NCBI RefSeq assembly: GCF_900104475.1 | Contig: NZ_FNJR01000022.1 | Location: 1-41,688 of the forward strand | Direction: 5' to 3' | Source of the DNA: Actinopolyspora xinjiangensis | Lineage (GTDB): Bacteria > Actinomycetota > Actinomycetes > Mycobacteriales > Pseudonocardiaceae | Length of the DNA stretch: 41,688 bases | In this document: piece by piece, positions 1 through 41,688 of the stretch | Layout of the letters: the number at the start of each line of letters is the position of its first letter | How positions within the stretch are numbered: position 1 is the first letter of the stretch | Made by a program: the position numbers and the translations under genes | The notes under the pieces: generated by a model | The model's input: the letters and a program-made list of their open reading frames with translations, nothing else | The model's database searches: none | What the model was told of the DNA's origin: nothing

Positions 1-420
1 ACAGGCGGGCTTTGATGATGCCGGTGCGCAGTCCGGGGTAGCCGATGCCGAGGAAGAAGAGACCGCTTCCGATGGCCAGCAGGGGTGGTGTCCAGTGTGC
101 TGTTCCGGGAACGGGATCGGTGCCCAACAGTAGTCGGCCGGTGGTCGACAGCACGCGCGGCAGGTGCGTTCCCAGCAAACACACGATGAGCCCGAGAGCG
201 GCCACGGTCAGGCTCTGACGGGCACCGGAGTAGGTCTGCCTCGCCGAGGCTCGGCACAGCCAGGCACCGTGAGCGGTGGCGTAGCTCATGTAGAGATTGC
301 CGATGAGATAGAAAGCCAGCACACCGGGATGCTGACCCGCTTCGGGATAACTAGCCCCGCGCCACTCCACGCTGGTGGCGGCGAAGGATAGCGTCAAACC
401 GAAGCTGGTCAGGGACGCTA
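1..420 (-). pseudogene. MAB_1171c/DUF6545-like integral membrane protein, interrupted fragment
   Basis: Reading the minus strand from 420 down to the window edge gives one uninterrupted frame without stops, about 139 codons, although no start codon remains at its upstream end. It encodes hydrophobic segments, for example around LAFYLIGNLYMSYATAHGAW, LTVAALGLIVCLLGTH and LLAIGSGLFFLGIGYPGLR. The last pattern, ending in GYPGLRT, is typical of the MAB_1171c family of actinobacterial membrane proteins (family recognition from memory; function unknown). Those proteins have an N-terminal set of membrane helices and a cytosolic C-terminal domain; here only the later helices are visible and the C-terminal part lies outside the window. 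The upstream part is cut off by the IS element at 422-1449, and no convincing N-terminal half is found beyond it. Confidence 0.6.
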
Positions 421-421
421 G

Positions 422-1449
422 GGTCTGTGTCGAAGTCGGTCAGAGCCATTCGTTGATGGCGGCGAGGTGGACGGTGGCCTCGTAGTGGATGGTGAGTTTG
501 TCGAACCGCGTGGCCACCGCGCGATTGCGCTTGAGCCGGTTGATCCCGCATTCCACAGCGTGTCGTTGCTGGTAGATCACGGGGTCGCAGGCTGGCGGCC
601 GACCACCGTGGGTGCCTTTGGCTCGGCGGTGGGCGTCCTGATCGGCCTTGGTGGGGATGGTGGCCTTGATGTCCCGGCGGTGCAGGTAGGCACGATTGGC
701 CTTCGAGGTGTAGGCCTTGTCGGCCAGCACTCTGTCCGGCTGGGTTCGAGGGTGACCCTGGCTGAGGCGGGAAACCCGGATAGTGGCCACGATCGGGATG
801 AGCTGCGGGCTGTCTCCGCGTTGTCCGGCGGTGGCCACGGTTTCTGTCCCTGCTCGCAGCCCAGATGCAGTGTCGTGGTCAGTCCACCGCGGGAACGGCC
901 CAGTGCGTGATCGTCCGGCTCGTCGTGCATGCCGCCGGGCGGTTCGGTCGGCCGATCCCCGTTCGTGCGCGCACCGGCAGCGTGCTGGTGCGCCCGGGCA
1001 CTGGTGGAGTCGACACTGACGTCCCAGGTGATCCTGCCGGCTGCATCGGCCAGGGCCTGCAACGCGCTCAGGATCCGCTGCCAGGTGCCATCACGCTGCC
1101 AGCGCGAAACAGCGCGTAAACCGCTGACCAGGAACCGTAGTGCGCAGGAACATCGCGCCACGGCGCGCCACCCCGAACACGCCACCGCATCCCGTTGATC
1201 AACCGACGCCTAGTCCACACCGGTGGTCGCCCTGCCCGCTTGCCCGCTGGCAACAATGGTTTCACCCGCGCCCACTGCGCGTCGGTGAGGTCAAACCGTC
1301 TTATCGCCGCTACCCTGTCCACGAGGTCTCCGTGCTGATGGTTGTCTTGGTCGATAAACCATCTACCGGAGACCTCACCTACTTTCGATCTCCGACACAC
1401 GACCAGCACGTCACCCCACGTCACACCCCAGCCGACTTCGACACACGCC
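422..1449. mobile_element. IS5-family insertion sequence (IS427-like) with terminal inverted repeats
   Basis: The ends are near-perfect inverted repeats. The left end begins GGTCTGTGTCGAAGTCGG at 422 and the right end, read inward from 1449, begins GGCGTGTGTCGAAGTCGG, with 16 of 18 positions identical. Both ends are flanked by CTAG (418-421 and 1450-1453), which fits the short C/TTAG-type target duplications of IS5-family members. The 1028-bp element holds one transposase reading region on the minus strand. It splits the membrane-protein fragment at 1-420 from whatever preceded it. The intact ends and target duplication indicate that this copy moved here itself. Confidence 0.85.
440..1322 (-). 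pseudogene. IS5-family DDE transposase, frameshifted
   Basis: The protein can be followed through three frames. The N-terminal part (RRFDLTDAQWARVKPLLP, then GGAPWRDVPAHYGSWSAVY) lies in one frame until about 1110. The middle part ([32 protein letters not shown]) lies in a second frame until about 835. The C-terminal part ([36 protein letters not shown], ending AINEWL) lies in a third. The three pieces contain the DDE-type catalytic blocks: D in VSVDS, D in LADKAY and E in VECGIN. Each junction is explained by about one lost base, so the gene is probably inactive. Some IS5 relatives use a programmed frameshift, but two separate shifts make that unlikely here. A GTG at 1322 is a plausible start. 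Confidence 0.8.
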
Positions 1450-1563
1450 CTAGCGATCTTGCTACCCCGCCGGGTGAAATTCCCTTCCGAGGACGGCGTA
1501 CCGCGCGGGTATCGGCCAGGGTGAACAGTGACCTCGCAACGCTGGCCGTCCGTGGAGGACTCC

Positions 1564-3320
1564 GTGGAATATCGGAAGATTTCACCGTCGCTGGTCCGCG
1601 CGTACGACACGTACCTGGAGTCCGGGTGGGAAGGGCTGTCGTCCCGCGCCGACAGACAGGGCCTGGCTGGTTTCATCGCACCGCCCGACGCCGCGCAGTC
1701 GGCCCGCGTCGTGGTGAACCTGCTGTGCAGCGAGAACGCTGACCTCACTGACCTCATCGACGTCGATATCGACGAAGGCGGGCAGCGCGTGCGTACGGCG
1801 ACGCTCCCGCTGGACGCGTTGGAACGGCTCTCCGAACACCCCCACGTGGAGTGGATCAGCCAGGACGAGCACGTCGAGCTGCACCTGGACGTCGCCGCGG
1901 GCAAGGTCGGGCTTCCCGACTACCGCACGCGCACGAACATCAGCGGCAAGGGTGTGATCATCGGGATCGTCGACACCGGGATCGACGCCACGCACGCCGA
2001 CTTCACCGGCCGGGTGCAACGGATCTGGGACCAGACCGTCTCGGGCAACGGTGTCCCGGAAGGCAAGTACGGCCGGGAGTACACCGGTTCGGACGTGACG
2101 AAGTCGCAGGACACCGATGGCCACGGCACCCAGGTAGCCGGAGTCGCCGCCGGTGCCGCGCTACCTACCGCGGTGTTGCCCACGAGGCGGACCTGATCGT
2201 GGTCAAGTTCAACATGAAGCTCTCGGGGGTCATCGCCGGGATCCGCTACCTCGCCAGGATCGCCCGGGAGGCGAAGAAGCCGCTCGTGATCAACGTCAGC
2301 CTCGGCCACCAGCAGCACCCGCACAACGGCACCGCCCTGGTGTCGAAGGCCGTGGACGAGGTGTCCGGTCCGGGTGTGGTGGTGTGCTGCTCCGCGGGCA
2401 ACGAAGGGTCCACTCTCATCCGTGCGGGAGCCGATGTGAGCAGGGCAGAAACGACGATCCCGTGCAACTACGGCTTCTACCGCAACTACGACGCCTTCAA
2501 TGTCTACGGGTGGTACTCAGGCGAGGGCGAGATCGAGATCGCGTTCGAGGCTCCGAGCGGGAAGCGCACGCAGTTCCTGGGGCCGGTCAGCAACGACAAG
2601 CCCTTCCTCAGCGAGGAGCTGGACGGCTGGGACAGCGACCTTTACCACATGGTCGACCCCAGGAACGGAGACCACTACATTGGAGTCCGCGCCACTCCGC
2701 CGCAGAACGTCGAGAAGAAGCGGTGGTTCTGGAAACTCGTCCTGCGCGGCAAGCAGGACAGCGTCCTATCGGTCACCCGTGTCGACGTGTGGTGCATCGG
2801 CGACGTCTACCTGGTGGGCCCGGGAGCACGCACGACGATGACGGTCTGCGCTCCTGCCGATGCCGACAGCGCGATCGCCGCCGGTGCCTACATCACGCGG
2901 AAGAAGTGGACCGACATCAACCGGCTGGATTGGCAGTACAGCTCCTACACCGAGAACGGGATGGCGCCGTTCAGCAGCCAGGGGCCGCGTCGCGATCACG
3001 TCGCCAAGCCCGACGTGGTCGCCCCCGGAGCGGTCATCGTGTCCTGCCTGTCGAGCACGGTCGCGGAGAAACCCGACAGCGAGGACACCCTGACGCCACC
3101 CACGTCATCGGCAGCGGCACGAGCTTCTCCGCCCCGTTCGTCTCCGGGATCGCGGCCCTGCTGCTGCAGACGGACCCCATCCTCGACGCGGCCAAGATCC
3201 GGGGCAAGCTCGCCTATCGAGAGAGAAGCGCTATCAAGTACCACCAGAATGTCTGGGGATCAGGGCTCGTCGACCTCGGCCAGATGCGACCGTACCGCCG
3301 ATTTTCGGAAAGGAACGACG
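1564..3320 (+). pseudogene. Subtilisin-like serine protease (S8 family), split by two frameshifts
   Basis: All catalytic elements of a subtilase are present but in three frames. The first frame carries the Asp motif (GIVDTGID, about residue 137) and the His motif (DGHGTQVAGVAAG, about 187), then shifts near 2155. The second carries YRGVAHEADLIVVKF and the oxyanion-hole Asn (VVCCSAGNEG) and runs to about 3090. The third carries the catalytic Ser (GSGTSFSAPFVSGIAALLL) and GSGLVDLGQ. Loss of one base at each junction explains both breaks. The start at GTG 1564 has GGAGG five bases upstream; an earlier GTG at 1528 is possible. No signal peptide is visible; the region before the catalytic domain may be an I9-like prodomain. 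The third frame runs to a stop at 3463, overlapping the next gene, so the true end is uncertain. Confidence 0.75.
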
Positions 3321-4583
3321 ATGAAGATCCACTGGCTTTCCGGTTCTGCTCTCACCCCGGGCTATCTGGACGGGAGCGATACGATCAGGATCGCCTCCGC
3401 CGATCTGGGGTCCTCCGCGTCACCGACACCCACGACTTACCAGAAGGAGAGCGGTTATCCTAGCTGGGGGCACCCCACAGTCGCCATGAACATCCCGGTG
3501 TACGACTCGGAGTACAATCGCGTGTACTGCGGCGACTTCAACAATCCGGGGGTTCGCGAGTTCAACCCGTCCGACGCCAAGTACCTCGGTAACGTGCTGA
3601 TCCCACATCAGGGCTTTTACTACTCGGTGTCGTGCGTGGCGATGGCTTTCGGCGCGAACCAGCCGTCGGACCTCAAGGGACGGCTGTACGCGGCACGGTC
3701 GGACGTGAGTCGCCCGGCATGGGATATGGAGGAGAAGCTCATCCTCATGATCGCGAAACCGGACAACAAGGAGAATCTGCGGTCGAAGAACAAGACGGCG
3801 CCGGCGACGTGGCGAATCAGGATCGGCAAGGAGACTTACATCCCCGACATGGCGCTGACCTCCGACGGAAAAATGCTGTACCTGCTGATCTACAATGCAC
3901 AGTGGACGGGCACGGAGGCCATTGCCCGTTGCGAGGTTCCCTCCAACAAGCGCAGCACCGAGGAGGGCGATCTCGACAGGGGAGTGGAAGCTCCGGAGCT
4001 GCTGACCGGGGTGGTGCGTTACAGCTCCGTCGACAACCCGTGCTGGATCACCATCAGCGGTGACGACAAGTACGCCATGGTGACCCGGTCCAAACCGACG
4101 AAGGGCACCGAGTCGCAGACGGCGACCCTGCTCAATCTCAGCAAGGGAGAACAGCGGACGGTGACGTTGCCGTCCGGTGCCATGTCGTTCGGCAAACCGG
4201 TGTTCGCCGGGAAGATGTGCTACTTTTTCCTGAACGAGAACAACGAGCAGAACAACCTCGGACACTTCCGGAAAATCGCGGCTGTCGACGTCACGAAACC
4301 TACGGCGACCCCTGTGGTGCTCAGTAACACGGCCAAGGAAGAGTCGGTGCTCGGATACGGGGTGAATGCCAAGGGCGACAAGCTCTACGTGCTGCGGATG
4401 ACGTACGTCGACGAGAACAACTGGCCCCGGCTGCAGATCTACACCGACGAGTACGACGCGCTGAATCCGTCGACCACGCCGACGAAGACGTGGACGCACT
4501 CGCCGGGCCCGAAGGCGTCGAAATTCGGCGAAGGCTTCTTGTGCGATTGGTTCGGTAAGTTCTACATGCCGTACTTCCAGTGA
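3321..4583 (+). CDS. Beta-propeller-like protein of unknown function
   Basis: A 420-residue protein starting at ATG 3321, with GGAAAGGA about 7 bases upstream. I do not recognise a named family. Repeated blocks with a D/N-G/D-K core followed by hydrophobic strands recur (for example MALTSDGKMLYLLIYN, ISGDDKYAMVTRS, VNAKGDKLYVLRMTY). This pattern suits a six- or seven-bladed propeller of the YncE/lactonase or WD-like type. There is no signal peptide and no catalytic motif I can name. The gene follows the broken protease immediately and probably shared its transcript. It converges on the ADP-ribosyltransferase gene with a terminator between them. A binding or scaffold role is inference. Confidence 0.7.
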   Translation: MKIHWLSGSALTPGYLDGSDTIRIASADLGSSASPTPTTYQKESGYPSWGHPTVAMNIPVYDSEYNRVYCGDFNNPGVREFNPSDAKYLGNVLIPHQGFYYSVSCVAMAFGANQPSDLKGRLYAARSDVSRPAWDMEEKLILMIAKPDNKENLRSKNKTAPATWRIRIGKETYIPDMALTSDGKMLYLLIYNAQWTGTEAIARCEVPSNKRSTEEGDLDRGVEAPELLTGVVRYSSVDNPCWITISGDDKYAMVTRSKPTKGTESQTATLLNLSKGEQRTVTLPSGAMSFGKPVFAGKMCYFFLNENNEQNNLGHFRKIAAVDVTKPTATPVVLSNTAKEESVLGYGVNAKGDKLYVLRMTYVDENNWPRLQIYTDEYDALNPSTTPTKTWTHSPGPKASKFGEGFLCDWFGKFYMPYFQ

Positions 4584-4593
4584 TCCGCCGACA

Positions 4594-4624
4594 GGGTGGC
4601 TCGGCGGGCGCCGTCGAGCCACCC
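4594..4624. terminator. Bidirectional hairpin between convergent genes
   Basis: A perfect 10-bp stem (GGGTGGCTCG pairing with CGAGCCACCC) with an 11-base loop lies between the stop of the propeller gene at 4583 and the stop of the ADP-ribosyltransferase gene at 4645. There is no long T-tract, as is common for high-GC actinomycete terminators. The position suits termination from both sides. Confidence 0.7.
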
Positions 4625-4644
4625 CGTCAGACGCCGTCGAGGAG

Positions 4645-5502
4645 TCAGATGTCGTCGAGCGGCGACTGCGGCCGCCCGAACGGGTAGCGGGGCTGCTTCT
4701 CGGCGCCGTGGGCGTCCCAGTACTCCGATTCGCCGCTCCATTCCGACGACGGCGGTTCCTGGTATCCCGGCTCGCCCGGGCTGGGCAGAGCGCCGTAGCC
4801 GATGAGTCCATCGTAACCGTCCACGCCGAACGGGTTGTGGACGTTGGTGGGTTTGAACCTGGCGTTCTTCCTGGTCTCCTGGTGCTCCACGCGCACGTGC
4901 GCCCCTGCGTCGACGCCGCCTTTGCTGTTCAGCTGGAACGACAGGACGATCTTCTCCGCGGACTCGATCGCGGCCGTGGGAATCCTGCGGGGAGCCATCC
5001 ATTCGCCCTGGGTCCGGGCGTAGTAGCGGACCTCGCTGGTAGCGTAGTGCGCGCGGTCTGCGGCCAGGATGTTGTCGGCCGAGTTGAGGTAGTATCGTGT
5101 CGGCGCGATCCGGTAGATCCACATCTGTTTGCCGCAGCGTTTCCCGTTCTCCATTTTCTGGTACCCCAGATCCTTGATCGCTTGGTCGACGCGTTTCTTG
5201 TCGGCTCCCGTCAACAGGTTGATGACGCGTCGAATGGTGCGCAGGTAGATTGACATCGCCCGCACGACCGAGTCGCCGGTGCTGACGAAACCGCTGGACG
5301 TGGCGAGGAAGTCCTTGCCGTCGACGTGGCGGACGATGTCGTAGGCAGTGCCGCGGGAGGCGAACCCCGCCTCGAAGATGTTCTCGGGGGCGCGGCCGTC
5401 GAAGCGGATCACCCGGTGCGGCAGGGGAGTGCGGCGCAGGAACGGGAAGACGTTCTTGGTCTGGTCCGGGGCGGCGACGTGCTCGAGCGCCGGTGCGGAC
5501 AT
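4645..5502 (-). CDS. Putative mono-ADP-ribosyltransferase toxin/effector (R-ST-QxE type)
   Basis: A 285-residue protein starting at ATG 5502, with AGGAGG 6 bases upstream. The N-terminal part matches the cholera-toxin/pierisin/Scabin catalytic fold. R33-F-D35-G-R37-A-P39 corresponds to the toxin R-x-D-x-R-x-P strand that binds NAD, followed by IFEAGFASRG. SGFVSTG (S74-T75) corresponds to the S-T-S strand. Q165-G-E167, followed by WMAPRRIPTAAI, corresponds to the catalytic E/Q-x-E turn and the following GGIP-type segment. The Q-x-E form is shared with pierisin-like enzymes that modify guanine in DNA or nucleotides (family knowledge). About 90 residues separate the ST and QxE motifs, longer than in cholera toxin. 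The Pro/Glu-rich C-terminus (about 235-285) looks disordered. No signal peptide is seen. The sigma-factor gene lies 29 bases upstream on the same strand, so the two are probably co-transcribed. The substrate is unknown. Confidence 0.7.
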   Translation of the reverse strand: MSAPALEHVAAPDQTKNVFPFLRRTPLPHRVIRFDGRAPENIFEAGFASRGTAYDIVRHVDGKDFLATSSGFVSTGDSVVRAMSIYLRTIRRVINLLTGADKKRVDQAIKDLGYQKMENGKRCGKQMWIYRIAPTRYYLNSADNILAADRAHYATSEVRYYARTQGEWMAPRRIPTAAIESAEKIVLSFQLNSKGGVDAGAHVRVEHQETRKNARFKPTNVHNPFGVDGYDGLIGYGALPSPGEPGYQEPPSSEWSGESEYWDAHGAEKQPRYPFGRPQSPLDDI

Positions 5503-5531
5503 GGGGCCTCCTGTGGTGGTGCGGAAGTGTT

Positions 5532-6185
5532 CTACGACCAGCTTCGGTTTTGCCGCGCGCTGCGGCGGAGCCGGTAGAGCAGCATCTCCACCGCCTTGGG
5601 ACTGGTCCCCAGCTCGACGGCGATGGCAGCGTGCGAATGCCCGTTGGCGTGCAGGAGCAGCGCTCTGCGGTCCCGTGCGCCCGCGGTGCCGGGCAGTGCG
5701 GACGCCAGGTCCGAGCGGGAGAGCACGACCTGCTCCGGGTCGTGCAGCGGGCGCGGGTCGGGGACGTCGACCGCCTCGTCGAGGGCCTCGGTGGCCGGGG
5801 CGGACCCGGCCCGGTGCTCGCGCAGCCAGCGCCGGTACTCGTTGGGGAACCGCAGCAGACACTGCCCGAGGAAGTACGTGTGGAAGCTGCCGCCGCCCTG
5901 CGGGCTCCAGGAGTTCGTCGAGGATTCCAGGTGGCGCAGCGCCACGGCGACGGTGATCCCGGCCAGTTCCTCGGCCGCGTCCGGCGCGGCCAGTTCCGGC
6001 GTCCACGGCAGCCGCGCGGCGGTCATCTGTCGGACGCGGGCGAACACCACGCCGGTGACGATCCACGAGGTCATGATCCGCAGCGTGTAGTCGACCACGG
6101 CCAGGGAGTCGTCGCGCCCCTCGACTGCCGTCCGACGCCGGGACAGCTTTCGGACGTGCGGGGAAACCGTCCCTGACTGGTGCAC
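5532..6185 (-). CDS. ECF-like RNA polymerase sigma factor
   Basis: A 217-residue protein starting at GTG 6185, preceded by AAGGAGG at a good distance; an upstream ATG at 6323 lacks this support. Residues about 60-122 resemble sigma region 2 of actinomycete sigma-70-type regulators, including GGGSFHTYFLGQCLLRFPN followed by EYRRWLR. Residues about 161-210 form a region-4 helix-turn-helix: RALLLHANGHSHAAIAVELG, then TSPKAVEMLLYRLRR. There is no anti-sigma gene beside it. It sits 29 bases upstream of the ADP-ribosyltransferase gene and diverges from the DUF6603 operon, so it may control one or both. That control is inference; no matching -35/-10 pair was identified with confidence. Confidence 0.8.
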   Translation of the reverse strand: MHQSGTVSPHVRKLSRRRTAVEGRDDSLAVVDYTLRIMTSWIVTGVVFARVRQMTAARLPWTPELAAPDAAEELAGITVAVALRHLESSTNSWSPQGGGSFHTYFLGQCLLRFPNEYRRWLREHRAGSAPATEALDEAVDVPDPRPLHDPEQVVLSRSDLASALPGTAGARDRRALLLHANGHSHAAIAVELGTSPKAVEMLLYRLRRSARQNRSWS

Positions 6186-6471
6186 CGAGGAACCCTCCTT
6201 GACGGCGAAAACTCTTCGTGCGGAATCGGATTGCGCGCCTCCGCGCTTCTCAGTGTCTCGGTGCGGCCGTGCGCAGGGCGACAGCAGCGGGCGGTGTTTC
6301 GCCCGATGGTGCCTCGATCTCACCCCGATCCCTCTCCTCCTTGCCCCCGATCAGGTGAAGACGCCGTTGTCGCGGAGGGCGCGGCCACCGTCGCGCACTA
6401 GAACGAGGGTGAGGAGCGCGGCGTCCGCCGCACGACTCCCGGAACCAACCCCGCGCCCGAGGGGAAGGCCC
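6186..6471. promoter_or_regulatory. Divergent intergenic region between sigma factor and DUF6603 operon
   Basis: This 286-base gap separates the sigma gene from the DUF6603 operon, so promoters for both directions should lie here. The sigma ribosome site (AAGGAGG on the minus strand) is at its left edge and a GAGGGGAAGG ribosome site for the DUF6603 gene at its right edge. I see no convincing consensus -35/-10 pair. An in-frame extension of the DUF6603 reading frame through this region has no ribosome site and is not favoured. Confidence 0.45.
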
Positions 6472-9400
6472 ATGCTGACCGTCAGCCAGCTGAAGACCCG
6501 CGCCGAAACCGCACAGCAGAACAGCAAGCCGTTGGAGGTGCTTGCCGCGGAGTGGGACGGCACTCCGCTCACGACTCTGTTCAACCAGCACTTCGCGAAT
6601 GGAAAGCTGGTGTTGGGAAACGTGCGGGTCACCACCACCAACGCGGCGATCACCGTCACCGGCGCGGTCTCGCTGCCGAAGATGACCGCCTCGCTGACCG
6701 CGGAGGCGGTGTTTACCCGCAACGGCGAGCAGATTAAGGGCATAAACCTGGCGGTGACCCTGAACGCGGGGAACTGGTCGATCGACAGCGGCGGGTTCGT
6801 GGCGTCCCTCGACTTCCTGCGCAAGGCTGGTGGCACCGGAGCCGCTGCCTTCTGTGACAAGGCGTTCCTGCTGTTGTGGGCGGGCACCGGGAAGGCCGAG
6901 TCCGACGCCGCGATCGCGTGGGCGCAGGTCGAACTCAGCGTGTTCGGGAAGTCGGTACGGCTGGACCTGGTGCGTGTGGGTGCGCTCTATGCGCTGACCG
7001 CGACGTCCTCGCAGCTTGGCGTTCCGCTCAACGACGGCCTGAAGTCGTTGCGGAGACTGCCTTTCGTCGGCACTCCCGAGAACGGTGAGACCGCGTGGCA
7101 GCTTCCCTCGGGCCTGACCCCGTCGGGGCCGAAGATCCAGGACATCCGCATCGTCGTGGACAGCACGAAGAAGACCGTGCGCAGTGCCGTCGTGACCGTG
7201 TCGCTCGGAGTGGGGTGGAAGGTCGTCGACGGGCACCTGGAGATCAGCCAGGCGAACGCGTCGGTGTCGGTCCTCCCCAAGGCCCTCGGCAAGTCCGTCA
7301 TCTCCCTGTCGCTTACCGGAACCGCCGTCCTCCCGAGCTTGGGCCACCTGGCGGTCGACGTCGCGGTGTCCCTACCGGACCTGAGGCTGTCGGGGAAGTT
7401 CCGGGCCAACACGCCGCAGCCCATCAGCGGGGAGGCGGCCGCCCGGCTGACCGAACTCGGCATCGCTCAACCGAAGTCCGCATCCGGCGCGCTGTGGGCC
7501 GACCTCAAGCGCGATCGCACCTCGTTTGGCCTCTGGCTGGCCCTGGCAGGAACCTGGCAGCTCGATCTGGGCGGCGGCAAGAAGATCACGATCTCCGACT
7601 CCGGGGTCGAGTTCCACCGCCGAGGCGGCACATGGGCGTTGGCCGTACGCGGGGTGGCGGCGATCGACGACAAGTCTCTGCACTTCGACGCCTCGGCGCA
7701 GGCCGACAAGACCGTGCCCTGGCGGCTGCGGGGCGAGGTCCATGGACTGGCCTTCAGCGGCTTCGCGACGTGGCTGAAGAACCAGCTCGACGTCGACGTC
7801 CCCGACGCGATCAGCCGGCTCGCGCTGCGCGAGGTGGCGTTGGTCGTCGAGGTCACCCAGCAGACCCGCAGGGCCGCTTTCGCCTGCGCCGCGGAATTCC
7901 CGGTCGGTTCGGCGATGGGCGAGCTCGCCGTCACCATCGGAGTCGGCGCGAGCAAGCGGAGTGGTGCGTTCAATGCCGGGGCCGTGCTCACCGTGGAACG
8001 GCCCGACGGCGAACGCTCCATGCGGTTGCGCGGCCGCGTCGTGAAGGAGAACGACGAGGTGCGCTTCCGCGTTGACTGGACGGTCAGCCGCTCGGGTTTC
8101 TCGTTGGCCGAACTGGCCAAGCTCCTCGGCGTCGAGCTTCCCGCGGAACTCGCCCAGTTGGTTCCTGTGATCAACTCGGCGTGCCTGGTGCACCGGCGCG
8201 ACACCAAGCGGAAGAAGTCGTCCCTGGCCTTCGTGCTGAAAACCTCGAAGACCGAGACCGTGTTCGCGTCGGTGACCCACGACACCAAGAGCGCGTCCGC
8301 GCTGGTCGCCCAGGCGGCCGTGGACCTGTCGATGTCGGCGCTGCCCGTCGTGGGGCCGCAGATCCCGCCCGGGGCGGCCCGGCTCAGGGGGATCGGTGCG
8401 GTGCGGGTCTCGGACCTGCTCAAGCCGAACGATCCGCTGCGCAAGGCGTTGACAGCGGTGCTGGTGAACTCGAGGGTGACGCTGCCCGAGGCGGCGTGGC
8501 AGGCGGAGGTGACGGTCGGCCTCGACGTCGAACTCGCCGGGAAGTTGCAGTCCTTCCTGATCCCGTTCAAGAGCCATCCGCGGGAGCTGTCCGGCGGGCA
8601 GGTCGAGGAGTACACCAGCGACGGCCTCGAACCTGCCGACGTCGTGCTGGCACCCCGCGACGTCCCGGAGCGGACGGACATGCCTCCGACGACGGTCGTG
8701 TGGACGAAGGTCGACCGCACGATCGGGCCGCTGCGCATGGCGCGCGTTGGCCTGGGGTATTCAACCGGGACCGTCTGGTTGCTGATCGACGCCGCGGTCA
8801 GCCTCGGGGGTGTGACCTTCCAGGCGCACGGCCTGGGGCTCGGTGTCGGCATCAAGGAGCCGCACCCGGTCACCGGTGCGTTGGACGGACTCGGCCTGGC
8901 CTGGTCCCAAGGCCCCGTCCAGGTCTCGGGAGCCGTGCTGCGCCGAGCGGCCCCCAAACCCTACACCCTGATGCTCGCCGGTGGCTTCACCGTGCGCACG
9001 CCCCGCATCGCGGTCGCCGCGGCGGGCGCGTACTTCGACGGGCCCCGCGGCGTGTCGTTCTTCCTGTTCGGAGAGGGAACGGGGCTCAAGATCGGCACGC
9101 CGCCGGTGTTCGTCGAGGGATTGTGCGGCGGGTTCGGCTACAACAGCGCGGTCGCGGTGCCGGCGGTCGACCAGATCGGTGATCACCCCATGGTCGCTGG
9201 GCTCACCGATCCGTCGAAGTTCCCCGTCAAGGACGGGCCGCTGAAGATCCTGGAGTCACTCGGCCGCGTCGTGCGACCCCAGCCCGGGGAGATCTGGTTG
9301 GCGGCGGGGATCGACCTCACCGCCTTCGAGTTCGTCAAGGCCCGCATTCTGCTGGCGCTGCAGTTCGGGTCCGACTTCACGCTGATGATGCTCGGACTCG

Positions 9401-10878
9401 CCACCGCGCGTTTCCCGAAGGACCCGCGTGGCGGGAGCGGCGCCGTGGTCAAACCCATCGCCCAGCTCGGGTTGGCGGTGCGGGCGCTGTACCGATCGTC
9501 GACCGGCGAGCTGTCGCTGTCCGGTGGGTTCACCCGCGACTCGTACCTGCTGCACCCCGACTGCCGGGTGGAAGGCGACTTCGCGCTGTGCACGTGGGTC
9601 GGTCCGTCCCCGCACACCGGTGACTTCGTCGTTACGTTCGGCGGATACCACCCGAAGTACCGCGCACCGAAACACTACCCCGTCGCACGCCGGATCGGCG
9701 TGCGCTGGGCGGTCAACGCGGAGACCCAGATCCGTGCCGCGTGGTACGCCGCGCTCACCCCGGCGGCGTTCATGTTCGGCGGTGAGCTGCACGTTGATTT
9801 CAACGCCTCCATCGCGCACGCCTGGCTGGACGCGAAACTGGACGCGCTGATCCAGTGGCAACCGTTCAGCTTCGAGGTCGCCCTCGGCCTGCGGGCGGGA
9901 GCGGAGCTGCGCAAGGGATTCAACCCGCGGGTCGAGGTGGGCGTCGACCTCACCGTCTGGGGCCCGCCCACCGGCGGCGTCGCCGTGGTGCACCCTCCGA
10001 TCGGGCCGGACTTCCACATCCGGTTCGGCGCCTCCGACCGCCCGGCGAGAGCCCGGTGGCTGGGGTGGGCCGACTTCCACGACAAGGCGCTGGCGAAGCA
10101 GCAGGTGCGTCTGGTACCGACGCACGGGCTGCTGTCCGAGCAGCGCAGCACGCCCGGCACTCAACCGGAGAAGTGGTCACTTGCCCAAGGCGGTTTCACG
10201 CTCGAACTGCGTGCTCCGACACCTATCACCGACGCGAAGGTGTCCACATCGGTCTCACAGACCACTTCTCTCGGGCTGTCGAACGGGGGCAAGGCCCACA
10301 TCCGGCCCATGGGCAGCACGCAACTCTCGGCTACGCACACCATCACGCTCCACCGCAAGACCAACGGCCAGGACGAGGTCGTCAACCCGGTCCCCGTGGG
10401 AGGGTCGAAGTGGACTTTCGAAGCGATCAAGCTGGCGGTACCCGCGAGCCTGTGGGGCGAGCCGCTGGACAAGCCCAGCGCAGTCCCCGATGTCGGTCCC
10501 GGCAAGGAACTGCTGTTGAGCCGACTCGTCGGGGTGCGGATGATCGCACCGCCGCCGAAGTTCGGCGGGACGCGGGGGACGGTGTCACCGGAGGACTTCG
10601 GCATCAAGGAGATCACCGGCGACAAACCGGCCCTGCCGGTCAAGTCCGGGGCCGCACAGAAGGGACCGAAGCCGACCCGACCCGGCACCGTACGCACGAC
10701 CCTCTCGACGGGCCTGGCGGGCACCCTGAACGACCGGTCCGCTCTGCACGGCGTGCTGAAGGCGCACGGCCTGCTCCCGACCGGGCTCGCCGACACCGCC
10801 GCCGCGCTGCCGGACTGCGCCGCCCGCGCGTGGTCCTACCTCGCCGCCGACCCCATGATCGTGCAGACCGGACAGTGA
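6472..10878 (+). CDS. Large DUF6603-type protein of unknown function
   Basis: A 1468-residue protein, start chosen at ATG 6472 because GAGGGGAAGG precedes it. It appears to belong to the DUF6603 group of very large bacterial proteins (recognition from memory, mainly from the C-terminal two thirds, e.g. GLGLGVGIKEPHP, FVEGLCGGFGYNSAV, SFEVALGLRAGAEL). The protein is dominated by amphipathic beta strands. It contains at least two similar modules about 114 residues apart (around 428 and 542): a short helix with L-x-x-L spacing, a V-x-x-P turn, then strands. There is no signal peptide and no clear membrane helix. The tail (about 1370-1468) is Pro/Lys-rich, then helical. It is the first gene of a tight operon, with the next start seven bases after its stop. 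Function is unknown; a structural or particle-forming role is inference. Confidence 0.75.
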   Translation: MLTVSQLKTRAETAQQNSKPLEVLAAEWDGTPLTTLFNQHFANGKLVLGNVRVTTTNAAITVTGAVSLPKMTASLTAEAVFTRNGEQIKGINLAVTLNAGNWSIDSGGFVASLDFLRKAGGTGAAAFCDKAFLLLWAGTGKAESDAAIAWAQVELSVFGKSVRLDLVRVGALYALTATSSQLGVPLNDGLKSLRRLPFVGTPENGETAWQLPSGLTPSGPKIQDIRIVVDSTKKTVRSAVVTVSLGVGWKVVDGHLEISQANASVSVLPKALGKSVISLSLTGTAVLPSLGHLAVDVAVSLPDLRLSGKFRANTPQPISGEAAARLTELGIAQPKSASGALWADLKRDRTSFGLWLALAGTWQLDLGGGKKITISDSGVEFHRRGGTWALAVRGVAAIDDKSLHFDASAQADKTVPWRLRGEVHGLAFSGFATWLKNQLDVDVPDAISRLALREVALVVEVTQQTRRAAFACAAEFPVGSAMGELAVTIGVGASKRSGAFNAGAVLTVERPDGERSMRLRGRVVKENDEVRFRVDWTVSRSGFSLAELAKLLGVELPAELAQLVPVINSACLVHRRDTKRKKSSLAFVLKTSKTETVFASVTHDTKSASALVAQAAVDLSMSALPVVGPQIPPGAARLRGIGAVRVSDLLKPNDPLRKALTAVLVNSRVTLPEAAWQAEVTVGLDVELAGKLQSFLIPFKSHPRELSGGQVEEYTSDGLEPADVVLAPRDVPERTDMPPTTVVWTKVDRTIGPLRMARVGLGYSTGTVWLLIDAAVSLGGVTFQAHGLGLGVGIKEPHPVTGALDGLGLAWSQGPVQVSGAVLRRAAPKPYTLMLAGGFTVRTPRIAVAAAGAYFDGPRGVSFFLFGEGTGLKIGTPPVFVEGLCGGFGYNSAVAVPAVDQIGDHPMVAGLTDPSKFPVKDGPLKILESLGRVVRPQPGEIWLAAGIDLTAFEFVKARILLALQFGSDFTLMMLGLATARFPKDPRGGSGAVVKPIAQLGLAVRALYRSSTGELSLSGGFTRDSYLLHPDCRVEGDFALCTWVGPSPHTGDFVVTFGGYHPKYRAPKHYPVARRIGVRWAVNAETQIRAAWYAALTPAAFMFGGELHVDFNASIAHAWLDAKLDALIQWQPFSFEVALGLRAGAELRKGFNPRVEVGVDLTVWGPPTGGVAVVHPPIGPDFHIRFGASDRPARARWLGWADFHDKALAKQQVRLVPTHGLLSEQRSTPGTQPEKWSLAQGGFTLELRAPTPITDAKVSTSVSQTTSLGLSNGGKAHIRPMGSTQLSATHTITLHRKTNGQDEVVNPVPVGGSKWTFEAIKLAVPASLWGEPLDKPSAVPDVGPGKELLLSRLVGVRMIAPPPKFGGTRGTVSPEDFGIKEITGDKPALPVKSGAAQKGPKPTRPGTVRTTLSTGLAGTLNDRSALHGVLKAHGLLPTGLADTAAALPDCAARAWSYLAADPMIVQTGQ

Positions 10879-10885
10879 GGACGCC

Positions 10886-13162
10886 GTGACCGACGCATCG
10901 ACGACCGTCGAACACCACACCGCACTCCACGAGAATCTGTCGGACGGCGAGTTCGTCACGACCACGCGGTACCAGATCTCCTTGCACGACAATTACGTCC
11001 CGGTCGTGACCGCGGGCGAGTACACCGTCAAGGTCGACCACCGGGTGACGACCGACAAGGCCGGTCCGCAGCAGGGGCAGCTCGACACGACCCTGAACGG
11101 GGAGAAGTCGTTCTCGGTAACCGCACCGCGGTTCGGCATCGACCCGGGCGAGGTCTTCGCCGCGTACCCGCCTCCCGCCGCCCGGGGCAACTTCGAGACG
11201 GCCGTGCCGCACCTGACCCTCAGCCGGGCGAGTCTGCCGTGGGAGCGGACGTTCACCACCCAGGACCGCACGATCCCGTGGGTCGCGTTGCTGCTGCTCA
11301 AGCCGGACGAGGTGGCGACGGTCCCGCCGTCCGGGGATCTGGTGGTGTCGCGTCCGGTCAAGGAGCTCACCGGGGTCAATGACAATGTGGAACTCCCCGA
11401 GCTCGGCACGATCCCGCCCCCGATCGTCGACGGCACGTGCCGCACGCTCGACCTGGACAAGGACGCGGTGGGCCGCCTGCTGCCGACGAAGACCGAGCTG
11501 CCGTACCTGGTGCACGCGCGCGATGTCGGGGTCGTCGGCCAGCGTTCCCGCGACGAGAGGTGGGCCAAGGGGCGCTACTGCGTGTTGCTGGGTAACCGGC
11601 TCGCCCGCCGCAATACCCGCTACACCGCCGCACTCGTCTCGTTGGAAGGACACAGCCGGTGGAAGGTCCTCGGCGGGGACAAGGAACCGTCGAAGCCGGT
11701 GCGCTTCGTGGTGCTGTGGTCGTGGTCGTTCGAGACCGACACCAGCGCCGAACCGCACTTCGGCGCCCTGGCCGCTGCGTTGGCGAAGGACGCCAAGGAC
11801 CACGGCGCGACGCTGCGGCTGCGCACCTCGATCCCGTCGGGCGGACACGGCACCGAAGCCCGCGAGCGCATCGAGTGCGGCTATGTCCCGGTCCTGCACC
11901 GGCTGCCGGGCGGGGAGGACGCCCTCGGCTGGTACCGCGGACCGCTGACCCCCGAACCGGCGCGAACGCTTCCGACGTCCGCACCACCCGCGACCGCTTC
12001 GGAAGCGCTGATCTATTCCCAGAAGTACGGCACGTTCGACGTCAGCTACGCGAGCGCGTTCACCCTCGGACGGCTCATGGCGGTCGCCGACCAGCAACTT
12101 TCCCGCTCACTGGTCCGGTTCCGGGCCGACGCGCTTCGGGCGGTGCAGCGAGCCACCGCGCGGACGCTGGGGCAGGCAGAGGACGGCACCGAACACGCGG
12201 TCGACCGCTTCACCGGACTCGTCGAGAACGGTCTCGGCAAGCGTCTCACCGACGAACTGAAGAAGCTGTCCAACAAGCCGACCGAGAATGTCGTGGAAAG
12301 CACCTCCGAGCAACCTCCCACGACGACCCCGGTGGGGCAGCTCATCGCCGATGCCCTCACGGGCGCGGGCGGAGCCGCCCTGGTGGACGCCTGCGCCCGG
12401 GCGCTGGACGAGGTCGTCGACAGCCACCTGCCGACCCTTGGCGAAGCCGGGCTGGACGCCAAGAAGTTGTTCGACTCGCTGCCGTTTCACCACTTGGTCC
12501 CAGATGCCGCACTACTTCCCCCGGAAGCGCTGCGCTTCTGCTATGTCGACAACCAGTGGATGGCGCACGTGGTCGCCGGGGTCGCGAACCTCGGTGTGAG
12601 CGGCGACGTCGACGCCGCGGCATCCAGCGCGCTCCTGGACGCCACCACCAGAGGGCTCGGGGCGGCGTGCGGGATGCTGTTGCGTTCCCGCATGGTGCAG
12701 CACTGGCCCGCCCTGATCGTCGAAGCCAGCGAATCCGGGAAGACGGTGGGAATGCGTCCACGACGACCCGCGCCGGACGTGCTGCTGGTGCTGTTCGAAT
12801 CCACACCGGACAAAGTCGTGATCAGGGAACCGGCCCACGCCCTCAACTTCGGACTCGACATCCCCGTCGGCGCCGACAACGGCAAGCTCTACCTGCGCAA
12901 TATCGCCAACGACGACCCCGTGCCGGGAAAGAAGCTCGCCCAGCCCAACGACAGGACCCTCGCCGACATCCGCGTACTGCTGCGCACCGAGGACTCCGAC
13001 GTCCTCAACCTCACCAACGGAGGCAAGGACAAGGCGCTCGTTCCGGCCATGGCTGCGGCGCTGAAGAAGACCGAGCAGCACCCCGCACCGAAGATCACCT
13101 CGGCCCTGCTGGCGCTGCAACTCGCCAACAGCCCCAAACAGTTGACTCTGACCGCCCAGTGA
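10886..13162 (+). CDS. Uncharacterised 758-residue protein of the DUF6603 operon
   Basis: It begins at GTG 10886, seven bases after the DUF6603 stop, with AGGA upstream. I do not recognise the family. The N-terminal third is strand-rich and contains a motif running FGIDPGEVFAAYPP and HLTLSRASLPWERT. A middle part (about 380-520) is Ala/Arg-rich and helical. A later segment reads LLPPEALRFCYVDNQWMAHV, then VAGVANLGVSGDVDAAA. No signal peptide, membrane helix or catalytic motif is evident. The tight coupling to its neighbours suggests that the products act together, perhaps in one complex (inference). Confidence 0.7.
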   Translation: MTDASTTVEHHTALHENLSDGEFVTTTRYQISLHDNYVPVVTAGEYTVKVDHRVTTDKAGPQQGQLDTTLNGEKSFSVTAPRFGIDPGEVFAAYPPPAARGNFETAVPHLTLSRASLPWERTFTTQDRTIPWVALLLLKPDEVATVPPSGDLVVSRPVKELTGVNDNVELPELGTIPPPIVDGTCRTLDLDKDAVGRLLPTKTELPYLVHARDVGVVGQRSRDERWAKGRYCVLLGNRLARRNTRYTAALVSLEGHSRWKVLGGDKEPSKPVRFVVLWSWSFETDTSAEPHFGALAAALAKDAKDHGATLRLRTSIPSGGHGTEARERIECGYVPVLHRLPGGEDALGWYRGPLTPEPARTLPTSAPPATASEALIYSQKYGTFDVSYASAFTLGRLMAVADQQLSRSLVRFRADALRAVQRATARTLGQAEDGTEHAVDRFTGLVENGLGKRLTDELKKLSNKPTENVVESTSEQPPTTTPVGQLIADALTGAGGAALVDACARALDEVVDSHLPTLGEAGLDAKKLFDSLPFHHLVPDAALLPPEALRFCYVDNQWMAHVVAGVANLGVSGDVDAAASSALLDATTRGLGAACGMLLRSRMVQHWPALIVEASESGKTVGMRPRRPAPDVLLVLFESTPDKVVIREPAHALNFGLDIPVGADNGKLYLRNIANDDPVPGKKLAQPNDRTLADIRVLLRTEDSDVLNLTNGGKDKALVPAMAAALKKTEQHPAPKITSALLALQLANSPKQLTLTAQ

Positions 13163-13184
13163 GCCGCGCACCGGAAGGAAGACG

Positions 13185-16100
13185 ATGACCGCGCACCCGG
13201 ACCCGCTCCTGGTACCCACCCAGGTGGACGCGCTCGCGCTCACCGAGAAAGTCAAGGACAACGACCCCTTCTACCGCTGGAGTCTGGACTTCAGGCCGGG
13301 GAAGCGGCGGAATCCCGAGGGCGAGCCGTTCACCTCCAAGCCTCCGAAGAAGGAAGACGTGGGGGTGTTCCTCCAGTGGCGCATCCCGGAGGCGCTGAGT
13401 CGGGGCCGCATCGACCTCAGCGGTTCCGGAGATGGGGACTCGATCACGTACCCGCCGGCGCCGAACCGGTGGCTCGTCGTGCGTTACGCCCGCATGACCC
13501 GGACCAGCGCACCCAGTGCGACGGGGTGGATCGTGCAGAGCGACCACGTGGGCAAGACCAGGAAAGAGGGCACCTCGCCGTACCTGCGCGACGGCAAGGT
13601 CATCTACATCGGACGCAAGCACAAGCTCGACGCCGGAAGCCCGTGGAAGGAGCCCGGATCCAACGACGACGTGCTCCGGCCGTTGACCGCGGTGGGGCCG
13701 GACCTGCCGACCTTCGCGGCGTTCCAGCCGTACAACCAGAACGTCTTCTCCTTCCACGACCCGGCCACCGGGCTTCCCGACACCGGTGTGCTCAGCTACC
13801 TGGTCGTCGGCTGGCACTCGCGGACCGGCGACGACGTGCTGCACGCCGACAACCTCGGCAAGCTCCTCGCCTTCTACGCCCGGACCGGGAAGACGGAGGC
13901 GCAGAAGTTCGTCGAGGCGCTGGAGGTCCTGAACTGGGAGGTATCCGCCCCGCAGCCGGTCACCCGGCGCATGCTGTGTGTGGGGACCGTGCTCGGGATG
14001 GAGTGGGACCGCACGAACGGCCGGCCGAAGTCGAAACGTCCCGGCATGGCCTCGTCCCTGGTCAATATTGGGGTCGGGCACAGCGCCACGGACGCCTTGG
14101 ACGCGCTCGTCAAGGACTGCACGCTCGCTCCTGGCCGGTCGGAGTCCGAAGCCGATCGCAAGAACCTGTTCACCGCGTTCCACTCCGGCAAGCTCGACGA
14201 GCTGGACACCGTGCTGGACGGTTCGGACTCCACGCTGCGTTCCGCGCTGCACGCCGGCTGGTTCCGCAGGTCGTCCGGCGGCCACGTCTGGCAGGTCGTG
14301 GAGCGGGACGCACCGAAAGCCGAGCCGGTGACGCTCACCGATGAGGAGGCCACCACCGAACGGGAACTGCTGCGCAAGCTCAACGATGCGCAAGCGCATC
14401 GCGACCAGGCGGCCCGCGAGGCCGGTTCGCTCCAGGGACGACTGGCCGACCTGTGGTGGGCGTGGGGACTGGCGGCCGAGAAATCGCAGTTCCGCACCAA
14501 GGCGCAGCCCCACTTCAGCACCACTCAGGAGACCTCGCTGCGTAAGCGGGTCGCGAACGCGGCCAACGCGCTCGCCGGATGGGACGACAAGGTCGCCAAA
14601 CAGGCCGCGGAGCTGCGGCAGAAGCTCAGGCCCGGCCGAGCGCTCACACTCCTGCCCCTGGACCCGTTCCACGAACCTGACGATCCGACGGTGCTGCTGT
14701 ACGGCGACGGCGTCGACTCGGGTACCGAGGTAAGCTCGGTCGCGCCGCTGCGGGTTCGGCGGCCCGGCGAGCTGGTCACCTCTGGGACGTTCGACGGCAA
14801 GCAGTTCTCCCCGCCGTCAACACTGCCGAAACCGGGGTCCTTCGACGCGCTCAAGGACGTCGTGGAGACCACGACTACCGCGTTGCCCTGGACCGTGTTC
14901 GGCAAAGTCCTGGGCGAGTTCGCGACCCTGGAGGCAGCCGCCGCGCACGCCCTGGGCCTGCCCGAGGGAGACGAGCGGCGGACGAAGTTCGCCGAGAAAT
15001 TCGCGCCCGCGACGGGCCAACGGCTCCCGGAAAGCACCCGCCTGTGGGAACAGGCGTGGGAGCCGCTGTTCCTCCTCTGGAAGGCCGATGTCCACGCACT
15101 GCCGTACGCCCCGGACGGCACTCAGTACTGGGAGTTCGCACGCGGCCACCTGAAGCTGAAGAACCACGGCGACCTGGCGAAGATTCCCGCATTGTCCGCG
15201 TCGGGCCGCTGCTGCATCGCCCCGCTGCCGACATTCGCCGTGCAGCGGCGGGTAGACAGCCACATCGAGACCTTCGGCGACACCGCCGGGCAGGACTTCG
15301 CGGAGCTGCGCACGAGGGCGGGCTCGTGGCCGATGGTCGCCCAGCGCCTGGACGGGCTGAACGCCTGGCTCACCCGGCGCGCACCTGGGTTCCTGGACCC
15401 GGGCGCCGGACCCGAGGGCATGACCTGCGGGCGCCGGCCGGTCGTGCCGCGCCCCGACTGGGGTGCCACGACCTCGGTGTACCAGGCTGTGCGGGCCGCC
15501 CAGCTGGCGTTCTCCCACGTCGTCCTCGTCGACCGCTTCGGGCGGGCGGCGCCGGTGGTGCTCAACGCCGAGCCGGAGAAGTTCCGGCCGCGCTCGTCGT
15601 CGAGCATGTCCTCGGATGTGATCGCCCCGACCACGAACAAGTACCGGTATGTGCACCTGCCACCGCGCCTGCCGCAACCGGCCAGGCTCCGGTTCGACCT
15701 GATCTCGCACCGCACCGTCGACGTCGTCGACCCGAACACCGACCCCGACTTCACCGGCGACACGGCGATCTGCGGGTGGGTGATGTCGACCGGTGGTGGC
15801 TCCACCGACCGCCGCGACCTGGTCGTCTACGACCCGCAGGGACGGGGGCTCGGCCAGGCACACCTCATCGGACCACCCGACCACCGGGCCGTGACCTGGG
15901 TGCCGTTGCCGGGATCGCCCTGGCAGCAACCGGCCGACCTGTTCGACAACCCCGCGTTCGCCGAGTCCTACCCCAACCTCGCTGCCTTCCTGCACGAACT
16001 GGTCGACAAGGACGCCGACAAGCGGGCGAGCGGACAGGTCGGCACGACGACCGCGAAACCCCAGCGGTTGCGGGAACTGCTCATGGCCGTCAACCACAGC

Positions 16101-16928
16101 CTGCTCACCACCGCGCCGCCGCGTGACGACGACGAAGCGCTGCCGTCCCTGCTGGTCGGCAGGCCGCTGGTGCTCCTGCGGGCCCGGCTGCGACTGGAGC
16201 TGGACGCGACACCGCTGCCGGACGCCACGTGGGACTCGCTGCTCGCCGCGGCCCAGCACGACCACAAGCCCCAGAACCACCCGCTGTGGAACGTCAATTG
16301 GCGGGTGCACCTGGGCAACGAGGTTGACCCGCGCGACGGGCTGGTCGGCTACTACACGGCGGCGACGCTCGGAACGCCGCGCACCGACTACACCCGACTG
16401 CACGTCGGCAGCACCCACGGATTCACCTCGCCCGAGTACCTCAAGCCCGGCGTCGACGGCAGCGCGCTGGCCCTGCCCGCGCGTCCCACGACCACGGACC
16501 GCAACGAGTCGTCCGCGGTCTCCCGCTACGTCACGTTGCTGGTCGACCCCTGGTCCGCCGTCCACGCCTACACCGACATCCTCCCGGCCAGCGCGCTGAA
16601 ACTACCCGAGCAGACCGTGCGGGCCGTGCTGAAACGCATGCGCATCGGGATCCCGGCGGGCCCGGTACTCGCCGGGAACAGGCGCATCAGCGAGCCCGAG
16701 TCCGCCAGGGACACCGTCGTGATCCCGTTGTCCGCGCGTCTGGGGGAGACCGGCATGTCCGGCGTCTGGTGCGAGCGCCGGGCACAGGGAGCCTGGGGCG
16801 TTTCCGGGGTCACCGGAGCCGACGCCTTGGCGCACCTCGCGGATCCGAGCCCAGCGGCGCGCAACGGTTTTCTCACGGTGGTGCCGCATGACGAGCAGCT
16901 GACGAGCACGACGGAGGAAGACACATGA
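13185..16928 (+). CDS. Uncharacterised 1247-residue protein with central coiled coil
   Basis: It starts at ATG 13185 with GGAAGGAAG upstream, 22 bases after the previous stop. The N-terminal part includes VFLQWRIPEALSRGRI, PPAPNRWLVVRYAR and FQPYNQNVFSFHDPATG, followed by LSYLVVGWHS. Residues about 385-485 are rich in charged heptads (ELLRKLNDAQAHRDQAAREA and later KQAAELRQKL) and probably form a coiled-coil hairpin. The remainder is mixed and Pro-rich. No signal peptide or known enzyme motif is seen and I cannot assign a family. Its stop overlaps the next start by ATGA, indicating translational coupling. Its size and coiled coil fit a structural component, but this is inference. Confidence 0.7.
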   Translation: MTAHPDPLLVPTQVDALALTEKVKDNDPFYRWSLDFRPGKRRNPEGEPFTSKPPKKEDVGVFLQWRIPEALSRGRIDLSGSGDGDSITYPPAPNRWLVVRYARMTRTSAPSATGWIVQSDHVGKTRKEGTSPYLRDGKVIYIGRKHKLDAGSPWKEPGSNDDVLRPLTAVGPDLPTFAAFQPYNQNVFSFHDPATGLPDTGVLSYLVVGWHSRTGDDVLHADNLGKLLAFYARTGKTEAQKFVEALEVLNWEVSAPQPVTRRMLCVGTVLGMEWDRTNGRPKSKRPGMASSLVNIGVGHSATDALDALVKDCTLAPGRSESEADRKNLFTAFHSGKLDELDTVLDGSDSTLRSALHAGWFRRSSGGHVWQVVERDAPKAEPVTLTDEEATTERELLRKLNDAQAHRDQAAREAGSLQGRLADLWWAWGLAAEKSQFRTKAQPHFSTTQETSLRKRVANAANALAGWDDKVAKQAAELRQKLRPGRALTLLPLDPFHEPDDPTVLLYGDGVDSGTEVSSVAPLRVRRPGELVTSGTFDGKQFSPPSTLPKPGSFDALKDVVETTTTALPWTVFGKVLGEFATLEAAAAHALGLPEGDERRTKFAEKFAPATGQRLPESTRLWEQAWEPLFLLWKADVHALPYAPDGTQYWEFARGHLKLKNHGDLAKIPALSASGRCCIAPLPTFAVQRRVDSHIETFGDTAGQDFAELRTRAGSWPMVAQRLDGLNAWLTRRAPGFLDPGAGPEGMTCGRRPVVPRPDWGATTSVYQAVRAAQLAFSHVVLVDRFGRAAPVVLNAEPEKFRPRSSSSMSSDVIAPTTNKYRYVHLPPRLPQPARLRFDLISHRTVDVVDPNTDPDFTGDTAICGWVMSTGGGSTDRRDLVVYDPQGRGLGQAHLIGPPDHRAVTWVPLPGSPWQQPADLFDNPAFAESYPNLAAFLHELVDKDADKRASGQVGTTTAKPQRLRELLMAVNHSLLTTAPPRDDDEALPSLLVGRPLVLLRARLRLELDATPLPDATWDSLLAAAQHDHKPQNHPLWNVNWRVHLGNEVDPRDGLVGYYTAATLGTPRTDYTRLHVGSTHGFTSPEYLKPGVDGSALALPARPTTTDRNESSAVSRYVTLLVDPWSAVHAYTDILPASALKLPEQTVRAVLKRMRIGIPAGPVLAGNRRISEPESARDTVVIPLSARLGETGMSGVWCERRAQGAWGVSGVTGADALAHLADPSPAARNGFLTVVPHDEQLTSTTEEDT

Positions 16929-18022
16929 CCGACGCACCGGCACCCGTGTGGTGCACTCTCGAACAGCCCGACGGGCCGGCCGTCACCAGTGGTGAGGCCG
17001 CGTTGCGCGCTGTGGTCAGCAACGTGCTCGACCGGCCCTTCACCTGCCGTCGGATCACGATCGACCTACCGGTCGGGCCCGACGGCGGTGCGTTGACCGA
17101 CTCGCCCCATCGCATCCGCGTCGTGGCATTGGACGAGGGATGGACGATCGAGCCGGGACAACGGCCGGGGAGCCTCACCGCTGTTCCATCCTCTTCCCCG
17201 GTGACCCTTGCCCCGGGGGAGTCGATCGGCATCGTGCTGGCGGGCATCGCGACCAACGAGGTGGCCGGGGCTGCCGAGGTGGTCACCACCGTCGTCGGCG
17301 GGGTCGACGGCGAGACCGTCGAGCACTCCCGCACTCACGAGGTCGGGAAGATCAAACCCGAGGTCCGCATCGACCACTTCGCGGCGAACCCGCAGAGCGT
17401 GGAATACAAGGGGAAGATCCAACTCAGCTGGGAGGGAGCGGCCACCGCGCCGAGCTTCTACCTGCAGGTCGGCCAGAAGGTGCCCTTCGAGCTGACCGAG
17501 CGCAACGGCCTCAAGAACAACAACGGCAGCTACACCTTCCCGTTGAACCAGGAACTGACGACCAACACGCCGATCCGTCTGCGCGCGGTCAAAGGCGAGG
17601 CGGAGAACGGGGCGATCACGCTCGTCACCGTCAACAAGGGCGATGTCACCGCCGGTGACCTCACCGTGAACGGCGTCGCCACCCTGCTGCGGGGTCCGAG
17701 CACGTTGACGCTCGACAAGAAGGTGTGGTCCAGCAAGGAGGTACCAACGGACGGGATGATCGCGGCGGCCGCGCGGACCGGCGACGCGAACAAGAACGCC
17801 GTCTTGCAGATCTCGGTGTTGCGCAAGGGGAAGCTCCGGGACGACACCGAACTCCACCGCATGACGGCGACGAGCACACACGTCGACCGGACCGAGAACG
17901 TGCTGGTGCCGGTGCCCAAGGGGACCGCGGTGCGCATCACCAAGGTCAAGGAACCGGACAGCTCCGTGTTCACCGCCACCTGGTTCCCCATCGGATCCGG
18001 CGACTTCGAGGTGAACACCTGA
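16925..18022 (+). CDS. Unknown protein with Ig-like domain, paralogue A
   Basis: A 365-residue protein whose ATG overlaps the preceding stop (ATGA). It has an N-terminal strand-rich domain (CRRITIDLPVGPDGGALT), a middle Ig/CARDB-like segment (VRIDHFAANPQSVEYKGKIQ, then LSWEG) and a C-terminal strand domain ending VPVPKGTAVRITKV and ATWFPIGSGDF. The same three-part order occurs in the next gene (18022-19164) with low but recognisable similarity, so the two look like an old tandem duplication. No signal peptide or membrane segment is visible. The function is unknown. Ig-like domains usually mediate binding, so an adaptor or adhesive part of the operon's product is possible. Confidence 0.65.
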   Translation: MTDAPAPVWCTLEQPDGPAVTSGEAALRAVVSNVLDRPFTCRRITIDLPVGPDGGALTDSPHRIRVVALDEGWTIEPGQRPGSLTAVPSSSPVTLAPGESIGIVLAGIATNEVAGAAEVVTTVVGGVDGETVEHSRTHEVGKIKPEVRIDHFAANPQSVEYKGKIQLSWEGAATAPSFYLQVGQKVPFELTERNGLKNNNGSYTFPLNQELTTNTPIRLRAVKGEAENGAITLVTVNKGDVTAGDLTVNGVATLLRGPSTLTLDKKVWSSKEVPTDGMIAAAARTGDANKNAVLQISVLRKGKLRDDTELHRMTATSTHVDRTENVLVPVPKGTAVRITKVKEPDSSVFTATWFPIGSGDFEVNT

Positions 18023-19164
18023 TGTCCACTCCAGCCCGACACGACACCGAACGGCACAAGTGTCCGCTCACGCTCACGTGCAAAGTGACCAGCAACCCGC
18101 ATCCCACGAACAACGGCAAACCTGCCGACCTGCGGGTGGAGCTGTCGAACTCGGGCAGTGACTACAAGACGGACAAGGTCACAGTCGCGATTCCGGTGGG
18201 GGCCGGTACGGATCACCTCACCAACGATCCGAACTCCGGGGAACTGGAGGAGACGGACGTGCCCCCGGGGTGGAGCGTGAGTCCGGAGGAGAACAAGACG
18301 CGTTACGTCGTTGAACCGGAGAACGGCACGTTCGGTACGGGGCAGCGGGTGGTGTTCACGGTCAAGGGCCTGAAGGTGAACCGTGAGTACGGGACTTCCT
18401 ACGTCCCCGTCATCGAGAGCTCCGAAGGCGATCCGCAACCGTGCTCGTGGGCGGTTGCCAAAGGACCGCAGAAGTTCTTCTTCCGCGGCTTCGAACCCCG
18501 GAATATCGTCGTCCGAGCAGGGATGGCCACGGACCTGGTGTGGTCCAAGTCGAACCGGCCACCCGAGGGGTGCACGGTGTCCTACCGGTTGCACTACGAC
18601 CTGGAACCGGAGGGTGTCGACGTCACCGACAGCCAGGCCCACAAGGTGAGGCCGCACCACGACACCAGCTACCGGCTCGTCGCGACCATCGACAAGAACG
18701 GGACGAAGACCCGTCCGGTGTTGAGTACGTTCGTGATCGTCTCCCACCCCGACGTCATCACGACCAACCTCACCGTCGAACGCGGAGTCGGCTGGTTCGG
18801 ACACCGCAATCAGAACACAGTGGACATAGTCCCGGAGAGCAGCGCGGAGAAAGTGAGCCCACCCGCGCCGACGGACGGACTCCTCATGGTCTCCATAGAC
18901 GCCGAGGTGGGAGCGTCCTCGCTGCCGACGGTCGGCGTGAGCCTGCTCCCGAAAACATCGGAGGAGCCATTGCACTCCACCACCATCGAGGCCAAGGAGG
19001 ACCAGATCGACAACGGGTTCATGCGCGCACCCCGGCTCGTGCTGCCCATCCCGAACGGGCACCGGGTGCGGTTCCGGCACGACAAATCCGTCACCGGGGT
19101 CAAGCCGTATCGGATCCGCCTGGATTGGCAGCCGATCGGGATCGGTTCGCTGGCGGGAGCATGA
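18022..19164 (+). CDS. Unknown protein with Ig-like domain, paralogue B
   Basis: A 380-residue protein starting at ATG 18022, whose first base is the last base of the previous stop. The reading frame is open further upstream inside the previous gene, but only this start makes sense. Segments align with paralogue A: KVTVAIPVGAGTDHLT in the N-terminal domain; FFFRGFEPRNIVVRAG and TDLVWSKS in the Ig-like middle; VLPIPNGHRVRFRHDK and RLDWQPIGIGSL at the end. It lacks a signal peptide and enzyme motifs. It sits in the middle of the DUF6603 operon and is probably co-translated with its neighbours. Confidence 0.65.
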   Translation: MSTPARHDTERHKCPLTLTCKVTSNPHPTNNGKPADLRVELSNSGSDYKTDKVTVAIPVGAGTDHLTNDPNSGELEETDVPPGWSVSPEENKTRYVVEPENGTFGTGQRVVFTVKGLKVNREYGTSYVPVIESSEGDPQPCSWAVAKGPQKFFFRGFEPRNIVVRAGMATDLVWSKSNRPPEGCTVSYRLHYDLEPEGVDVTDSQAHKVRPHHDTSYRLVATIDKNGTKTRPVLSTFVIVSHPDVITTNLTVERGVGWFGHRNQNTVDIVPESSAEKVSPPAPTDGLLMVSIDAEVGASSLPTVGVSLLPKTSEEPLHSTTIEAKEDQIDNGFMRAPRLVLPIPNGHRVRFRHDKSVTGVKPYRIRLDWQPIGIGSLAGA

Positions 19165-19178
19165 CGAGGGAGCGGGAA

Positions 19179-19859
19179 ATGAGCAGTACCAAGCTGATCG
19201 ACGCCTTCATCATTCGCGGAAACGCGGAACCGGACACGGCCCACCTCGTCGACGCCGACTACCACGTCATCAGGCGGTGGGTGCGCGACGACAAGCTCGA
19301 ACGGTGCTATGACAACGGTGGCGAGCAAGAGTGCTACCCGCCCGGTGGCACCGCGTACGGAAGTCTGTGGCGGGACTTCAACGGCAAGTTCGCCAGTCCA
19401 CACGTCCTGCACGCGACCTACATGAACAACAACAGGCCGCAGTTCGTCACCTGGAACTCGTCGGCGAAGTGCTGGCAGGTGACATACCCCCACACCAACG
19501 CCGACCCCTGGTACAACAACAAGAACAACCAGGCCAAACCGACCCCCCAGGTCAGCGACCTGACGAGTGTCTTCGAGGGGTTCCCAGGGAAGGACGCCAA
19601 CGCGGGGGTCACCGCGGCCGTGGAAGTGCCGCCGGGGTGGGTCATCTTCTTTTTCGGAGTGAAATACCGGGCGTTCAAGGCCAACGACAAGGACGCGGGC
19701 AAGCCGCGCCAACTCGACGGCATCAGCACGGTGCAGGCGGCGTTCCGGGGCACGTGGAGCAACACCAAGAAGGTCGTCCACCTGCACGACGGTACGGAGT
19801 GGAAGTGCTTCACGGTCGTCAACACCGGCACGAAGGCGGTCGAACTCAAGAAGGCGTGA
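19179..19859 (+). CDS. Unknown 226-residue protein of the DUF6603 operon
   Basis: The start at ATG 19179 has GAGGGAGCGGG upstream; an alternative ATG at 19161 overlaps the previous stop as ATGA and would add six residues. The protein is rich in Trp, Tyr, Asn and Lys (VIRRWVRDDKLERCYD, ADPWYNNKNNQ, PPGWVIFFFGVKYRAFK). I recognise no domain and no signal peptide. The composition, with many aromatic and polar residues in strand-like runs, suggests a small all-beta protein. Confidence 0.65.
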   Translation: MSSTKLIDAFIIRGNAEPDTAHLVDADYHVIRRWVRDDKLERCYDNGGEQECYPPGGTAYGSLWRDFNGKFASPHVLHATYMNNNRPQFVTWNSSAKCWQVTYPHTNADPWYNNKNNQAKPTPQVSDLTSVFEGFPGKDANAGVTAAVEVPPGWVIFFFGVKYRAFKANDKDAGKPRQLDGISTVQAAFRGTWSNTKKVVHLHDGTEWKCFTVVNTGTKAVELKKA

Positions 19860-19899
19860 ACCGCGGCGGCGATGCCGCGCCGACCAGAACGGGTACGCG

Positions 19900-20571
19900 A
19901 TGGCTGTGTGGATCCAGAGCCGTACTTGGCCGCAGGCGGAGGACTCGGGCTTCGGCGGTTCGTTGACCGAGGCCGACCAGAAACTCAACAAGGAGGTCCT
20001 GGACGAGGTTCGTAAACTCCTCGGCGCGTGGTCCGCTGCGAAGAAGAAGACATTGGTGCACCTCGGGATCGGCGCTGGTAACCCCGGCGACGGATGGGGA
20101 AACCCTTCCCACGACTACCGCCCGGAGGTGCTCGAACGGCAGAAGTGGCCGCCATTCCTCGACGACGCGGTCGAGCAAGGCTACAGCGTCATCTCCCTGG
20201 TGCACAATGTGATCGGTCAGAACTGGGCGCAGGTCACCAAGGGGGAAGGTGCGGTCCAGCTCGAGGTCAACGCCCGCTTCCCGCTCAAGGGCAGTGCGGG
20301 CGGCGTCCTGGATAAGCAGGTGTGGACCGAGATCGAGACCGTGGTGAAGCAGGCCGATCGGGTCGTCGTCGCGAATTGCGTGACCAACCAGCACCACCGT
20401 GGCGTGGTGGAACTGGCTCAATCGCGGAACAGGGCCCACTGTTACCTGCTCTCCTACGCGCAGACCGGGACCGAGGAAGTGTGGTGGCGCATGTCGGCGA
20501 AGTTCGTCTTCCACAACCAGGAGACTGATCTGTCTACGTTGGGCGAGCTGTTCTACGACCTGCAGGCATGA
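19900..20571 (+). CDS. Unknown 223-residue protein of the DUF6603 operon
   Basis: It starts at ATG 19900, 40 bases after the previous stop, without a strong ribosome site. It opens with a helical segment (LTEADQKLNKEVLDEVRKLL). It then has an alternating strand/helix pattern: TLVHLGIGAGNPGDGWG, a YRPEVL turn, YSVISLVHN, and RVVVANCVTNQHH. This resembles an alpha/beta nucleotide-binding-like fold, but no family signature is secure. There is no signal peptide. It is the last cytosolic-type product before the secreted lectin gene. Confidence 0.65.
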   Translation: MAVWIQSRTWPQAEDSGFGGSLTEADQKLNKEVLDEVRKLLGAWSAAKKKTLVHLGIGAGNPGDGWGNPSHDYRPEVLERQKWPPFLDDAVEQGYSVISLVHNVIGQNWAQVTKGEGAVQLEVNARFPLKGSAGGVLDKQVWTEIETVVKQADRVVVANCVTNQHHRGVVELAQSRNRAHCYLLSYAQTGTEEVWWRMSAKFVFHNQETDLSTLGELFYDLQA

Positions 20572-20605
20572 CGTCGTTGTTCCGTCGAGAACGAAGGGAA
20601 GTCCG

Positions 20606-21148
20606 ATGATGATGATCCGTGATGGCCTGGCTGCTGTAGCCGTGCTCGCCGGGCTGGCCGTGGCATGCCCGGCGTCGGCCCAACCGGCCGCCCCGGAGAT
20701 CTACCTGATCAAGAGCGTGGGTATCCCGGGCAAGTGCCTCCGCGACGAGGGCAAGGACCCGCAGGTGAACATGCGACTGCGAACCTGCGACTCGTCCGAC
20801 AAGCTCCAGCAGTTCGAGCGTCGCCCCGCTGGCGGGGACTATTACTACTACATCAACGTCGGCTCCGGGCAGTGCCTGGACCATAACGGGAAGACGGCGC
20901 TGTACGGGAAGAAGTGCAACTGGGGCGAATACCAGAAGTGGACCGACAGGGACAAGTCCGGGAGCGTGTTCCACCTGGCGGGTAAGACCGGCAAGTGCAT
21001 CGAGGGCGGCGGCGACCAGGACAGCTGGGGATTCGTACGCACCTGCAAGACCGGTGAGACGAAGCAGCGGTGGCAGCGCGAGCCGGTCAAGACCGGGGCT
21101 TCCGAGTCCGAGGGGTCCTGGAACCCGGTACTGGAGCGAATCGAATGA
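20606..21148 (+). CDS. Secreted ricin-B-type (beta-trefoil) lectin-like protein
   Basis: A 180-residue protein starting at one of three consecutive ATG codons (20606, 20609, 20612), with AAGGGAAG upstream. Residues 1-25 form a Sec signal peptide (charged start, LAAVAVLAGLAVA core, ASA cleavage site). A Cys in the core (LAVAC) makes a weak lipobox, so lipidation cannot be excluded. The mature part has three repeats each ending in a Q-x-W/F-like element (QQF, QKW, QRW) and carrying paired Cys residues near GKCL, GQCLD and GKCIE. This is the pattern of the ricin B / R-type lectin trefoil that binds sugars. It is the last gene of the operon, 34 bases after the previous stop. A receptor-binding role for the operon's product is inference. 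Confidence 0.8.
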   Translation: MMMIRDGLAAVAVLAGLAVACPASAQPAAPEIYLIKSVGIPGKCLRDEGKDPQVNMRLRTCDSSDKLQQFERRPAGGDYYYYINVGSGQCLDHNGKTALYGKKCNWGEYQKWTDRDKSGSVFHLAGKTGKCIEGGGDQDSWGFVRTCKTGETKQRWQREPVKTGASESEGSWNPVLERIE

Positions 21149-21801
21149 CCCGCAACCACGTTCGGGAACATACTTGGCACCGCTCCCCGTTCGTGCGCCG
21201 ACCGCTCCGATGAGATCACAGCGGGGGAAATCCCGTCTTACCCCCTTCCCGTGCCGCACCCGGACAGGAACGGAACGGTGATGTGGGCATAGGTGGGAAT
21301 GTGGTGGTCACGGGGGGGGGCAGCGGTGGTCCGGCCGCGGCGATCTGTCCGCGTCGTGTCGGCTGGGAGACGACAGTCGTCGAGCGGGCTGCGGTGCTCG
21401 CCGATGTCGGCGTGGTACTACCGTAGCGGTAGCACGCGCACCCCCGGTGGCCGCTGGCTTACCCTGATGGGCAGCATCGCGCTGGAACGCCACACGGGCA
21501 CACCGCGTCAGGATCTTCCGCGCGGCGTTGCATCGGCTACTGCACGACGCTCTGCCGCCGGAGTCCTGCTGATCGGCGTGGAGGCGACGGGTGTCGACAC
21601 CAATGGACGTCCGCGAGTGTTCTGTGGCGATGTTGGCCCGGGGTGGTGCGGAACGGTGACCTCGCACCCGGGCGGCGGTCGCACGCTCTGCCCGGCAGGC
21701 GGCCTGGCTGGGGAACCAGTTGGACCCCCCGCTCGCCGTCGCCGCGCGCATTTCGCCTGGCCATACCCGCGTTACGTTCCGTTTTGCTGCGGCACGTTGG
21801 C
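21149..21801. other. Gene-poor stretch after the DUF6603 operon
   Basis: No convincing gene. A run of about ten G residues lies near 21310, and a short hairpin (CTACCG-TAG-CGGTAG) near 21420. Open frames here are low-complexity Arg/Gly/Ser shadows. On the minus strand, an ATG at 21764 about 40 bases beyond the tRNA-like sequence begins MARRNARGDGE. This is reminiscent of the start of some tyrosine integrases, but the similarity ends within a few residues. At most it is a remnant. Confidence 0.4.
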
Positions 21802-21874
21802 TGGAGCTGACGGGGCTTGAACCCATGCCCCTCTGAGTACCAGTCAAGTGCGGTACCAACTGCGCCACAGTCCT
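21802..21874 (-). tRNA. Degenerate tRNA-like sequence, anticodon position GGT (Thr-like)
   Basis: Read on the minus strand, the 73 bases fold as a cloverleaf. The D arm is GCGC-AGTTGGTA-CCGC, with one mismatch in the stem. The anticodon arm has loop CTGGTAC, placing GGT at positions 34-36. The T arm is perfect: ATGGG-TTCAAGC-CCCGT. The acceptor stem has mismatches at pairs 1-72 and 4-69, and the anticodon stem has one mismatch. CCA is not encoded directly after the discriminator base. This suggests a decayed tRNA, an element-borne tRNA or an old attachment site, more than a working housekeeping gene. Confidence 0.5.
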
Positions 21875-22139
21875 TTTCATGCGGATGCTGGCCGCGTCCA
21901 CGATTGCCCGGGAGGCCAAGCCAGTTGGCCGGAACCGTCCGGCTCGTCCAGCACCGCTCGGTGCAACCTGCCCTAGAGTCATTGGCGTATCCAGCGTTGA
22001 AACCAACGATGCGTTCCCCGGTGTACTTATCCAGAAACTGGGCGGCAGATGATGTCAAGCACAGTCGTTGGTGACCACGAACACGATCGCGGTGAACACT
22101 GCCCGTGCTTCAGCTCCGGGGGCTGGCCATCACCACTAC

Positions 22140-23550
22140 GGGGAGTGTCGATCTGGTGGTGTAACTGTGGTGCCTGCAAGGCTCGGCCTGGTCGGGTCGG
22201 GTTAGGAAGGGAGCGTTGATGAGTACAACCGAACAACCAGCGCAGGAGCCGCAGCAGTCGGTCGTTGTGCAGCCGCCGGTGGATCCGGAGTTGGTGCGCC
22301 AGTTGGCCCAGCGAGCTGCCGGTGAGGGCGTGGAACTGGCCGGGCCTGGCGGGCTGCCGCAGCGGTTGACCAAGCAAGTCCTCGAGACCGGCCTCGAGGT
22401 CGAGAGGAGCGAACATCTCGGCTATGACAAGCACGAACCGGCCAGCCGTGACGGCGAGAACTTCCGCAACGGCACTCGAGCGAAAACGGTCACGATCGAG
22501 GTCGGCCCGGTCGAGCTCGAGGTACCGCGTGACCGCGAGGGCTCGTTCGCACCCAAGACCGTGCGCAAACGGCAACGCCGGCTGCGGGGAGTGGATGAGA
22601 GGGTGCTGTCGCTGGCAGTCAAGGGCCTGACCACCGGAGAGATCTCAGCACACCTGGCCGACGGTTACGGTGCCGAGGTCTCCACAGATACGATCTCGAC
22701 CATCACCGACACCGTGATCGAGGAGATGAGTACCTGGCAGGACCGTCCAGGGAGCCGCGTGTATCCGGTCATCTTCATCGACGCCCTCGTGGTCAAGGTC
22801 CGCAACGGGCAGGTCACCAACCGGCCCGTTTGCACCGCTGTGGGCGTGACCGTCGACGGTGAACGGGACATTCTCGGGCTTGTGGATCGGGCAAGGCGGT
22901 GAACGCGAAGTTCTGGCTCCAAGTGCTCATCGAGATCAAAAACCGCGGGGTCGAGGATGTGTGCTTCGTGGTCTGTGACGGGCTCAAAGGGGCTGTCACA
23001 GGCCCTCGAGCAGACGTGGTCGTTGGGCGATCGTGCAGACCTGCGTGATCCACCTGATCCGCAACACCTTGCGGCTGGCCAGCCGCAAGTACTGGGACGC
23101 GATGGCCAGGGACCTGCGGCCGGTCTACACGGCCGCGACCGAAGCCGCTGCCAAGGACCGTTTCGGCGAGTTCGCCGACAAGTGGGGCGAGCGCTGTCCG
23201 GCGATTGTCCGTCTTTGGGACAACAGCTGGTCTCCAGTTCGTCTCCTTTCTGGACTACAGCCCGGAGATCCGGCGGGTGCCCTACAGCACCAACGCCATC
23301 GAGTCGCTCAACGCCCGGCTACGTCGGTCGGTCAAAGCCCGTGGTCACTTTCCGACTGAGCAGGCCGCTCTCCAGTGCCTGTACTTGGCGATCCGATCGC
23401 TGGACCCCACTGGCAATGGCCGTCGCGCGTGGATGATCCGCCGGAAATCAGCGTTGAACGCGTTCGCCATCACCGTCGAAGGCCGTATCATCCCCACCAT
23501 GGATCAGTAACCACCCGCACCGCGGTCACACCGCTCTCCTGACACTCCCC
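22140..23550. mobile_element. IS256-family insertion sequence remnant with both ends
   Basis: The left end reads GGGGAGTGTCGATCTGGTGG from 22140. The right end, read inward from 23550, starts GGGGAGTGTCAGGAGAGCGG. The first ten bases are identical, with scattered identity further in (GGTGT-AC). The 1.4-kb length suits the IS256 family. I see no matching 8-9-bp target duplication in the flanks, so the surroundings may have been rearranged after insertion. The transposase inside is broken. Confidence 0.7.
22219..23510 (+). pseudogene. IS256-family (mutator-type) transposase, multiply frameshifted
   Basis: It starts at ATG 22219 with AAGGGAG upstream. The N-terminal frame (LEVERSEHLGYDKHEP, NFRNGTRAKTV, VYPVIFIDALVVKVR with the first catalytic Asp) ends in a premature stop at 22902. 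The following part continues in other frames: KFWLQVLIEIKNRGVEDVCF with VCDGLKG (second Asp); QTCVIHLIRNTLRLASRKYW; and STNAIESLNARLRRSVKARG with the catalytic Glu, ending GRIIPTMDQ at 23510. At least three frame changes are needed (about 22885-22910, 22995-23030, 23225), and the stretch before QTCVIHLIR is altered. The protein cannot be made intact. Confidence 0.85.
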
Positions 23551-23614
23551 TCCGAGCTCTCCGGAGGGTCTGTCTGGTAGCTCTTGATTGTGGGGTGCTG
23601 GTAGGCCTGCGGGT

Positions 23615-24537
23615 GTGGTCAAACGGCATGAGTTGACGGATGCGGAGTGGGCGATGTTGGAGCCGTTGATGTTGGCCAATCCGGTTCACGGGCATCAGTG
23701 GAACGATCACCGCAGGACGATCAACGGAACCTTGTGGCGCGTACGGACCGGAACCCCATGGCGGGACCTGCCGAAGCGCTACGGCAACTGGAAGTCCGTC
23801 TACGATCGGCATCGTCGCTGGTCGGTCGATGGGATGTGGGACCGTATCGCCGAGGCGTTGCGCATCGATGCCGACACCGGCGAGGCGTTGGATGTGCCCA
23901 CGATCGGGGTGGATTCCAGCAGCGTGCGGGCGCATCAGCACGCGGCGGGAGCCCGGCACGAGCCTCCGGCCGAGTCAGATCAAAACGGGGGCTGGCTGAC
24001 CCGGACCGACCGCGACGGGCGCGAAGCCCTGGGGCGGTCCCGCGGTGGGCTGACCACCACGATCCATGTGGCCGCCGATCTGCGGTACCGCCCCCCTCGT
24101 GACGACCACGAGCCCGGGCCAGCGGGCCGATTCGGTCATGTTCACCACGGTGGTGCGTGGGATCCGTTTTCCGACATCCGAGCCCGGGCAGACCCCGGAC
24201 TCGACCCGGGCGGATCCTGGCCGATAAGGCCTACTCCAGCCGCGCCATCCGCATCGAACCGCGCCGGCGTCGCATCGTCGCCGTCATCAGCGAACACCGG
24301 GACCAGCGAGCCAACCGCACCCGCAAGGGCTCGACCGGAGGACGCCCACCGGCCTTCGACCGTGAAACCTACCGACAGTGCAACACCGCCGAACGCTGCT
24401 TCAACAAACTCAAACAACACCGCACCGTGACCACCCACTACGACAACCGCGGCTCCATCTACCAGGACACCCTCACCGTCGCCAGCATCCGCACCTGGAT
24501 CCACGACCTCACCGCAAGATCACCAGACACCGCCTAG
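23615..24537 (+). pseudogene. IS5-family transposase, frameshifted
   Basis: The start is GTG 23615. The first frame reads KRHELTDAEWAMLEPLM, GTPWRDLPKRYGNWKSVYD and [16 protein letters not shown] with the first catalytic Asp, to LTTTIHVAADLR near 24085. After two frame changes the last part appears as RILADKAYSSRAIR (second Asp) and NTAERCFNKLKQHRTVTTHY (Glu), ending TARSPDTA at 24537. It is a different subgroup from the element at 422-1449. The element begins around 23565 (GGGTCTGTCTGGTAG), abutting the IS256 end; its right end near 24545-24570 is only loosely matched, so the exact limits are uncertain. Confidence 0.8.
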
Positions 24538-24779
24538 CGCTGTTTCGGTTAGCCGGGACAGGATGCCCTCCGTGCCGCGCACCCGCGCAGGTTGTCGGCA
24601 AGCTCGCGTTCGGTCTTGCGGTCTGCTTTCCTGTTGATCTTGTGTGCCAGGATGACCAGCAAATCGATCAGTGTGTCAGTGATTTCGATTTGGCGCATCT
24701 AGCACAATGCGGCCAATAGCGTCAGCCGCGCCTTGCGGGGGGCTCATGACAACTGGACGACCGGCCGATCATGGATGCT

Positions 24780-25988
24780 TCATGGTTTGATTATTTGCTG
24801 TGCACAGGAGCGTAGGCGGGTCGATACTGACAGCAGATCATCGTGGGAGGCGCAGTTGACGACAGCATAGGCCAGCCGGTCCTCTGAGGACACGGGTGGG
24901 CCCACGAGGGATCCTGGCTCTTGAAGAGCGTAACTTCGGATTACCTCCGGGAAGGTCGACCAGTCCTGGAGGTCCAGTGACTCCAGTGTTCCCGACTGGT
25001 CCGCAGCCAGGTAGACCGTGCCAGCTGTGCGTCGGGGAGCGGTGTCCGGCAGATTTGGTTTTCCTCCGAGTGCCAGACACAGAATCGCAGCGTAGAGGTC
25101 GCTTTCGACGGCCAGAGAAGCAACCTCGAGTATATGATCGCCTGGTGTGCGGACGGCCACCTCCATGATGACCGAGTTCTGTTCGTCCGAGGCGCGAAAC
25201 TCCAGATGGACAATGCCGGTCTGGATACGGAGGGCGTTGACCACGTCCGTGCATAGCTTCCGCGCTGTTTCGGCAAGAGCCGGGGCCGTTTTGGCATAGC
25301 CGGCCTCGTGGAGAGTCTCGACAAAGTTCGGCGCCTCCGTCGTCTCCTTTCGGGTGAGATTTGTGAACAAGACTTCACCCGCGTGTACCAACGCCTCGAC
25401 ACTGTATTCTGCCCCGTCCACGTAGCGCTCGACCAAGAGGACTCCCTCGGCCGCGCGGTCAGTGGCAGCCTGGGTCCACGCCGCTGCGGTGTCGATGCGC
25501 TCGACGCCTCGGCTTCCCTGGTGAGATAGGGGTTTGATAACGACAGGGAGATTGGGCAGTACCCAATCGGTCACTTCACTGAGGCGGGGAGCGAGGAGGT
25601 AGTCGGGGTGCGGGATCCCCGCACGTGCGAACTCGGCCCGTTGCAGCGCCTTGTTTCGTGAGACCACCACCGCGTCGAGTCCGGGCCCGGGCACACCGAG
25701 GCGGTGCTGCACCATCGCCGCGGCCAGTATATGCGGTTCGGCAAAGCCCAGGACGCCGTCCGGGCGTAACCGCTCGGCCAACGTCATGGCTGGCGCGAGC
25801 CACGTCTCGTCGCGCCCGGCCGGGCCGTCGATTGACTCTGTGTCGATGACGCAGGAGTACTTGTCGGCCAGTTCCTTGCATCGCGTGAGCGAGTCGACAA
25901 CACCCATCCTGACCCCCGCCGCGTCGGCGGCGCGCAGGTAGCCCTCGGTCATCGCGCCGCCACCTACGAGCAGGACCGTCTCGGTCAT
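24780..25988 (-). CDS. ATP-grasp ligase (second copy of the cluster)
   Basis: A 402-residue protein starting at ATG 25988, with GGAAGGAAAC upstream; the open frame extends to 26177 without support. An N-terminal Rossmann-like domain (ETVLLVGGGAMTEGYLRAA) precedes the ATP-grasp domain. That domain has the lysine strand VVIKPLSHQGSRGV (K152), a VLLVERYVDG strand, and the metal-binding HLEFRASDEQ (E253) and IMEVAVRTPGDH (E266, R270). These belong to carboxylate-amine ligases related to BacD and L-amino-acid ligases, which activate a carboxylate as acyl phosphate and form an amide. The usual Asn of E-x-N is replaced by Ala, as often seen in this subgroup. It lies 257 bases beyond the exporter gene, so it may have its own promoter. 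Substrates are unknown. Confidence 0.8.
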   Translation of the reverse strand: MTETVLLVGGGAMTEGYLRAADAAGVRMGVVDSLTRCKELADKYSCVIDTESIDGPAGRDETWLAPAMTLAERLRPDGVLGFAEPHILAAAMVQHRLGVPGPGLDAVVVSRNKALQRAEFARAGIPHPDYLLAPRLSEVTDWVLPNLPVVIKPLSHQGSRGVERIDTAAAWTQAATDRAAEGVLLVERYVDGAEYSVEALVHAGEVLFTNLTRKETTEAPNFVETLHEAGYAKTAPALAETARKLCTDVVNALRIQTGIVHLEFRASDEQNSVIMEVAVRTPGDHILEVASLAVESDLYAAILCLALGGKPNLPDTAPRRTAGTVYLAADQSGTLESLDLQDWSTFPEVIRSYALQEPGSLVGPPVSSEDRLAYAVVNCASHDDLLSVSTRLRSCAQQIIKP

Positions 25989-26245
25989 GATTGTTTCCTT
26001 CCGGTTGTGGAGCGGTATGTGTGTAGGACGGCTAATGGGCCGATGACCGGGCTTGTGGTCGAGAGGGTGGCAGTACGGTAAGCGAGCGGGAGCCGTACCT
26101 GGTCCGCCCTCGGGGCGAACGGTGTTCGAAAGTGAACCGGAGTTGTTCCCAAACACGAGGGCCAGTTGAACGTCCACTCAGCCGAACCCACGGTATCCCT
26201 GTCAAACCACTTCGATTCGAGTGGGCATGTCCACTGTTCTCCGGA

Positions 26246-27646
26246 TCAAGCGGCGTCCAGGTGTGCAGTCCGAAGTATCTTGATTTGATAAGTCACGCGG
26301 ACGAAGTTGAACAGCGCGACCGGCGCCGCGCCCAGAGCCATCCCCACCCACAGCCCGTAGAAACCCATTCCGGCTGGTCCGGACAACAATAGGCCTGTTC
26401 CCAAACCAACTCCCCAAAAACTGATCATTACCACGATCATCGGCACGAGCGTATCGAGCAGCCCGACGAGGTATCCGCCCAAAACTGTACCCAACGTGTC
26501 CAGCAGAAAATAGGTGAGCACCAATGGTAGAAGTGCGCGCAGTGTGGATTCGGCCGAATGGTCATCGAGAGCAAACAACACGTCGACGACGAAATCGAAC
26601 GCTATCGTGGTCACGGCGGCGAGTACGACGGCGTAGCTGCCGCTCACCAGCAGCAGAGCCGAGCGTAGCGCATGCAGCGCTCTGGGGTTGCCGTCGACAC
26701 GTGCCCAAGCGGCCATGGTCGTCGCCGCGCTGGAGAATCCGAGGGCGATCACCGCGATCAGAGAGACCAGGCGTAATCCGAGCGCGTGTGCGGTGGTCGC
26801 GTCGGATCCGAAACGGGCCACGAAGAACGCCAACACCGGCAGGAAACCCTCGCCAAGTAGAATTCGTACACCGATGGGTGTGCCGTCGCGTACTACCTCC
26901 AGTATCAGCTTAGGGCGTGGCCGTAGCGACGCGTTGCCCAGGGCCAGGTTGCGAAAAGCCCGACCGCGGTGCATCAGGACGATGGCGGCCACGATGACCA
27001 GCATCCGCACAATCGTGCTTGACCACCCCGCCCCGACCACGCCGAACCCGGGGAACGGGCCGAGGCCGAAGATCGCCAGGTAGCCCACGACGAGATTTAC
27101 CGGGACTGCAGTAAGCATGATCCAGCCCAGTGCCTTGGGCTGGCCGACGGCCGACATGGTGCTGCGGGCATTGACGTAGAGCAGGAACAAGGGCAAGCCC
27201 AACGCCGCCCCGGAATTGTACTCCTGGGCGACCGATGCGAGCTCCTGACTCTGCCCCATCAGCGTCAAGATTCCGCCGGTGTTGAGCAGGATGACAGACC
27301 CGACGAGTCCGATTCCGACCGCGATCCACGACCCTTGGACGTACCAGTTACGGAGCTCGTCGCCAGCTCCTTCGCGGAAGCTGCCCGCCAGCTTTGGCGA
27401 GACCGCAGTCACGATGCCCAAGCCCAGTAGCATGACGATGCTGAACACGCTCAGCGCCAGAGTGGTACCCGCCATCTCCACCGCTCCGAGCCTGGTGACG
27501 AGCGCGGCGTCGGTGAACGAGATTGCCATCTGCGACACGAAGCCGATCGCTAGCGGGATACCGAGAGACAGGAGCTTACTGCTGGTCTTGCGCAGTGTGG
27601 TCATTTCGGCAGCGTCCGTCTGGCTTGTTTGCCGCGTGTCTGTCAT
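26246..27646 (-). CDS. MATE-family multidrug/product exporter
   Basis: A 466-residue membrane protein starting at ATG 27646, with GAGGA upstream. About twelve hydrophobic helices in two halves are visible, beginning LLSLGIPLAIGFVSQMAISF. MATE hallmarks include the N-terminal FTDAALVTRLGAVEMAGTTL and the matching second-half segment FVARFGSDATTAHALGLRLV. MATE proteins export organic compounds using H+ or Na+ gradients. Its place at the end of the biosynthetic run suggests product export or self-protection (inference). It starts 45 bases after the unknown 424-residue gene. Confidence 0.88.
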   Translation of the reverse strand: MTDTRQTSQTDAAEMTTLRKTSSKLLSLGIPLAIGFVSQMAISFTDAALVTRLGAVEMAGTTLALSVFSIVMLLGLGIVTAVSPKLAGSFREGAGDELRNWYVQGSWIAVGIGLVGSVILLNTGGILTLMGQSQELASVAQEYNSGAALGLPLFLLYVNARSTMSAVGQPKALGWIMLTAVPVNLVVGYLAIFGLGPFPGFGVVGAGWSSTIVRMLVIVAAIVLMHRGRAFRNLALGNASLRPRPKLILEVVRDGTPIGVRILLGEGFLPVLAFFVARFGSDATTAHALGLRLVSLIAVIALGFSSAATTMAAWARVDGNPRALHALRSALLLVSGSYAVVLAAVTTIAFDFVVDVLFALDDHSAESTLRALLPLVLTYFLLDTLGTVLGGYLVGLLDTLVPMIVVMISFWGVGLGTGLLLSGPAGMGFYGLWVGMALGAAPVALFNFVRVTYQIKILRTAHLDAA

Positions 27647-27691
27647 CGAGTCCTCATAATCTCCGCTGATCCTCCTGTTCGTACAGTGTCG

Positions 27692-28966
27692 TCAACCACA
27701 CAACTTGGCCCACAGTTCATCGCAGGTGAACGCGCTCAGATCATCGCTGAGATCGACGATCGATGTGTTGGGCAACCAAGCCGGGAGGCGTGCACCCGCA
27801 ACGTCCGCACCGACCAGATTGCGGCTGATCAGGTTGTGTCCCCATGCGACGAGTGAAGCCCGTCTCAGTTCCTGCTGCAGTGCCTGTTCGTCTGCTTTGT
27901 TCTCGTCGAGCACGGTAGCCACGGCTGAAGTGAAGACCTCATGGTAAACCGCCTGATACGCGCCACCGACCGTGCGGATCAGCGGTAGGATCGATGACAG
28001 GCAGAAAACCAGAAATAGGTTCGGCACCAGCACTCTGGCCCGCAGCGCAGCGGCGATGGATTCCACGTCGAACGGTACTGTCGTTGCGTGTCTTGGTGAG
28101 CGTAGCGCCCCGTCGTCGATGTGCAGCGGGCGGATCTTGCCGGCGGCGTTGAGCCAGAAAAGCTCCGTGGAGTTGGGTACGAACCGACGCACTGACGACA
28201 TGGGCTGGGCGTGCAGCAGCCGCACCGCGCGTAGAATCCGCCCGTCAGCGAACAGCCGCGCCAGCAAGGAGTCCGATTCCAGGGAGTCGGCCAGTAGGTC
28301 GGCGAAAAACCAATCATCCAGCACTGCTGTCGACACACCGTTAGCTTCGCTAAAGCGGTCGAATACCTGCTGGTTGAACATGGAAATGTGCTCGCGCACC
28401 GTTTGTCTGCCCGCTAACATGTCCAGGTCGATTCCCAGACCTGTGAGTTCGGAGAGCGCGCCGACGCGCTCGACCAATTCGTCGGCCAACTTGACCGGCT
28501 CATCATAGAGCAGCACGCTGCGCTTGGCCATCGTCCGCCTCGGTACGGCGAAAGCCCTGGTCGGTTCCCCGTCGACGCGTAGCCACGCCGGGCCACGGCG
28601 TACCTGCTCCTCCAGTGTGATGGTGGCACAGTTATAAAAGACGTTCTGTCGTTGCCCGGCCGCCGCACAGCCCAACACCGAAAAGGCCAGGCTGGAGAAG
28701 TAGTCGTCATCGAGGGCGAAGCGGTAGTGCGGCCCCGTTTGTATGACTGATAGCGCCGCGGTCTGGTCGACACCTGGCTCCTGCCGCACTGCGGTTTCGA
28801 ACCGATCGCGAGCGTCGGCCGACAGTGGGTTTGCAGGCCGAGCATCCGGAGTGTAGACGCGGCGAGCGTAGTCGGCCAACGGCTCGCGGATGTCGCGCAG
28901 CAACGCCGACGAACTGGGGCAACGAGCGGTGATCTCATCGAGCACGACCTGGGTGTTGATGCGCAC
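27692..28966 (-). CDS. Conserved-looking protein of unknown function in the biosynthetic cluster
   Basis: A 424-residue protein starting at GTG 28966, with GGGGGTAGGA upstream and three bases after the FAD-oxidase stop. I do not recognise a named family. Notable blocks are IQTGPHYRFALDDDYFSSLA, NVFYNCATITLEEQVRRGPA followed by WLRVDG, and AFAVPRRTMAKRSVLLYDE. The GPH...D.D.F and RGPAWL blocks look like active-site motifs of an alpha/beta enzyme, but no cofactor signature is evident. Late segments are helical (FLVFCLSSILPLIRTVGGAY). It has no signal peptide. It probably performs a pathway-specific step (inference). Confidence 0.75.
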   Translation of the reverse strand: MRINTQVVLDEITARCPSSSALLRDIREPLADYARRVYTPDARPANPLSADARDRFETAVRQEPGVDQTAALSVIQTGPHYRFALDDDYFSSLAFSVLGCAAAGQRQNVFYNCATITLEEQVRRGPAWLRVDGEPTRAFAVPRRTMAKRSVLLYDEPVKLADELVERVGALSELTGLGIDLDMLAGRQTVREHISMFNQQVFDRFSEANGVSTAVLDDWFFADLLADSLESDSLLARLFADGRILRAVRLLHAQPMSSVRRFVPNSTELFWLNAAGKIRPLHIDDGALRSPRHATTVPFDVESIAAALRARVLVPNLFLVFCLSSILPLIRTVGGAYQAVYHEVFTSAVATVLDENKADEQALQQELRRASLVAWGHNLISRNLVGADVAGARLPAWLPNTSIVDLSDDLSAFTCDELWAKLCG

Positions 28967-28969
28967 GTC

Positions 28970-30325
28970 CTACCCCCGGTCCACTGTGGCGGAGTCACCG
29001 AGCGCTGCTCGGTGGCCTTTTGCGAACAGGCGGTCCGGGTCGTACGCGGCTTCCAGCGCGCGGAACGACGCCAATGTTTCTGGTGCGAAGCTGGACCGTA
29101 CCTGGTGCTCGGTGTCCTGGGAGTAGTTCGAATACGCACCGGCCCCACCGCCTATTCTCATCGACCATTTTCGGGCCCAGTGCATGTGCACGTCATCGTG
29201 GGCCGGATCCGGCCAGCGTGCGGAGAACAGTACGCCCATCCGCGAGTCGCGTAGGGGAAAAGCGGAGCCCTCCGCGTGTGCGCGCAGCGTTTCCACATTG
29301 TAGTACTCGACAAGAATGGAGCACCGGTTGTCCGGAGCGCCGCGTATGGCCTCAGCCAGCAGCTCTGGGTCAATGTCGAGACGGTCGAAGTGGACGGATT
29401 TCCAGTACCCGCGCATCGGCGGCTGGAATGATCGATCTAATATAGACTGCCACTGTGGATAGTGACGATCATACACATCAGACCAGTCGCCGCCGAGCAT
29501 CGTCCTGATCCGGTCGAGGTCGCGCTCGTCGTCGCTGTGGCAGCACACATCGACCGAGAGCCCTGGCGTGGATCCCCGAAAATCGAGCACCGGTGCGAGG
29601 GTGACTGTCTCCGGAGTATCTTCGGCAAGCAGCTTTTGCAGGGCTCCGAGCACGCGCGTCGCGTCGGACAGCGGGTAGCGCACTGATCCTGCCTTAATCC
29701 TGGGGAGCGGCACTGTGTGGAAGCACAGCTTCAGGACCACGCCGAACGCGCCGACTCCACCCCCGCGTAACGCCGTAAACAGATCGGCGTGCGCCTGCCT
29801 AGACACTTCGACGACCCTACCGTCCGCCAGCAGTACCTCTGCGGAATGCAGGTGGTCACAGGTCAGACCGTAGCCCGCTACCAGCCAGCCGATGCCACCA
29901 CCGAGTGTTAGTCCGGTGATGCCTGTGTCGCTGACCGTTCCCGTTGGTACGCAACGGCCGTGCGCGGCCAGTACGGTGTCCAGGTCTCCGAGCCGGGCGC
30001 CAGGGCGCACCTGCACCAGGCCGGACTCCGGATCGAACACGACGTTGCGGAACGGGGAAAAATCGAGGACCAGCCCGTCCTCGACTGTGGAGAACCCACC
30101 GATGTGGTGACCGCCGCTGCGCACCGCGATCGGGACCCCGAGACTCGTAGCCGTTTTCGTCGCCGAGTGTAGAACCGACGGGTCCAGGCTGCGCACAAGA
30201 GCGGCAGGGCGGATGTCGTGCATACGGTTGTAGATTAGCCTGGCCTGCTCGTACTCCGGGGTGGACGGCGAGACCAGGCACATCTCTGGCACAACTCGAC
30301 GTAGCGCGCTGACTAGATCACTCAT
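28970..30325 (-). CDS. FAD-linked oxidase (berberine-bridge-like, PCMH fold)
   Basis: A 451-residue flavoprotein starting at ATG 30325, overlapping the preceding stop as ATGA. The FAD-binding domain shows IAVRSGGHHIGGFST, with H73 the usual site of 8-alpha-histidyl FAD, then VQVRPGARLGDLDTVL and GITGLTLGGGIGWLVAGYGL. The second, 6-S-cysteinyl attachment site of bicovalent members appears to be absent (VPTGTVSDTG). The C-terminus carries the BBE-type ending (AYSNYSQD, then AYDPDRLFAKGH). Such enzymes oxidise alcohols, amines or C-C bonds using O2. The substrate here is unknown but is likely a pathway intermediate. Confidence 0.85.
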   Translation of the reverse strand: MSDLVSALRRVVPEMCLVSPSTPEYEQARLIYNRMHDIRPAALVRSLDPSVLHSATKTATSLGVPIAVRSGGHHIGGFSTVEDGLVLDFSPFRNVVFDPESGLVQVRPGARLGDLDTVLAAHGRCVPTGTVSDTGITGLTLGGGIGWLVAGYGLTCDHLHSAEVLLADGRVVEVSRQAHADLFTALRGGGVGAFGVVLKLCFHTVPLPRIKAGSVRYPLSDATRVLGALQKLLAEDTPETVTLAPVLDFRGSTPGLSVDVCCHSDDERDLDRIRTMLGGDWSDVYDRHYPQWQSILDRSFQPPMRGYWKSVHFDRLDIDPELLAEAIRGAPDNRCSILVEYYNVETLRAHAEGSAFPLRDSRMGVLFSARWPDPAHDDVHMHWARKWSMRIGGGAGAYSNYSQDTEHQVRSSFAPETLASFRALEAAYDPDRLFAKGHRAALGDSATVDRG

Positions 30326-31281
30326 CGCCGTGCCTGCGCGGTCGACTGCTCTATGGTCATGATGAGATTGTCGACAGCCATGTCCTCCATCCGGCTCCAG
30401 GCGTTCTCCGAGGACGCGGCTATGTGGCTGGTGGCGAACACCGTGTCGAGCGCCAGCAGGCCGTGTTCGTCCTCGGCAGGCACGGGCAGCGGCTCTGTGT
30501 AATAGCCGTCCATCGTCGCCCCGGACAGCGCGCCGGACTCCAGTGCCATGCGCAAAGCCGCCGGGTCAACGACTTTAGGGTCAGCGGTGCTTACTAGGAA
30601 GTCCGGTCCGGACTCACCGAGCTGTGCCTCGCCTACGAGGCCGGTCGTCTCCGGGGTGAGTGAGGCACAGACGAACACCGTGGTGCACCGTGTGAACAAC
30701 TCGTCGAGATCGACCGCTGTGACACCCAGCTCGGCCTCGACGTCAGGTTTACGGGTGCGCGAATGGTAGAGGACCTCGCAGGAGAACCCGCCCGTCAGAA
30801 GGCGCGCTAATGCGGTACCGGTCGCGCCGAGGCCCAGTACACCGACAGTTGAGCCGGTTAGCTCAGTTGACGCGCGCGAGGTCTTTCCCCGGCCCTGTAG
30901 GTCAGCGAAGATGCGTCGCTGCAATCCCAGTGCTAGGCCGACGGCGAACTCCGCCACCGAGGCGCTGTTGACCCCGGGAGTGGTCAGCACCTGCACCGAG
31001 CGCTCCCGCGCGGCGTCGAGGTCGACGAACGAACCTGCGCCCGTACCGAGGAACGACACCGCCTTGAGTGACGGCGCGGCGTCCAGAACTTCGGCCGAGA
31101 GCCGTTCGTCGCCGCCGTGCAGGTAGAAGTCGGCGCCGGAGACCCGGCGACGCAGCTCGTCGTCTGGCGGAACTGATTCCAAATGATCGATCTCGATCTC
31201 GTTGTGTTTACAGTAGTCGATCAGCTGTGTAGGCATTGATCCGCCGGACACGATCAACTTCCATGTCTTTGTTGTTGTCAT
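30322..31281 (-). CDS. D-2-hydroxyacid dehydrogenase-like protein with altered active site
   Basis: A 319-residue protein whose ATG at 31281 overlaps the aminotransferase stop. It has the D-isomer-specific 2-hydroxyacid dehydrogenase layout: a split catalytic domain around an NAD-binding Rossmann domain (GVLGLGATG at 147-155). The catalytic Glu (E263, in GYYTEPLP) and His (H286, in ATSHIAAS) are present. The conserved Arg of the N-x-A-R-G-x-x-V-D block is replaced: the block reads STADPKVVD, with Asp at 234. Arg binds the substrate carboxylate, so the protein may use a different substrate or have another role. In this pathway it could interconvert a 2-oxo and a 2-hydroxy acid (inference). Confidence 0.8.
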   Translation of the reverse strand: MTTTKTWKLIVSGGSMPTQLIDYCKHNEIEIDHLESVPPDDELRRRVSGADFYLHGGDERLSAEVLDAAPSLKAVSFLGTGAGSFVDLDAARERSVQVLTTPGVNSASVAEFAVGLALGLQRRIFADLQGRGKTSRASTELTGSTVGVLGLGATGTALARLLTGGFSCEVLYHSRTRKPDVEAELGVTAVDLDELFTRCTTVFVCASLTPETTGLVGEAQLGESGPDFLVSTADPKVVDPAALRMALESGALSGATMDGYYTEPLPVPAEDEHGLLALDTVFATSHIAASSENAWSRMEDMAVDNLIMTIEQSTAQARR

Positions 31282-32450
31282 CGGTGCGTCACCTCCGCAA
31301 AATAGTTGGCCAGGATCTCCAGGCCACGCTCGAATTCGGGTTCTGGCTTCATAAGGCTCATCCGAATGTTACTGACCCCCGCTTCTTCGTCAGCGCGATT
31401 CCAGAAGAACCCACGCCCTGGCAAAACCCCCACCCCACGCTCGTGTAACTCGGCCGTGACGGTCTTGTCGGATTGTCCGATATTCGAAGTGGAAATCCAC
31501 TCAACGCTGATCCGGCTGTCGCGTGCTGTCGGGTCGATTACTTCTTCCCCTAACATTTCACGGGCCCTCGATCGTCGCTGCGCGACGAGCGAGTGCACCG
31601 ACTGGTCCAGTCCCTCACGGCGGGCGTTGTCGAAAAAATCACCCAACACGGCGAGCGTGAACTTCGAAACGCATAGATAGATCTCATTGTAGATCTCGTG
31701 TAGCGCGGCGCGATTATCAGGTGAGCATGTGAACAGGCTTGCCTTCATGTCCTGTGTAGGAAACACCTTGCCGGTGTCCTCGAAGAGGATGAACGAAACG
31801 CCGCTTTCGTGGAGGATCTGGTAATCATCCCAGTTTTGAGGGTAGAATAATCGGAAGCTGGTGTCGATCACAAGCATGACGTCGTGGCGCAGACAGGCGT
31901 GCACGATTTCCTCGAATCGTTCCTTGCTGAGGTTGGTCCCTGTGGGGTTATTGGGGTTCACCAGGAACAGGACGTCGGTCTCGGCCAGTTTCGGGGCCAG
32001 TGGCAGCGCGCCCGCCACCTCAGGCTCAGTCACCGGATACAGATCGACGCCACGGCGCCGTAGGATAAGGGCCAGGTTATCAAAGGTGGGATGAGTGAGC
32101 AGGACCCGGCTATGACGCAGCTTCAGATAGGCGGCGACCAGGTCGATCGAGTTCGACGCAGTCGGTAGAATTAGGTGAGTAGAGGCATCCGGCAGATATG
32201 CCGATCCGATCAGATCTGCGTAACGATCCACGTAGATTTGCGTGGACTCCGGAATGGACTGAGCCTCTGAGTATGCCCACAGGTCGCTCATTCGCTCTAC
32301 GATCTCTGCCTGGCTGTGGCTCAGGCCTTGATAGGCGTGGCCGTCGGCAAGGTTAGCTTCGACGCTGAAACCGATTTGTTCGTAGTCCGTCAGCGTCTTG
32401 CGCTGCGCGGGGTCGGCGGTGCGCGCCACGGTCATCCGTACTGTGTTCAT
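31278..32450 (-). CDS. PLP-dependent aminotransferase, class I/II
   Basis: A 390-residue fold-type-I PLP enzyme starting at ATG 32450, overlapping the SHMT-like stop by four bases. Motifs are VNPNNPTGTNLS (165 on), VIDTSFRLFYP with D196 that contacts the pyridine nitrogen, and the Schiff-base lysine K228 in FEDTGKVFP. The C-terminal Arg that holds the substrate carboxylate is in VSNIRMSLMK. The lysine context (DTGK instead of S-K) and Lys in place of the usual GLR Arg mark it as a divergent member. Transamination of a pathway 2-oxo acid is the likely role; a cyclising or elimination reaction cannot be excluded. Confidence 0.85.
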   Translation of the reverse strand: MNTVRMTVARTADPAQRKTLTDYEQIGFSVEANLADGHAYQGLSHSQAEIVERMSDLWAYSEAQSIPESTQIYVDRYADLIGSAYLPDASTHLILPTASNSIDLVAAYLKLRHSRVLLTHPTFDNLALILRRRGVDLYPVTEPEVAGALPLAPKLAETDVLFLVNPNNPTGTNLSKERFEEIVHACLRHDVMLVIDTSFRLFYPQNWDDYQILHESGVSFILFEDTGKVFPTQDMKASLFTCSPDNRAALHEIYNEIYLCVSKFTLAVLGDFFDNARREGLDQSVHSLVAQRRSRAREMLGEEVIDPTARDSRISVEWISTSNIGQSDKTVTAELHERGVGVLPGRGFFWNRADEEAGVSNIRMSLMKPEPEFERGLEILANYFAEVTHR

Positions 32451-33787
32451 GATTCGGTGCTTTCTCGATTCTTTGTCCCCACATGGTTTATCTCGCCTGA
32501 ATCAGGCGACAGTGCTTGTGAGAGTGACCAGTCGAGTTGGCTGGTGCGACGCACGTCGAGTGGCCGCTCACGGCTTATGAGGTCATGCACCGCCCGAGCG
32601 CACTTTTCGGGATCCGTGCCGCGCAAAACGGCCGTGATGACGTCTGCGAGAGGCTCGGTGTCCTGCTCGTCGTAACCGCAGGACGCCAACCAGGCGGTGC
32701 CAATGCGCAGTCCGCCCGCGTCCTTAAGCCGATCGGTGTCATTAGTCGGCAGCGATTGGCGGTTGCTGAGCACGCCGACACTCTCAAGTGCTACCTCGGC
32801 GGCGTGACCGTCGAGGCCGAAGGCTCGCTTGGTGTCCAGCAGCAGATAGTGCTTGTCGCCGCCGCCAATGACCGAGTCGGGGTCGATGGCGCGGAATTGC
32901 TCGGCCAGGTGACGCGACAGTGCTAAGCAGCGGCTGGTGTACTCGGTAAAGGCGGCGGTCTGGCTCTCCAAGAGGGCTGCGGCTGCGTCGGTGACCCGAC
33001 GCAATGGGAAGCTGGACTGGGTGCCCGGATGCACAGCGGAATCCATCCGCTCGGCGAGTTCTGCCCGGCACAACACGGCCGCGCCATGAGGGCCGCGCAG
33101 CGTCTTGTCCAGCGACATAGTCACGACGTCGGCCATCCCCAGGTCGCAGTCGAACGCTCCGCCCGCGATTAGTCCAGCCTCGTGTGACAGATCCAGCATC
33201 AGTGCTGCGCCGACTTCATCGCAGACTGCCCGCAGTCGGGCGATGTCGTAACGCCACGGGTAGGACGACGAGCCACAGATAACCAGTTTTGGCTGGAAGC
33301 GCAGCGCATGCTCACGTAGCGCGTCGTAGTCTATGCCCCCGAACTGGTCGACGCCGTAGAACTCGAATTCGTAGGCGCGACCGGAGAAATTGGTCCGCAT
33401 GCCGTGGGTCAGGTGTCCACCGGCGCGGAACCGCAAGGCCAGCACGCGGTCACCTGGCCGCAGCAATGCGTGGTAGACGGCCTGGTTGGCCTGGCTGCAC
33501 GAGTGCGACTGCAGGATGGCGTGGTCGACGCCGAAAACCTTGCAGGCGATTTCACCTGCCAGCAGCTCGAGTTCGTCGTGGATCCCGGCGCCAGCGAACG
33601 GACGCTTGCGCACGATGCCCTCCTGGACCATGTCACCGAGGTAGGGCAGGTTATTCGCGCGCCAGCCCGGCACGATGTTGTCACTGGCGATCAAGTTGAC
33701 CACTGAGCGCTCGTAGGTCTGCTGTCGCGCGCCGCTGGCGAACAGTTCGTCACGCAGCAGCGGCCACGGCGAGTTCCGATCCGGCAT
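32447..33787 (-). CDS. Serine hydroxymethyltransferase-like PLP enzyme
   Basis: A 446-residue protein. The start is ATG 33787, two bases after the epimerase stop; a longer frame to 34069 overlaps that gene and is rejected. SHMT features are NLIASDN (31-37), LQSHSCSQANQAVYHALLRP, GGHLTHG with NFSG, LDLSHEAGLIAGG, the PLP lysine K228 in SLDKTLRGPHG, and the carboxylate Arg in GLRIGTAW. Differences from folate-dependent SHMT are LDK instead of THK and RPFAGAG where the KRYYGG tyrosines should be. SHMT-like enzymes of natural-product pathways include L-threonine transaldolases and alpha-methylserine-type aldolases. Formation of a beta-hydroxy amino acid is therefore a plausible role, not proven. 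Confidence 0.83.
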   Translation of the reverse strand: MPDRNSPWPLLRDELFASGARQQTYERSVVNLIASDNIVPGWRANNLPYLGDMVQEGIVRKRPFAGAGIHDELELLAGEIACKVFGVDHAILQSHSCSQANQAVYHALLRPGDRVLALRFRAGGHLTHGMRTNFSGRAYEFEFYGVDQFGGIDYDALREHALRFQPKLVICGSSSYPWRYDIARLRAVCDEVGAALMLDLSHEAGLIAGGAFDCDLGMADVVTMSLDKTLRGPHGAAVLCRAELAERMDSAVHPGTQSSFPLRRVTDAAAALLESQTAAFTEYTSRCLALSRHLAEQFRAIDPDSVIGGGDKHYLLLDTKRAFGLDGHAAEVALESVGVLSNRQSLPTNDTDRLKDAGGLRIGTAWLASCGYDEQDTEPLADVITAVLRGTDPEKCARAVHDLISRERPLDVRRTSQLDWSLSQALSPDSGEINHVGTKNRESTES

Positions 33788-33789
33788 GA

Positions 33790-34752
33790 TCACCCCCACA
33801 GGCGTACGTCGGGACGCGAGATCGCCCCGACGGTCCAGGTCATCGCGTTGTCCATGTCCTCGGCGAGCAGTGTCGGACCATCGAGGTCGATAAAACGGGC
33901 ACGTTGGGCCAGCCACCAGGCGGGGGCGGCGGACAGGGAGGTCCCCATCATGCAGCCGACCATCGTGCCCAACCCCATCCCACGGGCGACTGCCTCGGCA
34001 CCCACCGCCGCGGTGAGCCCGCCGATCTTGTCCAGTTTGATGTTCACCAGGTCGTAGCGGCCCGCGCAATCATGCAGATCCCGCGCGGTCTGGAAGCTTT
34101 CGTCAGCGCAGAGCAATACCTCGGACTTCACGTCGATCAACCCGTCATCGCAGCCGCGAGGCATCGGTTGTTCCAGCACGCTGACGCCATGCTCAACCAG
34201 GTGTGGGAGCCACTGTCGTAGTCCGTCCTCATCGAGGCTGCCGTTCGCGTCGACCAGCACTGTCGCCGTCGGGGCGACCCGGCGCAGTTCGGCAAGCACC
34301 GACGGGTCAGATGCGTCGTCAATTTTGATCTTCACTACCGGAAGGTCGACGGCCCCGGCCGCGTTCGCGCCGATGTCCAGGGTCATCGCCGAGACCACCG
34401 GACCGGTGGCGTCGATGCCGAATATCTCGCCAGCCGTCTGGCCGAGGGTTCGACACTCCAGGTCAACCAGCGCGCAATCAAGCGCATTGCGCGCTGGCCC
34501 AGGCGGGACGAGGTCCAGCAGCGCCACCCGGTCCGCACCCACTGCCAGCGCCGGACGCACTCGCTCGATCTCGGCAAGAACCCGATCCTTGGTCCAACCG
34601 AGTACCGAGTAGGGGTTGCACTCGCCGCGCCCTGTGTGTCCGTCCTCGGTAATGGACACGGTCACGGTCGTGACGTCGAAATGCTCCTCGCCCGCGATCC
34701 GGAATGGCTTCTTAAGCAGCCGATCTGCACTGCTGACTTCGACGGCCCTCAT
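33790..34752 (-). CDS. Dipeptide epimerase-like enolase-superfamily enzyme
   Basis: A 320-residue protein starting at ATG 34752 (ATGA overlap). It has the N-terminal capping domain and TIM barrel of the muconate-lactonising subgroup. Active-site residues are K141 and K143 (VVKIKID), the metal ligands D168 (LVDANGS), E194 (VLEQPM) and D217 (CADES), and the second acid/base lysine K242 in NIKLDKIGG. The ending (GCMMGTSLSAAPA, then FIDLDGPTLLAED) closely resembles L-Ala-D/L-Glu epimerase. Such enzymes invert the alpha carbon of the second residue of a dipeptide. With two ATP-grasp ligases in the same cluster, it suggests a peptide product containing a D-residue (inference). Confidence 0.87.
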   Translation of the reverse strand: MRAVEVSSADRLLKKPFRIAGEEHFDVTTVTVSITEDGHTGRGECNPYSVLGWTKDRVLAEIERVRPALAVGADRVALLDLVPPGPARNALDCALVDLECRTLGQTAGEIFGIDATGPVVSAMTLDIGANAAGAVDLPVVKIKIDDASDPSVLAELRRVAPTATVLVDANGSLDEDGLRQWLPHLVEHGVSVLEQPMPRGCDDGLIDVKSEVLLCADESFQTARDLHDCAGRYDLVNIKLDKIGGLTAAVGAEAVARGMGLGTMVGCMMGTSLSAAPAWWLAQRARFIDLDGPTLLAEDMDNAMTWTVGAISRPDVRLWG

Positions 34753-36191
34753 GCGCGTGCCCCAGGTTCAACGTAGATCAGCCGCCTCTTGCCGGAGACG
34801 AGGGTGTCAAAGTCCTCGGTCTCGACGACCTCGACGCGCACCCACGCGTATTCAAACAGCGTAGGCAGGCCCTCGGTGAATCCGCGGATCAGCGGGTTGT
34901 CCGTACCATGCGTCGGGTCGGACAACTGAACCCGTAGCTGCACCAAGTCGGGGGCAACCTGAACAATCTGGTATTGCCGCACGTTGGACTCGGCGACGAC
35001 CAGAGTGCTATCGCACAGACCGAGCACTACGTCGGATGGAACTGTCCTGTTCGGACCGTCTTGCAGACCCTCGTCCTCCCGACCTCGGAAGGAGTCGATG
35101 GTGCGGAAGGTCGTCCCGCACTCGCAAGCGTTCGTGCCCCTGTCCTCCAGCCGTACCACGTCGCCTTGCTCGTAGCGGATAAACGGCATGACGAAGTTGC
35201 CGAGCGAGGTTCCTACCAGCCGCCCGAACCCCTGATCGTCCGGGTTGGCGACCTCCAGGTAGGCGCTGTCCTCCACCAAATGATAACGGCGATCGCGGCA
35301 CTCGTGAGCGATCAACGACAGCTCCTCGGAAGAGTACTCGTCGAGCACCGGCACGCCGAAGACCTCAGAATAGCGTTGCCGCTCCTCGCGGCTGCTGCGC
35401 TCAGAGTTGGTTCCGACCGCCACGACGCCGAACTGGTCAAGTGCCACGTTTTCGGCAGCGAGCCGCTGCAGGTAACTCGGGAAAGAAAGCACCAAGCGTG
35501 GGCGCACCTCCGACAAGTGCTGAAGCAACAAGTCGGTCGGGGTCTCCTGAGAAACGGTTACAAAGGGATATTCCCCCAGCAGGGAAGTGAAACGCTCAGC
35601 GGCGAAATAGACACCGTACCGCCAATCATCACTGGCTAACTCATCGCCAAGATACAATTCACAGTGGCGCATGTAGAGCATCGCACGGTAATCGACGCTG
35701 GCGTCGTCTTGATATATGGTCAGATTCAGGCCGCTGGATCCCGAGGTACGCGCCGAATGCAGCCTGTGAGCTCTCGTGGGATCAGCGCTCAACTGCGGGC
35801 CGACCTCGGCCTCGACGAGCATCTGCTTGGAGACCACGGGCAGTTGCTCGAAGTCCGACCAAGACACTACCGCACCCGGTTCGAACCCTGCGGCCGAGTA
35901 CAGGTCACGGTAAAAGGGTATGGTGGCGTAAGCGAAGTCAACTAGTTTCCGGACCCACTCCAGCTGCCACTCCGAGATCTGCTCGGGGTCCGCGCCGACA
36001 CGGGCGTGGAGCCGTTGCCGATCATGCTTCCACTTGCGCAGTAGCCGCAATTGAGTGGCCGGAGTTTCACGGACCGCGCGGTCGTTGCGGCGTAAATACG
36101 GTCCGATCCGATCGTTTGTCGTCGCCTCGGCCTCGACATCCCGGACTACGGTGTCACCCAGGAGCGAACCGGACGTTCGTGAGAGAATCAT
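34749..36191 (-). CDS. PaaK/F390-synthetase-type adenylate-forming enzyme
   Basis: A 480-residue protein starting at ATG 36191, with AAGGAA upstream. It matches the phenylacetate-CoA ligase / coenzyme F390 synthetase branch of the ANL superfamily: IPFYRDLYSAAG, the phosphate-binding RTSGSSG (148-154), LDEYSSEEL and MPFIRYEQGDVVRL. It also has a Cys-containing block (CECGTTFRTIDSFRGRED) typical of that branch. These enzymes activate an acid as acyl-AMP and pass it to CoA, an amine or a carrier. No carrier protein is encoded in the window, so direct amide formation or CoA ligation is more likely (inference). The N-terminal 40 residues are extra relative to compact PaaK proteins. Confidence 0.82.
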   Translation of the reverse strand: MILSRTSGSLLGDTVVRDVEAEATTNDRIGPYLRRNDRAVRETPATQLRLLRKWKHDRQRLHARVGADPEQISEWQLEWVRKLVDFAYATIPFYRDLYSAAGFEPGAVVSWSDFEQLPVVSKQMLVEAEVGPQLSADPTRAHRLHSARTSGSSGLNLTIYQDDASVDYRAMLYMRHCELYLGDELASDDWRYGVYFAAERFTSLLGEYPFVTVSQETPTDLLLQHLSEVRPRLVLSFPSYLQRLAAENVALDQFGVVAVGTNSERSSREERQRYSEVFGVPVLDEYSSEELSLIAHECRDRRYHLVEDSAYLEVANPDDQGFGRLVGTSLGNFVMPFIRYEQGDVVRLEDRGTNACECGTTFRTIDSFRGREDEGLQDGPNRTVPSDVVLGLCDSTLVVAESNVRQYQIVQVAPDLVQLRVQLSDPTHGTDNPLIRGFTEGLPTLFEYAWVRVEVVETEDFDTLVSGKRRLIYVEPGARA

Positions 36192-36277
36192 CGTATTCCT
36201 TCGTATTTGGCAGTTGCCGCGCTAAAGGTCCGAGCACCCGTAGCGACGGCAGCACAGTAAAGAGTGATGCGCCGGGC

Positions 36278-37552
36278 TCAGACGTGCGCGGACACAGGGC
36301 CGAATCCGGCTGACGTATCCAGGCTGTCAAACCGCAGCCGATGCAGCCCGATGCCGACAGCCTGCTCGAACATTTCAACCTTGGCGTTGGCTCTGGCCAC
36401 GAATTCCTCGGCGGTCGGTGCTGTCAACACCGCGAACCCGAGCCGGACGAAGAAGTCGTCCGGCGTGGTGAGCACGACTTTGCCCGGCCCGCACTCGATG
36501 AAGCTTTCCCCCAACTCGGCCCGCAGTTCTGCAGGGGGGAACGCTTCGGGAACCATGCCCGGCTCGCGGGGGACGAAGAACACAATTCCCACTCCGGGAT
36601 CCGACGTGCGTGGGTATGACACAGGGCGGCCCAGATACTCTAGTAGCAGGCTGCGCCCGGTCGCGCGGCGGTGCAGATACGGAATCTTGTCCCCGCCCAT
36701 CCTGGCCCCGAGCTCGATTGGCGTCAGGCTTGCGTTGTCGGCCATGAACTCGAAGTGGAAAATCGATGAGTCCAGCCCGACCGCGCGCACAGCCGCAGTG
36801 AACAGCTCCCGCTGCGCTTCGGTAACGTCGACCCCTCGAGCACAGAACTGGCCCAGCTCTTCGAAGAAGGGGGGTTCCGTCTTGAACTTCGTGGTTAGCC
36901 CCGTAGCAACCGTCTTACCGTCGTGGGTATAGCCTTCGACGCTGTACTCGACGCCGCGAACGACCTGCTCAACGACATAGCGGTCGGCCTTGGCGTTGTT
37001 GTCCCTGCCAAAGTATTCAGTCAGTTGTTCGTGCGACCCGATCATTTCGACGCCGATGCTGGAATGCCCTTGCTCCGGCTTGATGATTAGAGGAAAGGTA
37101 AGGTCGGTCGCGAGTAACTCGGCAGGTTCCCCGACTTGGTTATTTGGAGTAGCCAGCCCGGCATCGGCAAACGCCCGCCGCATAAGATACTTGCTACGCA
37201 CCGCGCGCATCCGCTCCGGATCCGAGAACGCGATCCCCAGGAACTGCGAGAACTCCGCGGTCCATGACAAGAGACTCTCGATATAGCACAGACTCCTGTC
37301 GAACTGCGTGTCCGCGATCTGGTCAGCCAACCGTTCGGCCTCCTGCTCCGGCGGCCGTTCGAAGTCGACATACAGCATGCGTTCGATGAGATTTGCCTCT
37401 CCAGGTTCCAGCTCCTCGTCGTCGCACAGATACACCCGAACTCCGGCGTCCCGCAACTCTTCGAGAGCGTAGCCGCGGTAGGCGCTATAGCCCTTGCCTA
37501 CTACGAGAATGGCTAAATCGTCATCTTTCAAAGCTTGACTTGTCTCGCCCAT
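36278..37552 (-). CDS. ATP-grasp ligase (first gene of the biosynthetic run)
   Basis: A 424-residue protein from ATG 37552; a TTG directly before it at 37555 is an alternative start, and AAGGA lies very close upstream. It has an N-terminal Rossmann-like domain (AILVVGKGYSAYRGYALEEL) and an ATP-grasp core: PLIIKPEQGHSSIGVEM (K148), VVEQVVRGVEYSVEG, FHFEFM (E248) and TPIELGARMGGDKIP (E260, R264). These are the ATP- and Mg-binding residues of amino-acid and dipeptide ligases. It differs clearly from the second ATP-grasp protein at 24780-25988, so the two probably make different amide bonds. It is separated from the next gene by 86 bases and lies behind the candidate promoter and operators at 37617-37664. 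Confidence 0.83.
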   Translation of the reverse strand: MGETSQALKDDDLAILVVGKGYSAYRGYALEELRDAGVRVYLCDDEELEPGEANLIERMLYVDFERPPEQEAERLADQIADTQFDRSLCYIESLLSWTAEFSQFLGIAFSDPERMRAVRSKYLMRRAFADAGLATPNNQVGEPAELLATDLTFPLIIKPEQGHSSIGVEMIGSHEQLTEYFGRDNNAKADRYVVEQVVRGVEYSVEGYTHDGKTVATGLTTKFKTEPPFFEELGQFCARGVDVTEAQRELFTAAVRAVGLDSSIFHFEFMADNASLTPIELGARMGGDKIPYLHRRATGRSLLLEYLGRPVSYPRTSDPGVGIVFFVPREPGMVPEAFPPAELRAELGESFIECGPGKVVLTTPDDFFVRLGFAVLTAPTAEEFVARANAKVEMFEQAVGIGLHRLRFDSLDTSAGFGPVSAHV

Positions 37553-37616
37553 CAATCCTTGCCTAGCTGATTCTGTTGCTTGGGCACTTTGTCACGGCAT
37601 ATGCGCACCAAAAAGA

Positions 37617-37664
37617 CAAATCGACGATTTGTTATTTATGTCACAAGTTATTGTGAGGGTGCAA
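37617..37664 (-). promoter_or_regulatory. Candidate promoter with two perfect dyad operators for the biosynthetic run
   Basis: Read on the minus strand there is a -35-like TTGCAC (37664-37659), 18 bases, then a -10-like CATAAA (37640-37635), about 80 bases before the first ATP-grasp gene. The spacer holds the perfect inverted repeat TCACAA-N4-TTGTGA (37641-37656). A second perfect palindrome, CAAATCG-N-CGATTTG (37617-37631), covers the expected transcription start. Two dyads placed like this suit repressor sites. No regulator gene is encoded in the cluster. The region is markedly A/T-rich compared with the rest of the window. Confidence 0.45.
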
Positions 37665-37989
37665 CATGGCAGTATGGATATTGCTTGTTATTAAATTGTT
37701 TTATCGCGTTTTTCCCAGTTGGGCCTTCAGGGTGGGGCGCGAGATGGACGCAGCCGCACGCCCGATCTCTTGCGACAGCAGCTGGGTATGGTTCGGCAAG
37801 TTCGTGGCCCACGAAGCGGCGTACTATGAAGTCGCCCCCATGTGTCTGGAGGCTTCAGTCCTTGGGAAGGATGAGGTCTCATGTCGTGAAACACGTCGCG
37901 GAGATATCCGCCGGAGCCGCGTGAGCGCGCGGTTCGCATGTTCGGTGAGGTGCGGGGCAGCACGAGTCGGAGTGGGCGGCGATGGCCGA
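37665..37989. other. Intergenic stretch between biosynthetic promoter and IS3 remnant
   Basis: No supported gene. The first 60 bases are A/T-rich like the promoter region; the rest returns to high GC. Open frames of 114-172 codons run through it, but they continue into the IS3 remnant in a non-transposase frame and have no recognisable domain. It may contain rearranged DNA left by insertion-sequence activity. Confidence 0.4.
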
Positions 37990-38890
<901 letters not shown>

Positions 38891-38891
<1 letters not shown>

Positions 38892-39125
38892 GCTGGTGTT
38901 GAGTTTGGTGGCGACGTGGTCGAGGTCGGTTTGGGTGAGGTTGGTGCGTTTGGGTAGGTATTGGCGAAGGAGTCCGTTGGTGTTTTCGTTGCTGCCCCGC
39001 AGCCAGGGAGTGCCGGGTGGGCAGAAGTAGACGGGGATGCCTGAGTCGATGGTGAATTGGGCATGTTGGGCCATTTCTTTGCCTTGACCCCAGGTGAGGG
39101 TTTTCCACAGGTCGGGGTGGGGGCA
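38891..39125 (-). pseudogene. IS30-family transposase fragment
   Basis: Minus-strand reading gives WKTLTWGQGKEMAQHAQF, IPVYFCPPGTPWLRGSNENT, NGLLRQYLPKRTNLTQTDL and HVATKLNT. This is the typical C-terminal catalytic core of IS30 transposases, including the second Asp region and the PWLRGSNENTNG block with the Glu. Both ends are missing: the N-terminus is lost beyond about 39120 and the last residues are cut at the IS3 junction. Confidence 0.8.
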
Positions 39126-39315
39126 GTCACCGATCCGGCGTGCATCAACCTTCGGTAACCGAAGGAAGCACACCGGCTCCCCGCGCCCGCATTCTTACCC
39201 GACGGAGTGATCCCCTACCCGGACCTTGACCGCTACGCTGAAATTCCCAATTGGAAACACTGGCCGAACACAGCTGACTCTTTCCGCAGAGCACGATCAG
39301 AGGAGACACCATCCG

Positions 39316-40425
39316 ATGAACGCGCCACTCTCTCTGGTCGGAGCGGAGCGCGCGGACGGAGCGTCCGTCCGGTTGGGGGTTCTCGTCCCGTTGACGCGGC
39401 CCGGCTGGGTCGAGGCGGGCCGACACCTGCTTGCGGGAATCGAGCTGGCCGTTCGCGAGGTCAACAACAGCGGTGGGATCGACGACAGACCACTGGAACT
39501 GGTGGTCCGGGACACTGCGGCCGATCCTGGTCGGGCCGCGGCGGCCGTGGACGAACTGGTGGACTCAGGAGTGACCGCTGTAGTTGGCGAGTACCACAGC
39601 GTCGTCGCTCAGAGCGTCGCCGCGAGGGCTCACACCCTCGGTGTGCCGTACCTCTGCTCGTCGGCGGTGCTCGACGCGCTCACCGACGAGTCGACGGAGT
39701 GGGTCGCGCGGTTGGCCCCGGCTCAGTCCCACGGATGGCGGATCTACGCGGATTTCCTCCGCCGCGTGGGCCGGGAACGGATCGCCGTGGCGACCCAGCC
39801 GAGCGTCTACTGGGCATTCGGCACCCGCATACTGCGCGAGCACCTAGCTCCCGACGGCACCGTCATCGAGCTCGACACGAGTGCGCTCACCACGAATGCC
39901 TTGTGCGATGCCATCGTCGAGCACGGTGCGACAGCGCTCCTTCTGCTGGTCGGTCACCCGGAGCCGGCGGTGCCGATCGTCCGGGCCGTCCGGGGCGACC
40001 GGAGACTCACGGAGATCTTGCTCGGCGCTCCAGCTGGACAACCTGAGTTCGGTGAATGGGCGGCGATACTGGGGGAGGAAGGTGCCGGGATACCGTTCCT
40101 GCGCTACCTGCCCGAGTGCCTCGGCCCGCTCGGTGACCGTGTCGGGAAGAAGCTCCGCGAGCGGTTGGGCGAAGCACCGTCCTTCGTCGCCTTCGAAGGC
40201 TGGGACACCGTCACCGTCCTCGCCGCGGTGCTGCGTTCCTACGGCACCGATCCGGCGACCATCGCGGAGTCGTGGCCGCTTGTGGAGGTCGAGGGTACGC
40301 GCGGGCCGATCCGGTTCTCCCGTACGTCGGGCATCACGACTTGGCAGTGGGCCTGGCCACCGGTCCAGGTCGTTGATCGGGCTCCGGCAGAACCCGACCG
40401 GTTACGAATCCTCCACATCGGCTGA
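39316..40425 (+). CDS. Substrate-binding-type protein (periplasmic-binding fold, type 1) without signal peptide
   Basis: A 369-residue protein; ATG 39316 is chosen for the AGAGGAG site upstream, though the frame is open back to 39226. It has the two-lobed fold of branched-chain amino-acid/amide receptors: VRLGVLVPLTRPGWVEAGRH, LLAGIELAVREVNNSGGIDD, LVVRDTAADPGRAAAAVDEL and VTAVVGEYHS. No signal peptide or lipobox precedes it, and no ABC permease or ATPase gene lies nearby. It may therefore be a cytosolic sensor of the AmiC type or an orphan binding protein. It lies between IS remnants and its link to the biosynthetic genes is unclear. Confidence 0.78.
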   Translation: MNAPLSLVGAERADGASVRLGVLVPLTRPGWVEAGRHLLAGIELAVREVNNSGGIDDRPLELVVRDTAADPGRAAAAVDELVDSGVTAVVGEYHSVVAQSVAARAHTLGVPYLCSSAVLDALTDESTEWVARLAPAQSHGWRIYADFLRRVGRERIAVATQPSVYWAFGTRILREHLAPDGTVIELDTSALTTNALCDAIVEHGATALLLLVGHPEPAVPIVRAVRGDRRLTEILLGAPAGQPEFGEWAAILGEEGAGIPFLRYLPECLGPLGDRVGKKLRERLGEAPSFVAFEGWDTVTVLAAVLRSYGTDPATIAESWPLVEVEGTRGPIRFSRTSGITTWQWAWPPVQVVDRAPAEPDRLRILHIG

Positions 40426-40863
40426 GTTCGTTACTCAACTTCACCAGTCTGCTACGAAGCGATAGTGCTGGTCACAGCGATGAGTGGCCCTGACCGGACC
40501 GTTCGGAACTCGCCCGATCAGACTGCGTATCGCCAGCTTCCCTTCTCCGGACGAACATGCGACGCGATGTGGGGTGGAAGCATATGACGCGGTGCGTCAG
40601 GGTCTTCCTCTGGATCATCAAATGAGGTCTACAACGGAAGTACACCACTCAAGACTTCAAGATCTCTGTCTGGACTGTTGGCATCAGTGGGTGATCCATT
40701 TCGGATCTTGACAGATGCCTCGTCGATTCGTTCAGCCGACAGTCGAGTGGCAGCGAGTTCCTTTTGGCGTCTTGCGTGCGTGCTCCCACTGGCCAGGTCG
40801 GCACTGCTCCGCTGTGTCCTGGTGTCCCTTCAATCTTCCTTCTTCGTCGACTATATCTTTCGG
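40426..40863. other. Intergenic stretch without recognised gene
   Basis: Between the binding-protein gene and the last transposase remnant I find no convincing gene, RNA or repeat. A TTGACA hexamer lies at about 40708, but no -10 element is found at a suitable distance. The short frames present have no ribosome site or recognisable domain. Confidence 0.4.
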
Positions 40864-41688
40864 AGGTCCCAGTAAGAGCCCTTAACACGTTGGTGGTGCC
40901 GGGCTGGGGTGATCGTGGGGGGTGGCTGTGCTGTGGGGGCTCGGATGGGTTGTGGGGGCGGGTCGAGCCGTTGGTGCCGGTGTGTCCGGCGAGTCGGGCG
41001 GGGCCGAAGCTGTTGCCGGATCGGCAGGTGGTGCAGCCCATCCTGGTCGTGCTGGTCACCGGTGTCGGGTGGGAGGACCTGCCGCAGGGGGTTGGGGTTC
41101 GGCTCGGGGATGACGTGCTGGCGGTGCCTGCGGGAGTGGCAGGAGGCAGGGGGTGTCGAGTGGCTCCACGAGGTGCTGCTGGCCGAACTCGACGCGGCCG
41201 GGCAGATCGAGTGGTCGCGGGCGTGTGTGGACGCCTCGCACGTTCGCGCCAAAAAAGGGGGGCGCGGCCGCGGGGCCGAGCCTCGTTGATCGGGGCACAA
41301 CCGGCTCGACGCGCCACCTGATCTGCGAGGGCGGCGGTGTTCCGCTGGCCACCCTCTCCTCACTGGTGGCAACCGGCACGACATCACCCCACTGCTGTCG
41401 TTGGTCGAGAAGGTCCCGCCGGTACGCGGGCGACGCGGGCGACCGCGCCGCACACTCGACGTGCTCGTCGCGGACCGCGGCTACGACCACGACACCTATC
41501 GTGCCCACCTGCGAAATCGAGGTATACAACCGTTCATCAGTCGACGTACAACCCGTGACACCAACCAGCCCGTTCGCTGGGTCGTCGAACACACCCCGGC
41601 ACTGCGACACCAGTTCCGACGCCCGGCAACCCGATGACAACGCCGCACCGACCTCCACCACGACTTCCACACCCTGCCCACCAGCCTC
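40864..41688 (+). pseudogene. IS5-family transposase remnant, frameshifted, runs off the window
   Basis: The transposase is spread over several frames: LWGRVEPLVPVCPAS and LLPDRQVVQPILVVLVTGVG; then LGFGSGMTCWRCLREWQEAG and WLHEVLLAELDAAGQIEWSR with CVDASHVRAKKGG (first Asp); then HLICEGGGVPLA. The last part is RGRRGRPRRTLDVLVADRGY (second Asp), HDTYRAHLRNRGIQPFI and VRWVVEHTPALRHQFRR, with the Glu in VVEHT. The expected WVVERTIAWLHGFRRL ending is altered, and a tail RRTDLHHDFHTL follows in a further frame to the window edge. At least four frame changes make it non-functional. The left end is probably near 40864. Confidence 0.78.

Follow-up and report, generated by a model that had tools for sequence, protein, structure and literature searches.

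A conserved core of three giant proteins around DUF6603 in Actinopolyspora xinjiangensis, a possible carrier for exchangeable enzymes

In this study, a 41,688-nucleotide stretch of DNA from Actinopolyspora xinjiangensis (the window) was analyzed. Eight frames, g1 to g8, were found in succession on the plus strand:

6472–10878, plus strand: g1, DUF6603 protein, 1468 aa
10886–13162, plus strand: g2, second giant core protein, 758 aa
13185–16928, plus strand: g3, third giant core protein, 1247 aa
16925–18022, plus strand: g4, Ig-like accessory protein, 365 aa
18022–19164, plus strand: g5, Ig-like paralogue of g4, 380 aa
19161–19859, plus strand: g6, locus-specific, 232 aa
19900–20571, plus strand: g7, locus-specific, unknown family, 223 aa
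20606–21148, plus strand: g8, ricin-B lectin with an export-type N-terminus, 180 aa

All eight frames were intact, with no internal stops, and third-position GC was 0.84–0.90 across them. The junctions from g1 to g6 were tight (a 7-base gap, a 22-base gap, and overlaps of 4, 1, and 4 bases); the initial annotation had given the same frames and the same five junctions. The g6/g7 and g7/g8 junctions were looser (40 and 34 bases). Pfam and NCBIfam searches of g1–g8 gave nothing above cut-off except DUF6603 in g1 and the ricin-B lectin in g8. PF20248 (DUF6603) covered residues 747–1244 of g1 with an E-value of 3.9e-124 and 415 bits, against a curated cut-off of 27. At E ≤ 0.1, Pfam gave only DUF6603 for g1 and no family for g2 or g3. 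PADLOC models (2023 library) matched none of g1–g7. The sole PHROGs match among g1–g8 was that of g1 (E 0.005), which was not structural, and none of the phage records searched for g1 encodes it.

Four further features lie upstream of g1:

1528–3320, plus strand: subtilase remnant, Peptidase_S8 matches in two frames
3321–4583, plus strand: 420-aa frame of unknown family, ATG start after AAAGGA
4645–5502, minus strand: ADP-ribosyltransferase-like gene, 285 aa, divergent to g1 (Pfam PF02917, E 1e-8)
5532–6323, minus strand: sigma-70 region 4 protein, divergent to g1 (Pfam PF08281, E 2.8e-7)

The sigma-70 region 4 protein is, from its domain, a possible regulator. The 420-aa frame had no Pfam family and no tblastn match in the loci.

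The distribution of the core was investigated in named genomes. All three giants occurred together in 74 of the 80 best DUF6603 loci, a set that includes two pairs that are terminal duplicates of one chromosome. The complete core was missed at 6 of the 80, 4 of them on contigs shorter than 8 kb. The g2 profile was found in 78 and g3 in 75 of these loci; 50 further homologues of g2 and 58 of g3 were obtained at E ≤ 1e-3. The Ig family was present in the fetched stretch of 50 loci. The families of 758, 1247, and 365/380 residues therefore recur beside DUF6603, and no described machine was matched, which agrees with the earlier proposal of an undescribed conserved system. No mention of DUF6603 or PF20248 was found in the text of 5.39 million open papers, and the three-giant system has apparently not been described so far.

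In the family to which the window belongs, DUF6603 was found in 22 of 249 sampled genomes. All 24 DUF6603 loci of this sample had a three-gene core, 9 of the window type and 15 of a sister type. The sister-type core holds a protein homologous to g2 (hhalign probability 94.7 over 185 columns). Its subtilases and trypsin-like proteins have one C-terminal domain in common, with 10 copies in 9 proteins of 7 loci; in the 249 family genomes, all 10 strong matches to this domain were at DUF6603 loci. In the phylum, DUF6603 was found in 9 of 296 sampled genomes, and the system was absent from all nine other sampled genomes of the window's genus. Nine phyla or candidate phyla were represented among the named loci, and fungi have relatives as well. 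The spread of the DUF6603 family is patchy but wide.

The genes downstream of the giants were of two kinds. g4 and g5 had been described as Ig-like paralogues, and blastp showed 22.7% identity between them (E 6e-5); one Ig family profile matched both (g5, E 7.1e-52; g4, E 5.8e-48). In six proteins the Ig family was fused to the C-terminus of g3. g6 and g7 had no match at E ≤ 0.1 among the frames of loci L010–L100 and L117–L139, and g8 had two marginal matches there (E 0.016 and 0.046). Hemopexin-like proteins come after the Ig genes in L117, L118, and L027, those of L027 and L117 matching Pfam Hemopexin. The phmmer match of g6 to these three proteins alone was at most marginal (E 0.006–0.1). 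g8 was indeed a lectin with a hydrophobic N-terminus typical of export (Pfam ricin-B lectin, E 1.2e-12), and it is probably a separate accessory gene. Thus the proposed operon held for g1–g5, which are conserved, but not as a single eight-gene unit, since g6–g8 look locus-specific, with no convincing counterpart in other loci; it also omitted the upstream enzyme slot seen in relatives. Judged by sequence comparison, g1–g5 are the core of a conserved three-giant system plus Ig-like proteins in this actinobacterial window.

In relatives, the position 5′ of the DUF6603 gene (the slot) is often taken by a gene for an enzyme of the metallo-beta-lactamase (MBL)-fold, EEP-type, subtilase, M64 peptidase, or PhoD-like class. 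A gene directly ahead of g1 on the same strand was MBL-fold in 24 and EEP-type in 7 of 91 stretches. The HxDxDH-type motif was kept in 21 of 23 MBL proteins and lost in the other two; all 6 EEP proteins kept the EEP motifs. The PhoD-like slot proteins, one with a peptidoglycan-binding domain, and a XopG-like slot protein were below cut-off. Many loci had no clear enzyme directly upstream of g1, and 24 of 60 loci with a long N part had no enzyme label.

The enzyme class varied together with the front of the DUF6603 protein. Loci L051 and L029 were 92.7% identical over 9.9 kb starting inside g1; the first 500 residues of g1 were mostly 30–36% identical, and the upstream gene was an MBL in one and a subtilase in the other. 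Sixteen pairs were informative. The N part was at least 49% identical in each of the 7 whose upstream sequences were alike; of the 9 with unlike upstream sequence, 8 were below 50% in the first three windows of the alignment. The pair L030/L047 kept its N part although the upstream sequence was unlike. With closeness measured on the N part, the nearest labelled neighbour had the same enzyme class at 34 of 36 loci; measured on the DUF6603 domain, it did so at 26 of 36. Of the four fungal DUF6603 proteins, three are MBL-DUF6603 fusions that start with the MBL domain. From these alignments, the enzyme gene and the first ~500 DUF6603 residues behave as one cassette on near-identical cores. The exchange is not free, because the MBL and EEP labels are grouped on the DUF6603 tree more than in shuffles: they need 3 changes, where 6.4 would be expected. 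The enzyme gene and the N part are adjacent, so one recombination would swap both even without a functional link.

No other row of the domain tree was more than 46% identical to the DUF6603 domain of g1 in the window. Compared with P0114, the sole close relative with a full-length N part, g1 showed 46–63% identity in the best four 100-column windows and 19–32% in the windows before those. The part of g1 upstream of about residue 600 appears to be the counterpart of the enzyme-dependent variable region in relatives and is a candidate cargo adapter. No intact recognised enzyme was found next to g1 on the plus strand. The subtilase at 1528–3320 is broken or mis-sequenced, since Peptidase_S8 is split over two different frames; in blastp, both pieces are similar to subtilases from the slots of L131, L134, and L132, with E-values from 4e-12 to 6e-5. 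The ADP-ribosyltransferase-like gene also had a Scabin-like Pfam match below cut-off. A relative of it in L048 (3343–4338, blastp E 2.7e-23) can start 4 bases before the g3 stop of another DUF6603 operon, with an Ig-like gene next. The cargo gene of the window may be either this ADP-ribosyltransferase-like gene, which is divergent to g1, or the broken subtilase; both are uncertain candidates.

We tentatively favor a reading, at a likelihood just under even, in which the g1–g5 core works in the cytosol as a carrier of enzymes that are interchangeable and probably toxic, each predicted to dock on the variable DUF6603 front. The N-terminal part of the DUF6603 protein (~500 residues) would be the cargo adapter, and the C-terminal DUF6603 domain would form the scaffold together with g2 and g3. 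The Ig, LamG, hemopexin-like, and lectin modules would bind the target surface; some relatives of g2 or g3 carry binding-type domains (discoidin, LamG, DNRLRE, and IPT/TIG). Lysis of the producer would release the assembly, which would then carry the enzyme to another cell. This route is suggested by the lack of a signal peptide in the three giants and in nearly all slot enzymes; among 190 core homologues, 3 had signal-peptide-like starts and 2 had membrane-segment-like stretches. The slot subtilases of L029 and L048 bear export signals and therefore fit poorly with cytosolic loading. The cassette structure yields testable predictions about the cargo-binding part, the scaffold part, and the identity of the cargo genes among the neighbours.

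The putative MBL, trypsin-like, and nuclease-like effectors are also compatible with intracellular defence. STAND or NLR proteins exchange N-terminal effectors, and by analogy the giants would detect the invader, and killing would fall to the exchanged enzyme encoded upstream. This is unlikely, though the most serious alternative. The MBLs of the slot show similarity to 6A-MBL and Avs1a enzymes, at scores below cut-off, and to LmuA (PADLOC, E 2.8e-12); the scarcity of signal peptides, the patchy spread, and the existence of a fungal form are likewise consistent with defence. However, g1–g7 had no PADLOC match, no NTPase family was found in g1–g3 (Pfam), and no defence family was among the top 25 of 139 families from 76 neighbours. 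The presence of LamG, discoidin, hemopexin-like, and peptidoglycan-binding domains points to surfaces as targets, not to phage parts.

The structure of g1 bears on a second alternative. The AlphaFold2 model of residues 269–1468 was mostly beta, with a mean pLDDT of 79.2 and values of at least 90 over slightly more than half of the domain. Its best Foldseek matches were ApoB100 (E 2e-7) and outer-membrane barrels. The strands had one apolar and one polar face, with a contrast of 2.5–2.8 against 1.4–1.5 after shuffling, and none of 1000 shuffles was as high. The DUF6603 protein might accordingly be modelled as an ApoB-like, lipid-binding amphipathic beta sheet in a lipid-handling machine, with enzymes acting on lipids or membranes. 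This is rather improbable. Only the arrangement is common to g1 and these proteins, because TM-scores were 0.11–0.14 (ten best matches) and a second look gave an rmsd of 9–14 Å (20 best rows); moreover, alternation is expected in any beta sheet with a core face, and many slot enzymes are proteases or nuclease-like. DUF6603 had no sequence similarity to solved proteins at E ≤ 1 (single) or E ≤ 0.1 (profile). The model of g3 residues 1–1200 was confident (AlphaFold2, pLDDT 85.5, pTM 0.85) and had no Foldseek match at E ≤ 1e-3 in the PDB and viral library. A role in the producer's own cell surface or development, as a structure that the enzymes process, is very unlikely: the Ig, LamG, and hemopexin-like modules and the two exported subtilases would suit it, but export and membrane signals are rare in the core homologues, the rest of the sampled genus has no such system, and a housekeeping structure is not expected to swap enzymes.

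The carrier reading was compared with known systems. Tc toxin complexes consist of three large proteins, and their enzymatic part varies and is located at the TcC C-terminus. The DUF6603 system resembles them in its three giants and in having an enzymatic part that varies, but its variable part is at the g1 front, and no TcA, TcB, RHS, or SpvB domains were found in g1–g3 (Pfam). In polymorphic toxin systems, the variable module is the C-terminal tip of the carrier. The DUF6603 loci likewise show variable, putative enzyme modules swapped on a conserved carrier; the variable part here is a separate upstream gene plus the carrier N-terminus. AVAST (Avs) and Lamassu defence systems have an MBL-fold gene beside large proteins, as DUF6603 loci do, but the slot MBLs were far under NCBIfam cut-offs and no core protein was matched (PADLOC). 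The DUF6603 model has in common with ApoB-type sheets and outer-membrane barrels a long antiparallel beta meander that is apolar on one side, but no global superposition.

Extracellular contractile injection systems (eCIS) resemble the DUF6603 system in having parts without signal peptides and variable, putatively toxic cargo. The difference is that g1–g5 have no sheath, tube, baseplate, or spike family (Pfam), in line with the initial annotation, which had seen no fit to a known injection machine. The contractile sheath PF04984 had no match in the window's genome and was missing from 8 of 27 DUF6603 genomes (background: present in 112 of 249 family genomes). According to two papers, the eCIS_core (DUF4157) domain marks eCIS toxins (PMC8213781, PMC11297309). 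eCIS_core PF13699 was present in 21 of 27 DUF6603 genomes, with no match in the window's genome. Among loci L010–L126 read for PF13699, it was beside g1 only in L117, where the DUF6603 operon holds an eCIS_core protein two genes upstream of g1. In genome G407, a weak eCIS_core fragment lies 11 kb away from the DUF6603 gene. The three-giant particle, with an exchangeable, cargo-matched adapter and modules aiming at cells, could conceivably be a new carrier class not related to phage tails or Tc toxins, though this is somewhat doubtful. If the system is a carrier, it would be a natural delivery device unlike known ones; if it serves defence, it would be a defence system without a known core.

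Eight intact frames were present on the + strand at 6472–21148. The junctions of the first six genes were, in order, gaps of 7 and 22 bases and overlaps of 4, 1, and 4 bases; the g6–g7 and g7–g8 gaps were 40 and 34 bases. Only g1 (PF20248, DUF6603) and g8 (ricin-B lectin) were recognized by Pfam above the cut-off. The three giant proteins g1, g2, and g3 had no meaningful resemblance to solved proteins, either in single-sequence search (four matches for g2, E 0.4–0.7) or as profiles (one coiled-coil chain for g3, E 0.08). The flanks were as follows:

upstream of g1, opposite strand: sigma-70 region 4 gene and ADP-ribosyltransferase-like gene
upstream of g1: 420-aa frame of unknown family
upstream of g1: subtilase, split over two frames
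21802–24430: tRNA-Thr(ggt), then a truncated transposase of the Mutator type and a piece of an IS4/5-type one
24780–37555 (−): ATP-grasp (LAL_C2), MatE, FAD-binding, 2-hydroxyacid dehydrogenase, aminotransferase, SHMT-like, second ATP-grasp, two unknowns

The region just past the operon (21802–24430) is likely an insertion hot spot, and that at 24780–37555 resembles a small natural product cluster of the amino-acid-ligase kind.

Named genomes were scanned with a DUF6603 alignment, in which 354 candidates gave 343 confirmed stretches, and the best 80 of 343 were used. These came from Actinomycetota, Cyanobacteriota, Bacteroidota, Pseudomonadota, Acidobacteriota, Chloroflexota, Bacillota, the SAR324 cluster, and candidate division KSB1. 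Profile search of these loci found g2 at 78/80, g3 at 75/80, and all three genes at 74/80 (L038/L039 and L050/L052, terminal duplicates of one chromosome, were entered as four loci). Four of the six incomplete loci were on contigs of 6.1–8.0 kb (L060, L066, L084, and L087); the remaining two were L068, without g2, and L081, without g3. Since the incomplete loci included the sole KSB1 (L087) and Bacillota (L068) representatives, the full set was found in seven of nine groups. The core genes were under purifying selection, with dN/dS of 0.09–0.57 (15 comparisons, five close pairs); the frames used ran from stop to stop and may contain some untranslated sequence. Two gene orders were observed: g1-g2-g3, as in the window, and g3 ahead of g1-g2, with a LamG-type protein in 14 loci of the latter. 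The Ig-like family (g4/g5) was present in the fetched stretch of 50/80 loci, 51 loci overall, and was fused to the g3 end in six proteins.

Several variants were noted. In Streptomyces olivoreticuli, the source of these four loci, DUF6603 operons lay near both chromosome ends as apparent terminal duplicates. A single 2285-aa open frame at L135:5539-12393 (−) matched the g1 and g2 profiles and is a possible g1-g2 fusion. In L117:11559-13103 (−) (by eye), L119:11443-13035 (−), L022, and L023, the DUF6603 protein had, or appeared to have, its N part (about the first 500 residues) in a separate preceding frame. Homologues of g3 were located on eight large plasmid records (H1–H8) of Streptomyces, Embleya, and Paenibacillus.

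Because the best 80 loci were those closest to the window, an even sample was taken. DUF6603 was found in 9/296 genomes of the phylum sample and in 22/249 genomes (24 loci) of the window's family. It was absent from the nine other sampled genomes of the window's genus, and recent acquisition of the operon is therefore probable. A three-gene core was present at all 24 family loci, window included: 9 belonged to type I, that of the window, and 15 to a sister form, type II. Some type II loci had themselves been used for the type II profiles (g2 from L121 and L126; third gene from L121, L122, and L126), and the DUF6603 gene of five type II loci was detected by Pfam search only. Type II has a g2 homologue (hhalign probability 94.7) and a different third giant.

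The gene position just 5′ of the DUF6603 gene was investigated in 91 stretches. A metallo-beta-lactamase (MBL)-fold gene on the same strand was directly 5′ of g1 in 24 and an EEP-type gene in 7, one being a fragment of 62 residues at the end of a contig. L057 and L061 had another MBL-like gene, recognized by motif. Many loci had no clear enzyme in this slot. The other slot proteins were:

L029 (Pfam), L131 (solved relatives), L134, L132, L048 (similarity): subtilases
L014: M64 peptidase
L015, L122 (below Pfam cut-off), L121, L137 (similarity): PhoD-like proteins
L049: XopG-like protein (below cut-off)
L123, L129, L136: trypsin-like proteins (by motif)
L039, L055, L119: HExxH-like proteins in or near the slot (by eye)
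L117: eCIS_core protein, with a 514-aa gene between it and g1

The slot MBLs at L070:7328-8977 and L079:6922-8565 were without the metal-binding motif, with operon and core still intact. In the Bacteroidota loci L066, L088, L096, and L097, the slot held a 222–279-aa family, whose L096 member had no Pfam match.

Homologues of g1, g2, and g3 were all listed for fungi. Three of four fungal DUF6603 proteins (2265–2339 residues) start with an MBL-fold domain (E 1.9e-13 to 3.4e-22), the same domain as the separate gene 5′ of bacterial g1; it was absent from the fourth, P0188.

On the DUF6603-domain tree, separating MBL from EEP took a minimum of three changes over well-supported branches, though the labels were more clustered than in shuffles (shuffle mean 6.4; 57 unlabelled rows left out). 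L051 and L029 were 92.7% identical over 9.9 kb beginning within g1; before that point, five 100-column windows of g1 showed 30–36% identity, with an MBL gene upstream in one locus and a subtilase gene in the other. In 22 pairs the DUF6603 domains shared 80% identity or more; of the 20 pairs listed, 16 were informative, excluding L050/L055 (short N part) and three with L044 (contig end cuts). N-part identity was taken from the three earliest windows that had enough residues, and upstream sequences were taken as like at tblastx identity of at least 60% over at least 112 residues. With like upstream sequence (possibly an opposite-strand gene in L028, L032, and L036), the N part was 49–89% identical in 7/7 pairs; with unlike upstream sequence, it was 23–48% identical in 8/9, the exception being L030/L047. 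The 16 pairs have members in common and do not count as independent. Three of the eight unlike pairs, all with L043, joined two mutually unlike MBL genes.

The nearest labelled neighbour was of the same enzyme class in 34/36 loci by N part vs 26/36 by DUF6603 domain, among 60/89 loci with a long enough N part (36 labelled, several by hand, and 24 unlabelled). The two N-part misses were L049, sole member of its class, and L051. Adjacency alone would move enzyme and N part together once. Agreement between distant cores (L024/L078, L010/L079, L029/L048, and L059/L035) goes beyond adjacency and argues for a functional match between enzyme and N part. The window's own N part had no close relative, with a best match of 25% identity over 624 columns.

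In type II, subtilases and trypsin-like proteins had in common a domain of roughly 125 residues at the C-terminus (10 copies, 9 proteins, 7 loci). Over the 249 genomes, with 17 candidates scored per genome, the 10 strong matches were all known copies next to DUF6603 genes, and a single weak one (E 3.5e-4) came from another place in a DUF6603 genome. Since these copies went into building the model, what is informative is the absence of the domain from other places. No copy was found in type I loci or the window.

At L048, a relative of the window's ADP-ribosyltransferase-like gene has a possible start 4 bases ahead of the g3 stop of a DUF6603 operon, followed by an Ig-like gene, with a subtilase 5′ of the next g1. 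This arrangement marks the window's upstream flanking genes (ADP-ribosyltransferase-like, subtilase) as candidate cargo.

Export signals were flagged in 3/190 core homologues, and a membrane-like segment in 2, by a simple hydrophobicity rule. By a like rule, flags were found in 1/23 MBL, 1/6 EEP, 2/16 other slot proteins, and 0/18 further ones. The flagged MBL looks like a mis-set start and the flagged EEP like a core strand; the L029 and L048 subtilases, the two other slot proteins flagged, look exported. The most likely reading of the operon, at slightly short of an even chance, is an enzyme carrier. The N part would be an adapter, the core a scaffold, and the Ig, LamG, hemopexin-like, and lectin modules binders; after release through lysis, the enzyme would be delivered to another cell. 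A role in defence is unlikely, and one in lipid handling more doubtful still. A surface structure is improbable.

The carrier reading was compared with extracellular contractile injection systems (eCIS), for whose toxins eCIS_core is given as a marker in PMC8213781 and PMC11297309. Neither a sheath nor eCIS_core was found in the window's genome, which is against an eCIS payload there. Sheath genes were present in 19/27 DUF6603 genomes vs 112/249 in the family at large, so the two systems are often co-resident and neither needs the other.
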